Of a stretch of 64,000 bases of DNA, positions 1 to 64,000 are shown one piece after another. Numbering within the stretch: the first letter of the stretch is position 1; every line of letters starts with the position of its first letter. The position numbers and the translations under genes are program-made. This DNA is from Massilia sp. Root133 (GTDB lineage: Bacteria; Pseudomonadota; Gammaproteobacteria; Burkholderiales; Burkholderiaceae_D): positions 270,429-334,428 of the forward strand of contig NZ_LMEW01000035.1 of assembly GCF_001426525.1 (NCBI RefSeq), read 5' to 3'. The notes beneath the pieces were generated by a model, which saw only the letters and a list, made by a program, of their open reading frames with translations, did no database searches and was not told the DNA's origin.

Positions 1-948
1 TGGCGGTGCAGTTGTCGCCAGACGACCTGTCTCGGCTACGGGAATGGATCGCCGGCATCGTGGATCCGGCCGAGTGCATTGCCCTGATCGAGCAGGCGGC
101 GGCGGGCCGGCCGTGTCCGCACTGCCGCTGCGTCCGCAAGCACCGCTGCGGCCATGCGAGCGGATTGCAGCGCTTCCGCTGTCTCGGCTGCGGGCACAGC
201 CACAACGCACTGACCGGTACGCCGCTGGCACGGCTGCGCAAGAAAGCGCTCTGGCTGCCTTACCTGCAATGCGTGCTCGAATCGCGCACCGTGCGCGATG
301 CCGCGCGAGTCGTCGGCGTGCATCGCACGACCAGCTTCCGGTGGCGCCACCGGTTCGTGCCCGGCGCCATGCGCGACCGGCCGGCGACATTGTCGGCCAT
401 CGTCGAGGCCGACGAGACGTATCGGCTCGAATCGCAGAAGGGGGCGCGCAACCTGACGCGGCCACCCCGAAAACGGGGTGGCGTGGCCAAACGGCGCGGT
501 ATCAATCGGGAACACGATTGCCTGCTCGTCGCGCGCGACCGCAGCGGCCGGACACTCGATTTTCATACGGGGCGCGGCCAGGTGACGGTGGGGCAATTGC
601 ATGAGTGCCTCAAACCCGTGCTGCCGGACGACGCCCTGTTGATCACCGACGGCGCCATCGTCTATCAGCATTTCGCGGAGCAGGCCGGCATCACGCATGA
701 AGCGGTGAACGTGGAAGCGGGCGTCCGGGCGCGCGGCGCGATTCACATTCAAAACGTGAACAGCTGGCACAGCCGGTTCAAAAGCTGGCTGGTGCGGTTT
801 CGCGGCGTGGCGAGCCGCTACCTGATCCATTACTCGGGCTGGCAGCGCGTGCTGGACGATCGTCGGCTCACGAAGCCGGCTCATCTGCTGTGCGCTGCGG
901 TCCAGCTCGGCTAGGCGAGCGGGTTACCGAACTACCGCGAACACAGCC
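1..948 (+). mobile_element. IS1595-family insertion sequence, left end outside the window
   Basis: The element holds the transposase at 6-914. Its right end appears to be at about 948, where the reverse complement reads GGCTGTGTTCGCGG, which I take as the terminal inverted repeat. The same end sequence recurs at 52999-53085 in this window, attached to a decayed transposase tail, and this supports the end call. The left inverted repeat and target duplication lie outside the window, so integrity on that side is unknown. Confidence 0.7.
6..914 (+). CDS. IS1595-family transposase
   Basis: This 302-residue protein is a cut-and-paste transposase of the ISXO2/IS1595 type. An N-terminal zinc ribbon has Cys pairs at about residues 37/40 and 59/62. 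A short helix-turn-helix follows near 95-115 (RDAARVVGVHRTTSFRW). The catalytic core is visible as D137 in VEADET, D216 in LITDGA, and the terminal NVNSWHSRFKSWL block with N253, the DDN variant typical of many members of the family. The listed start is GTG; the true start could be slightly upstream, outside the window. The reading frame is intact, so the element may still be active. Confidence 0.9.
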   Translation: MQLSPDDLSRLREWIAGIVDPAECIALIEQAAAGRPCPHCRCVRKHRCGHASGLQRFRCLGCGHSHNALTGTPLARLRKKALWLPYLQCVLESRTVRDAARVVGVHRTTSFRWRHRFVPGAMRDRPATLSAIVEADETYRLESQKGARNLTRPPRKRGGVAKRRGINREHDCLLVARDRSGRTLDFHTGRGQVTVGQLHECLKPVLPDDALLITDGAIVYQHFAEQAGITHEAVNVEAGVRARGAIHIQNVNSWHSRFKSWLVRFRGVASRYLIHYSGWQRVLDDRRLTKPAHLLCAAVQLG

Positions 949-953
949 ATAAA

Positions 954-984
954 AAAACGGATTCACATTACATGAATCCGTTTT
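954..984 (-). terminator. Rho-independent terminator for the cold-shock gene
   Basis: A 12-bp stem (954-965 pairing with 973-984) encloses a 7-nt loop. On the minus strand it is followed by a run of T residues (positions 957-951). It lies just downstream of the minus-strand cold-shock gene that ends at 1048. It would also stop transcription coming from that gene toward the IS element. Confidence 0.8.
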
Positions 985-1047
985 CTTTATCGCTTTTGAA
1001 ACGCCCACGCTATCTGCGTGGTGCATTTCGGCAATTAATCAGACCGA

Positions 1048-1257
1048 TTAAATAGCGCGGATATTGCCGGCTTTTTCACCCTTGGGGCCGGTCGAGCGCA
1101 CGAACGAAACGCGCTGGTTTTCGGCAAGGCTTTTGAAACCTTCCGATTGAATGTCCTGGAAATGGGCGAACAGGTCGCCACCGCCTGCGTCAGGCGTAAT
1201 GAAGCCGAAGCCTTTGGAATCGTTGAACCATTTCACGGTGCCGGTTTGAGTAGTCAT
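1048..1257 (-). CDS. Cold-shock protein, CspA family
   Basis: This 69-residue protein is full length for the CspA family. It is a single OB-fold RNA/DNA chaperone that melts mRNA structure. The RNA-binding motifs are clear: KGFGFI (RNP1-like) at about residues 15-20 and LFAHFQ (RNP2-like) at about 29-34. Phe replaces the usual Val of the VHFS motif. The ATG at 1257 is preceded on the minus strand by AAGGA about 8 bases upstream. It ends in front of a strong terminator. Such genes are often controlled through a long leader RNA, and roughly 190 bases of non-coding sequence lie upstream. Confidence 0.93.
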
Positions 1258-1559
1258 TTTGTTTCAGTCCTTATGGATGCTTTGGGCAAGACGCCCGGAA
1301 TGCAATACGACCAAGAGAGTAAGGAGGAAATCAAACAGGACCGCCGGGAGGCGAACGGGAGAGAAAGACCAACAATAACAACGACTTGATGTAGTGCCAG
1401 AAGAAAGATACAGGACTTTCCCGAATTCACCTAATCATTTCGGATTTATTTTCGAAAGGCAGGTTTTGTCGAATTATCCATTGGGTGGGGAATAGCGCTG
1501 TTATTATCACTTACCCCTTCGAAGCGAATGTCGCGGAATCGGGTAATACAAGGTTCTTT
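1258..1559. promoter_or_regulatory. Intergenic region with cold-shock leader and kinase promoter
   Basis: This gap separates the minus-strand cold-shock gene from the plus-strand histidine kinase. The side next to the cold-shock gene is purine/pyrimidine biased and could be its leader RNA. The part near 1390-1480 is AT-rich and could hold divergent promoters. I could not identify convincing -35/-10 boxes. Confidence 0.35.
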
Positions 1560-2741
1560 ATGACAATGCAGCAATCCCGGCTTGCCGATTTTATACGCGA
1601 CAATATGGACGCGATCCTGCAGGAATGGGAAGATTTTGCGCGCACCATCGAACCGCCGGCCCTGACAATGGATGATGAAGCGCTGCGCGACCACGCGCGC
1701 CTGATGCTGCTCGCTTTCGCGGACGATCTCGGCTGCCGCCAGTCCGACCAGGAGCGCATGGCCAAATCCAGGGGACAGGACAGGCGCGACGGCCAGGAAA
1801 CGGCCGCCGAAGCGCATGCCCAGGCCCGCCTGTTGTCCGGCTATACCGTCGTGCAACTGGTGTCCGAGTACCGCGCCCTGCGCTCGAGCGTGCTGGCGTT
1901 GTGGCGGGACGCGGCGCCCGGGAGCCTCGCCACGGACATGGGCGACATGGTGCGCTTCAACGAGGCGGTCGACCAGGCCCTGGCCGAGTCGGTGGCGCGG
2001 TATGAGCAACTGGTCAAGCGATCGCAGAACATGTTCCTGGCGATCCTCGGCCATGACCTGCGCAATCCGCTGGGCACGCTGGTCGGCGGGGCGAGTTTCG
2101 TCATGCAGGCAACCGATATCCCGCCGAAGTACATCCTCGTGGCGACACGGATGTTCAGCAGCGCCAAACGCATGAGCAAGCTGGTCAACGACCTGATCGA
2201 CTTCACCCGTACCCACCTGGGGCCGGGCATGCCGATCCGCGTCCGGCAGGGCAGCATGGTGTTGGTGTGCCGACAGGTGGTCGATGAATCGCGCACCTTC
2301 CATCCGGAGCGGTGGATCGAACTGGACGTGCCGCCCCTGTTGGATGCCGTGTTCGACGACGGCCGCGTCGCGCAGATGCTGTCCAACCTCATCGGCAATG
2401 CCATCCAGTACGGCGACAAGAATGCCCCGATCCGGGTCAGCCTGGCCGCCACTGACGACGATATCATCCTTGCCATCAATAACCAGGGCCCGCCGATCCC
2501 GCCCGACAAGGTGTCGACCGTGTTCGATCCCCTCGTCCGCGTCGCGTCCCGCATCGGCAGCGACCAGGCCGAGCACACCAGCCTCGGTATCGGCCTGTTC
2601 ATCGCGCGCGAAATCGTGCACGCCCATGGCGGGCAGATCCATGTCGCGTCGAACGTGCAGGACGGCACGACCTTCACGGTGACGCTGCCGCGACGCGGGC
2701 AGGATTGGCGGCGGACCGACGCCCTGTCCAGCAACGCCTGA
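1560..2741 (+). CDS. Sensor histidine kinase with RsbRD-like N-terminal domain
   Basis: The 393-residue protein is cytoplasmic, with no membrane segments. Residues 1-140 resemble the RsbRD_N sensor module (regular amphipathic helices, FIRDNMDAILQEWEDFAR near the start). A HisKA domain follows with H165 in AILGHDLRNPLGT. The ATPase domain has the N box NLIGNAIQYG, a G1 box in the variant form NNQGPPIPP and the G2 box SLGIGLFIAREIV. I chose ATG 1560; an in-frame ATG at 1485 would add 25 poorly structured residues. No response regulator is adjacent, so its partner must lie elsewhere. The ligand is unknown. Confidence 0.8.
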   Translation: MTMQQSRLADFIRDNMDAILQEWEDFARTIEPPALTMDDEALRDHARLMLLAFADDLGCRQSDQERMAKSRGQDRRDGQETAAEAHAQARLLSGYTVVQLVSEYRALRSSVLALWRDAAPGSLATDMGDMVRFNEAVDQALAESVARYEQLVKRSQNMFLAILGHDLRNPLGTLVGGASFVMQATDIPPKYILVATRMFSSAKRMSKLVNDLIDFTRTHLGPGMPIRVRQGSMVLVCRQVVDESRTFHPERWIELDVPPLLDAVFDDGRVAQMLSNLIGNAIQYGDKNAPIRVSLAATDDDIILAINNQGPPIPPDKVSTVFDPLVRVASRIGSDQAEHTSLGIGLFIAREIVHAHGGQIHVASNVQDGTTFTVTLPRRGQDWRRTDALSSNA

Positions 2742-2937
2742 GCGGCATTTGCATAATTGCTGTATCGTGTGTCCACGCGTCCGGATTGTTGTCCTCCTTG
2801 CCATGCCCTTCGGGGCGGTCCTGTCTAGCTCTTCCGTCATCAAGCTTTGCTGCCGTTGCACGACCCGGTCGATGGGACGGGCGACTTCTCCGTGCCGCGT
2901 ATCACCAAGACAACCATAAGGCTGAAACAGAACTGCG

Positions 2938-3249
2938 ATGAATGAAGAATCCTACGATATGGATGATGCAGTGGCGGCCATCGAAGCACTCCATGACGCG
3001 CTGGCGTCCGATCTGGAAGAGCTGGAAACGCGTATCCGTGCACTGGGGCATTCCGTTCTCCTCGTGCCGGAACCAGGCAACCCGGAAGTGTCCGAATTTT
3101 TCGAAGCGCGCGCATCCCTGCACAGCGGCCTGGCCAGTATTGCCGAGGTATTGGCATGGATCCAGTTGAAAACCGAGGAAGATCCCGAAGGTGAAGTCGC
3201 TACCGCCCTCCAGCCTCTGCCGAAGCTGCGCGGATCCGTGATCCATTAA
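2938..3249 (+). CDS. Hypothetical acidic small protein
   Basis: This is a 103-residue acidic protein without signal peptide or membrane segment. It is predicted mostly helical (two helices around residues 8-37 and 55-78). The start ATG at 2938 has a weak AAGG-type ribosome site about 12 bases upstream. It lies 17 bases before the Lys-rich small gene at 3267, so the two may be co-transcribed. I do not recognise a family. Confidence 0.6.
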   Translation: MNEESYDMDDAVAAIEALHDALASDLEELETRIRALGHSVLLVPEPGNPEVSEFFEARASLHSGLASIAEVLAWIQLKTEEDPEGEVATALQPLPKLRGSVIH

Positions 3250-3266
3250 TTTGACTGGAGAAAACA

Positions 3267-3380
3267 ATGAGTAAAAGCCAGGACGCGAAAAAGTCCACGA
3301 AGAAGGAACCGGCCAAGACCGCAAAGGAAAAGAAAGCGGACAAGAAAGTCAAGAAGGAAGAGAAAAAGCGCCAGCAATGA
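3267..3380 (+). CDS. Lysine-rich 37-residue small protein
   Basis: The ATG at 3267 is preceded by GGAG seven bases upstream. The frame runs 37 codons to TGA at 3378. The product is almost entirely Lys, Glu, Ala and Ser, with no hydrophobic core, so it should be disordered and strongly basic. It may bind nucleic acid, as a guess from composition only. It follows the acidic gene at 2938 closely and is probably in the same transcript. Small Lys/Ala-rich proteins of this kind are common in Burkholderiales, but I cannot name this one. Confidence 0.55.
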   Translation: MSKSQDAKKSTKKEPAKTAKEKKADKKVKKEEKKRQQ

Positions 3381-3415
3381 CGCTGTCGCAGCGCCGTCCG
3401 GCCTGACGGACGCGC

Positions 3416-4255
3416 TCAGCCCAGGCTTTCGATATACCGCCAGTCCACCTGCGCGCAATACTCGGCGCAGGCCGCGCGCACGGCGGACGCCGCCGCATGC
3501 TCCGCCACCGGCGCGTTCGTGCGCCGGCTCATCGACACGATGATCGGCGGCGGCACGGGCTGCAGCGGCACCTCCACGAATTCGCCGTTCTCGAGATGGC
3601 TGCTGACGAACAGCCAGGGAATCGCGGCCACGCCGAAGCCGTTGCGGATCAGCTGGATGATGGCGGCCACGGACGGCGAGCAGGTGATGCGCGTCTGTTC
3701 CAGCGGCACCGCGCTCAGGTTGGCGAGCCGGGTGACGATGTCTTCCAGCATCCGGTGCGGCGCCGTGCCGCGGCCGAACGTCAGGATCGGGAACTGCAGC
3801 AGGCGCTGGGCCAGGCCCTCGCGCTGCGCCGACAGCAACCCGGCCCGCGCGATCCAGCGCACCGGGTACACGGCCAGCGGCTCGGACGTGATCTCGCTGC
3901 TGTTCACGCCCTCGATGCCGACCATGAGGTCGAGCTCTCCCGCCAGTAAACGTTTTTCCAACGTCGTGCTCATGTCCACGACGAGATCGATTTCCAGCTC
4001 CGGGAAACTGGCGTTCAGCTGGCGCACGGAATGCGCGAGCCAGCTGTGCACCACCGTCTCGATCACCCCCAGCCGCAGCCGGCCCCGCACCGCGCTTTCC
4101 GTGCGCGCCGCCTCGCGCAGGCGCCGGGTCGCGTCCACCACGGCCTTCGCATGGTTCAACAGGTAGTCCGCGTTCGGCGTCAGCCGGAATTCGCGCGTGC
4201 TGCGGTCGATGAGTTCCGTCTGCAGTTCTTCTTCCAGCGCCCATTCCAGAAGATT
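3416..4255 (-). pseudogene. LysR-family regulator, 5'-truncated
   Basis: The effector-binding domain of a LysR regulator is complete at the C-terminus. The frame continues upstream of the first ATG (4159) into the end of the winged helix (LLEWALEEELQTELIDRS, then REFRLTPNADYLL). The first 40 or so residues, holding most of the DNA-binding helix-turn-helix, are missing. Homology stops at about 4255, some 30 bases from the imuA LexA box. A product from an internal start could be made but would lack DNA binding. The truncation marks a rearrangement boundary between the LysR region and the imuAB cassette. Confidence 0.75.
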
Positions 4256-4282
4256 AACCTTGCCAAAACCTGATGAGAATAG

Positions 4283-4302
4283 TACTGTATGTTTATACAG
4301 TA
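4283..4302 (+). promoter_or_regulatory. LexA operator of host imuA
   Basis: The 20-mer TACTGTATGTTTATACAGTA is a near-perfect SOS box (CTGT-N8-ACAG, fully palindromic outer arms). It lies 17 bases upstream of the imuA ATG. It would place imuA-imuB under LexA control, as is standard for these mutagenesis cassettes. Confidence 0.9.
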
Positions 4303-4318
4303 TTTCTTCGCATCATAC

Positions 4319-4715
4319 ATGAATTGCTCAGGTTCAATATCTGCGGCGCCGGAGGCCTTGCATCCGTCGCTCTGGCTTGCCTCGCAGCTGGCGCGTAGCG
4401 ACACGCGCTGCATCGATACCGGCCATCCCACGCTGTCGGCCCAGTTGCCGGGCGGCGGCTGGCCGACCGGGACGCTCGTCGACCTGCTGCTGCAACAGCC
4501 CGGCATCGGCGAGATGCGCCTGCTGCGTCCCGCGCTGGCGGCCGTGGCGCAGCGGCGCATCGTGCTGCTGCAGCCGCCGCATCCGCCCCAGGCGCTGGCC
4601 ATGGCGGCGCTCGGGGTGCCGCCCTCGCAACTGATCTGGCTGCGCGCGACCCGCACGGCGGACGCGTTGTGGGCCGCGGAACAAGTGCTGCGCAGCGGCA
4701 GTTGCGGCGCGCTGC
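4319..4715 (+). pseudogene. imuA: Host imuA, 5' part, interrupted by transposon
   Basis: This encodes the N-terminal 132 residues of ImuA, the RecA-like accessory factor of the ImuA-ImuB-DnaE2 translesion mutasome. The start ATG 4319 gives MNCSGSISAAPEALHPSLW. The element-borne copy at 14044 shares the HPSLW...LSAQLPGGGWPT region. The coding sequence is cut after codon 132 plus one base by the transposon at 4716. The frame resumes exactly at 39641 with LFWQNN. Total joined length is 711 bases, or 236 codons plus stop. A stop codon formed by transposon bases (TAG, 4718-4720) ends the truncated product. Confidence 0.93.
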
Positions 4716-4862
4716 TGTAGCGGATGAAAAAAAATGTCACTTTGCGACTTCGTAAGTCACTGATTTAACAAGTACCTACAAGCGACCGACTGCGGAAAAC
4801 TCTCACTGAGGACGTAAAACTTTCATACCCTTGATCGGGAGACGGATGAATAAAACTGTCAC
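4716..4862. repeat. Transposon left end with three putative TnsB sites
   Basis: Three 17-bp related repeats lie in the same orientation: 4724-4740 (ATGAAAAAAAATGTCAC), 4790-4806 (CTGCGGAAAACTCTCAC) and 4846-4862 (ATGAATAAAACTGTCAC). They are spaced about 66 and 56 bp apart, like the dispersed TnsB sites of the Tn7 left end. The terminal TGT is at 4716-4718. Confidence 0.8.
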
Positions 4863-4935
4863 AGCACGTGGTGTCGCGTTCGCTTGCGGTCCTTCGCCTG
4901 CCATGCCAGCGGACCTATTAGCTGAATAAGAGCGC

Positions 4936-5259
4936 CTAACAAAACCGCTCGACATATCGCCAACAGATGAGCGAGCAAGCGAGCGAAAGGAACGCCTGAT
5001 GGATGTCGGCTCGTCGCTCATGCCGGATGCGCAATCTGCGAAAGCGGTGTAGCCATCCTAGGGTGCGCTCAACGACCCAACGCCATCGGCCGAGCCTTTC
5101 ACGCGACTCCACGCCGCGTCGCGCGATACGTGCTGCGATGCCTCGGCGGCGCAGCCAAACGCGATGTGCTCGTGACGCATACGCTTGATCGGCGTGCAGC
5201 TTACCTGGACGTTTGCGCGCACGACCTATGACTGCTCCTGGCCGGTTTCGGCCGTTCAA
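4936..5259 (-). pseudogene. IS5-family transposase, C-terminal remnant
   Basis: About 107 codons match the end of IS5-type DDE transposases. KLHADQAYASRAHR precedes the RRRGIAARIARRG block, followed by the ERLGRWRWVVERTLGWLHRF motif that carries the catalytic Glu, and LICWRYV near the end. The upstream two thirds, including the first two catalytic Asp residues, are absent. The frame is closed by stops just upstream of 5259. It cannot be functional. A shorter related fragment lies at 33131-33235. Confidence 0.85.
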
Positions 5260-5304
5260 GCCAGCACGTCATCTTGCCGAGCGGGAAATTTCGAGCGTGC
5301 TAAA

Positions 5305-6378
5305 TCAACGATACCGTCTATGGCGCACATGGGCTAGATTTTTAATCGCAGTGTTGAAGATGCTGGCAAATCGTTGTGCCATCACATCGGTCACGAAGAA
5401 CGGACCAAGCATATTATCTTGGTACTGTTCTGAAATCTTTACCGGTGAGCGCTGTTGTGCACACAGTTGACCGATACTCGGCTTCGCGGGAGTGACGTCA
5501 TAAATTACGAGCCCAGATGTATTGATCGAGGCTATTTGACCGGATATAGAGGCAGGTTCAGCATATGAAAGAATGAACTTGTAGTTTTCTGCTATATCCG
5601 GACCTGTTGCACACAATGTCGCTTTCGAAATATCGAGAATATATTGGGTGGTCAACTCTTTGACTTGGAATTGTAGGCCGTTTAATGAGGAATTATATGT
5701 CGTACGGGTTATTGTTTCCGAGTTTGCACTTGATGAGCGAATAAATTTCCCACCGTACAAATTTATATAATCGACCACATCATTGGGGGTGTATAGGGTA
5801 ACTTGTCCATTGTTGTTCTGTATGATCTGTCTTGCTACGGCAAGAGCCTTCAGTGCAGCAGCCGGGGTTAGAAAATCAATATAAGCTGTATCGCTACCTT
5901 CATAGTATTCGCGCTGTTGCGGTGGTACGGGAATCGCTCCGCCCGGGCATATCGCCTCCGTGAACGAGTACTCTATATTATGTGCCACTAGCTTTGCTTG
6001 ATTCGCTGTCGTGAGTGCTAACGCATCACCTTGCCAGTTGTACCATACTTGTCGCTTTGTGTAGTTCGCGCTAGCTATAGCGGTAAATGGAATTGCCCAT
6101 GTTTCAGTCCGACTCATTGTTGTCTGGCAGAGTGCACCCGCTGGGAGGGTTTCGCTTACTGGTGAAAGTCGGGTTTGAATCAACAAATTCTTCCCGACGA
6201 TAGAAACTGTTACCGTTTCCTTAGCAAATGACTCAATAAGTCCCGGGCCGGGATTATCACTACCTATCGCAAAATATCCGCCGTATTGGTTCGCGATAGT
6301 GATCAAATCATCTTGTGGAGATGCCAACGCTCCTGCTGCCATCATTGCAGCCAGTGTTCCTACCGCTATTTGTTTCAT
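5305..6378 (-). CDS. Secreted protein of unknown function, passenger of IS5 cassette
   Basis: The 357-residue protein starts with a clear Sec signal peptide (MKQIAVGTLAAMMAAGALAS, cleavage probably after about residue 19). The mature part contains several Cys residues (for example in GALCQTT, AICPGG, ATLCATG and GQLCAQ), consistent with export and disulfides. I recognise no domain. An AAGGAACAT ribosome site precedes the ATG. It lies wholly between the IS5 inverted repeats with the same orientation as the transposase remnant. Its last dozen residues (basic, HVRHRRYR) may come from read-through into IS sequence. Its base composition is AT-richer than the host flanks. Confidence 0.7.
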   Translation of the reverse strand: MKQIAVGTLAAMMAAGALASPQDDLITIANQYGGYFAIGSDNPGPGLIESFAKETVTVSIVGKNLLIQTRLSPVSETLPAGALCQTTMSRTETWAIPFTAIASANYTKRQVWYNWQGDALALTTANQAKLVAHNIEYSFTEAICPGGAIPVPPQQREYYEGSDTAYIDFLTPAAALKALAVARQIIQNNNGQVTLYTPNDVVDYINLYGGKFIRSSSANSETITRTTYNSSLNGLQFQVKELTTQYILDISKATLCATGPDIAENYKFILSYAEPASISGQIASINTSGLVIYDVTPAKPSIGQLCAQQRSPVKISEQYQDNMLGPFFVTDVMAQRFASIFNTAIKNLAHVRHRRYR

Positions 6379-6617
6379 TATGTTCCTTTTTTGGGTAGCA
6401 AATTATCGGCGGACCCTCAAGTTAGCCACGGCTAGTGATCCGTTTGAAGAGCATGTCAGGTGTCCGCTTCTGGCCGGTTGCGGACGTTCGGACCGGCTCA
6501 GTGTACGCCCTTGTTGCTCTGAGGACAAGAATAGGTTTTGTTAGGCGCTCTAAGCACTGCTTGCATTGGTTAGTAAGGCTCGCTACCATTTTTCATCTCT
6601 CGCCTTTAGGAACAACG

Positions 6618-7376
6618 ATGACAGTGTGTTTTGTAGCCCAGTTCGGCCCAATATGCGTTGCTGCTGCTGACACCCGGATTTCAGGAGCTTTGGATGATTC
6701 CCTGCCAAGCTATATCTGGGACGCTGCCGATATGCCGATTACGACGCCGACAGGTGAGTACTGTCTTGTCCCAATTCGGTTTCGAAAAATCCGGCAGATA
6801 GGCCGTGGATGGGCTGTTTCGGCAGGTTCTCACACGAAAGGAAAGCGTGCGCTCGATATGCTTTGTAGCGAAGCAGCTTTCGGTGTAGATCAGGTGACAG
6901 ACGTCCTCAATCACATGAGCGGCGATATCAAGACTGAGCCAGGCAGTCCACGCTCGGTTGAAGAGGACCTGTCCTTCATATTGGGTGTCTCCGTCGAAGC
7001 AAGCGGCAGAGGTGTTTGGTGCGCATCGAATAACGATCCCGCATCCTATGCCGTTTCCGATAGCATGCAATTTGCTATCAACTGGCCTACGTCAATTGCT
7101 CCTGAGCTTGGCGCTAATGCGACCGATGTGTTCAAAAAATCGTTGGACCCTTTCAGGGGTGTCGCATCTATCGTCCGGAGCGCAGCGAGACTGATTGGCG
7201 CGGCTCAATCAGCGCCCGATTGCAGCCCTGTTGCCCAAATTGGTGTTACTTGGATGGTCAGCGACGCCGAATACCAGACCCGGTATATCGCTGGCAATGT
7301 CGACGAGCTGTCCCACGCGACAAACGATCAAATTCAGGAGCTATGGGAAGTTCTGCCGACCCTGTTACCCTCCTGA
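6618..7376 (+). CDS. Proteasome-like Ntn-hydrolase family protein (putative)
   Basis: I place the start at ATG 6618 (AGGA about six bases upstream). The longer frame from 6435 crosses the IS5 end and is not credible. The 252-residue product begins M-T-V-C-F-V-A with AAADTRIS following. Counting the Thr as residue 1, the Asp is residue 17, as in the Thr1/Asp17 pair of proteasome beta and HslV subunits. A basic FRKIRQIGRG stretch then WAVSAGS may correspond to Lys33 and the glycine loop. If so, removal of Met would expose a catalytic Thr. Substrate and role are unknown. It sits between the IS5 cassette and tnsD as transposon cargo. A second protein of this type is encoded at 36141-37013. Confidence 0.6.
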   Translation: MTVCFVAQFGPICVAAADTRISGALDDSLPSYIWDAADMPITTPTGEYCLVPIRFRKIRQIGRGWAVSAGSHTKGKRALDMLCSEAAFGVDQVTDVLNHMSGDIKTEPGSPRSVEEDLSFILGVSVEASGRGVWCASNNDPASYAVSDSMQFAINWPTSIAPELGANATDVFKKSLDPFRGVASIVRSAARLIGAAQSAPDCSPVAQIGVTWMVSDAEYQTRYIAGNVDELSHATNDQIQELWEVLPTLLPS

Positions 7377-7402
7377 TATTGCGAGCTCGACAATGAGGAA
7401 TC

Positions 7403-9025
7403 CTATTTATCCATAAGATGACAAGCTTCCCGTTGACGAAAGGAAGCTGCTGTCTCAGTATATTGTTGAATTGTGGAGATGGCTGCGGGACAGTAAGGCT
7501 TCTTAAAGAGACGTTCAACGCTGATCTCGGCGATCTCAAGAATACGATTTGCCGTTGCTCTTTTTGGAGGAGTCTGCATGAGTAGGAATTTTGCGGCTTC
7601 TTCTATTCTTTTTGCGAGATCTTCATCATACGATTTTTCGGCTAAGTTGCCTCTTTTCTTTGCAAGATTTTTCGCATTTTGCAAACGGCTAGCGAATCTT
7701 GCATCCTCTAGGCATCTCCGAGTTGGTCGCGAGTCATAGCTCGCTTTTAAAATTTTGCTTACGGTTCCTTCGTTTATCTGAAGACGTTTTGCAATTTCGA
7801 CATTTTGCAATCCCTGAAGCTTTAACTCGCGCAAAGTTCTTATAAAAATGTCTCCAAATTCAAATACTTTTTTCGCTGTGGGCTCACTGCGAAAATTCCA
7901 ATTTTCGGAGTTGATATAAAAGTGGTAGCCGCAATTGCATTTGAATACCACTCCTCTACTTTTTTCAAAATCTTTCGTTACGTGAACATCGGTTATGATC
8001 CGCTGTCCAAAATGAGGCGCCGCAGGGTTCTGGCACTTCCAAGCCCGCTTTTTGATTTCTTCTTGTACATATTTTTTGTTCCTAACGTGAGTGCAGCGGG
8101 GGATAACGAAATCTTGATAGAATAGTTGAGTCGCTACATGTTTTATCGGGATCCATCTTGCGCTGAAAATGTCTCTTATCCAGTCGATTCTGTTATCTTG
8201 ACTAAGTGGAATGCCAAGTATTTCAAGGCACTGTTCTCCAAAATGCTGCATAAAATCTCTCCTAATGCTTATGATATTCAGGAAAGAGCCAAGTGCATAT
8301 AAATCACGAAACGCTTTCGGAGGCGATTTTCTTGTGATCGCTCTGTCATGGATAATTGATCCATCTAAATATTGACGGGCCAGGCAAGCAATTTCAAATA
8401 GCCTTTGCCTCGACCTCTCGGAGAGGTAAGGCAGATAGGGGTGCGTAACGACCTGAGGCGTTAAAGCACAGATAGATTTTCTAATACCAGTAGATACTAC
8501 TGCTTCTAGAAGTGGCGTTACGTGTTTTTCGCAGAAGTGAACACAGTCCAGTTGATGTGTCCGATGCCAGTAGCTTTCACCAAAGCGTGCAACGTCTTCG
8601 TTGATGCACCTTTGGCATACTTTCATTCTGATAACCGGCGGTTCCCGTCCTCCAATGCTGTGTCGACCTCGTAAACCTTGACGCTGTTGAAGCATCTTTC
8701 TTAAGATCCGAACTTTAGTATCTTTGTTGGCAAAAGCCGTGTGATAAGGATATAAAGTCGCTTGAAAAACCAGTTCTTCCAACGACAGTCCTATAAAAGG
8801 TTCAATAATGTTATGAAGATCTTGCAGCCCCCTTGGTAGCGTGATCGATGTATGGAATCGAGCTTTGCCGTAAAGCTCTTTATTAACATGTGCATCAAAA
8901 CTTGCCATCGTGTGAACGCGATACCGAGCGACAGCGCTTCCCAAAAGCTCATCAGGGTATAGCTTGGGAAAGTATCCTATAGTCATAGCATATTTTGCGA
9001 GAAACAGGTCAAGCTGTTCGGTCAA
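7403..9025 (-). CDS. tnsD: TnsD/TniQ-family target-selection protein
   Basis: The 540-residue protein opens with the TniQ signature GYFPKLYPDELLGSAVARY (about residues 17-35). A zinc finger follows at C137-x2-C140 ... C165-x2-H168 with the YWHRTHQLD segment between. In Tn7 systems TnsD binds a specific chromosomal site and recruits TnsC-TnsAB. The long C-terminal half beyond the zinc finger, with a helix-turn-helix-like LQNVEIAKRLQINEGTVSKIL segment, would read the DNA. As the only TniQ protein here, it presumably recognises imuA. It is the last gene of the tns operon, 49 bases after tnsC. Confidence 0.88.
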   Translation of the reverse strand: MTEQLDLFLAKYAMTIGYFPKLYPDELLGSAVARYRVHTMASFDAHVNKELYGKARFHTSITLPRGLQDLHNIIEPFIGLSLEELVFQATLYPYHTAFANKDTKVRILRKMLQQRQGLRGRHSIGGREPPVIRMKVCQRCINEDVARFGESYWHRTHQLDCVHFCEKHVTPLLEAVVSTGIRKSICALTPQVVTHPYLPYLSERSRQRLFEIACLARQYLDGSIIHDRAITRKSPPKAFRDLYALGSFLNIISIRRDFMQHFGEQCLEILGIPLSQDNRIDWIRDIFSARWIPIKHVATQLFYQDFVIPRCTHVRNKKYVQEEIKKRAWKCQNPAAPHFGQRIITDVHVTKDFEKSRGVVFKCNCGYHFYINSENWNFRSEPTAKKVFEFGDIFIRTLRELKLQGLQNVEIAKRLQINEGTVSKILKASYDSRPTRRCLEDARFASRLQNAKNLAKKRGNLAEKSYDEDLAKRIEEAAKFLLMQTPPKRATANRILEIAEISVERLFKKPYCPAAISTIQQYTETAASFRQREACHLMDK

Positions 9026-9074
9026 TCTCTTCTAACTGTGTAGAAAACCCGATCGGCTTTTGATTGCGGCCTGC

Positions 9075-10433
9075 CTATTTATTAATTTTGTTATCGTCCC
9101 TTTTTAAGGAGGAAAGCAGTTGCTGTAAATTTTCGCTACCGCTCCACTTTCTTGAACTGGAAAAACTAGCAGTGTCGACCTCAGGCATAGTAAGATCCCC
9201 ATAGCGGGCAAGCTTCGAGTAGTTTCCTGAAGCTAGTGCCTCAACCATAGGGGCGACACGCGTTAGTTCTTCGTTGGCCACAACATGAATCATATCAACT
9301 GTAATCTCCTCAGCCTTGCAGTCGATCGCCCGTCGTTGCACATATTGATAAAGCTTTACTGCTAGGTCCAGAACACCTTGGGTACGTTCGTACATCGCTT
9401 CATTTAGCTTTTCTGTTAACGCTGTGGGAGTTCTCGTCCACTGATACTTCCACATGCATTTTAAGAAATGATCCCATTCCTCATCCTTCTGGTGGTTTCG
9501 TAACAGGGCTCCGATCGTGCGCCTAGCTTGCCGAAAGTCAGATTGAAGCATTTCAAGACTCGACATCGTTCCGATGAGTACAACTGGTGCGACAGAAGTA
9601 TTAACAAAACGAACTAGGAAGTTCAAAAATCTCTGTTCGCCAGCCGTGCCAGAAGCTGCTTTGGCATGCTGTATCTCGTCAATCACAATGAGGCCGATTC
9701 CGAAAAGATGGGCAGCTGCATTGATCTCACGAATCAGGTCTTCAACCGTCATCTTGCGTTTTGTAAAACGTATTTCGTATGAGGTATTAGCTATCTTGTC
9801 GAGCTCGTTGAAAAAGTTCATCGCCAGTTGTCGAACAGTTCCGTTATAGGGACATTCGACTATGATGTAGGGAATTTGGTGCATTCGTAACTGAGGGTGC
9901 CAAATCAATGACGGGAATTGGGCTAGCCCGCGGCGTGTCAGTCGTGATTTCCCTACTCCAGATACGCCGATGATAGCGTAGGAATCGCACATTGGATCGG
10001 TGTCTGGAACCTGCTCGACTATATCGAGCTGCTGGCGTTTTAAATACGACTGCTGCAGGAATTGCTTGAACGCCGGAGAGGATGGGTTACGATTCACATA
10101 GCCGCTACGGACCATTTCACTAAGTGTTTGAGCAATTGAGTTTTGCTCTGTAAGCGGTTCATAGAAGCGCTTGAGTCGAAGCATAAGGTGCTTGCGTATA
10201 TGATCAGGCTTTTCACGTTCGAGCGGATCGTACGCCGGACGATTAGTCATCAATGTTGCAAGCTGCTTGCTTGAAGGGATAGGGCCTAATGCTTCGATAA
10301 ATTCATTTCCTACATATTCAGAGATTTCGCTTCGTGTATAGCGGGCGACGACATGTTTGAGCCCAGTCCTTTGCATGTCGTAGGCCTGTCGCGAATCGTT
10401 TAACTTCTTCTCAGTGTCAGAAGTGGAAGCCAT
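9075..10433 (-). CDS. tnsC: TnsC AAA+ ATPase transposition regulator
   Basis: The 452-residue AAA+ protein has Walker A GVSGVGKS (residues 156-163) and Walker B GLIVIDEIQ (D252/E253). A sensor region VAPVVLIGTMSSLEML follows. TnsC connects the target-bound TnsD to the TnsAB transposase and carries out target immunity in Tn7. It is in the size range of Tn7 TnsC-type proteins rather than the shorter TniB. It lies 95 bases downstream of tnsB in the same orientation. Confidence 0.92.
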   Translation of the reverse strand: MASTSDTEKKLNDSRQAYDMQRTGLKHVVARYTRSEISEYVGNEFIEALGPIPSSKQLATLMTNRPAYDPLEREKPDHIRKHLMLRLKRFYEPLTEQNSIAQTLSEMVRSGYVNRNPSSPAFKQFLQQSYLKRQQLDIVEQVPDTDPMCDSYAIIGVSGVGKSRLTRRGLAQFPSLIWHPQLRMHQIPYIIVECPYNGTVRQLAMNFFNELDKIANTSYEIRFTKRKMTVEDLIREINAAAHLFGIGLIVIDEIQHAKAASGTAGEQRFLNFLVRFVNTSVAPVVLIGTMSSLEMLQSDFRQARRTIGALLRNHQKDEEWDHFLKCMWKYQWTRTPTALTEKLNEAMYERTQGVLDLAVKLYQYVQRRAIDCKAEEITVDMIHVVANEELTRVAPMVEALASGNYSKLARYGDLTMPEVDTASFSSSRKWSGSENLQQLLSSLKRDDNKINK

Positions 10434-10528
10434 TTTCTTGAGAAAAGGTGCGTAACCGTGTCCTGCAATTGAGCTATAAGAAATTAAGTAATGGCACTAT
10501 TTTGATCAGGTTGGTGAGCTAGGTTCGC

Positions 10529-12706
10529 TTATGTTCCCGATTTGTCGTCATCGGTAAATATGGGAATCCGGGCGTAAAGCTTAACTGGCGGGGCCTTGGA
10601 AGAAGAACAGTCGTGTTCAGTAGATTGCTGGGGCGCTGTAGCAACATTTCTATCGGCATCTAAGAGCCTGTGTAGCGTCTTCTCGACTTGTCTATATGAG
10701 CGTATGTTCGAAATTCTTTCCTTTTTACTCCTTGTCGAGGGACCTAATTCCTTTTTCTCTGCCTCTGCAGACGCTGCGATATCTTCGATAGCCTTTTGAT
10801 GCGTGATCTTCGTGGCTATTGTGTCGTAACATCTGCTTGCATTAATTCTGGCTGCCTTATCTGTCCTAGCGATTACCTCTTCGACATATAAATCGAGGTC
10901 TGAACTGTCATTGCTGATCAACGTGCAACAGGTGAATTGATCCCGATATACCGGATCGTGCAGTAATACGGTATTCAGGTTGTGCGGATGATATGAAATC
11001 ACAACTTTAAAACGCCCTTTGCTCCGCGCTCTGCTAAACCAGGATCTTTTATCAAGTGCGGATGCATAATAATTTCGCCCTAGAAACGAGATCCCTTTTG
11101 CGGTTGCGCTGGCATTGGCCGTAGGTAAGAGGGCAAATAGAAGTTTGCTTTCCGAATGACGTACTAAACTTCCCATCCGGTTTTTTATTCCCCATGTCCA
11201 TAATTCATTCGGGATCGCCGGAATCCGTTGTGCCACCATAGCATTTTCCAGCGGATATCCTCCGACTGGTGTGACGTTGTGTTCAAGTACACAATGAATC
11301 GCTATCTTAGTGAATTCATGTAAATTTAAGCAGGCATCCAGTCTATAGTCCGGCCCTGTTCTTTGTCCGAAATCCTTATTAACGTAACCTTTCACGTCAG
11401 CAGCAAATTTTGCGGGCAGGAGCCGAAATTGTCTTTCTACAATTCCTTTCCAGTCAGCCCTGTATGGAGGTGTGTTTTCGACTTCGATACCAAGGACTTC
11501 AGCCAGTCTATCTGCTTGTTTCGAAAGCAGTTCACCCCGATCCCCCAATAGAACGCTGGAAAGTGGCGTCTCTGGCCATTCTTGAGGTTGGATATCTATG
11601 CCGAATTGTTTGCAGTAGTTGACTTTGTTTAACGTTACGTTATGGACGGCCATCATTGCTGTTGCCCAAGACGCGTTTTCTAAGCCAATATATAAGCCAA
11701 CGATCAGCCGCGACCAGACGTCGATAACAACGTACATTACAGGGCGGCCGACGATCGTGTCACGATCAATACGCGAAACCAGATAGACGTCGGCAATGGT
11801 CGCATCAATTTGATAGCGATAGCCTGGACCAATCGCTTCAAATGTACTATTTCCGAGTAGAGGTCGTAGTGTCTTCTCGAAATAAGTTTTGCCTTCCCTG
11901 GATTGAATTACGTCATATTCTGAGTTTTCTTTCTTGTGCCAATAAGTAAATTGCTGATAGGTCGGCACACCATCTGGATTTATTATCTCTATTTTTCCGT
12001 TTTCGTTCACTCGCGTGTTGCCGGAGTAGTACTGCCGAATCATTTTTAGATATGTGTACATCAGCGTTGCTTTCTTATTCTTTTTGTAAAATAGGTTTGT
12101 TGCTATCCGGATAATTCGTCGGTGCTCTTCTGATATATTTATTCCAGTTCCCGGGGTTTTAGATCGAGGTACACCTCGTTTGGCCTCTTCGATCTTTTCG
12201 CCTTCATCAGCCCTGATTAACTTCATCTTTGCTGGTTTTGGTTTGCCGGGGGCGCCGCAGTTCTTTCGTTTCCCGAAGAGAGCTGCGGAGGTGCAGCCCA
12301 TTTGCCAATACTCGTTCAACCAGTCGCGAATGCTATCAATATGACACCCTACTTCTCTTGCGCGAGAGTTGATTTGCTGGTTTCGGTGGCTTGATTGAAA
12401 AATGGCGGGAATGTCTTTAGTCAGGGGTTCAATTGCGGCCCAAGCTTTAGCTTTGCGAGCCCTCATCGCATCGGTCAAGGCATGGTTGAATGGAAGGTCT
12501 AGATATGGATCCTCGATTATTTCGAGCGTCCCCTCGGCTAGCATATTCAACCAGTCGCTATGCTTGGATAGAATTGGAGCGCAGCGTCGACCCCGTAGAG
12601 TTACGGAAGCTAGGAGGTCTTTTTCAACGGATACATAGAGAATTCGCCGTCGTTCCTCGTCGGCAGACAGGCGTACTACGGTATTTTTTAGAAAAACGTC
12701 CATCAT
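10529..12706 (-). CDS. tnsB: TnsB DDE transposase
   Basis: The 725-residue protein is the strand-transfer subunit. The catalytic triad can be placed at D301 (YQIDATIAD), D389 (SVLLGDRGE) and E424 (GIVERQF). The spacings of 88 and 35 residues equal those I recall for Tn7 TnsB (D273, D361, E396). N-terminal helices would bind the end repeats. Its start is three bases past the tnsA stop, indicating tight co-translation. The protein seems intact. Confidence 0.94.
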   Translation of the reverse strand: MMDVFLKNTVVRLSADEERRRILYVSVEKDLLASVTLRGRRCAPILSKHSDWLNMLAEGTLEIIEDPYLDLPFNHALTDAMRARKAKAWAAIEPLTKDIPAIFQSSHRNQQINSRAREVGCHIDSIRDWLNEYWQMGCTSAALFGKRKNCGAPGKPKPAKMKLIRADEGEKIEEAKRGVPRSKTPGTGINISEEHRRIIRIATNLFYKKNKKATLMYTYLKMIRQYYSGNTRVNENGKIEIINPDGVPTYQQFTYWHKKENSEYDVIQSREGKTYFEKTLRPLLGNSTFEAIGPGYRYQIDATIADVYLVSRIDRDTIVGRPVMYVVIDVWSRLIVGLYIGLENASWATAMMAVHNVTLNKVNYCKQFGIDIQPQEWPETPLSSVLLGDRGELLSKQADRLAEVLGIEVENTPPYRADWKGIVERQFRLLPAKFAADVKGYVNKDFGQRTGPDYRLDACLNLHEFTKIAIHCVLEHNVTPVGGYPLENAMVAQRIPAIPNELWTWGIKNRMGSLVRHSESKLLFALLPTANASATAKGISFLGRNYYASALDKRSWFSRARSKGRFKVVISYHPHNLNTVLLHDPVYRDQFTCCTLISNDSSDLDLYVEEVIARTDKAARINASRCYDTIATKITHQKAIEDIAASAEAEKKELGPSTRSKKERISNIRSYRQVEKTLHRLLDADRNVATAPQQSTEHDCSSSKAPPVKLYARIPIFTDDDKSGT

Positions 12707-12709
12707 AGA

Positions 12710-13546
12710 TCAGCAATTGGCATGCAGTTTCGGATGAATTTTGATGTCTGAAATCGGAGTATTCCATATTTGTTCACGGTTTAGATTAGTCAATAGCATG
12801 CGCGTGGAGAGCATGTGTCGAGCGATCATGAGGTGAGAGCCTGGCTCGTATGTAAGGTGTTTGTCGAGCAGCGTGCATATTTCGCAGAGCGTTATATCAA
12901 AGGCGTGAGAGGTGGCGACACAAATTAGTATGTGCTTGGCAAGAGCATCAAAGTGTCCCGGGTAAGGCTCTATAAATTTTGAGATATCGTGGTACTGCCT
13001 AAGCCATTGCAAACTGCGCTTTAGGTGAACTGGGATATCGTGCTCCGTTAGTACCTTAAAAGAAATGTTTTTCTCCGTCCAATACGCCTCCTCAATTTCT
13101 AGTTTTTCTCCCACACGTGTTTTTTGAAGCTGACTAGCCGGCTTAATTGAAAACGCTTTGTGGGTTGGGCTTGCTCTATTTCTGTAGGTAATTACAAGAT
13201 CTGTAGTCATTACAGAATAGGTATTACTTTTTGGGTCTTTGGGATGCCGGTAGCCGAGGCGCGATGCAATGATCATCGTTTCGTCGCGATTTAAGGCGAA
13301 CTGCTCTCTAATATCAATGACTGAGTCGTCCATGTCGAACGTCAGATAATGTGCGTATTCGATATCGGACAGCAGATGATGGACTCGACCACTTCGTTTT
13401 CCGTATACTCGATGCGATCGGCCAAGACTAGGTACATCGCGAACATAGAGATATGGAACGTAATTTTCCCCAATTCCTTTTCCGCGTCCTTTCCTCAGCA
13501 GCTCTTGAATGTCCGATTCGTTGCGTGTGTATTGTTTCTTTGCCAT
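12710..13546 (-). CDS. tnsA: TnsA endonuclease-like transposase subunit
   Basis: The 278-residue protein matches TnsA, which cuts the 5' ends so that Tn7 elements move by cut and paste. Expected active-site residues are present: E63 (LSDIEYAHYL), D116 (VMTTDLVITY) and K135 (AFSIKPASQ). These lie close to E63, D114 and K132 of Tn7 TnsA. It is the first gene of the tnsABCD operon. Having TnsA separates this element from TniABQ (Tn5053-type) transposons, which use replicative transposition. Confidence 0.93.
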   Translation of the reverse strand: MAKKQYTRNESDIQELLRKGRGKGIGENYVPYLYVRDVPSLGRSHRVYGKRSGRVHHLLSDIEYAHYLTFDMDDSVIDIREQFALNRDETMIIASRLGYRHPKDPKSNTYSVMTTDLVITYRNRASPTHKAFSIKPASQLQKTRVGEKLEIEEAYWTEKNISFKVLTEHDIPVHLKRSLQWLRQYHDISKFIEPYPGHFDALAKHILICVATSHAFDITLCEICTLLDKHLTYEPGSHLMIARHMLSTRMLLTNLNREQIWNTPISDIKIHPKLHANC

Positions 13547-14010
13547 TTTTCTCGCTTCTTAACCAAGTCGCTGCGCTGAGCCGTTTTGGACGTTTGGAAC
13601 CATGCGATTGCTGGCCAGCACATTCTAAGTGCCCCAAAAATAGTACTGACCGAAGATTTGGCCAAAAGTTTCTGGCATTTCTCATCTGGCAACGACGTGC
13701 TAGATTGAGGTGACATGTGTGACGCTTGAGTGCGAGGAACACCTGTACAAGGAAATATCTCTGCTGAACAAGACGTCCTTGCGGTGCAGGCGACGACTGC
13801 TGATGCGTAGCCCCTGCGCGTGCCGCAGCAGCGTCTGGCCGCAATCGTGCCGTCAGTTGAGATCCCCTGACCCGCCTGTAGTCTGCATGCGCTGTCCCCG
13901 ATGAGCATCACGTTGCTAGATGCATACGTATTGAGATACCTGTTCGTGCCTGCTTTGCTCGCGACATCAGGTCTGCGCGTCCATGCCTTGCTAAAACCTC
14001 ATCAATCATA
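13547..14010. promoter_or_regulatory. Divergent intergenic region between tnsA and imuA
   Basis: The roughly 460 bases must hold the tns operon promoter reading left. Short frames inside look like remnants rather than genes, and none begins with a good ribosome site. I saw no clear promoter box, repeat or RNA gene. The stretch near 13640-13720 may be debris of another mobile element. Confidence 0.35.
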
Positions 14011-14030
14011 TACTGTATGGGCATACAGTA
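14011..14030 (+). promoter_or_regulatory. LexA operator of transposon-borne imuA
   Basis: TACTGTATGGGCATACAGTA differs from the host imuA operator only in three central bases. It lies 14 bases upstream of the ATG at 14044. The element's copy is therefore expected to be SOS-induced by the host LexA. Confidence 0.9.
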
Positions 14031-14043
14031 TTGTGAGGCTGAT

Positions 14044-14748
14044 ATGCTACCTAAGATCCATTCGACGCCGGAGTCGATTCATCCGTCGCTATGGCGTGCC
14101 TCGCAGCTCGGTCGTTCGAGTACGCGTTGTGTTGACACTGGTTATCCTGTCTTGTCTGCACAGTTGCCGGGAGGAGGGTGGCCGACCAGCAGCATAGTTG
14201 AGTTGCATTTGCGGCAGCCAGGTACAGGCGAGCTGAGGCTTCTGCAGCCTGCTCTGGCAGCAGCTGGCAAGCGCCGGGTAATGATGATTCAGCCCCCACA
14301 CGTGCCGAATTCGATTGCGCTTGCTGCTATGGGACTAAATCCATCACAAGTCACCTGGGTGCAACCTGACCGCACAACTGACGCGCTCTGGGCCGCAGAA
14401 CAGGTCCTCCGAAGCGGTGGATGTCACGCTCTTTTGTTTTGGCCGGGTCATATTCGAAATGAGAGCCTGCGACGTTTGAGTTTGGCGGCTGCAGATGGAG
14501 AGAGTCTTTTCTTTTTGTTCCGTCCACTTGCCGCATCGCAGGATGCTTCGCCGGCGCCGCTTCGTCTTGGGGTGCGGCCAGCGCTCGGAGGCGTCGAGAT
14601 CGACTTCCTGAAACGCCGCGGTCCACAGCGCGAAACGGCACTGTTCTTGCCATTATCTCCCTCTTTTGTTCATCGTCATGCGCTTGTGGATCGGACTGTA
14701 TCTACCCCAGCTCCCGCTCGAAGTCTTCGAACCGAGCTGGTCGAATGA
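14044..14748 (+). CDS. imuA: Transposon-borne ImuA, SOS mutagenesis factor
   Basis: The 234-residue protein is a full-length ImuA, starting at ATG 14044 behind GAGG. It aligns from HPSLWRASQLGRS through SAQLPGGGWPT, ALWAAEQVLRSGG, SQDASPAPLRLGVRP and FLKRRGPQRETA with the interrupted host copy. ImuA forms a mutasome with ImuB and DnaE2 for error-prone bypass of DNA damage. Around the transposon target the codons differ from the host (GCT CTT TTG TTT TGG against GCG CTG CTG TTC TGG) while encoding the same residues. Base composition is less GC-rich than the host gene, which argues for separate ancestry rather than recent duplication. Confidence 0.93.
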   Translation: MLPKIHSTPESIHPSLWRASQLGRSSTRCVDTGYPVLSAQLPGGGWPTSSIVELHLRQPGTGELRLLQPALAAAGKRRVMMIQPPHVPNSIALAAMGLNPSQVTWVQPDRTTDALWAAEQVLRSGGCHALLFWPGHIRNESLRRLSLAAADGESLFFLFRPLAASQDASPAPLRLGVRPALGGVEIDFLKRRGPQRETALFLPLSPSFVHRHALVDRTVSTPAPARSLRTELVE

Positions 14749-16159
14749 CAGCGTGACGGTTGTCGTCGAACGCGAGACAGTTCTTACGATGTCGCGCGGG
14801 GCGCGCATCGCTGGCGTCAAATCAGCTATGCGCCGCGGCGGTGTGTTGATGCTGGCACCTAATGCCCGGATCCACGAACGCACTGCTGCGCGGGAAGAGG
14901 GGGCGTTGCAGGCCATCGCGATTTCAATGCTCCAATACACGCCGCAGGTAACGCTCGCGGAAGAGTCAACGCTGTTGCTGGACATCGGCGCGAGCTTGCG
15001 GTTGTTTGGTGGTATACGGTCGTTACGTAGGCGAGTTTGCGCCGATCTCCGTAATCTAGGATTCACCGGGAGGTTGAGCTGCGCTCCAACTGCCCGGGCG
15101 GCGTGGATGCTCGCGCGAGCTGGGGGCGGCTGGGCTTTAAAGCAAGAGTCATCAGCGCGTGCGCTGAGCCGTCTCCCTGTAGTGGTCCTGCCGGCGGCGA
15201 GGGTTTTTGCCAGCTGGTTCGAGGGGATCGGCTGCGAGACGATCGACGACTTGCGGCGGTTGCCGCGCCCAGGTCTTCAGCGCCGGTGTGGCCGTGCGCT
15301 GCTGGATACTCTTGATTGTGCGTTTGGCAGCGCTCCAGAGATGTTCGAATGGGTTGAAGCGCCTGCGACGTTCGAAGCGAAGATGGAGCTGTTCGACCGC
15401 GTTGAGAATGCAGACCTTCTGCTAGCCAGTGCACAGCGCCTGGTGCTACAGCTGGTCGGCTGGCTTTGTGGAATGCAACTTGCAGCGGAGGGCATCAAGC
15501 TCAAGCTGGAACACGAGCGCGGCCGGGTCGCACGCGCACCAACTGAAGTGGAAATACTTCTTGCTGAGCCAACCTGGCATAGCGATCACATCGTGCGGTT
15601 GCTGAAGGAGCGGCTCGGAAAGCTGGTGCTGGAGGCACCAGTGATCGGGCTAGTCCTCCATACGACCAAGCTACAACCGATGGCACCTCCCACCGAGTCA
15701 CTTTTCCCTGAACCGGGCGGCACGGAGGAAGACCAGATACGCATGATCGAGCTGCTGGTTGCTCGCTTGGGTGAGGATAGAGTTCGCCAGGTGAAACCGG
15801 TGGCGGATTACCGGCCGGAGGTCGCCAACACGTGGGTTTCCATCCAGGAGAAGGTGCGGCAAACGACGGTCGCCGGCCAGCTGCCGCCGAACCTGAGCAG
15901 CATCCTCCGCCCAACTTGGCTGCTGGTGAAGCCGATTCCACTTCTCATGCGAAACCATAGGCCGTTCTATGGCTCGCCGCTGCGGATGGTGTCCGGGCCG
16001 GAGCGTGTCGAGGCGGGGTGGTGGGGAGGTACGGTTGCCAGGGACTATTGGGTTGCGGAAGGCGAAGAACATACCTTGTACTGGGTCTATCAGGAGCGAG
16101 GTCGCAGCACCAGTGAGGACCCAGAATCACGCTGGTTCCTCCATGGGTTGTTTGGGTAG
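14678..16159 (+). CDS. imuB: Transposon-borne ImuB, Y-family polymerase-like protein
   Basis: I place the start at ATG 14678 (MRLWIGLYLPQLPLEVF), giving 493 residues. A start at 14666 would add four. It overlaps imuA by 71 bases, exactly the overlap seen between host imuA and imuB. ImuB resembles Y-family DNA polymerases but lacks catalytic acidic residues. It acts as the hub that links ImuA, DnaE2 and the beta clamp. The C-terminus ends WFLHGLFG, as in the host copy. No dnaE2 follows, so a host-encoded DnaE2 elsewhere must be used. Confidence 0.93.
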   Translation: MRLWIGLYLPQLPLEVFEPSWSNDSVTVVVERETVLTMSRGARIAGVKSAMRRGGVLMLAPNARIHERTAAREEGALQAIAISMLQYTPQVTLAEESTLLLDIGASLRLFGGIRSLRRRVCADLRNLGFTGRLSCAPTARAAWMLARAGGGWALKQESSARALSRLPVVVLPAARVFASWFEGIGCETIDDLRRLPRPGLQRRCGRALLDTLDCAFGSAPEMFEWVEAPATFEAKMELFDRVENADLLLASAQRLVLQLVGWLCGMQLAAEGIKLKLEHERGRVARAPTEVEILLAEPTWHSDHIVRLLKERLGKLVLEAPVIGLVLHTTKLQPMAPPTESLFPEPGGTEEDQIRMIELLVARLGEDRVRQVKPVADYRPEVANTWVSIQEKVRQTTVAGQLPPNLSSILRPTWLLVKPIPLLMRNHRPFYGSPLRMVSGPERVEAGWWGGTVARDYWVAEGEEHTLYWVYQERGRSTSEDPESRWFLHGLFG

Positions 16160-16564
16160 CGAGTGCAGTCGACCGCTGCGGTGACAGTTGTGCAATGGTG
16201 ATTTTGCTCTGCTTGTAATCCTATCGAAAGCGGAGCGATTCAGTGAATCTCGGCTAGCAGGCCGCCGCTGTTGATGAAGGCAAATCGACGCCAGGCAGCG
16301 TGACACGCTCCCTGGCTGGCAACGCCATTCCAGCCCAGCCGCAGGTTTGCACCACAACCATTCCTCTTAGGAAAACAAGTTTTATAGAGCAGTCAGAAGC
16401 CGGGGCGAGACCGCGTCGCACGCTTCGGTTCGATCAAAACAGTGTGGATGCCCTTGAGTACAGTGGCGAACGGGTCCGGCCGCGCTCATTTACCAGACGG
16501 TACCGAGGCCATCGCTGTCTAACTTCCATCGCTTCAATGAGCGGTGCTTTTGATTATGCCTCCC
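16160..16564. other. Intergenic stretch without recognised features
   Basis: About 400 bases separate imuB from the Sel1-repeat gene. Only short frames without family resemblance are present. The AT-rich region just before 16565 probably carries the promoter of the Sel1 gene. I saw no terminator, repeat or RNA gene. Confidence 0.4.
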
Positions 16565-18292
16565 ATGACTACACGCACCTTAATCGCTTATTTAATTGCA
16601 ACCATTGTTGGTCTTGCCCCTCACGCTAACGCTAGTGTCAGCGAGGCAGATGCCGCGTACAGGCGCGGCGACTTTGTTACTGCGCTTAGAGAGCTTGAAC
16701 CATTAGCCAAGCAGGGCGATTCAGCAGCACAGACTAAGCTCGGGCTTATGTACGCCGAAGGACAGGGCGTGCCGCAAGACTACAAAGAAGCGCTCAAGTG
16801 GTATCGACTGGCTGCCGACCAAGGGAACTCTTCGGCACAATACGATCTCGGGTTTATGTACGCCAACGGACAGGGTGTGCCGCAAGACTACAAAGAGGCG
16901 GTCAAGTGGTACCGACTGGCTGCCGACAACGGGGACACTGATGCTCAAAACAACTTGGGGATTATGTATGCCAAAGGACAGGGCGTGCCGCAAGACTACA
17001 AGCAGGCGGTCAAGTGGTACCGGCTAGCTGCCGACCACGGGAACTCTTCGGCACAGCTCAACCTCGGGTATATGCACGCCAAAGGACGGGGTGTCCCGCA
17101 AGACTACAAGGAGGCAGAAAAGTGGTTTCGACTAGCCGCCGATCAGGGGGACTCTTCGGCACAACATAACCTCGGGCTTATGTACGCTGAAGGACAGGGC
17201 GTGCCGCAAGACTACAAGGAAGCGGTCAAGTGGTTTCGGCTGGCTGCCGATCTGGGGGAATCTCATGCTCAAGGCAAACTCGGGTATATGTACGCCAAAG
17301 GACAGGGCGTTCAGGAAGACCACAAGGAAGCGGTCAAGTGGTTTCGGCTGGCTGCCGATCAAGGGGACGCTTATGCTCAAGACAGCCTCGGAGCTATGTA
17401 CGCCACAGGACAGGGTGTGCCACAAGATCACAAAGAAGCGGTGAAGTGGTACCGGCTGGCTGCAGACCAGGGTAGGACTTTGGCACAACTCCACCTCGGA
17501 TTTATGTACGACAAAGGACAGGGCGTGCCACAAGACGACAAGGAAGCGGTCAAGTGGTACCGACTGGCTGCCGACCAGGGGGATTCGGCGGCCCAATTTA
17601 ACCTCGGGAACATGTATGCCAAAGGACGAGGCGTGCCGCAAGATTACAAGGAAGCGGCCAAGTGGTACCGACTGGCTGCCGACCAAGTCGACGCCGATGC
17701 TCAAAACAACCTCGGGGTTATGTACGAGCAGGGACAGGGCGTGCCACAAGACCACAGGGAAGCGGCCAAGTGGTATCGGCTGGCTGCTGACCAGGGGAAC
17801 TTTGTGGCGCAAAAAAACCTCGGAGCTATGTATGATCGAGGGCTGGGCGTACCCCAGAGTCAGGTCATTGCATATGCTCTTTTGAATCTCGCTGCCGCGA
17901 ACGATCCCTCGAACAAGACTGACTCTGCAAATATCCGAACCGATTTAGCAAACCAGTTGACGCACAGTGAGCTTGAGCGAGGCCAGGATTTGACCAGAAA
18001 AATGCGCTCATTAGCCAGTGTCTCGAAAGTCCTGATTTGGTACATGAGCCAACACGCAAGCAACGAATCAAAAAAGGTTCTGCGGAACACTAGCATGCCC
18101 AGCACTGGATTTCACGGCGATCCCTACCCTGCACGTCCAGACAAAGTTCCGGGAGTGACGAGCTGCCGCACCAATTGCACGAATGCCTCTTGCTATCGCA
18201 CATACGACGACGGCCGGAAAGTGCACTTTTTCGCAAAGCAAAAATGGAACCCGTTTACTAACCAGTTTGAATTTGATTCTGGTACGTGCTGA
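16565..18292 (+). CDS. Secreted Sel1-repeat protein
   Basis: Starting from ATG 16565, the 575-residue protein has a signal peptide (TRTLIAYLIATIVGLAPHANA). Eleven Sel1-like repeats of 36 residues follow (consensus AQNNLGxMYAKGQGVPQDYKEAVKWYRLAAD, shown here as a pattern only). A Cys-containing C-terminal domain of about 110 residues ends DSGTC. Sel1 repeats are protein-interaction solenoids often found in secreted or periplasmic proteins. The repeats are nearly identical at DNA level (108-bp units over about 16700-17850), so copy number may vary by recombination. Specific partner unknown. Confidence 0.85.
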   Translation: MTTRTLIAYLIATIVGLAPHANASVSEADAAYRRGDFVTALRELEPLAKQGDSAAQTKLGLMYAEGQGVPQDYKEALKWYRLAADQGNSSAQYDLGFMYANGQGVPQDYKEAVKWYRLAADNGDTDAQNNLGIMYAKGQGVPQDYKQAVKWYRLAADHGNSSAQLNLGYMHAKGRGVPQDYKEAEKWFRLAADQGDSSAQHNLGLMYAEGQGVPQDYKEAVKWFRLAADLGESHAQGKLGYMYAKGQGVQEDHKEAVKWFRLAADQGDAYAQDSLGAMYATGQGVPQDHKEAVKWYRLAADQGRTLAQLHLGFMYDKGQGVPQDDKEAVKWYRLAADQGDSAAQFNLGNMYAKGRGVPQDYKEAAKWYRLAADQVDADAQNNLGVMYEQGQGVPQDHREAAKWYRLAADQGNFVAQKNLGAMYDRGLGVPQSQVIAYALLNLAAANDPSNKTDSANIRTDLANQLTHSELERGQDLTRKMRSLASVSKVLIWYMSQHASNESKKVLRNTSMPSTGFHGDPYPARPDKVPGVTSCRTNCTNASCYRTYDDGRKVHFFAKQKWNPFTNQFEFDSGTC

Positions 18293-18473
18293 CTTCCAAA
18301 GGCTCGTAGCCCGCTCGAGGCTCGCTGATTTCGCTTGCCAACATCGATTTACTGAAGCTGTACCGGAACGATGTTAAGCGCACAACATACACGGCGAATA
18401 CGCAGATCAAGGTGCATGGCTTTCAAGCAGACTAATCTTGCCGGGCCTTTTAACGGAACATTAAGGAGCAACC

Positions 18474-19130
18474 GTGCATCTCACCAGGATCATACTTGGC
18501 ATCATCATTACTGCAAGCATCGGTAGCTGTGGCAAACGTGAAGCGTTCCCTCCCGCCGCAAGCAAACCCGCCGTGCCGGTACAGGCACAGGCAAGCGCAG
18601 CGCCGGCCGCGTTCGAGGCATCGACGCAATCTCCCGTTACGGCCAATGCGCAGCCTTACAACGCCTCGCCTTTGGGCCTGGAGATCGGCGTTGCCAACAT
18701 AGCTGGCGTCAAGGCTGCGCTGGGCACGCAAACGCGACTCGAAGCACGTGGAGAGAGCAGGTACAGCGGCGGGCCGATGCTGTGGTCAAACGGCGATGGA
18801 CTGGGCGTCGAGGGCTTGACAGACGCGCTGTTCCTCTTCGACAAAGATGGCGTGCTCGCCGGCGTAGTGATGACGGTACCGAAGAATCCGGTCGGCATGC
18901 TCAGCAAGCTATCAAGTAAGTACGTTACTGTTAGCAATAAGGTCGACAGCTTCATGGGCTACGGTTATGCGCGTCTGCAAAAAGGCGATTCGGTCGTGGA
19001 GATCGATTCCCCGCACTTGTCCTTCACGATGGAAGTCCGCTACCTGAGTAAAAAGCTGTTTGCAGACTTCGCCCGTATGATCGCCGAAGAGGAAGCCAAG
19101 AAGCAACAGGAACAAACCGACAAGCTCTGA
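18474..19130 (+). CDS. Putative lipoprotein of unknown function
   Basis: A GTG start at 18474 follows a strong AAGGAG site. The 218-residue product has a short hydrophobic leader ending ASIGSCG, a plausible lipobox with Cys19. Then comes an Ala/Pro-rich linker (residues 25-60) and a globular domain. The C-terminus is charged (EEEAKKQQEQTDKL). I do not recognise the domain. It stands alone between the Sel1 gene and the convergent T6SS module. Confidence 0.65.
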   Translation: MHLTRIILGIIITASIGSCGKREAFPPAASKPAVPVQAQASAAPAAFEASTQSPVTANAQPYNASPLGLEIGVANIAGVKAALGTQTRLEARGESRYSGGPMLWSNGDGLGVEGLTDALFLFDKDGVLAGVVMTVPKNPVGMLSKLSSKYVTVSNKVDSFMGYGYARLQKGDSVVEIDSPHLSFTMEVRYLSKKLFADFARMIAEEEAKKQQEQTDKL

Positions 19131-19187
19131 GCCGCATCCGCCGCCCCAAGGTGCAATTAATTGCCACTGCGCGGTCGGTCGAGACCG

Positions 19188-19448
19188 TCATATCGAGGAA
19201 ATCAACTTTGCACCGCAAGCCGTAAGGTCGTTGTCATACGCATACGGCCGGCCCATGTGTTTGGCGCCGGCACCGTCGGGCTTGATAGGAAACTTCCCTT
19301 TGCACTTGGGGCAGAAGGTGAGATCGTCGGCAAGCGCCGCTTCGGTACCCATTACGACAGTGCCGGATGAAACAGAAATAACTTGGCCACCGTGGTCCGT
19401 CTTGTCATTCAATCGAATTACGCCGCGCCCCTCATGCTTCATGTTCAA
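19188..19448 (-). CDS. PAAR-domain protein, T6SS spike tip
   Basis: The 86-residue protein is a single PAAR domain. It has the early GVIRLNDKTDHGGQV strand, SGTVVMGTEAALADD, and the closing Cys/His set (FCPKCKGKFPI, the KHMG His and TACG). PAAR proteins sharpen the VgrG spike of the type VI secretion system and can carry effectors. It is the last gene of the minus-strand module vgrG, pld effector, immunity candidate, paar. Confidence 0.85.
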   Translation of the reverse strand: MNMKHEGRGVIRLNDKTDHGGQVISVSSGTVVMGTEAALADDLTFCPKCKGKFPIKPDGAGAKHMGRPYAYDNDLTACGAKLISSI

Positions 19449-19544
19449 TCACCTCCCGATGCTAATTGATGTCCGGCCCGTCACGTGCGCTGCCCAAGGC
19501 AACAGAGTGGCGCGAGCGCGGCCTTTCGACATGGCCAGCGTGTG

Positions 19545-21164
19545 TCATTTCTCAGTCGGCTTATTCGCCTCCAGCAGGTGCCATTTCAGCTCGACACTGT
19601 CCAGCGGTAGCATCCAGTCGCGCTTGGGGTCCGGGAAGGATTGTCCTGCGGTTAGCCAGCGCTGCCGCCACGCTTGATTGACTTCCTGTTCCAGCGGATG
19701 GCCTGGCGCAAGCCATGGCTGCCAAGTTCCCGTGATCGGACACACTTTGTTCCCGGTGCATTCCACGGGCGGAGCTAACCGCGGAACTTGCCGGGACAAC
19801 CTCAGTGCCGTGCGCGGCGCGACCATGCCGCCATTGTTGTGGACGGTAAGCACGCGCTGCCAGACAATCCCGGCAATGGCCCCCTTTCCCGTGCGGCTCG
19901 GGTAGCGCGGCTGTTCGAATGCCTCGCCCCTGCTGTAGAGGCCAGGTGGAATTGTGGCCAGGAAGGCGCTTACCTCGGCGGATTCCTTTGGCGCTGTCGG
20001 TTGCCAGTAGCTGGCGAAAGGCGCCTGGAGCGCATCCGTCGTTTCCGCTACAGGCCGGAAGGCATAGGCGCTGTCGAGGAAGTAGCGTCCCTTCCTGAGC
20101 GAGGCTTCGGTCGGTGCCGGTGCCTCCGTCGCGGGCACGACGGCCATGGCTGCCGCGAGCAAGCTTTCCCGGGTGCCGTCCCAAGGCGGTAGTGGTGCCG
20201 GCGGCAGGGGCAGAATCTTGTCGAGGTTCGGGAAGCGACGGTCGGGGTTGAAGCCGAGTGCGTCACCAAGCATGTTGTAACGCTGGGCGCGTGCCTTGTC
20301 GATGAACGGCACGAACATGTCTTCTAGACTGCTCGGATCGCCGAACTCGATGGCCAATCTGTTTGCGCAGTACTCGCAGCCACCCCGCACGCCTTCGTGC
20401 AGGGCCCGCATTACGCGGTCGCGGGTTGCTCGGGTTTCCCTGCCGATTTCGGTTCCGTCGGGCGCCCTGGGTACTTCGTACATGGGCTTCATTTCGACGG
20501 CGGCCGGGCCGTAACCCTGGGCCAGCGCGCATTCAAGCATCTTGATCGCAATCGGGATATTGCCCCAGTAGCCCGGCTTTAGGTTGTCCGCACCCGCGTC
20601 CATCTTCTCGCCGAGGAAGGCCATCGCCTGCGGGTTGCCCATGGCGGCGGCCTTTTGGAAAAAGGCGTAGGCCCGGTCGGGATTGCCATTTACGCCCGTG
20701 GCGTTGAGGTAATAGGTGCCCATCCTGTCGTAGGCGGCCGGCACGCCCAGTTCCATGGCTTCGGACACCAAGGCCACCGCTTCGGTTTCGCCATGCGGCG
20801 GATCGTGCTTTTCCACGTACAGGCTGGCCAGGTTCAGCATTGCCTTCCAGTGATGCCGTTCGGCGGCCTGGCGGGTCAGCTGGACGACCTTCTTGTAATC
20901 CACATCGTCGACGTAGACAAAACCATCTTCCATCGCGCGCGCCTCGAGGAACCAGTCCTCGGCCTGGGCGTCGATCGGCGGTACCTTGCTCGCCTCCGTC
21001 TGGCATTCGAACGAGGCGATGTGCGGGTCGAACGGCGGCAGGGGTTGCATGTGGGGGGGAACCTTGGTCTTGTCCATGTTGCAGGCCACCAGGAAAGTGA
21101 GAGTCATCAGTAAGGTTGCCAAGTTGCGGCAACGCCGTGGAGGGAAATCGGCAAGGGTACGCAT
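19545..21164 (-). CDS. Sel1-type lipoprotein, probable immunity to the PLD effector
   Basis: The 539-residue protein has a lipoprotein signal peptide (LATLLMTLTFLVACN, lipobox Cys28). Sel1-like helical repeats occupy about residues 75-200. The C-terminal half looks like the DUF6396-type domain that I recall next to VgrG and lipase effectors. It begins three bases past the stop of the phospholipase gene. Placement and periplasmic export fit the job of protecting the producer from a periplasm-acting lipase. Immunity is an inference from context. Confidence 0.7.
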   Translation of the reverse strand: MRTLADFPPRRCRNLATLLMTLTFLVACNMDKTKVPPHMQPLPPFDPHIASFECQTEASKVPPIDAQAEDWFLEARAMEDGFVYVDDVDYKKVVQLTRQAAERHHWKAMLNLASLYVEKHDPPHGETEAVALVSEAMELGVPAAYDRMGTYYLNATGVNGNPDRAYAFFQKAAAMGNPQAMAFLGEKMDAGADNLKPGYWGNIPIAIKMLECALAQGYGPAAVEMKPMYEVPRAPDGTEIGRETRATRDRVMRALHEGVRGGCEYCANRLAIEFGDPSSLEDMFVPFIDKARAQRYNMLGDALGFNPDRRFPNLDKILPLPPAPLPPWDGTRESLLAAAMAVVPATEAPAPTEASLRKGRYFLDSAYAFRPVAETTDALQAPFASYWQPTAPKESAEVSAFLATIPPGLYSRGEAFEQPRYPSRTGKGAIAGIVWQRVLTVHNNGGMVAPRTALRLSRQVPRLAPPVECTGNKVCPITGTWQPWLAPGHPLEQEVNQAWRQRWLTAGQSFPDPKRDWMLPLDSVELKWHLLEANKPTEK

Positions 21165-21167
21165 GGT

Positions 21168-23207
21168 TCAACCGTAGCGTGTGGTCGAGCTTCGGCCATC
21201 GTCCAGCGGAACGATGAAGCCATCCATCTGCTTCTTCTTCGGGTCGGTTGACCGCGCCTTTTGTTTATCCTTGTTTTCGTTCATCAGGGTTACCCAATGA
21301 TTAAAGGTTTGTGCGATTTCCTGTGGCGTAGCATTTCCGCCGTCATATTTTGTGTACGGAGGCTGCTGTGACTGCGTGAGCTGCGACCAGATCCGTCTTC
21401 GCAGGGCAGTCGCATGACGCAGGTCGTTCGTGGCCAAGTTGATCTCGCTGTCCACAGCCATGCTGCGCTGATTCAGGTTCGCGCTGCCAAGCGTGAAAAA
21501 ACCGTCGTCGACCAGCAGCAACTTGGAATGGATATAGATTTCGCGGTAGCGCCACTGGCGGCACGCCTGGTTGAATTCGCATGCGTTGAGCACGGCGACG
21601 CATACGCGTAAGCCAAATGTTTTTTCGAGGATTAGTTTGGAAGGCTTGTCGATCTTGTTTGCCGCCACAACGACATCGGAAAGCGCTTGCGTCGCGCTCG
21701 TACTTGCCCGCCTGTCTGCCGCATCCTCGAAAAGCGCCTGCTTTGGCTGCGCATTGGCCTGTTCGATCATCTTGACCTGGCCGGTCATACCGCCCTGCTG
21801 GCCCAGCGTCGCCAAGGTGTCGTAGGTGCGGGGTATCATCTCCGCCATTTCAGGTGCCGGAATAACGACAAAGACGTGCATGATCGGCAAGTCCTCGGTG
21901 CCCTTGCCGATCTTCGCGCAGCTGCGCTTCCACCCTGCGATCACGTTTTTTCGGATCGCCAGCAAGTGCTCGGCCCAGTCCTGGTATTGGAAATACTGGT
22001 TTTCCATGTACAGGTAGCCCGTGCCCCCGGCGGCCACGCGGGTCGCGTTGAAGTAGATGTCCTTGATCGTGAAGTCCTTTTCCTCGGGCTGGGTCCTGAC
22101 GATCTGCACCGTCGAATCGCCGCTTGCGGCTTTGCGCAGCAGGGCGGACGGCGGCTTGTCGCACATATATTGGCTGGCCTTCATATCGCCACCCGCGCGC
22201 GCCCAGGCCCGCTCGAAATTCTCATGGATCGGTATCAGTGCCCGGCCGCCTTCGATGCGGCAAGCGTAGTCACGGTAGGGCTTCAAGGTCTCGAAGTCGA
22301 AATTGCCGTCGACGCCCTGCGCATGCTCCTTCTTCGTCTTGGCGGCGCCTTGTTCTCGCAACGGATTCTCGACGCCATGTTCGGGGGTGTCCCAGTAGTC
22401 GGTAAGGGAGTTCAGGCCCATGACGTAAGCGACCGCTTTCTTGCCGTCGTCATAGGCGAAGTCGATCAGAATCGGCTTTTGATGATGAGTCCCGGCACCT
22501 ACCTCCAACCCGTACTCGGCGCCATCAGGCTTTCTCGTCTCTTGGCCAAGCGATTTTGCGATGCTGCCGACATCGCCGTCACGCGTGCGAATGGTGATGC
22601 CCTGCAGCCGGCCGGCAAATGCCGCTTTGTACCAGCTGCAGCAATACTCCTCCCTGGCCATGGCCGCGAGCTTGTCGCCTGAAAGGTTCCATTCCTTCTT
22701 GTGGCGGTTATTCCGCGCATGCTCTTGTATCTGTTGCAGGCTGCGCTTGGAATCGATTTGCTGGACTTCCACGTCGCTATCATGGATGCGCCAGGGACTC
22801 GTTCCATGCGTGTGCCCCGGCATATGCTTCTGTTTTTTGCCGCCGAGATAGCTGTACCAGACCAACAGCCGGACCTGCACGCCCCGCCTTCCAGCAGCAA
22901 TCAGGAGGTCGCCATAAGTCTCGGCCCGCGGCCAGTTGTATCCATTGCGTACCAGTTCCATTCCGGGATCGAATCCCCAGCACACCAGGTCGATACTGCC
23001 TTTCGCTTCCTGGATGTCCTTGGCGATGGCGGCGAAGCCCTCCTTGCCACAGAAATGAAGGCTGAGCTTGTTATTGTGCGTAATGGGATGGGTGGCGTTC
23101 CCCTTCGTGTTCTTGTTCTCCGCAAACCACTGGACGGTGCTTGTCGCATTGCAACTGACTTCGTCGATGTGAACCGTTTCCGTTCGCAGATAGTTTTCAG
23201 AGCCCAT
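21168..23207 (-). CDS. Phospholipase D-family T6SS effector (Tle5-like)
   Basis: The 679-residue protein carries two HKD motifs of the phospholipase D superfamily. The first is HHQKPILID in the middle. The second is IHSKLLLVDDGFFTLGSAN near the C-terminus. No signal peptide is present, as expected for an effector loaded on VgrG. Tle5-type effectors hydrolyse membrane phospholipids of rival cells. The gene follows vgrG by 28 bases and precedes its probable immunity gene by three bases. Confidence 0.87.
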   Translation of the reverse strand: MGSENYLRTETVHIDEVSCNATSTVQWFAENKNTKGNATHPITHNNKLSLHFCGKEGFAAIAKDIQEAKGSIDLVCWGFDPGMELVRNGYNWPRAETYGDLLIAAGRRGVQVRLLVWYSYLGGKKQKHMPGHTHGTSPWRIHDSDVEVQQIDSKRSLQQIQEHARNNRHKKEWNLSGDKLAAMAREEYCCSWYKAAFAGRLQGITIRTRDGDVGSIAKSLGQETRKPDGAEYGLEVGAGTHHQKPILIDFAYDDGKKAVAYVMGLNSLTDYWDTPEHGVENPLREQGAAKTKKEHAQGVDGNFDFETLKPYRDYACRIEGGRALIPIHENFERAWARAGGDMKASQYMCDKPPSALLRKAASGDSTVQIVRTQPEEKDFTIKDIYFNATRVAAGGTGYLYMENQYFQYQDWAEHLLAIRKNVIAGWKRSCAKIGKGTEDLPIMHVFVVIPAPEMAEMIPRTYDTLATLGQQGGMTGQVKMIEQANAQPKQALFEDAADRRASTSATQALSDVVVAANKIDKPSKLILEKTFGLRVCVAVLNACEFNQACRQWRYREIYIHSKLLLVDDGFFTLGSANLNQRSMAVDSEINLATNDLRHATALRRRIWSQLTQSQQPPYTKYDGGNATPQEIAQTFNHWVTLMNENKDKQKARSTDPKKKQMDGFIVPLDDGRSSTTRYG

Positions 23208-23235
23208 GAGATCCCCTGTTCAGTTCGCTGCCAAT

Positions 23236-25989
23236 TCAGGAATGTGTGCGTCCGTCTGTCGACCCATCGAGCGAACGCGCTCCCTGGTTCGACAGCATCT
23301 GCTCACTGTGCAAGGCTTTGTCTTTGGGATCGAACTTCTCCCAAGCTTTAAGATCGAATTTTTCGCCGTTCGCCAGCTCGACCGTGTAGCCCGGCGTCCC
23401 GCCCTTATGCTCGATGGCGATACGTCCCAGACCGTCGGTGATGCCTTCGTCGACCTGACTGCCGTTCTTGTAGAGGGTGTAAGGAACGTTCGCAAACGGG
23501 CGTCCGCTTTCGGGATGGGTCTGCAGCATGAAGAGTAGCTGCTTCGGATCTGCCGGCGTCTTCGGTTCCGCAATGGTGACCTTGTGCTCAGTCGACGGTT
23601 GCGGCCGATTCTGGGGCGCGAGGGTCTCGAGGTTGCCGTGGAATAGCGCCGGCTTGGGCGCGAAGACCTGCATGCGGTCGGTGATTTCGACCATACACTC
23701 GGGGCCATGCAGCCGCACCCCTTTTTTCCCTTTCAGGTCGATCCAATCTGTTTGGCTGATCAGGGACAGGACCTTGTTGGCAATGACCTGGATGTCGTCG
23801 TCATGCGCCTGCACGGTGATCTTGCCGGCCGCAGCAACCAGCTTCATGCCCGCCTTGTGGACGAACAGGCGGAACGTTTGCTTGATGCTTGCGAATAGGC
23901 TGTCGCCTGTTGCGATCGAGACGCTGCGTCCAGCCGTCAGCGCCGTGTGCTCGGCGCTGGCGATATGGGTCGATTGTGCCGAGGTCGTCTCGATTCCGGC
24001 CGGGCTGGCCAGGACGAGGTGGGGTTCGGAAAGCTCGGGGAATTTTCCACCGGTGCCGCGTACCGCGTCGTTTTGCGCCTTCAGTGCATCGGCGACATCG
24101 TGCTGCTGTCCGCTTTCCTGCGCCAAACCTTGCAGTGCGGCCGTCGCCTTGTCATCGTGCAGCTTGTGCGCCGCATCCAGCCGGCTTGCCGTTTCGCCCA
24201 TGTCCTTGATCGGCCCGCGCCCGGCTTGCCGCGCTTCGGTCGTGATCAACAGTCCCTTGGCTGCGCGAGCCACGCCATGCCCGTCGGTGCGCAGTTCCCA
24301 ACCTTCCCCGCGCGCGTCCTTGCGGCCCGCGTTGTCCTCGATGCGCGTGATGTGGCCGAGCGACAGTTGACTGCACTGATGATCGCTTTTCAGTTGTGCC
24401 TGGATTTTATCTTGCGTGTCGTCGAGCACGAGGTGATTGCCGCGCGCCCCGCCGCCCAGTTCCCGGCTGCGCAGGCCGGCGAGCGACTGCTGCTCCGGCA
24501 AGGACCACGGCGGCATATGGGTTTGGTTGTAGAGCGCGCCGAGTATGAGGGGATGGTCGATATTACCGTTGGCGTACACAACGGCCACTTCTTCGCCAAC
24601 GCGGGGCAGCCGAATCTGTCCGAACTGGTTGCCGGCCGCCGGCGTCATCACCCGAATCCACGGCGAGCTGCGTTCGTTGTAATCGCCCAGCCGGTCCCAG
24701 TGAAACTGCAACTTGACGCGCCCGTAGCCGTCCGTGTGGATGTCGGCACCGTCCGGGCCGACGACGATGGCCGTGTGCAGTCCCGTGTAGGTAGACGGCT
24801 CGCTGTTGTAGTTGCGGCCGGGACGCCAGCGGATGTCCTGGCGGATGCACGTGAAGCGATTTGCGTAGCGCGAGGGTGCGCCCGCACCGGCCTGGTAATT
24901 ATTCGATACCTCATGATCGGCAGACAGGATCAGGTAATAACGATCTCCAATGCCTCGGCGCGGCTCGGGGTCGTACTCGCGCAAGCGCGGCTCGGTGCTG
25001 AAGTGGCCGCCGAGCTTGAACCTGCGACCGGGCAGCACGAAGCGTTCGTTGCCCTTCGCTTCGAAATACTGTCTGTCCTTGTCCGCTTCCTCCATGCGCC
25101 GCGCCGCCAGCTGTTCGCCGTCGGTGTTCAAGCGAAAGCCATAGGAGCCAGTGTCCTCGTAGACCTCGTAAGAGAAAATGTCCCCTTGCTGGTTGAGGGA
25201 AGCGACTTCAGCGCGTTGCGCGCGAGGGTTTTTGTAGTCGAAAGTCGCCAGCGTGGTCTGTCCTGAGCCCAGGCGCCGGATTGCCGTCCACTCGTGAATG
25301 CCATCGTCTTCGCGCGAGCCGCTCTTGTCATGGAACGAGATCACGTACGCTTCCTCGTCGATGGGCGCGGCCAGGAAGCTGTTGTCCGAAATCATGAGCT
25401 GGTGGCCGTCGAACCTGTGCTCGTACCAGTAGTACAGGCCGAGCGCTTCCCAGCGCCGGTGCAGGTGGTTGTAGTCGGTCTCGTTGTACTGGTTGGCGAC
25501 GGTCAGCTTCGACTCGTCGATCGGGTACAGTTGCCAGTCGGCCTGACGGTAGTGCCGCAGGGTTTCCTCGGTGATCTCCCGCACGTTTTTATTATGGAAC
25601 GAAACGCAGTTCTTGCGCAGGCGTGTGAATGCGAGCCAGGGTTCGAGCACCATCCGGTAAAAGGCGAAGCCGCCATCGCTGCGCAGGAGGCGGAATTCGG
25701 TGATGTAGCCGTTGAAGTAGCGTAGTGACCCGTCTTCCCGGACCAGGGAGATCGTCACCATCCGGCCCATCAGCATTTTCAGCGGGATGCGCGCGTCATC
25801 CGACAGCACTTCGACATCGAAGCGGAAGCTTCGTGAAACTTCCTCGTGAGCGACGAACTTGTTCGGCAGCAGGATCGCGGGCGGCCCATCCTTCAATGGA
25901 AAATCGAGCCGCATGAGCCGGTTGTGCTGGGATACACCGCTGAACGCCGACCGCGCGGCACTCGCCGCGATTTCCTGGCTTTCGCCCAT
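23236..25989 (-). CDS. vgrG: VgrG, T6SS spike protein with C-terminal extension
   Basis: The 917-residue protein has the gp27/gp5-like VgrG core (for example FRFDVEVLSDD near residue 35, GRVKLQFHWDRLGDYNE near 430). A DUF2345-like beta helix follows around residues 650-770. Beyond it a transthyretin-like extension (PFANVPYTLYKNGSQVDEG) probably docks the phospholipase effector. No other T6SS structural genes are in the window, so this is an orphan vgrG module relying on a host secretion apparatus. Confidence 0.93.
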   Translation of the reverse strand: MGESQEIAASAARSAFSGVSQHNRLMRLDFPLKDGPPAILLPNKFVAHEEVSRSFRFDVEVLSDDARIPLKMLMGRMVTISLVREDGSLRYFNGYITEFRLLRSDGGFAFYRMVLEPWLAFTRLRKNCVSFHNKNVREITEETLRHYRQADWQLYPIDESKLTVANQYNETDYNHLHRRWEALGLYYWYEHRFDGHQLMISDNSFLAAPIDEEAYVISFHDKSGSREDDGIHEWTAIRRLGSGQTTLATFDYKNPRAQRAEVASLNQQGDIFSYEVYEDTGSYGFRLNTDGEQLAARRMEEADKDRQYFEAKGNERFVLPGRRFKLGGHFSTEPRLREYDPEPRRGIGDRYYLILSADHEVSNNYQAGAGAPSRYANRFTCIRQDIRWRPGRNYNSEPSTYTGLHTAIVVGPDGADIHTDGYGRVKLQFHWDRLGDYNERSSPWIRVMTPAAGNQFGQIRLPRVGEEVAVVYANGNIDHPLILGALYNQTHMPPWSLPEQQSLAGLRSRELGGGARGNHLVLDDTQDKIQAQLKSDHQCSQLSLGHITRIEDNAGRKDARGEGWELRTDGHGVARAAKGLLITTEARQAGRGPIKDMGETASRLDAAHKLHDDKATAALQGLAQESGQQHDVADALKAQNDAVRGTGGKFPELSEPHLVLASPAGIETTSAQSTHIASAEHTALTAGRSVSIATGDSLFASIKQTFRLFVHKAGMKLVAAAGKITVQAHDDDIQVIANKVLSLISQTDWIDLKGKKGVRLHGPECMVEITDRMQVFAPKPALFHGNLETLAPQNRPQPSTEHKVTIAEPKTPADPKQLLFMLQTHPESGRPFANVPYTLYKNGSQVDEGITDGLGRIAIEHKGGTPGYTVELANGEKFDLKAWEKFDPKDKALHSEQMLSNQGARSLDGSTDGRTHS

Positions 25990-26144
25990 TGATTGCCTCC
26001 CGTTGCCCGTGGCCTTGATCGAAGTGAAAAATGTTCAACGAACACGTTACCCGGAGGCTGCCAGAAGTAACTTAATCGGTATCAACACGTTTCCCTGCGT
26101 CATATCTAAAGTCTTCCTGACAGTTTTCCTGGAGGAGACGGGCA

Positions 26145-27323
26145 ATGCCGAAAAACCTGAAGCAATATGGACAGGCGCGTGCCACGAACATAATGGGTCA
26201 GCAACCCGCAGGGATGGACGGGTTCGTCAACATCGGACCGGCGCTGGTTCGCAGCCCTGTGACGCGGCTTTTTGGCCGGCCTTATCCCATACAGTTCCGG
26301 GCACAGGGGGCGCTGGACGCTTGGGCGCATGCGCTCGGGAACACTGGACTTTGGCCCCTTTGGCAGGCTCCTGGCACGCTGTGCTGGCAAATTAGACAGG
26401 AAATACTCCGGCAGCTGGAATGCACGCGCTCCTCATCTTCGCTAGTCGCGCGGATAAGCGACGAGGATTGCCTACGGCTCGCGTTCCAGGTCAGCACGAA
26501 CCTCAAGTACCATTTGAGCGAGGGGACAGTGGTCGAGGCCACAGCGGCTCTGGAAACGCTGCTGGCGAATTCGGACGTGGATCTCAGTCTTCCGATGAGC
26601 ATGGTTGCACCGCCCTACCGCGCTCAGTACTTGCGGTTCGGTGAAGTGGCCAAACGGTATTTGAAAGTGCCGGACCCGCAATCTCCCGATCACTGCTTCG
26701 ACGGAGTTTTCTGTTTTCTGACGCAGCATCCCTCGTCAGGCGACCGAGAGGAGAAGTGCTGGACGCTGGAACTCGTCTTCATCAGCAAGCGGCAGGACAG
26801 CTATGGTGGACATGTCTCGCTGCTCGGCGAAACTGATCGCGGGGACCTCACGGTCGGCGAATGGCTGGCTGAGATCCTCGGCAACGTCAAGGCGGCGGAC
26901 GAGAGTGAAATCCATCGGTCAATGCACGCCGCAGTCAGCTACGTGGTACGTGTGTTTCTCTACATGGCCTTGAAGCAGGCACGCGTGACGCCTCACTGCG
27001 AATACGACGAAGCGCTACGCCGCGCAGCCGGCCTGCGAGAGCGCAAGCGCGCCAAGCTGTTGCAAAGAGCGGCCTCACTCTACAATGGCATCCTCGTCGG
27101 CCCAGAGACATTGCCGCCGGGCGCTTCGGAAGGAGCGGCGGGAGGTGGTGTGGCGCCGCATTGGCGCCGTGGGCATTTTCGTATGCAGCCCTTTGGCATC
27201 GGCAATCAGCAGCGCAAACTCATCTTCGTCGCGCCGGTCCTGGTTCATGCGGAGCAGTTGCAGGGCGATGTGCCAGCACCGAAATCGTACCGGGCCGGCG
27301 CTGCTGTCGTTAGTACGGCTTGA
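26145..27323 (+). CDS. Uncharacterised protein with C-terminal RRGH motif
   Basis: The 392-residue protein has no signal peptide or membrane segment. ATG 26145 follows a GGAG site (CTGGAGGAGACGGGCA). The middle part is alpha/beta with a CWTLELVFISK strand. The C-terminus holds HWRRGHFRMQPFG followed by a basic strand and a proline. From memory this resembles the C-terminal end of AcrVA2-type anti-CRISPR proteins and many related unannotated phage and plasmid proteins. I am not confident enough to assign that activity. Confidence 0.6.
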   Translation: MPKNLKQYGQARATNIMGQQPAGMDGFVNIGPALVRSPVTRLFGRPYPIQFRAQGALDAWAHALGNTGLWPLWQAPGTLCWQIRQEILRQLECTRSSSSLVARISDEDCLRLAFQVSTNLKYHLSEGTVVEATAALETLLANSDVDLSLPMSMVAPPYRAQYLRFGEVAKRYLKVPDPQSPDHCFDGVFCFLTQHPSSGDREEKCWTLELVFISKRQDSYGGHVSLLGETDRGDLTVGEWLAEILGNVKAADESEIHRSMHAAVSYVVRVFLYMALKQARVTPHCEYDEALRRAAGLRERKRAKLLQRAASLYNGILVGPETLPPGASEGAAGGGVAPHWRRGHFRMQPFGIGNQQRKLIFVAPVLVHAEQLQGDVPAPKSYRAGAAVVSTA

Positions 27324-27354
27324 AATACCTTCGACCCTGGAAAATGCACGTGCA

Positions 27355-28095
27355 TCAGTCTGGAAAGAACTCAGCGATATTGCCATGGGGTTCCATCAAG
27401 TTGTGCATGACATTCAGTTCGCGGTATGGTAATTCCAAATTATCGGGATCATACATCGGTGGCCGGACTTGCAGGGATGTCGGAATCTCCATGCTGCACT
27501 GTGTCGCGTCCTCGCGCAGCGAATGGTGTGTCCGGCACACCAGCGGACGGTCTTCATAAACCGAGCACCGATTCTCGACCAGGAACGGACACGGCCTGCC
27601 GTTGAACTTGAGGCCTTCGGCGAACACGACATCGCTTGGCCGGAAAGGCAGGCGCGTCATTTTTCGCCCAGAGACTTCGGCCAACCGAATCGCCTCATGC
27701 TCGTAGATAATCGTGTTCATGTGGCAGCACGAGCTGCAGCCAGCCCTGCATGCGACATGGGGTGCCAATGCTTCAGTCATGCGGTTGGCGATGGCGATCA
27801 CTTTGCTGCGTTTAGACCGGATGCTGGCATTCTCATTCGCGATAACACCAATCTCACGCTCGACCACATCAGAAGCCATCCACGGATGCTCCTCAAGCAA
27901 GGTGCGTAGCTTCTGCTGCACTGGCTCGGATTTCATCTGCTGGTTCGCCTCCACGGCCGCTTCCAGCGTTTCGACCAGTTCCTTGGCGCGCTGCGCGGAC
28001 GGCTCGCTGCCGTCTTCCAGGAGCGCTGACAGCTCCTTCTCGATTGCATCCAACGTTACTGCATCCAACATGCAAAAGCCCCTTCCTACAAACAT
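27355..28095 (-). CDS. YkgJ-family cysteine-cluster protein
   Basis: The 246-residue protein has the Cys cluster of the YkgJ/CxxCxxCC family: CRAGCSSCCH in the middle, then PCPFL, CSVYEDRPLVCRTHHS and a final Cys near residue 200. These residues are thought to bind iron-sulfur or zinc; the family's function is not established. Its N-terminal third is helical and charged. It is divergent from the XRE regulator gene, with palindromic operator candidates between them. Confidence 0.8.
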   Translation of the reverse strand: MFVGRGFCMLDAVTLDAIEKELSALLEDGSEPSAQRAKELVETLEAAVEANQQMKSEPVQQKLRTLLEEHPWMASDVVEREIGVIANENASIRSKRSKVIAIANRMTEALAPHVACRAGCSSCCHMNTIIYEHEAIRLAEVSGRKMTRLPFRPSDVVFAEGLKFNGRPCPFLVENRCSVYEDRPLVCRTHHSLREDATQCSMEIPTSLQVRPPMYDPDNLELPYRELNVMHNLMEPHGNIAEFFPD

Positions 28096-28133
28096 ACGAA
28101 CACAGCCCCGACGCCAAAGATGTCAAGTCGATT

Positions 28134-28182
28134 CTACGTTTTTCGTAGAGAAAGGTCCAGCGAAACCTACGATTATCGTAGG
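28134..28182. promoter_or_regulatory. Two palindromic operators, CTACG-N5-CGTAG
   Basis: CTACG-TTTTT-CGTAG (28134-28148) and CCTACG-ATTAT-CGTAGG (28166-28182) are perfect inverted repeats with centres 33 bp apart, about three helical turns. They sit between the divergent YkgJ-type gene and the XRE gene, directly before ATG 28183. They are the natural candidates for autoregulation by the XRE protein and repression of the YkgJ gene. Confidence 0.7.
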
Positions 28183-28521
28183 ATGCCTCCACGCAATAAA
28201 TCTTCGAACCTCATCTTCGGCCTGCGACTGCGTCAGGCCCGACAGCGTCGCAAGCTGGCCCAAGATGAGCTCGGCGTCATGGCCGGCCTGGAGGAATCGT
28301 CTAGCAGCGCACGGATCAGCCGATATGAGAGTGGCATCCATGAACCGCCGTTCCAATTTGTAGAGGCTCTTGCAAGAGTTTTAGATGTATCGCCAGCCTA
28401 CTTTTACTGTCCAGATGACCGGTTGGCCGACATCATCCTTATTTACTCCGGAATGTCAGAACTGAAGCAGCAAGCCCTTCATGAGACGGCGAGAGGGGTG
28501 TCTAAAGAAAGCTCAGCCTGA
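28183..28521 (+). CDS. XRE-family transcriptional regulator
   Basis: The 112-residue protein has an XRE helix-turn-helix in residues 10-75 (GLRLRQARQRRKLAQDELG then ARISRYESGIHEP). ATG 28183 follows the second palindrome directly, without room for a normal ribosome site, so the message may be leaderless. A longer frame from 28120 would place both palindromes inside the coding region. It probably binds the two CTACG-N5-CGTAG sites. Control target by inference: itself and the divergent YkgJ-family gene. Confidence 0.75.
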   Translation: MPPRNKSSNLIFGLRLRQARQRRKLAQDELGVMAGLEESSSSARISRYESGIHEPPFQFVEALARVLDVSPAYFYCPDDRLADIILIYSGMSELKQQALHETARGVSKESSA

Positions 28522-28921
28522 GTCCGCTGCGATCGCGCTCGTCAGGATGGTGAAGGCACCATGGGCGGGCTGGGCTGGTCACCCAGTTTCGGAGAGCGGG
28601 GGAGGGCGGGTCTGTTGGAAGATGAGCTGCGACAAGGGGCCAGAGCTCGTCGGAAATGAGTGCTTCGGCCACGGCATCAGTCCGGCTAAGAACAGGCCGT
28701 TCATGTCAATGCCATGTTAGGGCACCTCCGGAAGCATGACCAGATCATGTCGGACCGAGCCAGTATCGACGCTGCTAGCGTGTCAGCACCGACTGGTGGC
28801 GAGCATACTGGCCGAAACCCAACTGATCGCGGCAAACTCGGCTGCAAACATCATCTACTATCACGTCTTGAACCCGAGTTTTACCTATGCGGAGCTATTA
28901 TTTCCGGCAATCTAGCTCAAC
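28522..28921. other. Intergenic stretch without recognised features
   Basis: About 400 bases between the XRE gene and the convergent CD-NTase gene. Short frames only, none with family resemblance or good start context. No terminator hairpin with T-tract was found by eye. Confidence 0.35.
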
Positions 28922-30049
28922 TTAGATTGACAGAGTGCCGACAACGGCACGCTTGTTGGCAAACGGTAGCGCGGCAGCATTCAAGCTTGGCACGTTTTCC
29001 TCGTAGACCTTGTTTAGCAGCTCGTCGAGCTCAATCGAAAGGCGCAGGAGTCCGCTCAACTTCTCAGCACTGTTAAAAATTTTACGACTACCGTCTGGTA
29101 CCACAAGCGATTTCGCCAAGTCGTCATTTCTTGCAAGAAGATCTAGAAAGCGCTGTGTTTCCGCCAGCACTGCAAGGTCGTTATGTTGCCCCCACCATAG
29201 AGCTGCCATGTCAGAGTGGTACATGGTCGCAGCGATATCGTAGCTGGGAAGCGTGATGTCGCGATCGGAGTCCGCTTTGACGCTTTTGCATAGGCGGATC
29301 GCCTTACGAAGACCCCCGCGAATGGAGTCGCAGCGCGCCGCAACTCGGGCTATGTGCAAAAATGGCAGGTTGTCGATCGTCTCGCCTGTATTTTTGTTAT
29401 AGATGTAGACACCGCGGTCGACCTCTTGCCCGGTAGCTTGGTAGTCGACGGTGTCGAACCAATGGGCTGGCACGACGTCAACCGAACGAGGAAGCGAACC
29501 ACCTGAAATTTTAACGGCTTTCGCACCTTCGACATCGACCGTGGCGGCCGGAAATGCATCAGGAAGGTCAGCTTCGACCTGCTGGCGCAGCCGGCTCAAA
29601 ACAAGCGCCGAAGTACTTGTGGCTGGTTTATATGTACCGTTGCGAGCCCTGACACCCGTCGTCTGGTAGACCAGATGGCTTAGATCGATCACAAGCAGGT
29701 CTACATCGCTAACCCGTCGGATGTGCACATCCAGCGGAACCGAACCCTGCAATCTAAATTCCGCGGTAATGCCTGCCTTAGCCAACCGGGAGCTCAGTTG
29801 GTTGGCGACACGGTCTGCAGTCTCGCGACTGATGCGCGTGTAAGTGCTGTTCACCGGCTGCATTGCACCGATGGCGTAACGAGTGTGGGGCTGGTCGTTC
29901 TTACCCCGTTTTTCCCATGGCTCTACCGACGGATAAAGACTCTTCGCAAGTACTTCATTACGGACTGACTCATCGATCGCCATTCGATCGGTGCCGTCGC
30001 GACGCGCCCGCAGTTGGCTCAGGCGCTTGTTAATATCAGTGGCCATCAC
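28922..30049 (-). CDS. CD-NTase (cGAS/DncV-like nucleotidyltransferase), CBASS
   Basis: The 375-residue protein has the nucleotidyltransferase signature of CD-NTases: G102-S103 (LQGSVPLD), D115 and D117 (SDVDLLVID) and a third acid at D191 (RSVDVVPAHW). In CBASS, the enzyme senses phage infection and makes a cyclic oligonucleotide that activates a partner effector. The partner is the upstream Cap15-like gene, whose stop overlaps this start by four bases (ATGA). No Cap2/Cap3 or HORMA/TRIP13 genes are adjacent, so the locus is a minimal type I CBASS. Confidence 0.85.
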   Translation of the reverse strand: MMATDINKRLSQLRARRDGTDRMAIDESVRNEVLAKSLYPSVEPWEKRGKNDQPHTRYAIGAMQPVNSTYTRISRETADRVANQLSSRLAKAGITAEFRLQGSVPLDVHIRRVSDVDLLVIDLSHLVYQTTGVRARNGTYKPATSTSALVLSRLRQQVEADLPDAFPAATVDVEGAKAVKISGGSLPRSVDVVPAHWFDTVDYQATGQEVDRGVYIYNKNTGETIDNLPFLHIARVAARCDSIRGGLRKAIRLCKSVKADSDRDITLPSYDIAATMYHSDMAALWWGQHNDLAVLAETQRFLDLLARNDDLAKSLVVPDGSRKIFNSAEKLSGLLRLSIELDELLNKVYEENVPSLNAAALPFANKRAVVGTLSI

Positions 30050-30690
30050 GTCCTCTTTGTCCAGCTCATTTTGCCAAAAGTCAATCGGCTACCGCCGTTG
30101 AAGTACTCTGCGCTTGCCGACTTCAGATCCTTTGTGATCGTGACAACCGCGCACCCCATATGCGATGCCATGCCTGCCGCTGCCGCGACGATATTAGGAT
30201 CATTGCGATATTGATACAGGAGCACGAAGCCATCGACACTATCGTAGCCAAGTGCCGCTGCCATGCTGCTGGAGCCAGAGTGAGCAGTCTTCAAGCGAAT
30301 GCGCAGCTTGTCCCAAGTCTGAACAACGGTTACTTCACCGTTCCACTGGGGTGGCACTGGCGCGTTGGGTCCAAGAGATTCACCCACGCAGTCCCACGTG
30401 CCGGACAGATCCGGTACCTTCAGAATGTGGGTAACCCCTGGCCATCGCCACATATACGAATTCAACAGCCAATACAAGGCACCAAACACAGCTCCAGCGC
30501 CAACTAGCGATAGCACGGCAGGCGGCACGTTAACCGGAAGATGGAACTTCTTCGCTAGGTCAACAGCTGTCAACAGTAGGAACACAAGCCCGGCTGAGAT
30601 CGTGCTTGAGGCTAAGCTCAGATAGCGGCCAATCTTTGCCCGGTTAACTCCGCCCATCATGGTGTACTCATGATCTTGCTGTGTTACCAT
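30046..30690 (-). CDS. cap15: Cap15-like membrane effector of CBASS
   Basis: The 214-residue protein has two membrane helices (about residues 23-45 and 56-82). A beta-rich domain follows, opening with VPDLSGTWDCVGES, the arrangement of the 2TM-beta-barrel CBASS effector Cap15. In characterised cases the beta-barrel binds the cyclic nucleotide and the protein disrupts the inner membrane, killing the infected cell. It is the first gene of a two-gene operon with the CD-NTase. Confidence 0.82.
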   Translation of the reverse strand: MVTQQDHEYTMMGGVNRAKIGRYLSLASSTISAGLVFLLLTAVDLAKKFHLPVNVPPAVLSLVGAGAVFGALYWLLNSYMWRWPGVTHILKVPDLSGTWDCVGESLGPNAPVPPQWNGEVTVVQTWDKLRIRLKTAHSGSSSMAAALGYDSVDGFVLLYQYRNDPNIVAAAAGMASHMGCAVVTITKDLKSASAEYFNGGSRLTFGKMSWTKRT

Positions 30691-31026
30691 TTTTTTTCCT
30701 CATTATTTCGCGGATGTAATATTGACGCTAGTCAAACTATATGAGGGCGATTGTAAAGGCTACAAGTGGTTAATAAAGCAAAAATTTAGCAACGCCTCTG
30801 GCTTCACTATTTTTGTCAGATTGCTATCAGAAAGCCTTCTCGGCACAAAGGTCCTGACGGAGATATCTAGATGAAGGCATTGGCGCCGGGGCTCGGCATG
30901 CTAGTTCCGCCACAGCACAATCCTTGGTGTGTTCATGTTTGGTCGCGGTGCAAAGTAACTTGGCTCAACGCAGAGCGACGCTTATCATCGACGGTGTTAT
31001 GCCAAGTACCTCAGCAACTGGGCTAA
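30691..31026. promoter_or_regulatory. Divergent promoter region, CBASS and nuclease-like gene
   Basis: This gap separates the minus-strand cap15 operon from the plus-strand gene at 31027. It is AT-rich near 30700-30800, where TTGACG at 30721 and nearby A/T blocks may form promoter elements. No regulator gene or palindrome stood out. Confidence 0.35.
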
Positions 31027-32310
31027 ATGCTGAGAATGGACCAACCAACTTTCTGCCATGCCGTCATGACCCCGGAAGATTTCAGCAAATACCGAGTTTT
31101 CGTTGAGTCTCTCTTCAGTTCAACCTGGCTCGCGCAATCTGCGCCACATCGGCTAAGGACTGTCTGGAGAAGAACCGACAAGCTCGCCAAGGTCGAGATT
31201 GCATCGCTCGGCTTCTTCATTAAACAGTTGGAACCGGAGCATAAGAGATGGCTGGCTGATACTGTCCAGGATGTCAAGGACCAAGATCAAAGCCCCCATG
31301 GCCCACTGTTCGAGATTGTTACTCTTGGGAGTCTAGCCGCTCGTGGCATGAACGTTCGACCCATGAAAAAACACTTTCCTGGCTACGACGCCGTGGTGTC
31401 GGATCGAGACGGCTACAACCTTAGGGTATCCATCAAAAACCATGATATTTCAACGCATGAGAAGCAATTTCGCTTTGAAAGTGCGAGATTAGCCAATATC
31501 GTTCGGCGGCGTGTTCTTGCTTCAGCCGCTGGCTGGCAAGCCGTCATCCGATCCCGCACGCATCTAGATACCTCTGCATTCGAGGAGATTGCCCGCGTGC
31601 TGCGGGCCACACCTATTCGATCTGGTGAACTCGCTCCAGGGTTGTTCCCAAAAAGGGGCGCCTCTATTCAGATGCGAAAGCTATCCGACTCAAAGTTTCT
31701 GCCAGGCTCCTACACGTGCAATGTAATGTGCCCTCAAACTGCCTACGAACAAGCTAGGTTCAGGAAGAATATCAATATCGCGATAAAGAAATTTGACGAG
31801 CACTCACCTCGAAGCCCGGAATATAGCAACGTAATCTTCATGCGGCTGCACGGCTCAGCAGACGTCGAAGAAGTACGTCGCTACGCGAACGAGGCGATCG
31901 CCAAGGAAGGTTGTTCGGTTGACGCAATTCTGTTGTATCAGGCTGTCGTTGGGTACGACAACATTACTCAGGGTATAACTTATTACGCAACACATGTGGT
32001 CTCAGCACGCTACAAAGGTCCAAGTCTTAAATTTCCACTCCAGTTTTTGTCTGGTGCCGTCGTCTCAAAACCACTTGGCAGGGAGCTTGTCATTGCGTCA
32101 AGTGAGGAGGTAACCCATGTGGACGATATCGCAAGTGAGTACAGCTACCAACGCGGCGAATTGCGCTATAGGGTGCAGGAAGGTAGAACAGCGTTTGAGT
32201 TCCCCGATCCAATCCCGGGCATAAAGCAGAAATTGTCCTTTAGGCATCACGATGGCATTGTCCAGTTCAGCCAACCGTGTATAGAAGACGAGGATCTCGT
32301 CCTTCTCTAG
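31027..32310 (+). CDS. Unknown protein, possible PD-(D/E)XK nuclease fold
   Basis: The 427-residue soluble protein has a segment that fits the PD-(D/E)XK pattern. LFEIVTLGSLAARGMNV carries a Glu, GYDAVVSDRDG an Asp, and LRVSIKNHD a Lys. That order (Glu on a helix, Asp, then x-x-K strand) is seen in many restriction-like enzymes. The remainder has no recognisable domain. Two in-frame ATGs (31027 and 31036) are possible starts. It is next to a CBASS operon, and a defence role is inferred from position only. Confidence 0.55.
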   Translation: MLRMDQPTFCHAVMTPEDFSKYRVFVESLFSSTWLAQSAPHRLRTVWRRTDKLAKVEIASLGFFIKQLEPEHKRWLADTVQDVKDQDQSPHGPLFEIVTLGSLAARGMNVRPMKKHFPGYDAVVSDRDGYNLRVSIKNHDISTHEKQFRFESARLANIVRRRVLASAAGWQAVIRSRTHLDTSAFEEIARVLRATPIRSGELAPGLFPKRGASIQMRKLSDSKFLPGSYTCNVMCPQTAYEQARFRKNINIAIKKFDEHSPRSPEYSNVIFMRLHGSADVEEVRRYANEAIAKEGCSVDAILLYQAVVGYDNITQGITYYATHVVSARYKGPSLKFPLQFLSGAVVSKPLGRELVIASSEEVTHVDDIASEYSYQRGELRYRVQEGRTAFEFPDPIPGIKQKLSFRHHDGIVQFSQPCIEDEDLVLL

Positions 32311-32494
32311 TGAGTGTCCGCTGAGCTCAGGCCATGTCTTACTCCGGGCAGGGGCTTGGCGCTTGAGGTTGGGCGCTTGGGCATCCCGATGTTGCGCTTC
32401 CATAAACAACGGTAGCTGGCGCCTTTGGATGCGGTTGCTATTGCGGGTTGGTCTTCCAGAAAAGTTCGCATATCGAGAGAAAGGAACGACGTAC

Positions 32495-32755
32495 ATGAAT
32501 GAGTCGTCTGAGCGCATGGAAAACGACAGCGCCGGAATTTCCAAGCTGATCAATCAGGTCAAGGTTATGCTCGCCGAATCAGGCGACCCAGTTGCGGCTG
32601 CGGGCTTTGACGTCGACAAATGGTTGACCAACTGGTTGAATCAGCCCATGCCCTCGCTAGGTGGACGCCGCCCTATGGAGTACATGGATACGATCGAGGG
32701 ACAGGGCCAGGTATCAAGGCTTCTCGCGAGGATGCAGAGTGGTGCGTTTACATGA
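32495..32755 (+). CDS. MbcA/ParS/Xre-type antitoxin C-terminal domain protein
   Basis: ATG 32495 lies eight bases after AAAGGA. The 86-residue product ends in the toxin-binding domain of RES-Xre type antitoxins: FDVDKWLTNWLNQPMPSLGG followed by MDTIEGQGQVSRLLARM. The usual N-terminal DNA-binding domain is absent. No RES toxin follows in any frame, so this is an orphan or a remnant. The frame from 32363 uses TTG and adds an unlikely leader. Confidence 0.7.
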   Translation: MNESSERMENDSAGISKLINQVKVMLAESGDPVAAAGFDVDKWLTNWLNQPMPSLGGRRPMEYMDTIEGQGQVSRLLARMQSGAFT

Positions 32756-33111
32756 GGGACCTCTAGTGGATCGCCATGGCTGCCGGCGCTGGACCACATC
32801 GCTGAGCGCACAAAACAAGCCCAGCGGCCCGGCCCTAGATTTCTGCCGAAAACAATTGACACCACGGCAGTGCTGACGACGCAACTGACGCCCGCAATTG
32901 CACATCGCCGGGCTGTGCTCCGGGCCAGATTGGCATGGAACGGTAGAGCTGCGAAGTCGCCTCAGGCTGGCGATCACTCAGCTGGCCATGCCTGGAGGAT
33001 ACAAGCACGTACGCGCCTCGGCCAGCTATACCCGGGCGGCCGAGATATCCAACTCGCGGTCGTGATGCATTACTGTACGGCGCCAGCGTTCGGTCCACGC
33101 GTATGTCGAGA

Positions 33112-33148
33112 GGTTTTGTTAGGTGCTCTTAGAGCACCTAACAAAACC
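33112..33148. repeat. 37-bp palindrome made of two abutting IS5 ends
   Basis: GGTTTTGTTAGGTGCTCT (33112-33129), one T, then the exact complement AGAGCACCTAACAAAACC (33131-33148). Each arm matches the terminal repeat of the IS5 cassette at 4930-6550 except for one base (A for G in the GAGCRCC core). It looks like two IS ends meeting head to head. Confidence 0.8.
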
Positions 33149-33235
33149 GTTCGACATACCGCCAGCAGATGAGCGAGCAGGCAAGCGAAAGAAACGCCTG
33201 ATGGATGTCTGCTCGTCGCTCTTCCAACAATTCCA
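33131..33235 (-). pseudogene. IS5-family element remnant (end plus transposase tail)
   Basis: Next to the inverted repeat, about 90 bases match the 3' end of the IS5 transposase remnant at 4936-5259 with few substitutions. The minus-strand reading includes the SLACSLICWRYVERF-like ending. The rest of the element is gone. It shows that this IS type has visited the transposon at least twice. Confidence 0.75.
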
Positions 33236-33532
33236 GGTTGACAAGACGAGCCCGACCATACCTGACGATGTTTACGATGCTGCGTCAGCCAAGACACCCA
33301 ATCCTGAATGAAACGTTCGTCCGAACGTCTACCTATCGAGACGCCTTAAGATGACCATCCGGTTCGGGTCGATAGCGGTCATAGGCGAGACTTGGACCTA
33401 ACTGGAAGTTCACTTAATGTCCCGGGCAGGAACAGGGGCGCTGCGCGCTGCACATAAAATGACGTGCGGCGGACGAAATTATTGTAACCTGTGAAAACTC
33501 AGGTTTCATTTACTCAAGAACGAGATGAAAAT

Positions 33533-34576
33533 ATGACTTCAAGCGGAATAATTCCACGTCGACGCCGCCAATGGATTCCGTATGAACTGCATCTAGCGCA
33601 CGAGTATTGCTACTTTCTTCATGACGAATGTGCCCGCCTGCTTGTCGAGTATGAAGAAGTCGAAGCTCATACGGTCAGCGTGACCTTTGCGGATAAGCAT
33701 AAGGCAGAGAATTTCGAGAACTTGGCAAAAGAAGGGGCTATCGAGGCAATGCGGGCAACTGGGTATGCAGAAGAGGCTCGAAAGGTTATTCTCAATACGA
33801 TTAAGATGGCAATGGTGTCCGATTCTTTGCACCATCTCTATGAAGCCCTTCAGTGCATGGAGAAGCGCAAATTTGTTGTCGCTTTCAACTTGTTGCGCAA
33901 ACCATTGATGGATAGTTTGATTTATCTATCGTGGATGCTGGCAGATGAAAACGCATTTTACCAGGCGTTTTCATCTGGGGATCCGGATCTCTTAACGAAC
34001 AAGAAAATCGGAAATATCCGCCGCGAGATTCTTGCTGACGCCTTAGCGCAAACGGCCGTGAAAGGAGTTTTAAGCTCGGAAACAATTTATAACCTCCTAT
34101 TTACGTCAACAGAACCGGACGGGCTCTTTCAACTATTTCAGCACGCGGTGCACTTGATTACAGTAGGTCGGCCGGAGATACAAACCACTCCGGAAAATTT
34201 CAATTTCATTTTCAAAAGCCCTTTTGAGGACGATATTTACGATCATGCTTATGCGGCTTTACCAATAATCCTTCTATATCTTTCGCATGTGGTTCTTGAA
34301 TTATTTGACAGAATGAAATCTATGGAAAAAGGTGCGAAGCAAGGCTTTGCGGTCCGAACCATACTAGGATTTCGCATGCTCGGCCCGGAGAAGGAGATCA
34401 AGGAAGTCCAGGGTGCGCTAACGGAAGCGCTGTCACCGAACATCCAGTGCGAGAGATGCTCACACCAATTCGTTGCAACTCGGTATAATGCGGTGCGTGC
34501 GCTACTGACGGAATCGTTCAGGTGCAGTAAGTGTAGATGCGTAAATCACTTGCCGCTTTCTTACCTATTCGGCTAA
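33533..34576 (+). CDS. Unknown protein with C-terminal zinc ribbon
   Basis: From ATG 33533 the product is 347 residues; a GTG at 33491 would add 14. The body is helical, with a hydrophobic segment near residues 240-260 (YAALPIILLYLSHVVLELF) that could be a membrane or core helix. The C-terminus has two Cys pairs, CERC and CSKC, forming a zinc ribbon. I do not recognise the family. It lies 180 bases upstream of the diadenylate-cyclase-like gene in the same orientation and could belong to the same system. Confidence 0.6.
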   Translation: MTSSGIIPRRRRQWIPYELHLAHEYCYFLHDECARLLVEYEEVEAHTVSVTFADKHKAENFENLAKEGAIEAMRATGYAEEARKVILNTIKMAMVSDSLHHLYEALQCMEKRKFVVAFNLLRKPLMDSLIYLSWMLADENAFYQAFSSGDPDLLTNKKIGNIRREILADALAQTAVKGVLSSETIYNLLFTSTEPDGLFQLFQHAVHLITVGRPEIQTTPENFNFIFKSPFEDDIYDHAYAALPIILLYLSHVVLELFDRMKSMEKGAKQGFAVRTILGFRMLGPEKEIKEVQGALTEALSPNIQCERCSHQFVATRYNAVRALLTESFRCSKCRCVNHLPLSYLFG

Positions 34577-34755
34577 ATTTTTCGGTCACGCAGTCCGGTG
34601 CTATGCTTGAAAGCCCAAGTCTCTGTTGGCAAAGAATTTCTTGAGTAAAAAACGGTGTTATATCGCAAACCTCCGAGTTATGTTATAGTTTTTCGATTTG
34701 TAATGCATTAGATGCATAGCGAAATCCAAAACGTCGTACTCTCGGAGGAAAATAA

Positions 34756-35946
34756 TTGACCCTAGACGAACTTCGAGAAGCTTTGAGCGCGTATCTGGCG
34801 CCACTTCTGTCTGCCCGAGTTTTGCCAGGCACTGTAAATTGTCAGCCCTCCAGCCCACGAGTTGCTTCGCTCGAGCCCTCTAGGACAGCCATCAAGGCTG
34901 AGGATGAGGGTATAGATAGAATTGTTCTCTATCGCCAACCTGGATTTACGCCCGAAGAGTTGGCACTCACAAAGGATTTTGTTGAAGAGCTTGTCGCTAT
35001 ACACGGTGCCGCCGATGCGAATTACCGAGCCGAGCTATTCACTTTTCTACCTGCGCGAGCAATTTCGCGTCACTTAGGTGGTCTTGCCGCAGTAAGTTCG
35101 GTATTGCGTCAGTTTGAAACCTGGTCTGCTCGTACATATGAAGGTGGGGCGATTACGTCCTCCATAGGTATAGATCCGAACGCCAACGGACAAGGAAACA
35201 GTCTCGCTGAAATATTTAAGGAAGATTTCTCGGCAGTCATAAGCAATGGATTTGATACTCTCTTAGTTGTGACCCCGGATTGCGAAATATCCGGATCTGG
35301 GCAACTTACAGCAAACCAGCTCGGCCTTGATTATGTTCCGTATCGGTTGAACGCAATTGCAGACTGGGCCAATGGGGGCCGAATTGCGCTGGTTTTGAAT
35401 CGCCTTGGGGAACAGTTGATTTTCAGAAACAAGAGGCTGATTTTTGCTAAGCGGCGTGGTGAATGGCAGTACTATGCTCATGAAATGTATCTGCGACAAA
35501 TGCAGCCTCCTCAAAATAGATTATTTAGAGAGGCAATCTATCAAAGCTGTCTCGATATATCGTTTGCTCGGAGTGGTGGTTGCATCATTGTGATCCGGTC
35601 CGGATCGCTCGGCGATGTCGGGAGAATTGTTTCAGAGTCTGACTTGCTTTTCGGACCAAATCCGTCCATCAAATCAAAAACTATTCGCGCAATGGTGGGC
35701 GGAAGATTTCAGGATTTAGATCGGCGGTTGCGTCAGGAACTGTTGGCTCTAGATGGCGCAATGGTACTAGATCACCTCGGCAATATAGTTGCAGCTGGTG
35801 CAATCATAAGTGTATCGGCGGGTAGTGAAGGTGGAGGTCGGACCGCTGCCGCTAAAAGGGGCAGTGGCCTAGGGCTCGGCATAAAAATATCAGAGGACGG
35901 TGCGATTTCCGTCTACAAGGAAGAGCACAAAGTTTTCGTAGCATGA
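34756..35946 (+). CDS. Protein with C-terminal diadenylate-cyclase-like (DAC) domain
   Basis: TTG 34756 follows a strong CGGAGGAAAA site. The 396-residue protein has an unrecognised N-terminal 200 residues. Its C-terminal domain resembles DisA/CdaA DAC domains: DGAMVLDHLGNIVAAGA (the DGA motif, near residues 333-350), then GGGRTAAAKRGS in the place of the T-R-H-R-x-A motif, and ISEDGAISVYK. DAC enzymes condense two ATP into cyclic di-AMP. The RHR motif is altered to GRTAAA, so activity and product are uncertain. Its place among CBASS loci suggests a nucleotide-signal defence role. Confidence 0.7.
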   Translation: MTLDELREALSAYLAPLLSARVLPGTVNCQPSSPRVASLEPSRTAIKAEDEGIDRIVLYRQPGFTPEELALTKDFVEELVAIHGAADANYRAELFTFLPARAISRHLGGLAAVSSVLRQFETWSARTYEGGAITSSIGIDPNANGQGNSLAEIFKEDFSAVISNGFDTLLVVTPDCEISGSGQLTANQLGLDYVPYRLNAIADWANGGRIALVLNRLGEQLIFRNKRLIFAKRRGEWQYYAHEMYLRQMQPPQNRLFREAIYQSCLDISFARSGGCIIVIRSGSLGDVGRIVSESDLLFGPNPSIKSKTIRAMVGGRFQDLDRRLRQELLALDGAMVLDHLGNIVAAGAIISVSAGSEGGGRTAAAKRGSGLGLGIKISEDGAISVYKEEHKVFVA

Positions 35947-36140
35947 CTGACGGTAACAACCACTCGCTACAGGGCGACGTCCCGGCGAGCCGCAACCTGA
36001 GCTCAACAGCTCATTTCGTTCGCGGGCAAACCTCCATCGTCCGCGATGGGTCGGCTGCTGTCGTACAATCAACGGCCGAGACTCAGGTGCAGCACTTGTC
36101 CAATCCGGCACGCTGACGGCTAACTACTGATCTTTGTAGC

Positions 36141-37013
36141 TCATGTCGCCGAGTCGGGCCATCCGTCCGGCCCTGGTATGCTTAATCCGAAGGCGTGCCC
36201 TGTCGTGAAGCCACCCACGTGACCTAGGTCTTCAAACAGACTTAGACCGACATGATGAGGCAAGATGTTATCCATGTGCGATATCGTCAGCAAATGGTTC
36301 TTGTACTCGAGTGCCGCCCATATCTGCATATGTCCACCAATTGTTGATACACCCTCGCTTCTCAAGATGTCAGCCATAACAAGAATAGGAGATCTTCCCC
36401 AATTGAGGCTGTCACGTGGAAATCGCGCACGCTTTTCGTTGATCCTGGCTTGCACCTCGTTTTTCCGGTCCCCAAGAATGACATAATCATCACCGCTCAA
36501 ATTATGCTCTTCCATTGTGATAGAGGCGGGATGCTCCGGGGTGTTAAACAATTTAATAACCCTGAATTTTCCGCTCCTACGACAGAATCCAAAAAGCACG
36601 AATTCGCACTTCGCGGCTCCAGGTGAGAGTTGCCCAACACTGCGAAGATAAATTTCGCCGATACGTTTGGCAAGCTCTGCAATTTCAAAGAGCGTTGGCG
36701 TTCGCTCTTCAATCGTAGGTAAAGGCCCCCCATAATACGATATCGGGCTTAGATTCCCAAGGTAATTTGAAAGAATCTCCTTTACGTTCAGCCCGATGAG
36801 CGTGCTGCCAGAAAAGCCGAACATTGGCCATAGAATTTTTACTGGGCGCTCATGGAAGACGTCACCGTCCATGTAATACTGAAGCGGTATAGAAAAAAGT
36901 TTCGGGACATTGTCCGAAAGCACTCCGTAGGCATTAGTAACGCGGGAGTCGGCAACAGCCCACAACCCTTTAAGAAAGATGTCATCGTTTAACCAGCATA
37001 CTATCGACGTCAC
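36141..37013 (-). CDS. Proteasome-like Ntn-hydrolase family protein (CBASS-linked)
   Basis: I choose the GTG at 37013, with AAAGGAAG eight bases upstream; it lies 22 bases after the CD-NTase stop. A start at 37157 would overlap that gene by 122 bases. The 290-residue product begins M-T-S-I-V-C-W, then LWAVADSRVTN and DNVPKLFSIP, then FGFSGST. This order matches the Thr1, Asp17, Lys33 and Gly47 regions of proteasome beta/HslV subunits. Met removal would leave the Thr nucleophile at the N-terminus. It is the third gene of the CapV/CD-NTase operon. Protease activity is inferred. Confidence 0.65.
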   Translation of the reverse strand: MTSIVCWLNDDIFLKGLWAVADSRVTNAYGVLSDNVPKLFSIPLQYYMDGDVFHERPVKILWPMFGFSGSTLIGLNVKEILSNYLGNLSPISYYGGPLPTIEERTPTLFEIAELAKRIGEIYLRSVGQLSPGAAKCEFVLFGFCRRSGKFRVIKLFNTPEHPASITMEEHNLSGDDYVILGDRKNEVQARINEKRARFPRDSLNWGRSPILVMADILRSEGVSTIGGHMQIWAALEYKNHLLTISHMDNILPHHVGLSLFEDLGHVGGFTTGHAFGLSIPGPDGWPDSAT

Positions 37014-37035
37014 GCAAGTCTTCCTTTCGAAGTCA

Positions 37036-38451
37036 TTAGCGTCTTCTCCGCAAGCGGCTAACGATCTTTGTATAAGCGGGTTTTGGCGGATTGCGTTCGG
37101 CTCTTTGTATGTTCCGGATATGCACAGGAACGCGGCGGACTGCGTAAACCTGGCCATTCAGCCGAACAACGCAGTCCATATAATGTCGGCCCAAATATTG
37201 GGTGTGTTCTCGTACTGTTAGCAAGCGTACTCCCATTTGTCGATGCCCCAGGTCGCCAATAAAATCGGACTCTTCCCCTGCATTTCTTACCGTCCATTCA
37301 ATGGTTGCGTATTCCGGAATTATGTGGGCGTTGACAATTCTGAAAACCAGCCAACAATCTCGCCCAACACTTGGAACTTCATTTCGATAAGAGGTATGCG
37401 GCTGTTTGCTGTTTCCAATGAAAACCGTTACCTCGATCTCTGGGACCTGCATTACCGCACGTCCGGACGTGTTCTCTTGGATCTCAACCTCATCGGCTTC
37501 CGGGAGCGGCATCAGAAAGGAGAATACTTCAGACCAGACAAGTGCAGCTCCAGCTTCATCTTCAGCGTCAAGCGCCCGCTCTGCCGCTTCCCTTAACGCT
37601 TGCAGACAAGTCAGAAAACCATCCCATGCATCAGCTGAAATCCGGTTCAGATCTTCATCTGCAGCCACCGGATTGCGTACTTCGCGGTGGGCGAAAAGTC
37701 TGTTATGGACCCGGACAATTATGTCGACCAGCGCATCCTCATCGTCTTTCAGTCCTAATAGGCGGTCAAGCCACCCTGCCTGGTAGGCTTCTGTTATAAC
37801 TACCGTCAAAAATATGGACGATGGACGAGAGCCCGAGATGTCTATAAAGGCAACCGCAGCCCAACCCTTCAAGTACCGGATCAAGCGTCGGAGTTGATCA
37901 CGCTCATCGCCCGATGCTGCTTCTTTGAACCACTTATAAATTGGCTTCGGGTCACTTTGCTCCCAACCGTTGTTTAGGCAAGCGAGCCGGCGAGTGTCTG
38001 TCGACCGCTCCAAGTGGTATACTGGAGTGTCAATATGAAACTGTTGCTTGAAAACCGCTCTGGAACAGCGCTCCTTTGCGGGGTCTTCGACGCGGTCGAC
38101 CATCTCACACTCTTTGCCATATGCGAGTAATTCACGTTGGACCCAAGACCGCAATTGTTCGGGGGAAGGGTACGCGGCTCCTTTTTCCTTTTCCCATTCA
38201 AAATAGATGCCGACATCGACATCGTACTCTTCACCGAGGTGGACAGGGCGAATCAACGTGCCGTATTTATATGAGCCTTGAAGCCAAGTAGATATCGGAT
38301 ATCCCGATTCCTGTTGCAACTTCGGACATACGCTGTCGCGCATGTCGTTCCACTGTCGCTGAAGAAATTCACGCTGCTCTGTACTTGGGGTGACTCGATT
38401 GATGAGGGAGTCCGGCGCGGCACCACTAAATAGTCGAGCTGCTTTTCCCAT
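37036..38451 (-). CDS. CD-NTase with probable C-terminal AGS-C sensor domain, CBASS
   Basis: The 471-residue protein has the CD-NTase core: G59-S60 in LQGSYKYGT, D77 and D79 in EYDVDVGIYF, and D141 in FHIDTPVYHL. After about residue 330 a separate beta-rich domain (IEVTVFIGNSKQPH onward) looks like the AGS-C module seen at the end of some SMODS nucleotidyltransferases. It starts three bases after the patatin stop. With the patatin effector it forms a type I CBASS. The enzyme differs clearly from the one at 28922, so the two loci have different ancestry. Confidence 0.85.
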   Translation of the reverse strand: MGKAARLFSGAAPDSLINRVTPSTEQREFLQRQWNDMRDSVCPKLQQESGYPISTWLQGSYKYGTLIRPVHLGEEYDVDVGIYFEWEKEKGAAYPSPEQLRSWVQRELLAYGKECEMVDRVEDPAKERCSRAVFKQQFHIDTPVYHLERSTDTRRLACLNNGWEQSDPKPIYKWFKEAASGDERDQLRRLIRYLKGWAAVAFIDISGSRPSSIFLTVVITEAYQAGWLDRLLGLKDDEDALVDIIVRVHNRLFAHREVRNPVAADEDLNRISADAWDGFLTCLQALREAAERALDAEDEAGAALVWSEVFSFLMPLPEADEVEIQENTSGRAVMQVPEIEVTVFIGNSKQPHTSYRNEVPSVGRDCWLVFRIVNAHIIPEYATIEWTVRNAGEESDFIGDLGHRQMGVRLLTVREHTQYLGRHYMDCVVRLNGQVYAVRRVPVHIRNIQRAERNPPKPAYTKIVSRLRRRR

Positions 38452-38454
38452 TCA

Positions 38455-39468
38455 TTAATCCCTTTTTATTTTGAGATGCGGTATGTGTTCCAAAAATGGC
38501 CGCAGTTTTGTATTGAGAATATCGGTAGTTGCTTTATCTGCCAGACTCGTTAACGTCACTCGGGCTCCCTCGGTCGCCACATCTAATCCGAGCTCTTCTG
38601 CTTGTTCGTGAGATGGTTCGCGATCCAGCCTGAGATAACGATCACTCAGCCGATGCTGCATGATTTGGCCGACAAATTGCTGTTGCGCAGAGATCATTAC
38701 CGAGAAGAGCCGTGTCTCATCCATCCAATCGGCTATACCGAAGTCACGTCCAGCCGAATGTGCAACCGAGTATGATCTAGTTGTCGTACCAATGCTTAGA
38801 ATGCGAACCATACCTGGATCAACGCCGAAGTAATGCTCGGCCTCATGGAGAACGATCTGGTCGGGAGCATTAGCGAAGAGACCGCCATCCGCGTAGCGAT
38901 TGCCGTCGAGTTCGGCCAGTTCGAAAAACGTTGGCGCAGCTGCAGTAGCTAACGCCACGTCCGTTACACGAAACTTACTGTCTCGTTCCCACGCACGCTT
39001 GTGCCTTGTTTTGAAGACCTGGGGGCTTCCTTGCGTTAAATTTACCGCAGGTATAGCGACGGGATGCAAGGCGTCCCCGAGGAGGGTGTTCTTGGGTATT
39101 AGCTCTTCGATAGCATCACGGAGAGGTTGGGCTGAATATCGGGGTTTTCCCAAGTGACGTAACAAGTCCCACTTTCCAGCCCATCCGTCGCGAGGTGCGC
39201 GTGCGTGCTCTGGAAAAATACGCAGCCCATGGGCTCCGAAAACATCGACCACTTGTTTCATCGGTACCTCGAACGCAGCAGCCAAGGCGACAATGCCGCC
39301 GATGGAAGTACCGCAGAGCAAATCGAACTTACGTCCGGATGGCTGTCCAGTTTTTGCCTCAATTGCCGCAAGCGCTTGAGCAGCAAAGATGCCGCGAAAT
39401 CCACCACCGGTTAACGCCAGCCCTTGGAAATACTGTTTGTCTGGCCACGCCTCTTCAAGTTCTTGCAC
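38455..39468 (-). CDS. capV: CapV-like patatin phospholipase, CBASS effector
   Basis: The 337-residue protein is a patatin-like phospholipase. It has the oxyanion motif GGGFRG (residues 21-26), the nucleophile GTSIG with Ser55, and the catalytic Asp194 in ADGG. In CBASS, CapV is switched on by the cyclic nucleotide from its CD-NTase and degrades the cell's own membrane. It is the first gene of the three-gene operon patatin, CD-NTase, Ntn-hydrolase-like, next to the transposon right end. Confidence 0.9.
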   Translation of the reverse strand: MQELEEAWPDKQYFQGLALTGGGFRGIFAAQALAAIEAKTGQPSGRKFDLLCGTSIGGIVALAAAFEVPMKQVVDVFGAHGLRIFPEHARAPRDGWAGKWDLLRHLGKPRYSAQPLRDAIEELIPKNTLLGDALHPVAIPAVNLTQGSPQVFKTRHKRAWERDSKFRVTDVALATAAAPTFFELAELDGNRYADGGLFANAPDQIVLHEAEHYFGVDPGMVRILSIGTTTRSYSVAHSAGRDFGIADWMDETRLFSVMISAQQQFVGQIMQHRLSDRYLRLDREPSHEQAEELGLDVATEGARVTLTSLADKATTDILNTKLRPFLEHIPHLKIKRD

Positions 39469-39570
39469 GCATCACCTTCGCCCTATCAAGTAATCCGGTT
39501 GTTTGAACAAGGGAAGAACATAGTTCATCGTATTTCCAATGCTTATGCAGGAATGTTCAGTCCGGTGGGA

Positions 39571-39635
39571 GTGACAATTTTATTCCATTAGTGATGGTTT
39601 TATTCAGTTGGTGACTGTTTTTTTCATTATTCACA
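39571..39635. repeat. Transposon right end with three abutting putative TnsB sites
   Basis: Repeats at 39571-39587, 39591-39607 and 39611-39627 read GTGACAATTTTATTCCA, GTGATGGTTTTATTCAG and GTGACTGTTTTTTTCAT. They are the reverse complement of the left-end repeats and are spaced exactly 20 bp. The terminal ACA is at 39633-39635, followed by the target duplication. Close packing on one end and dispersion on the other is the arrangement of Tn7. Confidence 0.85.
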
Positions 39636-39640
39636 GCTGC

Positions 39641-39954
39641 TGTTCTGGCAGAACAATATCCGCGCCGACAACCTGCGCCGCCTGCACCTGGCCGCGCAGG
39701 CGGGGGAAACCCTGTTCTTCATGATGCGTCCGCTGGCGGCCGGGCAGGACGCCTCGCCGGCGCCGCTGCGCCTGTCCCTGCGGCCGCAGGCGGGCGGCAT
39801 CGAGATCGGTTTCGTCAAACGCCGCGGGCCGCAGCGTGACGCGACGCTGTTCCTTCCCTTGAACTCTTACCTGCCCAATCGCCATGCGCCTGTGGATCGC
39901 ACTGCACCTGCCCCGGTTGCCGCTGGAGGTGTTCACACCGAGCTGGTCCACTGA
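39641..39954 (+). pseudogene. imuA: Host imuA, 3' part, separated by transposon
   Basis: The frame continues the 5' part at 4319-4715: LFWQNNIRADNLRRLHLAA, then GQDASPAPLRLSLRPQ and FVKRRGPQRDATLFL. It ends at TGA 39952-39954, overlapping imuB by 71 bases. Without its start and LexA promoter this half is not expressed as ImuA. The C-terminal part of ImuA is lost from the host copy. Confidence 0.93.
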
Positions 39955-41371
39955 CACGGGCACTGACGTTGGCACCGTGGTACTCGAGCAGGAGCGCGTA
40001 CTGGTGGCCTCGCCATACGCGCAGGACGCCGGCGTGCGCACCGGCATGCGCCGCGGCGGCGTGCTGATGCTGCTGCCGGACGCGCGCATCCACGAGCGGG
40101 CGCCGGCGCTGGAGGCGGACGCGCGCCAGGCGGTGGCGCTGGCCCTGCTGCAATACACGCCGCAGGTCGCGGAAGGGGAGGAATCGACCTTGCTGATGGA
40201 CGTGGGCGCGAGCCTGCGCCTGTTCGGCGGCATCCGCGCGCTGTGCCGGCGCGTGCGCGCCAACGTGCGCGCGCTGGGCTTCACGGCCTCGCTCGCGTGC
40301 GCGCCCACCGCGCGCGGCGCGTGGCTGCTGGCGCGCGCGAATGCAGGCCGCGCCGTGCGCATGGAAGCGCTGCTGCGCCGGCTCGACCGGCTGGCCGTCC
40401 TGCTGATGCCGCCGGCCCGGCCGTACGCCGCGTGGTTCGACGGCATCGGCTGCCACACGCTGGGCGACCTGCGCCGCCTGCCGCGCCCCGGCCTGCAGCG
40501 GCGCTGCGGCCGCGAACTGCTCGACCTGCTCGACGCCGCCTACGGTCTCGTGCCGGAACTGTACGAGTGGATCGCGCCGCCGGAAACTTTCCGCGCGCGC
40601 CTGGAACTGTACGACCGCATCGACGACGCCGACCTGCTGCTGGCGGGCGCGCAATGCCTGCTGCTGCAGCTGACGGGGTGGCTGTGTGCGCGCCAGCTGG
40701 CGGTGGAGCGCATTACCCTGCAGCTGGAGCATGAACGGGGCCGCGTCGCGCGCCCGCCGACCAGCGTCGAGGTCGTGCTGGCCGAGCCGACGTGGCGCGA
40801 CGAGCACCTCGTGCGCCTGCTGAAGGAACGCCTGGGCCGGCTGACGCTGGAGGCGCCCGTGATCGGCCTTGCGCTGGAAGCGTTGCAGGTGCGGCCGATG
40901 GCGCCGCCGAACGCGTCGCTGTTCCCCGAGCCGGGCGGCAGCGAGGAAGACCGCATGCGCATGCTGGAATTGCTGGCCGCGCGCCTGGGCCCGGAAAACG
41001 TCCTGCAACCGCTGCCGCTGGCCGACTACCGCCCGGAACAGGCCAACGTCTGGGTGCCGGTGCAGCAGAAGGTCAGCGCCAGGGCCCGCAACGCGCAACT
41101 GCCGCCCGACGTCCTGAGCCTGCCGCGTCCCACGTGGCTGCTGGCGCGGCCGATCGCGCTGCTGATGCGCGATCACCGGCCGTTCTATGGCTCACCGCTG
41201 CGGATGGCGTCGAATCCGGAGCGTATCGAGGCCGGCTGGTGGGATGGACCGGAGACGCGCGACTATTTCATCGCCGAGGGACTCGATCACACGTTGTACT
41301 GGGTGTATCGGGAGCGGATCGGCATGGGCGAGGATGGGCCGAAGTGGTTCTTGCACGGGTTGTTCGGGTGA
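39884..41371 (+). CDS. imuB: Host ImuB, Y-family polymerase-like protein
   Basis: The 495-residue ImuB is intact, from MRLWIALHLPRLPLEVF to WFLHGLFG. It shares its plan with the transposon copy at 14678 but is clearly more GC-rich. The LexA box that would drive it is now 35 kb away on the far side of the insertion. Expression therefore depends on weak internal or transposon promoters. No dnaE2 (imuC) lies downstream, where the next gene is a peroxiredoxin. It may be silent and on the way to decay. Confidence 0.92.
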   Translation: MRLWIALHLPRLPLEVFTPSWSTDTGTDVGTVVLEQERVLVASPYAQDAGVRTGMRRGGVLMLLPDARIHERAPALEADARQAVALALLQYTPQVAEGEESTLLMDVGASLRLFGGIRALCRRVRANVRALGFTASLACAPTARGAWLLARANAGRAVRMEALLRRLDRLAVLLMPPARPYAAWFDGIGCHTLGDLRRLPRPGLQRRCGRELLDLLDAAYGLVPELYEWIAPPETFRARLELYDRIDDADLLLAGAQCLLLQLTGWLCARQLAVERITLQLEHERGRVARPPTSVEVVLAEPTWRDEHLVRLLKERLGRLTLEAPVIGLALEALQVRPMAPPNASLFPEPGGSEEDRMRMLELLAARLGPENVLQPLPLADYRPEQANVWVPVQQKVSARARNAQLPPDVLSLPRPTWLLARPIALLMRDHRPFYGSPLRMASNPERIEAGWWDGPETRDYFIAEGLDHTLYWVYRERIGMGEDGPKWFLHGLFG

Positions 41372-41472
41372 GAAAAATTTTTTATGGTGAACCGCAACTT
41401 TCAGGCTGCCGTCGGCGAACTGGGGGGTAGGGCGATCAGAGGATCGCCAACCAACTTTTCAAGGAGTTCACA

Positions 41473-42027
41473 ATGGCACGATTCGGCACCTATCTGGCAC
41501 AAGCGGCAACCATCCTGGCATTTTCGGCATCCCATGCGCTCGCCGCCTTGCCGGAAGGCGCGAAAGCCCCCGATTTCCGATTACAGGCCGCGCTTGCCGG
41601 CAAGCCGATGACGTTCTCGCTGGCGCAAGCATTGCGCCAGGGGCCTGTCGTGCTGTATTTCTTCCCCGCCGCATTCACGCAGGGCTGCACGCTGGAAGCG
41701 CATGCGTTCGCCGAAGCGACGGATGATTTCAGGAAGCTGAATGCGACGGTGATCGGCGTTACCGCGGGCAATGCCGACCGCGTCGCCGAGTTTTCGAAAC
41801 TCGAATGCCGCGACAAGTTCGCGGTGGCGGCCGATCCCGGCGCCAAGGTGGCCGGGGAATACCAGACCCAGTTCAAGACCAAGGGCGGCACCCTGCTGTC
41901 CGAGCGCACCTCTTTCGTCATCGCACCCGACGGCAAGATCCTGCTCAGCTACACGGATGCCAACCCCGAACAGCACATCAGGAAAACCATGGATGCCGTC
42001 AAGGCCTGGCATGACGCGGCCAAATGA
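41473..42027 (+). CDS. Exported peroxiredoxin (AhpC/TSA, Bcp-like)
   Basis: The 184-residue protein has a signal peptide (ending SHALAAL). The thioredoxin-like domain has the peroxidatic site PAAFTQGC (Cys72), with no obvious resolving Cys in the usual place. An AAGGAG ribosome site precedes ATG 41473. It should reduce peroxides in the periplasm. The following gene, a DsbD-type transporter, overlaps by ATGA and could supply electrons to it. Both are joined to an ECF sigma factor and its anti-sigma factor. Confidence 0.85.
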   Translation: MARFGTYLAQAATILAFSASHALAALPEGAKAPDFRLQAALAGKPMTFSLAQALRQGPVVLYFFPAAFTQGCTLEAHAFAEATDDFRKLNATVIGVTAGNADRVAEFSKLECRDKFAVAADPGAKVAGEYQTQFKTKGGTLLSERTSFVIAPDGKILLSYTDANPEQHIRKTMDAVKAWHDAAK

Positions 42028-43268
42028 ACATGAGCATGAGCATGCCCGCAACCCTGGCCGCCGCCTTCCTGGGCGGGCTGATTCTCAACCTCATGCCCTG
42101 CGTCTTTCCGGTCATCTCGCTGAAAGCGTTCGGCCTCGTCCGTCATGTCCACGACCGGCGCGCGGCGCGGGTGGAGGGACTCGCGTTCCTGGCCGGCGTC
42201 GTGGTCACCATGCTCCTGCTGTGCGCCACGCTGTTGGCGGCACGGGCCGGTGGCGCCGCCGTCGGGTGGGGCTTCCAGTTGCAGTCGCCGGTATTGATTG
42301 CCACGCTGGCGCTCGTCATGCTCGCCCTGGCGCTCAACATGATGGGCGTGTTCGAGATCGGACTGGCCGCGCAGCGTCTCGGTAACCTCTCCGGCTCCCG
42401 CCCGGGGCCGCTCGGGGCCGCGTTGACCGGTGCGCTGGCGATCGTCGTGGCGACGCCGTGCACCGCGCCGTTCATGGCGGGCGCCGTCGGCGCCGCGCTG
42501 CTGCGTCCGCCGGCCGAGGGCGTGGCGATTTTTCTTGCGCTGGCGCTGGGCTTTGCCGCGCCTTTCACCGTCGTGGCGCTCGTACCGGCCTGCGCGCGGC
42601 TCTTGCCGAAGCCCGGCGCGTGGATGGCGACGCTCAAGCACGTGCTGGCGTTCCCGATGCTGGGCGCGGCGGCATGGCTGGCGTGGGTCCTCGACCGGCA
42701 GGGAGGCTCCGCCGCACTGGGCGCGCTGCTCGCAGCGGCCGTGGTACTGGGATTGGCCGCCTGGGTGTACGGCCTGGCACAACGGCGCCAGATTGCCGGA
42801 GTGCGTTACCGGCCGCTGCTGGGCTTTGCCGTGCTTCTTGTCGCGGGCGTGGGCGTGTCCCTGGCCGGCCTGCCGGCGACGAGCGCTGGCGGCGGCACGC
42901 TGGCACGCGCGGAGACGCCGGTCGCGTGGACACCGCACGCCGTCGCCGCGCAGCGCGGACACGGCAAGCCGATCTTCGTCAATTTCACCGCTTCCTGGTG
43001 CATCACATGCCAGGTCAACGATCGCGCGGCGTTATCCACCACGGTCGTGCAAGAGGCATTGGCCCGGACGGATACGATCTACATGGTCGCCGACTCCACC
43101 ACATATAATCCGGAGATCGACCAGGCCATCAACCAGTTCGGCCGGGGAGGACTGCCCGTGTACGTCGTGTATCCGGCCGATGGGGGCGCACCGGTGCTGC
43201 TGCCGCAACTGCTCAGTCCGGATATCGTGGTGTCCGCCTTGAAAAAGGCTTCGGCAAACAAGTCTTGA
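42024..43268 (+). CDS. DsbD-like thiol:disulfide interchange protein
   Basis: The 414-residue protein carries the eight-helix CcdA/DsbD core with Cys in LMPCVFPV and TPCTAPFM. A periplasmic C-terminal thioredoxin domain has the active site SWCITC. The N-terminal immunoglobulin-like domain of full DsbD is missing, as in ScsB/CcdA-Trx variants. It moves reducing power from the cytoplasm to periplasmic partners, likely the adjacent peroxiredoxin. It overlaps both neighbours by four bases. Confidence 0.88.
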   Translation: MNMSMSMPATLAAAFLGGLILNLMPCVFPVISLKAFGLVRHVHDRRAARVEGLAFLAGVVVTMLLLCATLLAARAGGAAVGWGFQLQSPVLIATLALVMLALALNMMGVFEIGLAAQRLGNLSGSRPGPLGAALTGALAIVVATPCTAPFMAGAVGAALLRPPAEGVAIFLALALGFAAPFTVVALVPACARLLPKPGAWMATLKHVLAFPMLGAAAWLAWVLDRQGGSAALGALLAAAVVLGLAAWVYGLAQRRQIAGVRYRPLLGFAVLLVAGVGVSLAGLPATSAGGGTLARAETPVAWTPHAVAAQRGHGKPIFVNFTASWCITCQVNDRAALSTTVVQEALARTDTIYMVADSTTYNPEIDQAINQFGRGGLPVYVVYPADGGAPVLLPQLLSPDIVVSALKKASANKS

Positions 43269-43831
43269 ACAACGCAACCGAGAACGATGCTTCGAGGGCG
43301 GCATGGCCGCAGCTCATGCTCCGCGCCCAGGACGGCGACCAGGCGGCGTACTGTCGCCTGTTGAAGGCGATCGTACCCGCCATCCGCGCGCTCGTGCGAC
43401 GAAAAATTTACCAGGACGATGCGTTGGTCGAAGACGTGGTGCAGGACGTCCTGCTGACCGTCCACCGGGTCCGGCACACCTATGATCCCGATCGGCCCTT
43501 CTTGCCGTGGCTGTCCGCCATCGTCGCCGCGCGCGCCATCGACGCGCTGCGTGCGCGCGGCCGCAGGGAACATTGGGAGGTGAGCGACGACGAGGCCGTG
43601 CTCGGGCATCCGGACGAATCCAGCCCGGATGGGCAGGCGCAGCGGCAAGTGGATCATTTGCTGAGCCGTCTCCCCGCGCGTCAACGGCGGGTGGTCGAAC
43701 TCGTCCATTTATCCGACATGAGCCTCGCCGACGCCGCGGCGGCCAGCAGCACGACGCTGGCGGCAGTGAAGTCCCTGCTGCACCGCGCTTTCGCCACACT
43801 TCGCCGCAACAAGGAAACCGACCATGAATAA
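43265..43831 (+). CDS. ECF-type RNA polymerase sigma factor
   Basis: The 188-residue protein starts at TTG 43265 and overlaps the DsbD gene (TTGA). Region 2 is seen at VEDVVQDVLLTVHRVRHTYD, and region 4 near residues 125-180 (LPARQRRVVELVHLSDMSLA). It is followed by an NrsF-type membrane anti-sigma factor, the same pairing as the redox-responding SigF-type systems of Caulobacter and relatives. The operon therefore likely answers oxidative or metal stress and includes its own peroxide-defence genes. Confidence 0.88.
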   Translation: MNNATENDASRAAWPQLMLRAQDGDQAAYCRLLKAIVPAIRALVRRKIYQDDALVEDVVQDVLLTVHRVRHTYDPDRPFLPWLSAIVAARAIDALRARGRREHWEVSDDEAVLGHPDESSPDGQAQRQVDHLLSRLPARQRRVVELVHLSDMSLADAAAASSTTLAAVKSLLHRAFATLRRNKETDHE

Positions 43832-44453
43832 TCACGATGCCCTGATCGAACGGCTGTGCCGCGACGCGCATCCCGTGAAGCGGACCGCACCGCCCTGGCG
43901 CCGGGCGGCAGGATGGATGCTCGTGGCGCTGCCCTGCGGCTTTCTCGCCTCCCGGATCCTGCCGCAGGCACGCCCGGACTGGTCCAGCCCGGGCGCGTTG
44001 TGGGCAGGGTTATGGGTCGTGGCGTCGTTCTGCCTCGGGATGCTTGCCATCGGAACAGCCTTTGCCCTCAGCATTGCCGGGCAACGCATCAGGCATTGGC
44101 GCGGCCTTGCCGCACTGACCGCTGCCTGGTTACTGATCGGCCTGACCGGTGTGACGAATTCGATGGACAAGATCGGACATGCGGGAGACGGGATCTATTG
44201 TTACGCCTTCCTCATGGTCGTCGGCCTGCCGATGGTCGCGATCATGGTTGCCGCGATCCGGCGCACCCGTTCGCTGCATCCGGCCCGTAGCCTGGCCGTT
44301 GCGGGCCTGGGCATCGCGGCGACGTCGCAAATGTTGCTGGGGCTGTGTCACCCGGTGGCAGGGCAATTGTTCGACCTGGCGATGCACCTGGCCGCCACCC
44401 TCACCCTCGTCGCGTTCACATCGCTCGCGGGGCGGCGCTGGGTCAGGATCTGA
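43824..44453 (+). CDS. nrsF: NrsF/DUF1109-family membrane anti-sigma factor
   Basis: The 209-residue protein has six predicted membrane helices after a short cytoplasmic N-terminus. Conserved Cys residues occur in the family region (GLCHPVAGQL near 175, YCYAF near 133), where they can act as redox or metal sensors. It overlaps the sigma gene by eight bases. It is expected to hold the sigma factor at the membrane until stress releases it. Confidence 0.85.
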   Translation: MNNHDALIERLCRDAHPVKRTAPPWRRAAGWMLVALPCGFLASRILPQARPDWSSPGALWAGLWVVASFCLGMLAIGTAFALSIAGQRIRHWRGLAALTAAWLLIGLTGVTNSMDKIGHAGDGIYCYAFLMVVGLPMVAIMVAAIRRTRSLHPARSLAVAGLGIAATSQMLLGLCHPVAGQLFDLAMHLAATLTLVAFTSLAGRRWVRI

Positions 44454-44455
44454 TC

Positions 44456-45472
44456 TCATTTGCAGGGCCGCCTGCTCCCGTCCACGATGGCATCCATTTG
44501 CGCCTGCGTCAGTACCTGGGGCATCGGCTCGGCGACAGGATTGCCGTCCGCATCGAAGCGCAGCGGTGGGCGCGGCGGCTCGTTGGGGCAGGCCGGGATG
44601 GCGCGCGGCAGCGATGCGGCCAGCGCGAACAACCGGTCGCGCAAGGGAACGCGCACGACGTTGGCATCGACCCACAACTGGTATCCGCGCCGCCCTTCGA
44701 ACCAGGACAGCACCGAGACCGCCTTGCCTGACGAGGTTTCCAGGATGACGAGCCTGGCCGGCAGGCCATTGATGCGTTCCGGCTCGTCTTTCGGATCGCG
44801 CCAGCTGCGGCTGCCGTCGGCGGACATGTCGTGTTCGAACAGGGTGACCTGGTGCCCGTCCGGCATGCGGAAGCCGCGGTACAGGCGCGAGGGGATGTCG
44901 TTGACAAATTCGGCCCGGCCGCCCAGGCTCTCGAACTGCGCGAACGGCGTGTGCGCCAGGTCGACCGGCGGGAACGCCAGCTTGCGGGTGGCCCTCGCGA
45001 GCGACTGGAACCCGATGTCGTAACGATCGAGATCGATCGCGCACACGTGCTCGACACCATCCTTCTGCGTGCCGGCCGCGTGCCGGGACCGGTCGACGCT
45101 GCACTGGTAGTCCCGTACGCCGGTGCGGACGACCGAGCCGCAGGCGATGACCACGGCGACGCCGGCCACGGCCACCAATCCGCGCCTGACGGGCGAGGGC
45201 GCGGGCGCGGGTTTCCACAACCGCCGCCCGCCCCAGCGGCACAGCCAGGCCAGCCCGAGGACCGGCAGCGCCATCGTGGCGGTCACGCGCAGGACGTCCA
45301 GCAGCGGCGCGTGCAGCCAGGCGACGCAGAACAGGACATATATGCCGCCCGCCAGCAGGACCAGGGCGTTGACGACGTGTCCGGCCGACCAGAACAGCAG
45401 ACCGGCGACGCTTTTCGTACCCTCGACAATGGCGAACCTCACGGCAACCTCCCTCAATGGAACACGCAGCAT
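44456..45472 (-). CDS. Hypothetical membrane protein
   Basis: The 338-residue protein has three hydrophobic segments in the first 125 residues (about 25-55, 60-80 and 95-113). A globular, probably periplasmic, C-terminal region of about 210 residues follows, with scattered Cys. I do not recognise a domain. It is convergent with nrsF, with the stops two bases apart. The start ATG 45472 is upstream of two alternatives at 45442 and beyond, so the first residues are uncertain. Confidence 0.65.
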   Translation of the reverse strand: MLRVPLREVAVRFAIVEGTKSVAGLLFWSAGHVVNALVLLAGGIYVLFCVAWLHAPLLDVLRVTATMALPVLGLAWLCRWGGRRLWKPAPAPSPVRRGLVAVAGVAVVIACGSVVRTGVRDYQCSVDRSRHAAGTQKDGVEHVCAIDLDRYDIGFQSLARATRKLAFPPVDLAHTPFAQFESLGGRAEFVNDIPSRLYRGFRMPDGHQVTLFEHDMSADGSRSWRDPKDEPERINGLPARLVILETSSGKAVSVLSWFEGRRGYQLWVDANVVRVPLRDRLFALAASLPRAIPACPNEPPRPPLRFDADGNPVAEPMPQVLTQAQMDAIVDGSRRPCK

Positions 45473-45619
45473 AGCAACTCAACGCTCCCGAAAGCTCACG
45501 CATTCCCACCCGGACAGGGCAATGCGTAACGTGCCGGGTGAAGCGCCATCCTGGTGTATCTTCAGGGTGGCATCTTGCCGTCCCGGCCACCGGCGTCGCG
45601 CCTTTCCAGTGAGGACATC

Positions 45620-45958
45620 ATGGACGCATCACCTGTTCTGCCACCCTCTGCAACCGCTTTAGGTATTTCGTTCGACGGCCGCGCCTATCACTATCGGGAA
45701 TACAGCTACGAGCGCATCGCGGACGCGCTCGCGTATGCACGACAGGACCGGGACAGGCCCGGTTTTCGCGAAGACACGACGCCGCGCCAGTGGAAGCAAT
45801 GGGCCGGTCCGACGCCGGAAGAACGGCTGCACATGGCGGCGCACGGCATCGTGTACGAACACGGACGCTATTGTTATGGCCCGTATCGCTACGACCTGTT
45901 GTCCGCCGCGCTCGCGTATGCGCAGCATGCGCCCGGGCTCGCCAGACCGGGCGGCTGA
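45620..45958 (+). CDS. Hypothetical small protein
   Basis: ATG 45620 is preceded by GTGAGGAC about nine bases upstream; the frame open from 45554 gives no better start. The 112-residue product has an aromatic repeat-like pattern: GRAYHYREYSYERIADALAY resembles GRYCYGPYRYDLLSAALAY near the end. This suggests an internal duplication of a roughly 20-residue unit. No signal or membrane segment. Family unknown. Confidence 0.65.
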   Translation: MDASPVLPPSATALGISFDGRAYHYREYSYERIADALAYARQDRDRPGFREDTTPRQWKQWAGPTPEERLHMAAHGIVYEHGRYCYGPYRYDLLSAALAYAQHAPGLARPGG

Positions 45959-46206
45959 CGCGTTTTGCGCGGCGCCTTGGCGATTTCAAACTTCTCTTTC
46001 CGGCGCCCATTACACGAAAATACATTTACGGATTTCCGGCGTGCGCGCCAAAAAGAGCGCATAGTAAGCCACTTGCACGCGATCTTCAGCGATCGTCATC
46101 CTTCGAGGCAGCCATGCTGCTCCGCCCGTCGAACGCCACGCGCCTCGCGCATCCCTCCGGCGTCCCATCGCATTCCCGTTACTTACTTTTTAAATAAAGG
46201 TACTCC

Positions 46207-46839
46207 ATGTATCCATTCCCGCAATCCGTCAATCCCGCCCTCCGCTCGCACATCGACGCCCAAGTCGCTTTCTTCAACGAACTGTCCCAGGTCATGTCGC
46301 GTGCCTTCCAGCAGGCCGGCCAACTGAATATGCAGTTGAACCAGACACTGTTCGAGGAAGTCGCCAATGCCGGCCAGCGCCTGTTGACGATCGATCGCCC
46401 GGCCGACGCGATGTCGGTCGCGGCAGCGCATGCCCAGCCCGCTACCGACAAGCTGCGCGCTTACCACCACCACCTTTCGCAGCTGGCCGCGTCGACCCAG
46501 GTCGACCTGACGCGCGTCGCCGAGCAGCACGTGCAGGAAACGTCACGTACCGCCCGCGTGCTGGCCGACGACGTCACCCGCGCCGCTGCCGAAGAAACGG
46601 ACAAGAGCCTGCGCCAGCAGGACGAAACCATCAAGAGCTTCCGCGATCCGTTCGAAGGCAACGGCACACGCGGCAACAAGGCCGGCGCACAATACCAGGG
46701 CAACCTGCAAAGCGGCGGTGACGAAGCCAGTGCCCGCGTCGAGGCCGAAGGTCCGGCCGGCAAAGTCAGCGCCCAGGGCAATTTGCAAGGCAACCAGGCC
46801 CGCCAACCCGTGAACAAGACCCCCGGCCAGACACGTTGA
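46207..46839 (+). CDS. Phasin-family protein
   Basis: The 210-residue protein has the phasin-type amphipathic helix region in residues 15-150 (AQVAFFNELSQVMSRAFQ and so on). A low-complexity Gly/Asn/Gln-rich tail follows. Phasins coat polyhydroxyalkanoate granules and control their number and size. TAAAGG precedes the ATG. It stands alone, with no pha genes in the window. Confidence 0.8.
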   Translation: MYPFPQSVNPALRSHIDAQVAFFNELSQVMSRAFQQAGQLNMQLNQTLFEEVANAGQRLLTIDRPADAMSVAAAHAQPATDKLRAYHHHLSQLAASTQVDLTRVAEQHVQETSRTARVLADDVTRAAAEETDKSLRQQDETIKSFRDPFEGNGTRGNKAGAQYQGNLQSGGDEASARVEAEGPAGKVSAQGNLQGNQARQPVNKTPGQTR

Positions 46840-46946
46840 TACGCTTCCCGGGCCTGTGCGGCGGCGACCATCGGTCCCGCCGCTGCGGTACCGGCATCGA
46901 TGCATGGTTGTCCTTTTCGCCGTCTTCCCTTGGAACACGGCGTTTT

Positions 46947-47636
46947 TTATTTCACAGGCGGGGTCCAGCGCCGGGCGACGATGTTGAAGCTTACCGCGAT
47001 CTCGTCCTGCACCGCCAGCAGCCCGGCGCCCACGGCGAATGGCGTGATGCCGAAATCGGTCTGCTTCAGGCGCGCCGCGCCGCTTGCGGTCACCTGGGCC
47101 GCGTCGACCTGCACCGCGGCCGGCAGTTCCAGCCGGCGCGTCGTGCCGTGCAGCGTGACGTCCACGCGCAGGCGGCCGTCCGCCGGCAGTTCGGCATGCA
47201 GCGTCACCACCGGATAGCGCTCGGCGTCGAGCACCGGACCGAGCATGTTCTTGCGCGTGCCTTCGACCGCTTCCGGCGACGGCGACATGCCGATGCCGGC
47301 GTCGCGCAGCAGTTGCGGTTCGTCGATCGTGAGCTGGTCGAGGCGGAACGAGACGTCGGCACGGCCCATGCCGGGCGCGGCATAGCCGGTCAAGGTGTGG
47401 CTGGCCACGACGTGGTCATGCCCGAGCCGCGCCATCAGGCCGCCGCGGCGTACCGTCACGGCCACCAGCGAAGCGCCCGGGTCGATTGCGTAGACGGCAG
47501 TGCCGGACGCCGCAGCCGTGCGGTACGCATCCAGGCCTGTTGCCAAGGCGGGCACCAACGGTGCCTGCGGCGCCAGGGGCTGCCCGCAGGCGGTCAGCAG
47601 CACCAGCAACGGCAGGAGGCGCCCCGGTACGTTCAT
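46947..47636 (-). CDS. YceI-family lipoprotein
   Basis: Start ATG 47636 gives a 229-residue protein with a lipoprotein signal peptide (LLPLLVLLTACG). A YceI-like lipocalin-fold domain follows (LMARLGHDHVVASHTLTG, TLHGTTRRLELP, DFGITPF). YceI proteins bind isoprenoid-type lipids in the periplasm. It overlaps the upstream YqaE-type gene by four bases (ATGA). The much longer frame to 47918 is a shadow over that gene. Confidence 0.82.
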   Translation of the reverse strand: MNVPGRLLPLLVLLTACGQPLAPQAPLVPALATGLDAYRTAAASGTAVYAIDPGASLVAVTVRRGGLMARLGHDHVVASHTLTGYAAPGMGRADVSFRLDQLTIDEPQLLRDAGIGMSPSPEAVEGTRKNMLGPVLDAERYPVVTLHAELPADGRLRVDVTLHGTTRRLELPAAVQVDAAQVTASGAARLKQTDFGITPFAVGAGLLAVQDEIAVSFNIVARRWTPPVK

Positions 47637-47827
47637 GCCCGCTGTCGCAGCGCCCGCTCGATCTTCTGGTCGGTCTTGAACTGGCTGAGCGCATACACGG
47701 CCCAGATGGTGGCCGGCAGCCAGCCGATCAGCGTGATTTGCAGGATCAGGCAGATGATGCCGGCGATAGGGCGGCCGATGGTGAAAAAGGTCAGCCAGGG
47801 CAGGACCAGGGCGATGATGAGGCGCAT
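47633..47827 (-). CDS. YqaE/Pmp3-family membrane peptide
   Basis: The 64-residue protein has two membrane helices (about 3-18 and 20-46) linked by a short turn, with the family pattern GRPIAGIICLILQITLIGW and WAVYAL. Members influence membrane potential and stress tolerance. GGAGAACC precedes the ATG. It is co-transcribed with the YceI-like gene. Confidence 0.8.
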   Translation of the reverse strand: MRLIIALVLPWLTFFTIGRPIAGIICLILQITLIGWLPATIWAVYALSQFKTDQKIERALRQRA

Positions 47828-47968
47828 GTGGGTTCTCCTTCAGGTAAGCCTCCAGCATAACGCCTTCGCGGACCCGAAAGCTCACGCATTTCCACCCGCG
47901 GAACGCGATTTCAAGCAAAGATTGCCGGCTTGTTCCACAATGCGCACTGCAACGAACACGGAACCATC

Positions 47969-48739
47969 ATGCTCACCGAACGTATCGACTTTCCCGGCCC
48001 CCACGGCAAGCTCTCCGCCAAGCTGGACGCCCCCACCGGCACGCCGCGCGCCTACGGCATCTTTGCCCACTGCTTCACCTGCAGCAAGGACGTGCTGGCC
48101 GCCACCTTCATCTCGCGCGGCCTCGCGAGCCTGGGCGTGGCCGTGCTGCGCTTCGACTTCGCCGGCCTCGGGGCCAGCCACGGCGATTTTGCCGACACCA
48201 ATTTTTCGTCCAACGTCGAAGACCTCGTCGCGGCCGCCGACACCATGCGCGCGAAATTCGCGGCGCCGCAGCTCCTGATCGGCCACAGCCTGGGCGGCGC
48301 GGCCGTGCTGGCGGCGGCCCAGCGCGTGCCGGAAGCGAAGGCCATCGTGACGATCGCGGCGCCCAGCGATCCGCATTACGTCGTGAACACGCTGCTGGGC
48401 GAGCACCTCGACACGATCGCGCAACTGGGCGAGGCACGGGTAAAACTGGCCGGGCGCGATTTCAACATCCGCCAGCACTTCGTCGAAGACGCCGGCCGAC
48501 ACCGGCTGCATGAGAAGATCGCGACCCTCGGCCGCGCGCTGCTCGTGATGCACGCGCCGCAGGACGACACCGTCAGCATGGACAACGCCACCCGCATCTT
48601 CGAGCTGGCGCAGCATCCGAAGAGTTTCATCTCGCTCGACGGCATGGACCACCTGATCACGCGGCGCGAGGATGCCGCGTACGTGGCCGGCGTCATCTCG
48701 GCGTGGAGCGCGCGCTATCTCGACGGGAGCGGCGCATGA
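47969..48739 (+). CDS. Alpha/beta hydrolase
   Basis: From ATG 47969 the product is 256 residues. Hydrolase features are the AHCFTCSKD segment near residue 31, the nucleophile elbow GHSLGG (Ser near residue 107), and the late Asp/His region (HAPQDDTV, DGMDHLI). The fold resembles the N-terminal hydrolase domain of OsmC-hydrolase fusions. It overlaps the next gene by ATGA. Substrate unknown. Confidence 0.82.
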   Translation: MLTERIDFPGPHGKLSAKLDAPTGTPRAYGIFAHCFTCSKDVLAATFISRGLASLGVAVLRFDFAGLGASHGDFADTNFSSNVEDLVAAADTMRAKFAAPQLLIGHSLGGAAVLAAAQRVPEAKAIVTIAAPSDPHYVVNTLLGEHLDTIAQLGEARVKLAGRDFNIRQHFVEDAGRHRLHEKIATLGRALLVMHAPQDDTVSMDNATRIFELAQHPKSFISLDGMDHLITRREDAAYVAGVISAWSARYLDGSGA

Positions 48740-49371
48740 TCGGGTTCGAACGGCGGCGCGACCGCTTCGATTTTTTCGACCGCATGGAAAGCCCGGCGGT
48801 CAACCTGTGCTTCACGCTCGACGTGCCCGATTTCCGGCCGTGGTGCAAAGCGCAGGGCCTGGCGCCGTTCCACGTGATGCTGTGCGCCGTGCTGCGCGCG
48901 GTGCTGAAGGTGGAGAACTTCCGCTACCGCATCGTGGACGGTGAGGTCATCCGCATCGACCGCCTGGTGCCGTCGTTCACCGTGATGAACCAGCACGGCG
49001 ACCTGAATTTCGCGCAGTTCGACTGGTCCGACGACGTGCGCGAATTCGTCGCGCGCGGCATGGCGGCGCGGGAAGAGGCGTCGACCATGACGGAGCTGAA
49101 CGTCAAATACCGCACGATGTCGCCGCGCGACGCGAAGGACCAGGTGTTCGTCACCTGCATGCCGTGGCTCGATTTCACCTCGATCCAGCATCCGATGGCG
49201 TCCATCGCCGCGCCGGACATCCCGTCGTTCGCGTGGGGCCGTTTCCGCGACGGGCCGGACGGCCTGCAGCTGCCGTTTTCCGTGCAGGCGCATCACGGGT
49301 TCGTCGACGGCTGGCACATCCACCTGATCGGACGCCAGGTGGCGGCCGAGCTGGCGGAGATCATCCGCTGA
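48736..49371 (+). CDS. Chloramphenicol acetyltransferase-like protein
   Basis: From ATG 48736 the 211-residue protein follows the CAT superfamily plan: early FDFFDRMESPAVNL, a middle SFTVMN, FTSIQHPM and the catalytic HHGFVDG near the C-terminus. The catalytic His, in the usual HHxxxDG form, is present. Whether it acts on chloramphenicol is unclear; many chromosomal CAT-like proteins have other acceptors. Co-translated with the preceding hydrolase. Confidence 0.8.
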   Translation: MIGFERRRDRFDFFDRMESPAVNLCFTLDVPDFRPWCKAQGLAPFHVMLCAVLRAVLKVENFRYRIVDGEVIRIDRLVPSFTVMNQHGDLNFAQFDWSDDVREFVARGMAAREEASTMTELNVKYRTMSPRDAKDQVFVTCMPWLDFTSIQHPMASIAAPDIPSFAWGRFRDGPDGLQLPFSVQAHHGFVDGWHIHLIGRQVAAELAEIIR

Positions 49372-49379
49372 ACGCGATG

Positions 49380-49507
49380 CCGTCGTTCCCGCGCAGGCGG
49401 GAACCCATTCTGAGGCCTCAAAGTCGACCTATCAAGCACACCGGTATGTCGCCAAGATACCGAATTCGGTTGTTCAGCATGGATTCCCGCTTGCGCGGGA
49501 ACGACGG
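49380..49507. repeat. REP-like paired palindromic repeat
   Basis: Two GC-rich palindromes in opposite orientation, CCGTCGTTCCCGCGCAGGCG at 49380 and its partner ending GCGCGGGAACGACGG at 49507, are separated by about 75 bases. A similar pair is at 60938-61027. This is the layout of REP/BIME elements, common between genes in Proteobacteria. Confidence 0.75.
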
Positions 49508-49516
49508 TGTAACACC

Positions 49517-50287
49517 TCAGTCCCCGCCGCACCCGCCCCCGCAGCTGCTGCCGCAACCGCTGCCACCGTCGCCCCCGCCGTCGCCTCCGCCACCATCGGC
49601 GCAGGGGTCGCCACCGTCTGCGAAGGCCATGCCGCCGCAGGAACCCCCGTCGGCGGTGGCTTCACGCCCGCCCAGGTGGGCGGCCAGCAGGTGCCGGTCG
49701 ACGACGCCCGCCGCAACCAGCACCGTCAGCGCCAGTTCCGGATGCGGCCGTGCGCGCCACATGCCGCGCCCACGTTCGTTCAGGCGCGCGTGGACGATCT
49801 CGCCGGCGCGGCTCCAGTAACCGTGCCCGCCCGGCATGCGGAGTTGCGCGTCCAGGCCGAACAGCGCGGGCAGGCGCATGCTGCGCGGTTGGATGCCGTC
49901 GCGTTCACGGCAGGCCGCGAACGTGTGCAGCAGGGCGTTCCCGGCGAGCGCCGCCCGTTCGACGTGCGGCACGACCACGCCGAAGTGACGCAGGCAGAAG
50001 CGTTCCAGCGAGGCGGGATTCCAGCGCAGCCACGCGTGCCACACGGAGTCCGCCGCCTCCGACGGTAGCGCGCAGGGCCGGCCGCTGTGCCGGACCGCGT
50101 CGAAGAAGCGCAGCAGGCCTTCCGCCGCGCGGGTATAAAAAAAGGCATCCGTCCGGATGCCTTCGTATTCGCGTGGGGCGCTCGCGCGCCATTGACTCTC
50201 CAGTCCCGCCGGCAGGTCCGCAAGTGCGGCCTGCCAGGGCGAGGTGCGCCGCAGCCGTGCGGCGCGCAGTTCTCGGATCCATTTCAT
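49517..50287 (-). CDS. Hypothetical protein with glycine-rich tail
   Basis: The 256-residue protein has a globular, Arg/Ala-rich N-terminal part. The tail of about 50 residues is made of Gly with Asp, Ser and Cys (GGGDGGGDGGSGCGSSCGGG). Such tails are seen in the TIGR04222-type membrane protein group, but no membrane helix is evident here. The GC-rich repetitive tail could vary in length. Start ATG 50287. Function unknown. Confidence 0.65.
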   Translation of the reverse strand: MKWIRELRAARLRRTSPWQAALADLPAGLESQWRASAPREYEGIRTDAFFYTRAAEGLLRFFDAVRHSGRPCALPSEAADSVWHAWLRWNPASLERFCLRHFGVVVPHVERAALAGNALLHTFAACRERDGIQPRSMRLPALFGLDAQLRMPGGHGYWSRAGEIVHARLNERGRGMWRARPHPELALTVLVAAGVVDRHLLAAHLGGREATADGGSCGGMAFADGGDPCADGGGGDGGGDGGSGCGSSCGGGCGGD

Positions 50288-50352
50288 GTTGCCCCCCTGT
50301 TTGTTGTTGTCGGCAGGTCCAGCTTACGGGGCAAATATGACAGTTTGATGAC

Positions 50353-52251
50353 CTACTTCAGGGCCGAGAAGATCGTCGTCAAACGGTCCTTCGTGCCCTC
50401 GATACGTTCCAGGCGCGGATAGCGCAGGCCGCCGCGGTAGTCGAGCGAGATCGTGCGCAGCACGTTGCCCTTCCTGACGAGCAGACGAATGGGTTTGCCG
50501 TCCTTCGCATCCTTGACCGCGGCCTTCAACAGTTCCGGCTTGTAGACGCGGTCGCCCACGGCCATGACGGTCGTGTTGGCGGCCAGGCCCGCGCGGAAAG
50601 CCGGGCCGTCCCACACGACGTTGCGCACGGCGCCGTCCTGCGTGACCGTGAAGCCGAGCGAGTACGTCAGGTCCAGCACCTTGTTGCGGTCGTCCACACC
50701 CTTGAGGTAGTCCGTCGGCGTGTCCGTGTAGACCAGCTTCCAGCCGGCGCGGGCGAGGCCGTCCAGCGGGGCGCCCGGGCCGTGGCCGTCCAGCTTCGCG
50801 CGCAGGAAAGGCGCCCAGTCGTACGGCTGGACTTGATTGAGCGTCGCGACGACGTCGTCGAACGTGTAGAAAGCGGGCAGGTGGCTGCCGTTGTTCACGC
50901 TGTAGAAGGCGCGCGCGAAATCGTCCAGCGAGCGCTTGTCGCCCGACAGTTCGCGGATGCGCGTGTCGACGTCCAGCCAGATCAGCATGCCCTCGACGTA
51001 GTAATCCTCGCTGCGCTGCCAGTTCGGCCAGCCCAGGCCGCGGCGCGCGTTGAGGATCGGGTCGTAGACCGTGTCCTGCACGGCGCGCCACGCGCGGCCC
51101 GCGACGCTGTCGTAGCGCGCGGCGCTCGCGGCCAGCGCGTCGCGCGCGCCGGCGGCCGAGACGAGGCCGGAACGCGCGGCCAGCACATTGCCCCAGTACT
51201 GCGTCTGCCCCTCGTACACCCACAGCAGCTCGTTGTCCATCGGGGTGTTGAAGTTGGGGACGTTCTGGCCGGCCGGGCGGCGGAACTTGCCGTTCCACGA
51301 GTGCGTGAATTCATGCGGGAGCAGGTCTCGTCCGGTCTCGCTCTTGGCCCAGTCGGTGAAATAGCCCGGCTTGACGCCGTTCTCGCTGGACTGGTGGTGC
51401 TCGCGGCCGATGCCGCCGAATTCGTCGGACAGTGCGAACAGGAAATCGTAGTGGTCGTAGTGATACGAACCATACAGTTTATACGCTTGTTGCACGAGCG
51501 CGCGGTGCGCCGCGATCTGCTCGGGCTTCGCTTCCAGGCTTTCCGGGCTGTCGGCGAACACGTTCAGGCGGACGGGCACCTTGCCGCCCGGGTCGAGGTC
51601 GAAGCGCTTGCTGTAGCGGCCCGCGAACAGCGGCGAATCCATCAGCGTCTCCAGGTCGCTCGACTTGAAATGCACGTCGTCGCCGGCGCGGTTGTCCGTC
51701 TCCAGCGCGGTGGCGTACTGCCAGCCCGCGGGCAGCTTCAGGTTCGCCTGCACGTTGATGCCGCGCGCGACGTAGCCGGCCGGGTACAGGGTCGTCGAGA
51801 TCCACTGCACGCCGAGGATATCGTCCGTCATCGTGATGCGGCCCTGGCCCGGCTCCAGCGGCGACAGGTACTGGTATTCGGCCTCCAGGCTCGTCGCGCC
51901 CTCGGGGACGGTCAGGTGGAACGCGTATACCTGCACCGGGTCGCGCTTCCATTCGACCGGCTTGCCGTTCGCCGTGAACTTCAGGCCCGCCAGCTGCGTG
52001 ATCGGGCCGTTCGGGCCGTGGTTCGCGGGCAGCCATTGCGGATACAGCAGGGTGAGCGGGCCGGGCTTCACGGGAATCGTCATGTGCATGCGGAAGACCT
52101 GCTGCGACAGATCGGTCGCGTCGACGTTCAACACGATGGTGCCGGGGTAGGGCTGGTCGAGGGGGGCAGGCACGTCGGCATGTGCCGGGAAGGCCAGCGC
52201 CAGCGCGAGCGCGGCAGCTGAAACGGACGAAGCAAACTTGGAAGCGGTCAT
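50353..52251 (-). CDS. M61-family metallopeptidase with PDZ domain
   Basis: From ATG 52251 the 632-residue protein has a signal peptide (SAAALALALAFPAHA). The zinc site HEFTHSWNGKFRRP is followed by the third ligand Glu in LLWVYEGQTQYWG. A C-terminal PDZ domain covers about the last 130 residues. M61 glycyl aminopeptidases act in the periplasm or outside the cell. The frame to 52296 adds only an unlikely leader. Confidence 0.88.
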   Translation of the reverse strand: MTASKFASSVSAAALALALAFPAHADVPAPLDQPYPGTIVLNVDATDLSQQVFRMHMTIPVKPGPLTLLYPQWLPANHGPNGPITQLAGLKFTANGKPVEWKRDPVQVYAFHLTVPEGATSLEAEYQYLSPLEPGQGRITMTDDILGVQWISTTLYPAGYVARGINVQANLKLPAGWQYATALETDNRAGDDVHFKSSDLETLMDSPLFAGRYSKRFDLDPGGKVPVRLNVFADSPESLEAKPEQIAAHRALVQQAYKLYGSYHYDHYDFLFALSDEFGGIGREHHQSSENGVKPGYFTDWAKSETGRDLLPHEFTHSWNGKFRRPAGQNVPNFNTPMDNELLWVYEGQTQYWGNVLAARSGLVSAAGARDALAASAARYDSVAGRAWRAVQDTVYDPILNARRGLGWPNWQRSEDYYVEGMLIWLDVDTRIRELSGDKRSLDDFARAFYSVNNGSHLPAFYTFDDVVATLNQVQPYDWAPFLRAKLDGHGPGAPLDGLARAGWKLVYTDTPTDYLKGVDDRNKVLDLTYSLGFTVTQDGAVRNVVWDGPAFRAGLAANTTVMAVGDRVYKPELLKAAVKDAKDGKPIRLLVRKGNVLRTISLDYRGGLRYPRLERIEGTKDRLTTIFSALK

Positions 52252-52376
52252 TGATTGAAACCCTGGCGGAGAGACATAAACGGCCGAGTGTAGCACTGCG
52301 CAATCGGCCGAGATTCCACCGGGCAGCGATCAAAACAAAATTTTAAAACAGGCCTTAAAAAATATATTTTGTACGC

Positions 52377-52404
52377 CTTGAAAAGGTGGAAGGTGGCCAT
52401 TAGA
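52377..52404 (+). promoter_or_regulatory. Possible sigma-32 heat-shock promoter for hsp20
   Basis: CTTGAAA at 52377-52383 is followed after 13 bases by CCATTAGA at 52397-52404, close to the sigma-32 pattern CTTGAAA-N(11-16)-CCCCATnT. The site is about 70 bases upstream of the Hsp20 start, consistent with a heat-shock promoter. Confidence 0.5.
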
Positions 52405-52474
52405 TTGGTTCCAACGGATGCTCACGATGAGGTCCGTCAACTTATCGCTTGTACTTTTTAGAGGATATCGAATC

Positions 52475-52951
52475 ATGCGTACTTTTGACCTGTCCCCCCT
52501 GTATCGTTCCGCAATCGGCTTCGACCGCCTGGTGAATCTGCTCGAGCAACGCGCCGAAAGCGCGCCGAGCTACCCGCCGTACAACATCGAACTGGTGTCG
52601 GAAGACAAATACCGCATCGTGATGGCGCTCGCCGGTTTCACCCGCAGCGAAATCGAGATCACCTCCGAACGCGACACCCTGCTCGTGACCGGCCGCAAGC
52701 AGAAGGATGACGTGCAGCGCACCTTCCTGCACCGCGGTATCGCCCAGCGCGATTTCGAACAGCGCTTCCAGTTGGCCAACCACGTGAAGGTCGTCAGCGC
52801 CGGCTTCGACAACGGCATCCTGACCATCGAACTGGTGCGCGAAGTGCCCGAAGCATTCAAGCCGCGCAAGATCGCGATCGCCGATGCCAACGGCAACACC
52901 GACAACGTGCAAGTGCTGGAACAACCGGGCCAGCAACAGCACGCCGCGTAA
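52475..52951 (+). CDS. Hsp20 small heat-shock protein (IbpA-like)
   Basis: From ATG 52475 the 158-residue protein starts RTFDLSPLYRSAIGFDRL, the IbpA pattern. It has the alpha-crystallin domain (PPYNIELVSEDKYRIVMALAGF, then FDNGILTIELVREVP). A short Gln-rich tail follows. It binds unfolding proteins and keeps them refoldable. A sigma-32-like promoter lies upstream and a terminator downstream, so it is a single-gene unit. Confidence 0.93.
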   Translation: MRTFDLSPLYRSAIGFDRLVNLLEQRAESAPSYPPYNIELVSEDKYRIVMALAGFTRSEIEITSERDTLLVTGRKQKDDVQRTFLHRGIAQRDFEQRFQLANHVKVVSAGFDNGILTIELVREVPEAFKPRKIAIADANGNTDNVQVLEQPGQQQHAA

Positions 52952-52971
52952 TCGCGTCGTCACCCTCGAAT

Positions 52972-52995
52972 AAAAGGCGCTTCGGCGCCTTTTTT
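52972..52995 (+). terminator. Rho-independent terminator after hsp20
   Basis: The stem AAAAGGCGC (52972-52980), UUCG tetraloop (52981-52984) and complement GCGCCTTTT run into a T-tract. It is 21 bases after the Hsp20 stop. Confidence 0.9.
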
Positions 52996-52998
52996 CTT

Positions 52999-53085
52999 GG
53001 CTGTGTTCGCGGCAATTCGGTAACCCGCTCGTCCAGCCGGGCTGGCCCACGCCGGCCGCTTCGTGCCGCCGGGCGCGCGCCGCAT
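52999..53085 (-). repeat. Solo IS1595-type end with transposase tail remnant
   Basis: The minus strand matches the last 90 or so bases of the IS at 1-948, including the terminal GGTTACCGAATTGCCGCGAA segment and the degraded last codons of the transposase. No other part of the element remains here. It lies between the hsp20 terminator and the LacI gene. Confidence 0.7.
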
Positions 53086-53178
53086 CGCGACGACCGGGGA
53101 GAGTAGACCGCAAACGTGGATAAATGCCCCGGCTTGCAGTATGCTTGGGCCCAAAAACCAGACCAACCGGGGAGACAA

Positions 53179-54207
53179 GTGTCAACCATCAAGGACGTGG
53201 CCCGCATGGCCGGAGTCGGCCTGGGCACCGCATCGCGCGTCGTGCGCGGCAAGGGATCGGTGTCGCAGGCCAAGATGGAACGCGTGCAGAAGGCCATCGC
53301 CGCACTCGGCTACCGGCCGTCGCACGCGGCGCGTTCACTCCTCTACGGCACGTCGCGCATGATCGGCGTGTACATCCCTTTGTTGTCCGGCACCTTCTAC
53401 ACGTCGATCCTGCAGATCATCGACACGGAACTGCGCGGCGCCGGCATGCACATGATGGTGGCGTTCGGCGTCAGCCGCGAGGACGAGCGGCGCCAGGCCA
53501 TCGACGGCGTCAACTTCCTCATCGAGCGCGGGTGCGACGGCGTCGTCCTCTTCACGTCGCCGCTCACCGAGGAAGACCTCGCCGCGCTGGGGCCCAAGCG
53601 CACGCGCGTGGTGGCCCTGAACGACAGCTTCGACGGCATGCCCGGCCAGTGCTTCACGGTCGACCACAAGCTCGGCGGCCGGCTGGCGGCGCGGGCGCTG
53701 CTCGATCATGCGCACCGCGACATCGCCGTCATCGCCGGACCGGGCACCGCCGCCGACAACGTCGACCGCATCGCCGGCTTCATGGGCGAACTGGCCGGGG
53801 CGGGCATCGCCACGGACGACATCTGGATCTCGCAACGCGACTTTTCCTCGGCCGAGGGACGGGCCGCCGCGATGGAACTGGTGGCGTCCGGGCGGCCGTT
53901 CACCGCGCTGTTCTGCGCCAACGACGAGATGGCGCTCGGCGCGCTGTCGTACTTCCACGAAGCGGGCATCCGCGTGCCGCAGGACGTGTCCGTGATCGGC
54001 TACGACGACGCGCCCGCCGCCGCGTATTCGGCGCCGCGCCTGACGTCCGTGCACATCCCCTGGCGCGAGATGACCAGGAACGGCATCGCCGAGCTGCTCA
54101 ACCTGTGCTACGGCTTCAACCGCCCCGTCACGCGCACCTTCCCCGTCAGCGTGAGCCTGCGCGCTTCGCTCGCGAAAACGGCGAAACGCAGGCGCTCTCC
54201 AGCTTAA
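53179..54207 (+). CDS. LacI-family transcriptional regulator
   Basis: GTG 53179 after GGGGAGAC gives a 342-residue protein. The helix-turn-helix is at the very N-terminus (STIKDVARMAGVGLGTASRV) with the hinge helix HAARSLLYG. The periplasmic-binding-protein-like sensor domain follows (GVYIPLLSG, VIGYDDAPAAAYSAPRLT). The target is unknown; no sugar operon is adjacent. The frame from 53116 is read from an unlikely upstream ATG. Confidence 0.88.
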   Translation: MSTIKDVARMAGVGLGTASRVVRGKGSVSQAKMERVQKAIAALGYRPSHAARSLLYGTSRMIGVYIPLLSGTFYTSILQIIDTELRGAGMHMMVAFGVSREDERRQAIDGVNFLIERGCDGVVLFTSPLTEEDLAALGPKRTRVVALNDSFDGMPGQCFTVDHKLGGRLAARALLDHAHRDIAVIAGPGTAADNVDRIAGFMGELAGAGIATDDIWISQRDFSSAEGRAAAMELVASGRPFTALFCANDEMALGALSYFHEAGIRVPQDVSVIGYDDAPAAAYSAPRLTSVHIPWREMTRNGIAELLNLCYGFNRPVTRTFPVSVSLRASLAKTAKRRRSPA

Positions 54208-54292
54208 GGGACGTCTAAGACTGCTGCGCCAATATACTCCCTACGAAAAGAGCAGTTTTCAGAACCACTTTTTCCAATCTGGGAGCACGTCG

Positions 54293-55822
54293 ATGTCTAA
54301 CCACGGTAACGTTACTGCCATCACCGCAAAACGTCTCACGCTGGCCCTGTGCGCGGCCGGTGTCATTGGCGGCGCGGTCGGCGCGATCGCAGTCGAACAC
54401 AATAACGCCTTGGCGGCCGCCGCAGCGGCCGCCACTGGCACACCCAACCCCGCCGCCACCCCGGCTCCCGTGGCGGCCACGCCGGCACCCGTGGCCGGCA
54501 ATCCTGCCAGCGTAGCCCTGCCGGACTTTACCAAGATCGTCTCGCACAACGGCCCGGCCGTCGTGAACATCCGCGTCGTCGGTACGACCAAGGTGTCGCA
54601 GCGCCAGATGCCGCAGTTCGACGAGGACGATCCGTTCTTCGAATTCTTCCGCCGCTTCCAGCCGCAGCAACCGCGCGGCGGCAACGGGCGCGGGGAACTC
54701 GTTTACGGCGCCGGATCGGGCTTCATCGTCAGCCCGGACGGCGTCATCCTGACGAATGCGCATGTGGTGCGCGATGCCGACGAAGTCACGGTCAAGATGC
54801 AGGACCGCCGCGAATACCGCGCGAAAGTCCTCGGCTCCGACCCGCGCACCGACGTCGCCGTGCTGAAGATCGATGCGAAAAACCTGCCCGTCGTCCCGCT
54901 CGGGAACACGCGCAATCTGCAGGTCGGCGAATGGGTGCTGGCGATCGGTTCGCCGTTCGGCCTGGAGTCGACCGTGACGGCCGGCGTCGTGAGCGCGAAA
55001 GGCCGCACCATCGACAACAACGGCGTGCAGTTCATCCAGACGGACGTTGCGGTCAACCCGGGCAACTCGGGCGGCCCGCTGTTCAACACGCGCGGCGAGG
55101 TCGTCGGCATCAACTCGCAGATCTTCAGCCAGACGGGCGGCTACCAGGGCCTGTCGTTCGCGATCCCGATCGACGTCGCCGTGCGCATCAAGGACCAGAT
55201 CGTCGCGACCGGCAAGGTGCAGCACGCGAAGCTGGGCGTCAGCCTGCAGGACGTCGGCCAGAGCTTCGCCGATGCGTTCAAGCTGCAGTCGCCGGACGGC
55301 GCGCTCGTGGCGAACGTGGAGCGCGGCAGCGCGGCCGAGAAGGCCGGCCTCAAGGCGGGCGACGTGATCCGCAAGGTCAACGGCCAGGCCCTGATCTCGG
55401 GCGGCGACCTGTCGGCCATCGTGGCGATCGCCAAGCCGGGCGACAGGCTGGCGATGGACGTTTGGCGCGAAGGCAAGGAGATGCAGGTGACCGCGACGCT
55501 GGCCAGCGCCAAGGCGGATCCGGCCAGCCGCGACAACCTCGCCGGCATCGACGGCGGCGCCAAGCTGGGCCTGGCCCTGCGTCCGCTGGATCCCGCCGAG
55601 CGCAGCCAGGTCGGCGTCGCGGCGGGTCTCGTGGTCGAGGATGCGGGCGGCGCGGCAGCCGTGGCCGGCGTGCAGCCGGGTGACGTCGTGCTGGCCGTGA
55701 ACGGCAAGCCGGTGGCGTCGGTGGCCCAGGTGCGCGACGTCGTCAAGAAGTCCGCCAAGTCGGTGGCCTTGCTGGTTCAGCGCGGGGATGAGAAGATCTT
55801 CATCCCGGTGCCGATCAGCTGA
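54293..55822 (+). CDS. HtrA/Deg periplasmic serine protease
   Basis: The 509-residue protein has an N-terminal membrane or signal segment and an Ala/Pro linker. The trypsin-like domain has catalytic H157 (TNAHVV), D187 (RTDVAV) and S259 (GNSGGP). Two PDZ domains follow (about 295-385 and 410-500). It degrades or refolds damaged envelope proteins. It sits upstream of a two-component system, a common arrangement for envelope-stress genes. Confidence 0.93.
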   Translation: MSNHGNVTAITAKRLTLALCAAGVIGGAVGAIAVEHNNALAAAAAAATGTPNPAATPAPVAATPAPVAGNPASVALPDFTKIVSHNGPAVVNIRVVGTTKVSQRQMPQFDEDDPFFEFFRRFQPQQPRGGNGRGELVYGAGSGFIVSPDGVILTNAHVVRDADEVTVKMQDRREYRAKVLGSDPRTDVAVLKIDAKNLPVVPLGNTRNLQVGEWVLAIGSPFGLESTVTAGVVSAKGRTIDNNGVQFIQTDVAVNPGNSGGPLFNTRGEVVGINSQIFSQTGGYQGLSFAIPIDVAVRIKDQIVATGKVQHAKLGVSLQDVGQSFADAFKLQSPDGALVANVERGSAAEKAGLKAGDVIRKVNGQALISGGDLSAIVAIAKPGDRLAMDVWREGKEMQVTATLASAKADPASRDNLAGIDGGAKLGLALRPLDPAERSQVGVAAGLVVEDAGGAAAVAGVQPGDVVLAVNGKPVASVAQVRDVVKKSAKSVALLVQRGDEKIFIPVPIS

Positions 55823-55873
55823 TGGATCGTAACGTCTGATATCGGCACTGGTTTCAAAGAATCGGGGGATTGG

Positions 55874-56536
55874 ATGCGGCTGCTGCTGGTGGAAGACGAT
55901 ACGATGATCGGCGAAGTAGTGCTCGACCTGCTGAGGGCCGAGCACTACGCCGTCGACTGGGTCAAGGATGGCGAGATGGCCGACACGGCCCTCATGCAGA
56001 ACCAGAACTACGACCTCGTCGTGCTCGACCTGGGCCTGCCCCGCAAGGACGGGCTCGAGGTCTTGCGTGCGATGCGCGCCCGCAAGGACCGCACGCCGGT
56101 GCTGGTCGCCACGGCGCGCGACGCCGTCTCCCAGCGTATCGCCGGGCTCGATGCCGGCGCGGACGACTACGTCCTCAAACCCTACGATCTCGACGAACTG
56201 CTGGCGCGCATCCGCGCGCTGCTGCGGCGTGCCGCCGGGCGTGCCGAGCCCATTTTCGAGTACAAGAACATCGCCGTGAATCCCGCCACGCGCGAAGTGC
56301 TGGTCGACGGCCAGCCGGTCGTGCTGTCGGCGCGCGAATGGGCCGTGCTGGAAGCGCTCGTCGCGCGTCCCGGCGCCGTGCTGTCGCGCGCCCAGCTCGA
56401 GGAAAAGCTGTACAGCTGGCGCGACGAAGTGTCCAGCAATGCGGTCGAGGTCTATATCCACGGCCTGCGCAAGAAGCTGGGCAGCGACTTGATCCAGAAC
56501 GTGCGCGGCGTGGGCTACATGGTCCCGAAGGTGTGA
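55874..56536 (+). CDS. OmpR-family response regulator
   Basis: The 220-residue protein has a receiver domain with the acidic pocket VEDD and the phosphoacceptor D52 in VVLDLGLP. A winged-helix DNA-binding domain of the OmpR/PmrA/QseB type follows (VLSRAQLEEKLYSW, VEVYIHGLRKKLG). It is followed after ten bases by its kinase gene. Confidence 0.93.
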   Translation: MRLLLVEDDTMIGEVVLDLLRAEHYAVDWVKDGEMADTALMQNQNYDLVVLDLGLPRKDGLEVLRAMRARKDRTPVLVATARDAVSQRIAGLDAGADDYVLKPYDLDELLARIRALLRRAAGRAEPIFEYKNIAVNPATREVLVDGQPVVLSAREWAVLEALVARPGAVLSRAQLEEKLYSWRDEVSSNAVEVYIHGLRKKLGSDLIQNVRGVGYMVPKV

Positions 56537-56546
56537 AGGCATCCTT

Positions 56547-57875
56547 ATGAAAGTCCGGGTCACGCATTCCCTGCGCGGGCGATTGCTGTGGTTCCTGCTG
56601 GCGGCGATCACCATCGCGGCCGTCGCGCAGGCGTCCATCGCGTATCGCACGGCCCTCAACGACGCCGACCAGATCTTCGACTACCACATGCAGCAGATGG
56701 CGCTGTCGCTGCGTTCGCGCGTGCCGCTGACGAGCACCGAGACCGCCGACGCCGACACCCCGATCAGCGGCAACGACGACCTCGTCGTGCAGGTGTGGTC
56801 GCCGGACGGCGTGCGCGTGTTCCGCAGCGCGTCGCACGCGCACCTGCCGCAGCGCGCCGTGCTGGGCTTTTCCAACGTGCGCGCGAACGGCACCACGTAC
56901 CGCATCTTCTCGATCCAGACCGATAACCAGACCGTGCAGGTCGCGCAGGATCTCGCCGTGCGGCGCAGCATGGCCAGCAATCTCGCGTTGCGCACGCTGG
57001 GCCCGATCGCCGTCATGATGCCGATCCTGATGCTGGTCGTGTGGTGGGTCGTGAGCGGCTCGCTGGAACCCGTCGCGCGCGTGCGCAAGCAGGTGGCGTC
57101 GCGCCAGGCGGACGATCTGTCGCCCGTGTCCGAGGCCGGCCTGCCGGACGAGGTGCGCCCGCTCGTGCAGGAATTGAATTTGCTGTTCGGCCGCGTGCGC
57201 ACGGCGTTCGACGCCCAGCAGCATTTCGTCGCCGACGCCGCGCACGAGCTGCGTACGCCGCTCGCCGCCCTGAAGCTGCAGGTGCAGAGCCTGGAGCGCT
57301 CGGACAGCCCGGACGCGAAGCGCGTCGCCGTCTCTCGCCTGACGGCCGGCATCGAACGCGCGACGCGACTGGTCGAGCAGCTGCTCGTGCTGGCGCGCCA
57401 GGAAGCGAGCGTCGCGGGCGGCGCGCCGCGCCAGCCGGTCGACATCGCCGGCGCGGCCAGGCGGGCCGTCGCGGAACTGGCCGGCGTCGCGGCCGCGAAG
57501 CAGATCGACCTCGGCCTGCCGCGCGCGGACAGCGCCGCAGTGGAAGGGCAGCCGGACGCGTTGATGATCCTGCTGCGCAACCTCATCGACAATGCGATCA
57601 AGTACACGCCGGAGGGCGGCACGGTCGATGTGTCGGTGGTGGCGGAACACCGCGGCGTGACCGTGACCGTGGAAGACAGCGGTCCGGGCATCCCGCCGGC
57701 GGAGCGCGAGCGCGTGTTCGATCGCTTTTATCGCGTGCCGGGCAGCGACGCGAAGGGCAGCGGGCTCGGTCTCGCCATTATCAAGTCGATCGCGGAGCGG
57801 CATGGGGCGACGCTGGCGCTGGGCGAATCGAAGCGGCTGGGCGGACTCGAAGCGACCGTTACCTTCCCGGCCTAA
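56547..57875 (+). CDS. Sensor histidine kinase (QseC/PmrB-like)
   Basis: The 442-residue kinase has two membrane helices (about 12-33 and 150-170) around a periplasmic sensor. HAMP-like residues are followed by HisKA H233 (DAAHELRTPLAALK) and an ATPase domain with NLIDNAIKYT, DSGPGIP and GSGLGLAI. It partners the regulator just upstream. It ends tail to tail with the GT39 gene, overlapping by 17 bases, and may control the glycosylation cluster. That link is only by position. Confidence 0.92.
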   Translation: MKVRVTHSLRGRLLWFLLAAITIAAVAQASIAYRTALNDADQIFDYHMQQMALSLRSRVPLTSTETADADTPISGNDDLVVQVWSPDGVRVFRSASHAHLPQRAVLGFSNVRANGTTYRIFSIQTDNQTVQVAQDLAVRRSMASNLALRTLGPIAVMMPILMLVVWWVVSGSLEPVARVRKQVASRQADDLSPVSEAGLPDEVRPLVQELNLLFGRVRTAFDAQQHFVADAAHELRTPLAALKLQVQSLERSDSPDAKRVAVSRLTAGIERATRLVEQLLVLARQEASVAGGAPRQPVDIAGAARRAVAELAGVAAAKQIDLGLPRADSAAVEGQPDALMILLRNLIDNAIKYTPEGGTVDVSVVAEHRGVTVTVEDSGPGIPPAERERVFDRFYRVPGSDAKGSGLGLAIIKSIAERHGATLALGESKRLGGLEATVTFPA

Positions 57876-59427
57876 GTGTTCCGTCAGCGGCTTCGTACAG
57901 CCGGATGTTCGCCCCGTTGCCTTCGATGGTCTGCACCAGCCGGTAGCGATTGGCGAGTTCCTTCATCACGATTCCGTCCGGATCGTACAGCTTCGCCAGC
58001 CGCTCGATCAGCCACACGCGCGGATGCCCGGCCGTCAGCGCCCGGATCCGCGCGACGTCCTCGGGCGCGATGTTCGGCGCGCCGGAGTTGCCCGTGTACG
58101 TGCGCGGCAGGTGCAGCGCTGGGAAGGGGCCCGGCAGATAGGCGACGGCCGGTCCCGACTTCATGTAGTAGGTGACGGGCATCTGCACTTCGTTCGGGAA
58201 CGCGAGCACGACGTCGCCCGGCCGGCTGTCGCGCGCCACCTGCGCCAGCATCCCGCGCCAGTCTTCCGTGTGCGAGCGATAAAAGCCAAGCACCGCATGG
58301 GCCGACAGCGCCAGCACGACGGCGACGGCGGGCAGCCGCCAGCGCGACGGCAGCCGGACGACGCCCAGCGCCGTCAACGCCATCCCCAACGGCCCGAGCC
58401 ACAGGAACAATCGCGACAGGAACACCGGCTTCACAACATAGCTGTAGCCGGCGAGCGCGAGGATCGGCAGCACGAGCACGCACGCGAGCAGCCAGAAATG
58501 GGCACGCGCCCGCTGCCACAACCACGCGAAGCCCAGCAGCACGAGCAGCGCGACGGGGTAGTGCAGCACCTGTCCGCCGCTGATGACGGTCCACGCCGCA
58601 GTGACGTTACGCGGCGTAAAACGGATCCAGTACGCCAGGTGCGCCATCGCCGCGTTCTGCTCGATCAGCATCGGCACGAACGGCGACCACACGAGCAGTG
58701 CGCCGATGCCGGCGGCAGCCACGGCCAGGATCTGCGGGCGGCGCGGGCCGGGCGTGCCTGCCAGCAGCGCGATCGTCATCCCCGTCCACATCCCCAGCGC
58801 GGCAAACACGCCCGTGTTGTGCAGCCACATCGTCAGGCCGGTGCTGACGGCAAGGCCGGTCATCCAGCACCACCGGCGGGGATCTGGTCGCACGAAGGAC
58901 AGTACCAGCATGGCGGCAAAGAACACGGCCAGCGACCCGGCCAGCGCCTGGATGGCGTACGGCCTGGCCTGTTGCGCATACTGGATGCTGGCCGCGTTCA
59001 CGGCAAGGAACAGGGCGGCGAGCAGCGCGACGCGTTCCGCCTTCGCGCCGAGCCGCGCCCAGCGCGCACCAGCGGGGAGCGCGAACACGGTCAGCACGCT
59101 GGCGAGGACGGACAGGCTGCGCAGCGCCGCCTCGTGCGTGCCGAACAGCGCGGTCCAGCCCTTGAGCAGGGTGTAGTAAAAGGGCGGATGCGTCTCGTAC
59201 AGCGGCACGCTCGTCCACAGTTCGCGCAGCGGGACGGCGGCGAACCACGCGCTGTACGTCTCGTCCAGCCATAGCGAGCGGCCGGCCAGGGTCGGCAGGC
59301 GCAGCAGCAGGGCGAGGCCTGTCACGAGCAGCGCCAGCGTCCAGAAGCGGGCCTGCGGGATGTCGCGCCCGCGTGGTGCGGCGGTCGACAGGGGCGTCAG
59401 CGGGCCTTGCTGGCTTGAAATGTCCAT
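57859..59427 (-). CDS. GT39-type membrane glycosyltransferase (ArnT/PMT-like)
   Basis: From ATG 59427 the 522-residue protein has about ten membrane helices. The acidic motif SLWLDETYSAWFA lies in the first periplasmic loop, as in ArnT and PMT enzymes that take sugars from a polyprenyl carrier. It overlaps the end of the GtrA-like gene by about 30 bases. Together with GtrA and the GT2 enzyme it forms a pathway that loads a sugar on undecaprenyl phosphate and transfers it to an envelope glycan or lipid. Confidence 0.82.
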   Translation of the reverse strand: MDISSQQGPLTPLSTAAPRGRDIPQARFWTLALLVTGLALLLRLPTLAGRSLWLDETYSAWFAAVPLRELWTSVPLYETHPPFYYTLLKGWTALFGTHEAALRSLSVLASVLTVFALPAGARWARLGAKAERVALLAALFLAVNAASIQYAQQARPYAIQALAGSLAVFFAAMLVLSFVRPDPRRWCWMTGLAVSTGLTMWLHNTGVFAALGMWTGMTIALLAGTPGPRRPQILAVAAAGIGALLVWSPFVPMLIEQNAAMAHLAYWIRFTPRNVTAAWTVISGGQVLHYPVALLVLLGFAWLWQRARAHFWLLACVLVLPILALAGYSYVVKPVFLSRLFLWLGPLGMALTALGVVRLPSRWRLPAVAVVLALSAHAVLGFYRSHTEDWRGMLAQVARDSRPGDVVLAFPNEVQMPVTYYMKSGPAVAYLPGPFPALHLPRTYTGNSGAPNIAPEDVARIRALTAGHPRVWLIERLAKLYDPDGIVMKELANRYRLVQTIEGNGANIRLYEAADGTLRPGR

Positions 59428-59804
59428 AGCGAGTTCACGACATAGGTGGCGCACAGCAGCGTGCCCGTCACGAGGACCTGGGCCAGGCGATAGTCGAGGC
59501 GCGCGCCGTTCACGAGCACGGCCATCGCGGCGCCGTTGAGGGCGGCGGCGACGCCGGCCGTCGCGAAGAAGCGCGCGGCCGTGCGCCAGGCCAGGTGCGA
59601 GTGCGCGTGTCCGCGGAAGGTAACGACCGCATTCAGCACGAAATTGATGACGGCCCCGACCAGGGCGCCGATGACGGACGCCGGCACGGGCGCCAGCACG
59701 CCCAGCGACACGGCCGTGACCAGGAAGGCATAATGTCCGGCCGTCCCGGCGGCGCCGACTGCGGCGTACATCAGGAAGCGGGCCACGCCGCCGCGTTCAG
59801 GCAT
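59397..59804 (-). CDS. GtrA-family flippase-like membrane protein
   Basis: The 135-residue protein has four membrane helices and the GtrA pattern (FLMYAAVGAAGTAGHYAFL, VINFVLNAVVTF, TYVVNSLWTF). GtrA-type proteins are proposed to flip polyprenyl-linked sugars across the inner membrane. It overlaps the GT2 gene by eight bases and the GT39 gene on the other side. Confidence 0.85.
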   Translation of the reverse strand: MPERGGVARFLMYAAVGAAGTAGHYAFLVTAVSLGVLAPVPASVIGALVGAVINFVLNAVVTFRGHAHSHLAWRTAARFFATAGVAAALNGAAMAVLVNGARLDYRLAQVLVTGTLLCATYVVNSLWTFQASKAR

Positions 59805-60798
59805 GGGCCATCGCCTTTTCGTAGCGCTTGCGCACGAGGTACACTGGGCGTCCTTTCGACTCCAGGTAGATGCGGCCCACGTACTCGCCGAGCACGCCGA
59901 TGCCGATCAGCTGGATGCCGCCGAGCAGCAGGATGGCGGTCGCCAGTGACGCATAGCCGGGCACGTCGACGCCGTACAGCATCGTGCGGATGACGAGCCA
60001 GAATGCGCGCGTCAGCGCGAAGATTGCCACGGAGACGCCCAGGTAAGTCCAGATGCGCAGCGGCAAGGTCGAAAAGCTGGTGATGCCTTCCAGCGCAAAA
60101 TTCCACAGCTTCCAGCCGGAAAACTTGGTCTTCCCCGCCGCGCGCGGCGCACGCTTGTATTCGACGACGGCCGTCTTGAAGCCGACCCACGCGAACAGGC
60201 CCTTCATGAAGCGGCACGATTCCGGCAGCGTCTTCAAGGCGTTGGCCACGTTACGGGTGAACAGGCGGAAGTCGCCGACGTTTTCGGGGATCGGCAGGTC
60301 GGCCATGTCGTTGTGGATGCGGTAGAAAAATTGCGCGGTCCATTTCTTCAGCGGCGAATCGGACTCGCGGTCGGCCCGCTTGGCCAGCACGACGTCATAG
60401 CCTTCACGCCATTTCTCGACCAGCTTGCCGATGACCTCGGGCGGGTCTTGCAAATCAGCATCGAACGGGACGATGAGGTCGCCGCGTGCTTCGAAGATGG
60501 CAGCCGTCAGCGCCGCCTCCTTGCCGAAATTGCGCGTGAGGTCGACGACGCGCACGCGCGCATCCGCGTGGGCGTAGGCGATGAGGGAGTCGAGCGTGCG
60601 GTCGCGGCTGCCGTCGTTCACGCACAGGATCTCGAAGCGGATGTTCGGAATGCGTTCGAGTTCCGGGATCACGCCGCTGAAGAAATGCGGGATCATCTCC
60701 TGCTCGTTGTAGAACGGCACGACGAGCGACAGCAGGGGCGGGCCTGGCGGGCCGACAGTCACCTTGTCGGGAACTATGGTTTCGTTGGGGAAGCTCAT
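59797..60798 (-). CDS. GT2 polyprenyl-phosphate glycosyltransferase (GtrB/ArnC-like)
   Basis: The 333-residue protein opens with SLVVPFYNEQEMIPHFF, has the DxD-like site FDADLQDPPE, and ends with two membrane helices (about 235-255 and 270-295). It should transfer a sugar from a nucleotide donor to undecaprenyl phosphate on the cytoplasmic side. It is first in the operon with GtrA and GT39. Confidence 0.9.
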   Translation of the reverse strand: MSFPNETIVPDKVTVGPPGPPLLSLVVPFYNEQEMIPHFFSGVIPELERIPNIRFEILCVNDGSRDRTLDSLIAYAHADARVRVVDLTRNFGKEAALTAAIFEARGDLIVPFDADLQDPPEVIGKLVEKWREGYDVVLAKRADRESDSPLKKWTAQFFYRIHNDMADLPIPENVGDFRLFTRNVANALKTLPESCRFMKGLFAWVGFKTAVVEYKRAPRAAGKTKFSGWKLWNFALEGITSFSTLPLRIWTYLGVSVAIFALTRAFWLVIRTMLYGVDVPGYASLATAILLLGGIQLIGIGVLGEYVGRIYLESKGRPVYLVRKRYEKAMAHA

Positions 60799-60937
60799 AT
60801 CGATCCGTCGACAATCTGGTTATGCATCAGCGATGAAACATAACACAGGTTGGACGGACTCGATTTTTCGTTTCGTGTGCGTTACGCGACGATGCTTGGG
60901 AGATGCGTTCAGTTCGCTGTGGAATCGTCGTTGTAAA

Positions 60938-61027
60938 CGTCGTCCCCGCGAAGGCGGGGACCCAAGTTCTGCATGCGTCACTACTGCTCACGCAAAATTG
61001 GATCCCCGCCTGCGCGGGGATGACGGT
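60938..61027. repeat. REP-like paired palindromic repeat
   Basis: Two palindromes (CGTCCCCGCGAAGGCGGGGA-type at 60938-60963 and GGATCCCCGCCTGCGCGGGG-type at 60999-61027) lie in opposite orientation with about 35 bases between. This is the second copy of the repeat family seen at 49380-49507, with one base changed in the core (CCCC for TCCC). It lies between the GT2 and TonB-receptor genes. Confidence 0.75.
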
Positions 61028-61047
61028 ATTTCAGGTGCGCGTAAGTT

Positions 61048-63468
61048 TTAGAACTTGTGCGACAGACGCGCGAAGTAAGCCGCGCCGTTCAGGCCGAACT
61101 GCACGCTTTCGTACTTGAAGCCATTATCCGTCTCATCTGGATTCTGCTGGGTCGGATGCACGTTGAAGATATTGGTGCCGCCAACGGTCAGCTTGGTCTT
61201 CTCGGTGAACGACCAGGTGAACGCGAGGTCGGCCGACGTCTTGGCCTTGTAATACTGGTTCGGCACCGGCGGACCGGAGAACGTGCCCAGCGTCTGCGGA
61301 CCGTAGTGGATGATGCGGAAGTCCGATTCCAGCTGGCCCAGCGTGTAGTCGAAGTCCAGCGTGGCCTTGCGGCGCGGGCCGCCCTGCTCGATGAACAGGC
61401 GCTCGCGTTCGGACAGCAGCACGTCCTCGTAGCCGGCCAGCGCGGCCGGGGCATGCACGCCCGTCACTTCGGTCTTGCTGAAGTTCATGGCGAGATACGT
61501 GGCCAGCTTGCCGGCGCCCAGGTTCGTGCGGTGCGACGCGGTCAGGTCCAGGCCGCGCGTGCGCGTGTCGACGGAATTCACGAAGAACTGCGCCTGGCCC
61601 ACGCCCAGGTTCTGCAGGATGGCGCCCAGGGCCGGGTAGTTGTCGGCGTCGAAGCGGCCCGACAGCACGATGCGGTTGTCGATCTGGATGTGGTACAGGT
61701 CGGCCGTGACGGAGATGGCTTTCGTCGGCGTCCACGTCGCGCCCAGCGTGTAGCTCTTCGATTTTTCTTCATGCAGCTTCGGAATGCCGGCCGCGTTGGC
61801 GACCTTGCCGCCGTTCGGCGCGAGCACGACGTCCATCGGCACGCCGGCGACGAAGTCGGTGAAGGTCGACGAGAAATAGACCTGTTGCAGAGACGGTGCG
61901 CGGAAGCCCGTGCTGGCCGAGGCGCGCAGCAGCAGGTCGTCCGTGGCCTTGAAGGCGCCGGCGACCTTGCCGGTCGTCGTCGAACCGAAGTCGGAGTAGC
62001 GCTCGTGGCGCACGGCAGCCTGCAGCTTGGTGCGCGGGGCGATGTCGGCCTCGAAGTCGAGGTAGGCGGCGCTGCTGTGACGGTCGCGGTTGGCGGCGTC
62101 GCCCGGCTGGAAGCCCGGGAAGCCCTGGCTGCCGGCATTGCCGCCGAAGCCCAGGCCGTCGACGTCGTTGTACGAGCCCGGCTCGCCCGCGAAGATCTGG
62201 TAATTCTCCTTGCGGTACTCGAAGCCGAACGCGGCGTTCAGGCCGCCGAGGATGTCGTCGTAGAAGCGGCTGAAGTCGGCGTTGGTCGTCAGCTGGCGGA
62301 ACGAGAAGCCGCCGGCGTCGAACTGCGTCGGGCTGATGCCCTTGCCGCCGTTGATCAGGTCCAGGTTCGCGATCGACGCGTTGAGCGTGTGCGCGATGTC
62401 GTAGCGCATGCGGTTGTAGCCATAGGTCTGCGAGAAATCGCTGGCCCAGTCGCCGATGCGGGTGCGGTAGCCGATGATGCCGTAGCGGTCGTCGATGTCG
62501 CCATTGATGAACGGGACGAAGCCGCCCGGGTACATGGCGGCCGAGTTGCGCGACGGGATGTCGTCCGAACCGATGCCGCCGCGTGCCCATGCCGCCGACG
62601 ACGCGTCGCGCGTCTGCGCGCCGGCCGTCACGTACAGCTTGCCCGGACCGACCGGGAATTCGCCGTTCAGGTAGACGGTCTCGTTCTTCGACTTGGTGTC
62701 GCCGATGATGCGCAGGCTGCCCGGGTCGGAGCGGTTGGAGCGGCCGCGGTCGTAGTATTCGCCGGTGATGCCCAGCACGCCGTCCGCCACGGCCACGCCG
62801 CAGTAGGCCGACGCGAGCCAGTTCTTGCCGTCGTGCTTCGAATATTCGCCGAAACCGGCAACCGCTTCGCAGCCCAGGTCCTTGCGCAGTTCCACGTTGA
62901 TGACGCCGGCGATGGCGTCCGAGCCGTATTGGGCGGCGGCGCCGTCGCGCAGCACCTGCACGTTCTTGATGGCGAGGACGGGGATCGCGTTCATGTCCGT
63001 GCCCGTGTTGCCGCGGTTGCGCGCGCCGAACAGGTTCACGAGGGCCGTCGTGTGGCGGCGCTTGCCGTTCACGAGCACGAGGGTCTGGTCGGAGCCGAGG
63101 CCGCGCAGCGCGGCGGAGTCGACCAGGTCGGCGCCGTCGGCACCGGTCTGGCGCGTCGAGTTGAACGACGGCGAGATGTTGGCCAGGGTCTGGGCCAGGT
63201 CGAACTGGCCGCTCTGCTCGGCGGCCTTCGTCAGCGGGATGTAGTCGACGGGCACCGGGGTATCGGTGGACGACGTGTTGCCGACGCGGCGCGAGCCGAC
63301 GATGTTGACGCTCTGGATATTGGCGTCGGAAGCGGCGGGCGCGGTGGCATTTTGTGCCAAGGCGGCCGGCGCGAAAGCCAGTGCCGCGCTGCCGTACAGG
63401 CCCAGCAGGACGGACTGGCGGATCGTTGTAAGTTTCAAGGGGTGGGCTCCAGGGAAAAATTGCATATT
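61048..63468 (-). CDS. TonB-dependent outer-membrane receptor
   Basis: From ATG 63468 the 806-residue protein has a signal peptide (about residues 10-37, ending PAALAQ). A plug domain follows (VDYIPLTKAAEQSGQFDLAQ, ALRGLGSDQTLVLVNGKRRH, VQVLRDGAAAQYGSDA). A 22-strand barrel ends in the terminal aromatic motif ARLSHKF. The plug motif with LVNGKRRH is typical of large receptors in plant- or soil-associated Betaproteobacteria. The substrate cannot be told. No partner genes nearby. Confidence 0.92.
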   Translation of the reverse strand, partial: NMQFFPGAHPLKLTTIRQSVLLGLYGSAALAFAPAALAQNATAPAASDANIQSVNIVGSRRVGNTSSTDTPVPVDYIPLTKAAEQSGQFDLAQTLANISPSFNSTRQTGADGADLVDSAALRGLGSDQTLVLVNGKRRHTTALVNLFGARNRGNTGTDMNAIPVLAIKNVQVLRDGAAAQYGSDAIAGVINVELRKDLGCEAVAGFGEYSKHDGKNWLASAYCGVAVADGVLGITGEYYDRGRSNRSDPGSLRIIGDTKSKNETVYLNGEFPVGPGKLYVTAGAQTRDASSAAWARGGIGSDDIPSRNSAAMYPGGFVPFINGDIDDRYGIIGYRTRIGDWASDFSQTYGYNRMRYDIAHTLNASIANLDLINGGKGISPTQFDAGGFSFRQLTTNADFSRFYDDILGGLNAAFGFEYRKENYQIFAGEPGSYNDVDGLGFGGNAGSQGFPGFQPGDAANRDRHSSAAYLDFEADIAPRTKLQAAVRHERYSDFGSTTTGKVAGAFKATDDLLLRASASTGFRAPSLQQVYFSSTFTDFVAGVPMDVVLAPNGGKVANAAGIPKLHEEKSKSYTLGATWTPTKAISVTADLYHIQIDNRIVLSGRFDADNYPALGAILQNLGVGQAQFFVNSVDTRTRGLDLTASHRTNLGAGKLATYLAMNFSKTEVTGVHAPAALAGYEDVLLSERERLFIEQGGPRRKATLDFDYTLGQLESDFRIIHYGPQTLGTFSGPPVPNQYYKAKTSADLAFTWSFTEKTKLTVGGTNIFNVHPTQQNPDETDNGFKYESVQFGLNGAAYFARLSHKF

Positions 63469-63566
63469 AATGAATTTCCATGAAGGCAACCATTGGACGT
63501 CTCATAAGTACAACAAGGAAGGATTAGAATGCTGCCACCCATCGACCAACCCAAAAGGAAAACAGG

Positions 63567-64000
63567 ATGAGCACACCTTCGCTCCCTACCTACGATGACG
63601 TCGTCCAGGCGGCCTCCCGCATCGCCGGCGCCGCCAACCGTACCCCGGTGCTGACGTCGCGTACCGTCGACGAGGCCTTCGGCGCCCAGGTCTTTTTCAA
63701 GTGCGAGAACATGCAGCGCATGGGCGCCTTCAAGTTCCGCGGCGCCTACAACGCGCTGATGAAGTTCTCGCCGGAGCAGCGCCGCGCCGGCGTCGTCGCG
63801 TTCTCGTCGGGGAACCATGCGCAGGCCATCGCGCTGTCCGCGAAGCTGCTCGGCATCCCCGCCACGATCGTGATGCCGCAGGACGCCCCCGCCGCCAAGG
63901 TCGCCGCCACGCGCGGCTACGGCGGCAACGTCGTGATGTACGACCGCTACACGGAAGACCGCGAACAGATCGGCCGCGACCTCGCGCAGAAGCACGGCCT
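63567..64000 (+). CDS. Threonine/serine dehydratase, cut by the window end
   Basis: ATG 63567 follows AGGAAAACAGG. The first 144 residues match PLP-dependent threonine ammonia-lyase or serine racemase: RTPVLTSRTVDE, the Schiff-base lysine region KFRGAYNA, and SSGNHAQAIALSAKLLG for phosphate binding. The enzyme deaminates threonine or serine. The C-terminal part is outside the window, so a regulatory ACT domain cannot be judged. Confidence 0.9.
   Translation, partial: MSTPSLPTYDDVVQAASRIAGAANRTPVLTSRTVDEAFGAQVFFKCENMQRMGAFKFRGAYNALMKFSPEQRRAGVVAFSSGNHAQAIALSAKLLGIPATIVMPQDAPAAKVAATRGYGGNVVMYDRYTEDREQIGRDLAQKHG

Follow-up and report, generated by a model that had tools for sequence, protein, structure and literature searches.

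Tn7-like transposons of the TnsD/TniQ type are known for a tnsABCD gene set, multiple TnsB-type end sites, a 5-bp target site duplication, CBASS defence cargo and insertion at a favored position within a conserved gene, and the available text of Benler et al. 2021 (PMC8649781) describes safe sites at which insertion does not damage the attachment site. Insertions that break a conserved gene are represented by Tn6022, which uses TnsF, and the Tsy elements in comM, for which the accessible part of the source mentions no carried replacement gene (Faure et al. 2023, PMC10293859). Mobile imu genes have been described as imuABC cassettes on a plasmid, where they are under LexA control (PMC4151985), and on an ICE (PMC7466150); these cassettes include imuC/dnaE2 and, in the available portions of both papers, are not linked to a broken host copy. 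GInts carry at one end ginABCD, three tyrosine recombinases plus a small gene, and have a short, AT-rich opposite end, 10-11 nt imperfect direct repeats, and outward promoters that spare target expression, and the accessible sections say nothing of GInts that bring along an entire copy of the gene they break (Bardaji et al. 2017, PMC5385486). Our literature search, which left most subscription journals outside its reach, found no paper joining Tn7-like elements and imuA, and no self-compensated case was noticed in the accessible parts of the papers, which included PMC10293859, PMC8649781, PMC5385486, PMC10214605, PMC4151985, PMC7466150 and PMC2864759. The element described here shares the Tn7-like features listed above, but it cuts its target mid-gene and carries an operon homologous to the one it breaks.

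Anatomy of the element and the operon that it interrupts

The window, which is the whole stretch of DNA analyzed here, comprises 64,000 nt of Massilia sp. Root133 (GCF_001426525.1, NZ_LMEW01000035.1, positions 270,429-334,428, forward strand). On the basis of a 5-bp direct repeat, matching ends and an empty site in two relatives, we delimited a Tn7-like element of 34,920 bp (4716..39635) with the termini TGT..ACA, flanked by the target site duplication GCTGC on the left (4711..4715) and on the right (39636..39640). The empty site was found in the close relatives G685 and G709, in which the flanks are contiguous and 94-96% identical. A repeated sequence that resembles ATGAATAAAACTGTCAC occurs in two spaced copies (about 4726 and 4849) in the left end (4716..4865, plus strand) and in three close copies (about 39573, 39593 and 39614) in the right end (39560..39635, minus strand), and is absent elsewhere in the first 45 kb scanned; judging from this layout, the repeats are probably TnsB sites.

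All four transposition genes lie on the minus strand and encode the tnsD/tniQ target selector (7403..9025; Pfam TnsD 1.3e-26, TniQ 9.7e-17), the tnsC AAA ATPase (9075..10433; AAA_22 and TniB), the tnsB transposase (10529..12706; Mu-transpos_C) and the tnsA endonuclease (12710..13546; TnsA N and C domains), with every Pfam match above the cut-off, and these homologues together with the repeated end sites and the 5-bp duplication mark the element as Tn7-like. The window TnsB is 37% identical to the TnsB of a tnsABCD cluster with identical gene order in another genome (G596). Close relatives of TnsD were found neither in viral contigs nor in the genome_contigs set; identities were only 22-25% among the 30 of 172 plasmid matches listed, the best other genome of the family reached 36% over the N-terminal part only (matches in 3 other genomes of 294), and, for full-length alignments, the best of the order reached 27% (matches in 16 other genomes of 399). 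The first-pass annotation had proposed a survey of related elements for the tnsABCD and imuAB arrangement, and this survey, with TnsB searched in plasmids and seven genus genomes and TnsD more widely, came back without a second such element.

The cargo, also on the minus strand, includes a CBASS operon with a cyclase and Cap15 (28922..30690) and another with a DncV-like cyclase and a patatin effector (37036..39468), so that one Tn7-like element houses two different CBASS operons, as well as genes for VgrG and a PLD-domain protein (21168..25989). VgrG genes also occur in the island of genome G714 described below (L146 11919-14726, with a hydrolase and a Tli4-like gene), and a VgrG-like match adjoins the right end in G691 (L137 9004-11439). 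An IS1595-type transposase gene at 6-914 lies outside the element.

The element lies within the native imu operon, all parts of which are on the plus strand: the LexA-type box TACTGTATGTTTATACAGTA (4283..4302), a 5' fragment of imuA (4319..4715) that is interrupted after codon ~132, a 3' fragment of imuA (39641..39954), and imuB (39884..41371). It had been claimed from the sequence that the element breaks host imuA and cuts host imuB from its SOS promoter, and both claims hold, as the two imuA fragments and the duplicated GCTGC flank the insert and the intact imuB now lies 34.9 kb from the LexA box. The native imuB of the window exhibits no relaxed selection (dN/dS 0.08-0.19, as in relatives). 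The gene for the partner polymerase dnaE2/ImuC is intact, with a 72% match in a 1074-aa open frame that lies outside the element on the same contig (G000:C35:336868).

The carried imuA-imuB operon and its lineage

Next to tnsA and on the plus strand, the element carries a LexA-type box TACTGTATGGGCATACAGTA (14011..14030), imuA (14044..14748; NCBIfam NF033429, 225.5 bits with a cut-off of 150) and imuB (14678..16159; Pfam IMS). We consider 14044 the likelier imuA start because the ATG at 14017 falls inside the LexA box. An intact imuA-imuB behind a LexA-type box and with a host-like overlap, as first annotated, was indeed present, and imuA and imuB overlap by 71 bp in both the element and the host operon. 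The motif CTGTN8ACAG, the LexA box of beta/gamma-proteobacteria according to the available text of PMC4151985, matches the window only at TACTGTATGGGCATACAGTA and TACTGTATGTTTATACAGTA (0.85 matches expected from base composition), and both boxes also match the longer TACTGTN8ACAGTA, for which the composition of the window predicts 0.0014. Within the window, no LexA-type box lies near tnsA besides that of imuA itself. The carried module has no dnaE2; it combines overlapping genes for ImuA and a Y-family ImuB with a LexA box, the arrangement of an ImuA-ImuB SOS cassette, with dnaE2 elsewhere in the genome.

We refer to the lineage of the carried genes as T. T ImuA (at least 92% identity) occurs in 3 of the 62 genus genomes, namely that of the window, Telluria aromaticivorans ML15P13 (G204) and Massilia sp. 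BSC265 (G697), the imuA copies of the latter two being 92-93% identical to the carried one, and all three lie inside a broken native imuA. A scan of the genome_contigs set with two N-terminal patterns matched only ML15P13 and BSC265, and viral contigs contained no T ImuA. The carried ImuB and the native ImuB share 65% identity. An ImuB tree with 56 rows, 48 of them native, groups the three T copies in a clade (100/100), two of the three (L065, L066) being read as T from their placement with the window copy. This clade falls outside the one (97/88) that holds 47 natives; the one other native sequence (L054) and the ImuB of the WG5 plasmid branch at one unresolved fork with the T clade. The T genes have a GC3 of 0.52-0.70, vs 0.90 for native imuB, and pairwise dN/dS among the three T copies is 0.05-0.10 at a dS of 0.53-1.06 (0.08-0.10 for imuB alone). 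Because of the tree position, the GC3 and the dN/dS, T looks like an old, functional lineage rather than a recent duplicate of the host gene. As to the concern that the operon might be a non-functional chance relic, the carried genes are under strong purifying selection, and the lineage was found only in broken native imuA genes (3/62), both in favor of the replacement proposal. We also considered a recoded target site and rejected it, as the carried imuA shows no particular divergence at the targeted position: T-to-native relative to native-to-native identity is 0.69-0.73 at the target and 0.66 at the lowest point elsewhere, and the natives themselves vary at the target.

The surroundings of the T copies differ, with just about 2.2 kb in common with the element. 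In ML15P13, the native imuA runs to codon ~90 and is followed by the T operon, a DDE transposase gene, an ice-binding protein gene and an RND efflux operon, beyond which native imuB survives only as its final ~32 codons; the T box is intact and the native box is off consensus. In BSC265, the native promoter with its LexA box precedes a leader frame of 81 aa that terminates 7 nt ahead of the T imuA start, and the box of T imuA itself lacks its left half. Downstream of this T operon are an arsenic cluster and a native imuA remnant that is uninterrupted across the insertion site of the window, while native imuB is lost. The arsenic cluster shares 84.6% identity over 4,570 bp with a cluster beside the right end of the element in genome G681, which hints that the BSC265 island may descend from a G681-type element, but the break lies elsewhere in imuA. 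We found no tns genes or Tn7 ends in either genome. Both have kept the carried imuB, and little or nothing is left of their native imuB.

Insertions with and without a carried copy

An island in G714 breaks the other gene of the operon. This 18-kb insert, bordered by the 7-bp repeat GAGCGCG, interrupts native imuB near codon 281 and leaves native imuA intact. One end of the island has four consecutive ORFs of 489, 625, 683 and 126 aa, of which only the first has integrase matches, below the cut-off, and is probably a tyrosine recombinase; homologues of the first two are adjacent in several plasmids among the matches listed. This four-ORF end resembles the ginABCD operon, judged from the available text on GInts (PMC5385486), and the carrying of a copy of the broken gene would set the island apart from them. 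We regard it as GInt-like by this resemblance and as unrelated to the Tn7-like element. A Tn7-like end sequence, for which no partner was found, is present within the island (L146 8284-8308). The other end carries imuB behind a LexA-type box (69% identity to T, 65% to native, GC3 0.57), with a 13-codon ORF between the box and imuB, which we read as an imuA stub, and without a full imuA. In line with the first-pass argument that carrying both genes suits a polar insertion in imuA, this island hits imuB alone and brings imuB without full imuA.

Tn7-like ends were also found in imuA without a T copy. In G681, a Tn7-like insertion with the duplication CCGTG lies 1 nt from the site of the window, in the diverged imuA of a second imuA-imuB-dnaE2 cassette; this makes the attachment site reproducible, with two insertions known. 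Neither a T copy nor a TnsB match was found in the G681 genome. The dnaE2 match of its second cassette (L124) is in two pieces. In G291 and G691, right-end-like sequences (2 and 3 mismatches, respectively) lie directly against codon ~178 of imuA, the gene being a second copy in G291 and a remnant in G691; about 49 kb and 60 kb of the two genomes yielded neither left ends nor tns genes. Codon ~178 is a second Tn7-like insertion point common to the two genomes (L140 19730-19900, L097 9600-10080). The native operon is intact in G681, G291 and G691, and T-lineage imuAB is nowhere in these genomes. These three cases come close to what the first-pass annotation named as refuting, elements in imuA that never carry imuAB, although the broken genes are second copies or remnants. 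A foreign imu gene is carried in 4/4 cases in which an insert breaks the native operon vs 0/3 in which another copy is broken (Fisher p=0.029), a comparison of a small sample in which it is not proven that the ML15P13 and BSC265 islands arose by transposition.

With 3 mismatches allowed, the right-end pattern occurs in 5/62 genus genomes, among them G714, where the match lies within the island, and reversed controls gave 0. The exact right-end/imuA junction occurs in 2/62 genus genomes and in 1/399 genomes of the order, the latter being that of the window itself in a sample without G681. G113, G689 and G706, with contig edges in imuA or imuB, were left out of the count, and a split operon in G710 was rejected because its contigs overlap by 20 bases. 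The native imuB of G701 matches in several pieces within 1.5 kb (L180 5572-7049), with imuA intact, no insert and no second copy; it is perhaps a decaying gene and was not counted as insert-broken. Outside the genus, 28 of 294 sampled genomes were re-examined because they had additional or low-scoring copies, and no split imuB with a carried copy was found in them; fragments or broken frames were seen in G151, G146, G153 and G238.

Probable compensation of the broken SOS operon

We think it probable that the insertion is self-compensated, i.e., that a TnsABCD-type transposon targets imuA and brings its own LexA-controlled imuA-imuB as a substitute. The transposon would take imuA as its attachment site and inactivate the host SOS translesion cassette by inserting there, and the carried imuA-imuB would assume the lost function with host dnaE2 acting in trans. 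The carried genes would accordingly be expressed and functional in this host, and compensation would be the reason for their retention; an old mobile imuAB lineage held functional by selection would allow elements to land in the SOS operon, after which the native imu genes could decay. The first-pass proposal that the carried operon replaces the broken one is favored by the selection on T, its restriction to broken imuA, the loss of native imuB and the G714 island; the T-less Tn7-like ends in imuA speak against it, as do the frequency of imuB on plasmids, the failure of the survey to find a second tnsABCD-imuAB element, the absence of tns genes and Tn7 ends from ML15P13 and BSC265, the unrelaxed selection on the native imuB of the window and the uninterrupted imuA remnant of BSC265, and the proposal stands in part. 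Its corollary, that the insertion is harmless or beneficial, would follow from such a replacement.

It is less likely, in our estimate, that the carried imuAB is ordinary mobile cargo, kept for adaptation of the element or host, with the landing in imuA unrelated. Such cargo does exist: imuB matches occur in 672 of 72,556 plasmid records, and, in the accessible parts of these papers, a plasmid-borne LexA-controlled imuA2B2C2 drives hypermutation (PMC4151985) and an ICE-borne imuABC cassette is reported with no sign of a broken host copy (PMC7466150). Against ordinary cargo stand the T copies found only inside broken native imuA (3/62 genus genomes) and the island that breaks imuB and brings imuB without full imuA, and the carried module is without dnaE2, whereas dnaE2 follows imuB in two of the three plasmid regions inspected (the third, from Massilia sp. 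WG5, has no dnaE2 beside imuB). We give still less credence to the idea that the operon is the relic of an earlier insertion next to an imuAB operon, captured through use of a distant right end and without a role in tolerance of the present insertion. In Tn7, the right end and the target lie beside tnsA; here the carried operon directly adjoins tnsA, and 26 kb separate tnsA from the right end. However, TnsB-type sites are absent from the stretch between tnsA and imuA, no relic right end adjoins tnsA, and T copies under purifying selection occur in different surroundings that share about 2.2 kb with the element.

Returning to the self-compensated insertion, we offer more tentatively, as a possibility a little short of even, that the strategy is convergent, with a Tn7-like transposon and a GInt-like island both landing in the SOS operon, each with a matched LexA-controlled replacement that displaces the native genes. 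If so, a hit in imuA goes with carried imuA-imuB and a hit in imuB with carried imuB alone, and the second, unrelated island carrying the gene that it breaks makes the principle testable. The success of transposons is usually credited to sites whose loss costs little, while this element seems to render a harmful site safe via a working substitute. The substitute may eventually be the sole copy of the host, with the stress-induced mutation machinery then supplied by a mobile element, and, if replacements oust the native genes, damage-induced mutagenesis of the host would pass to mobile-element lineages.
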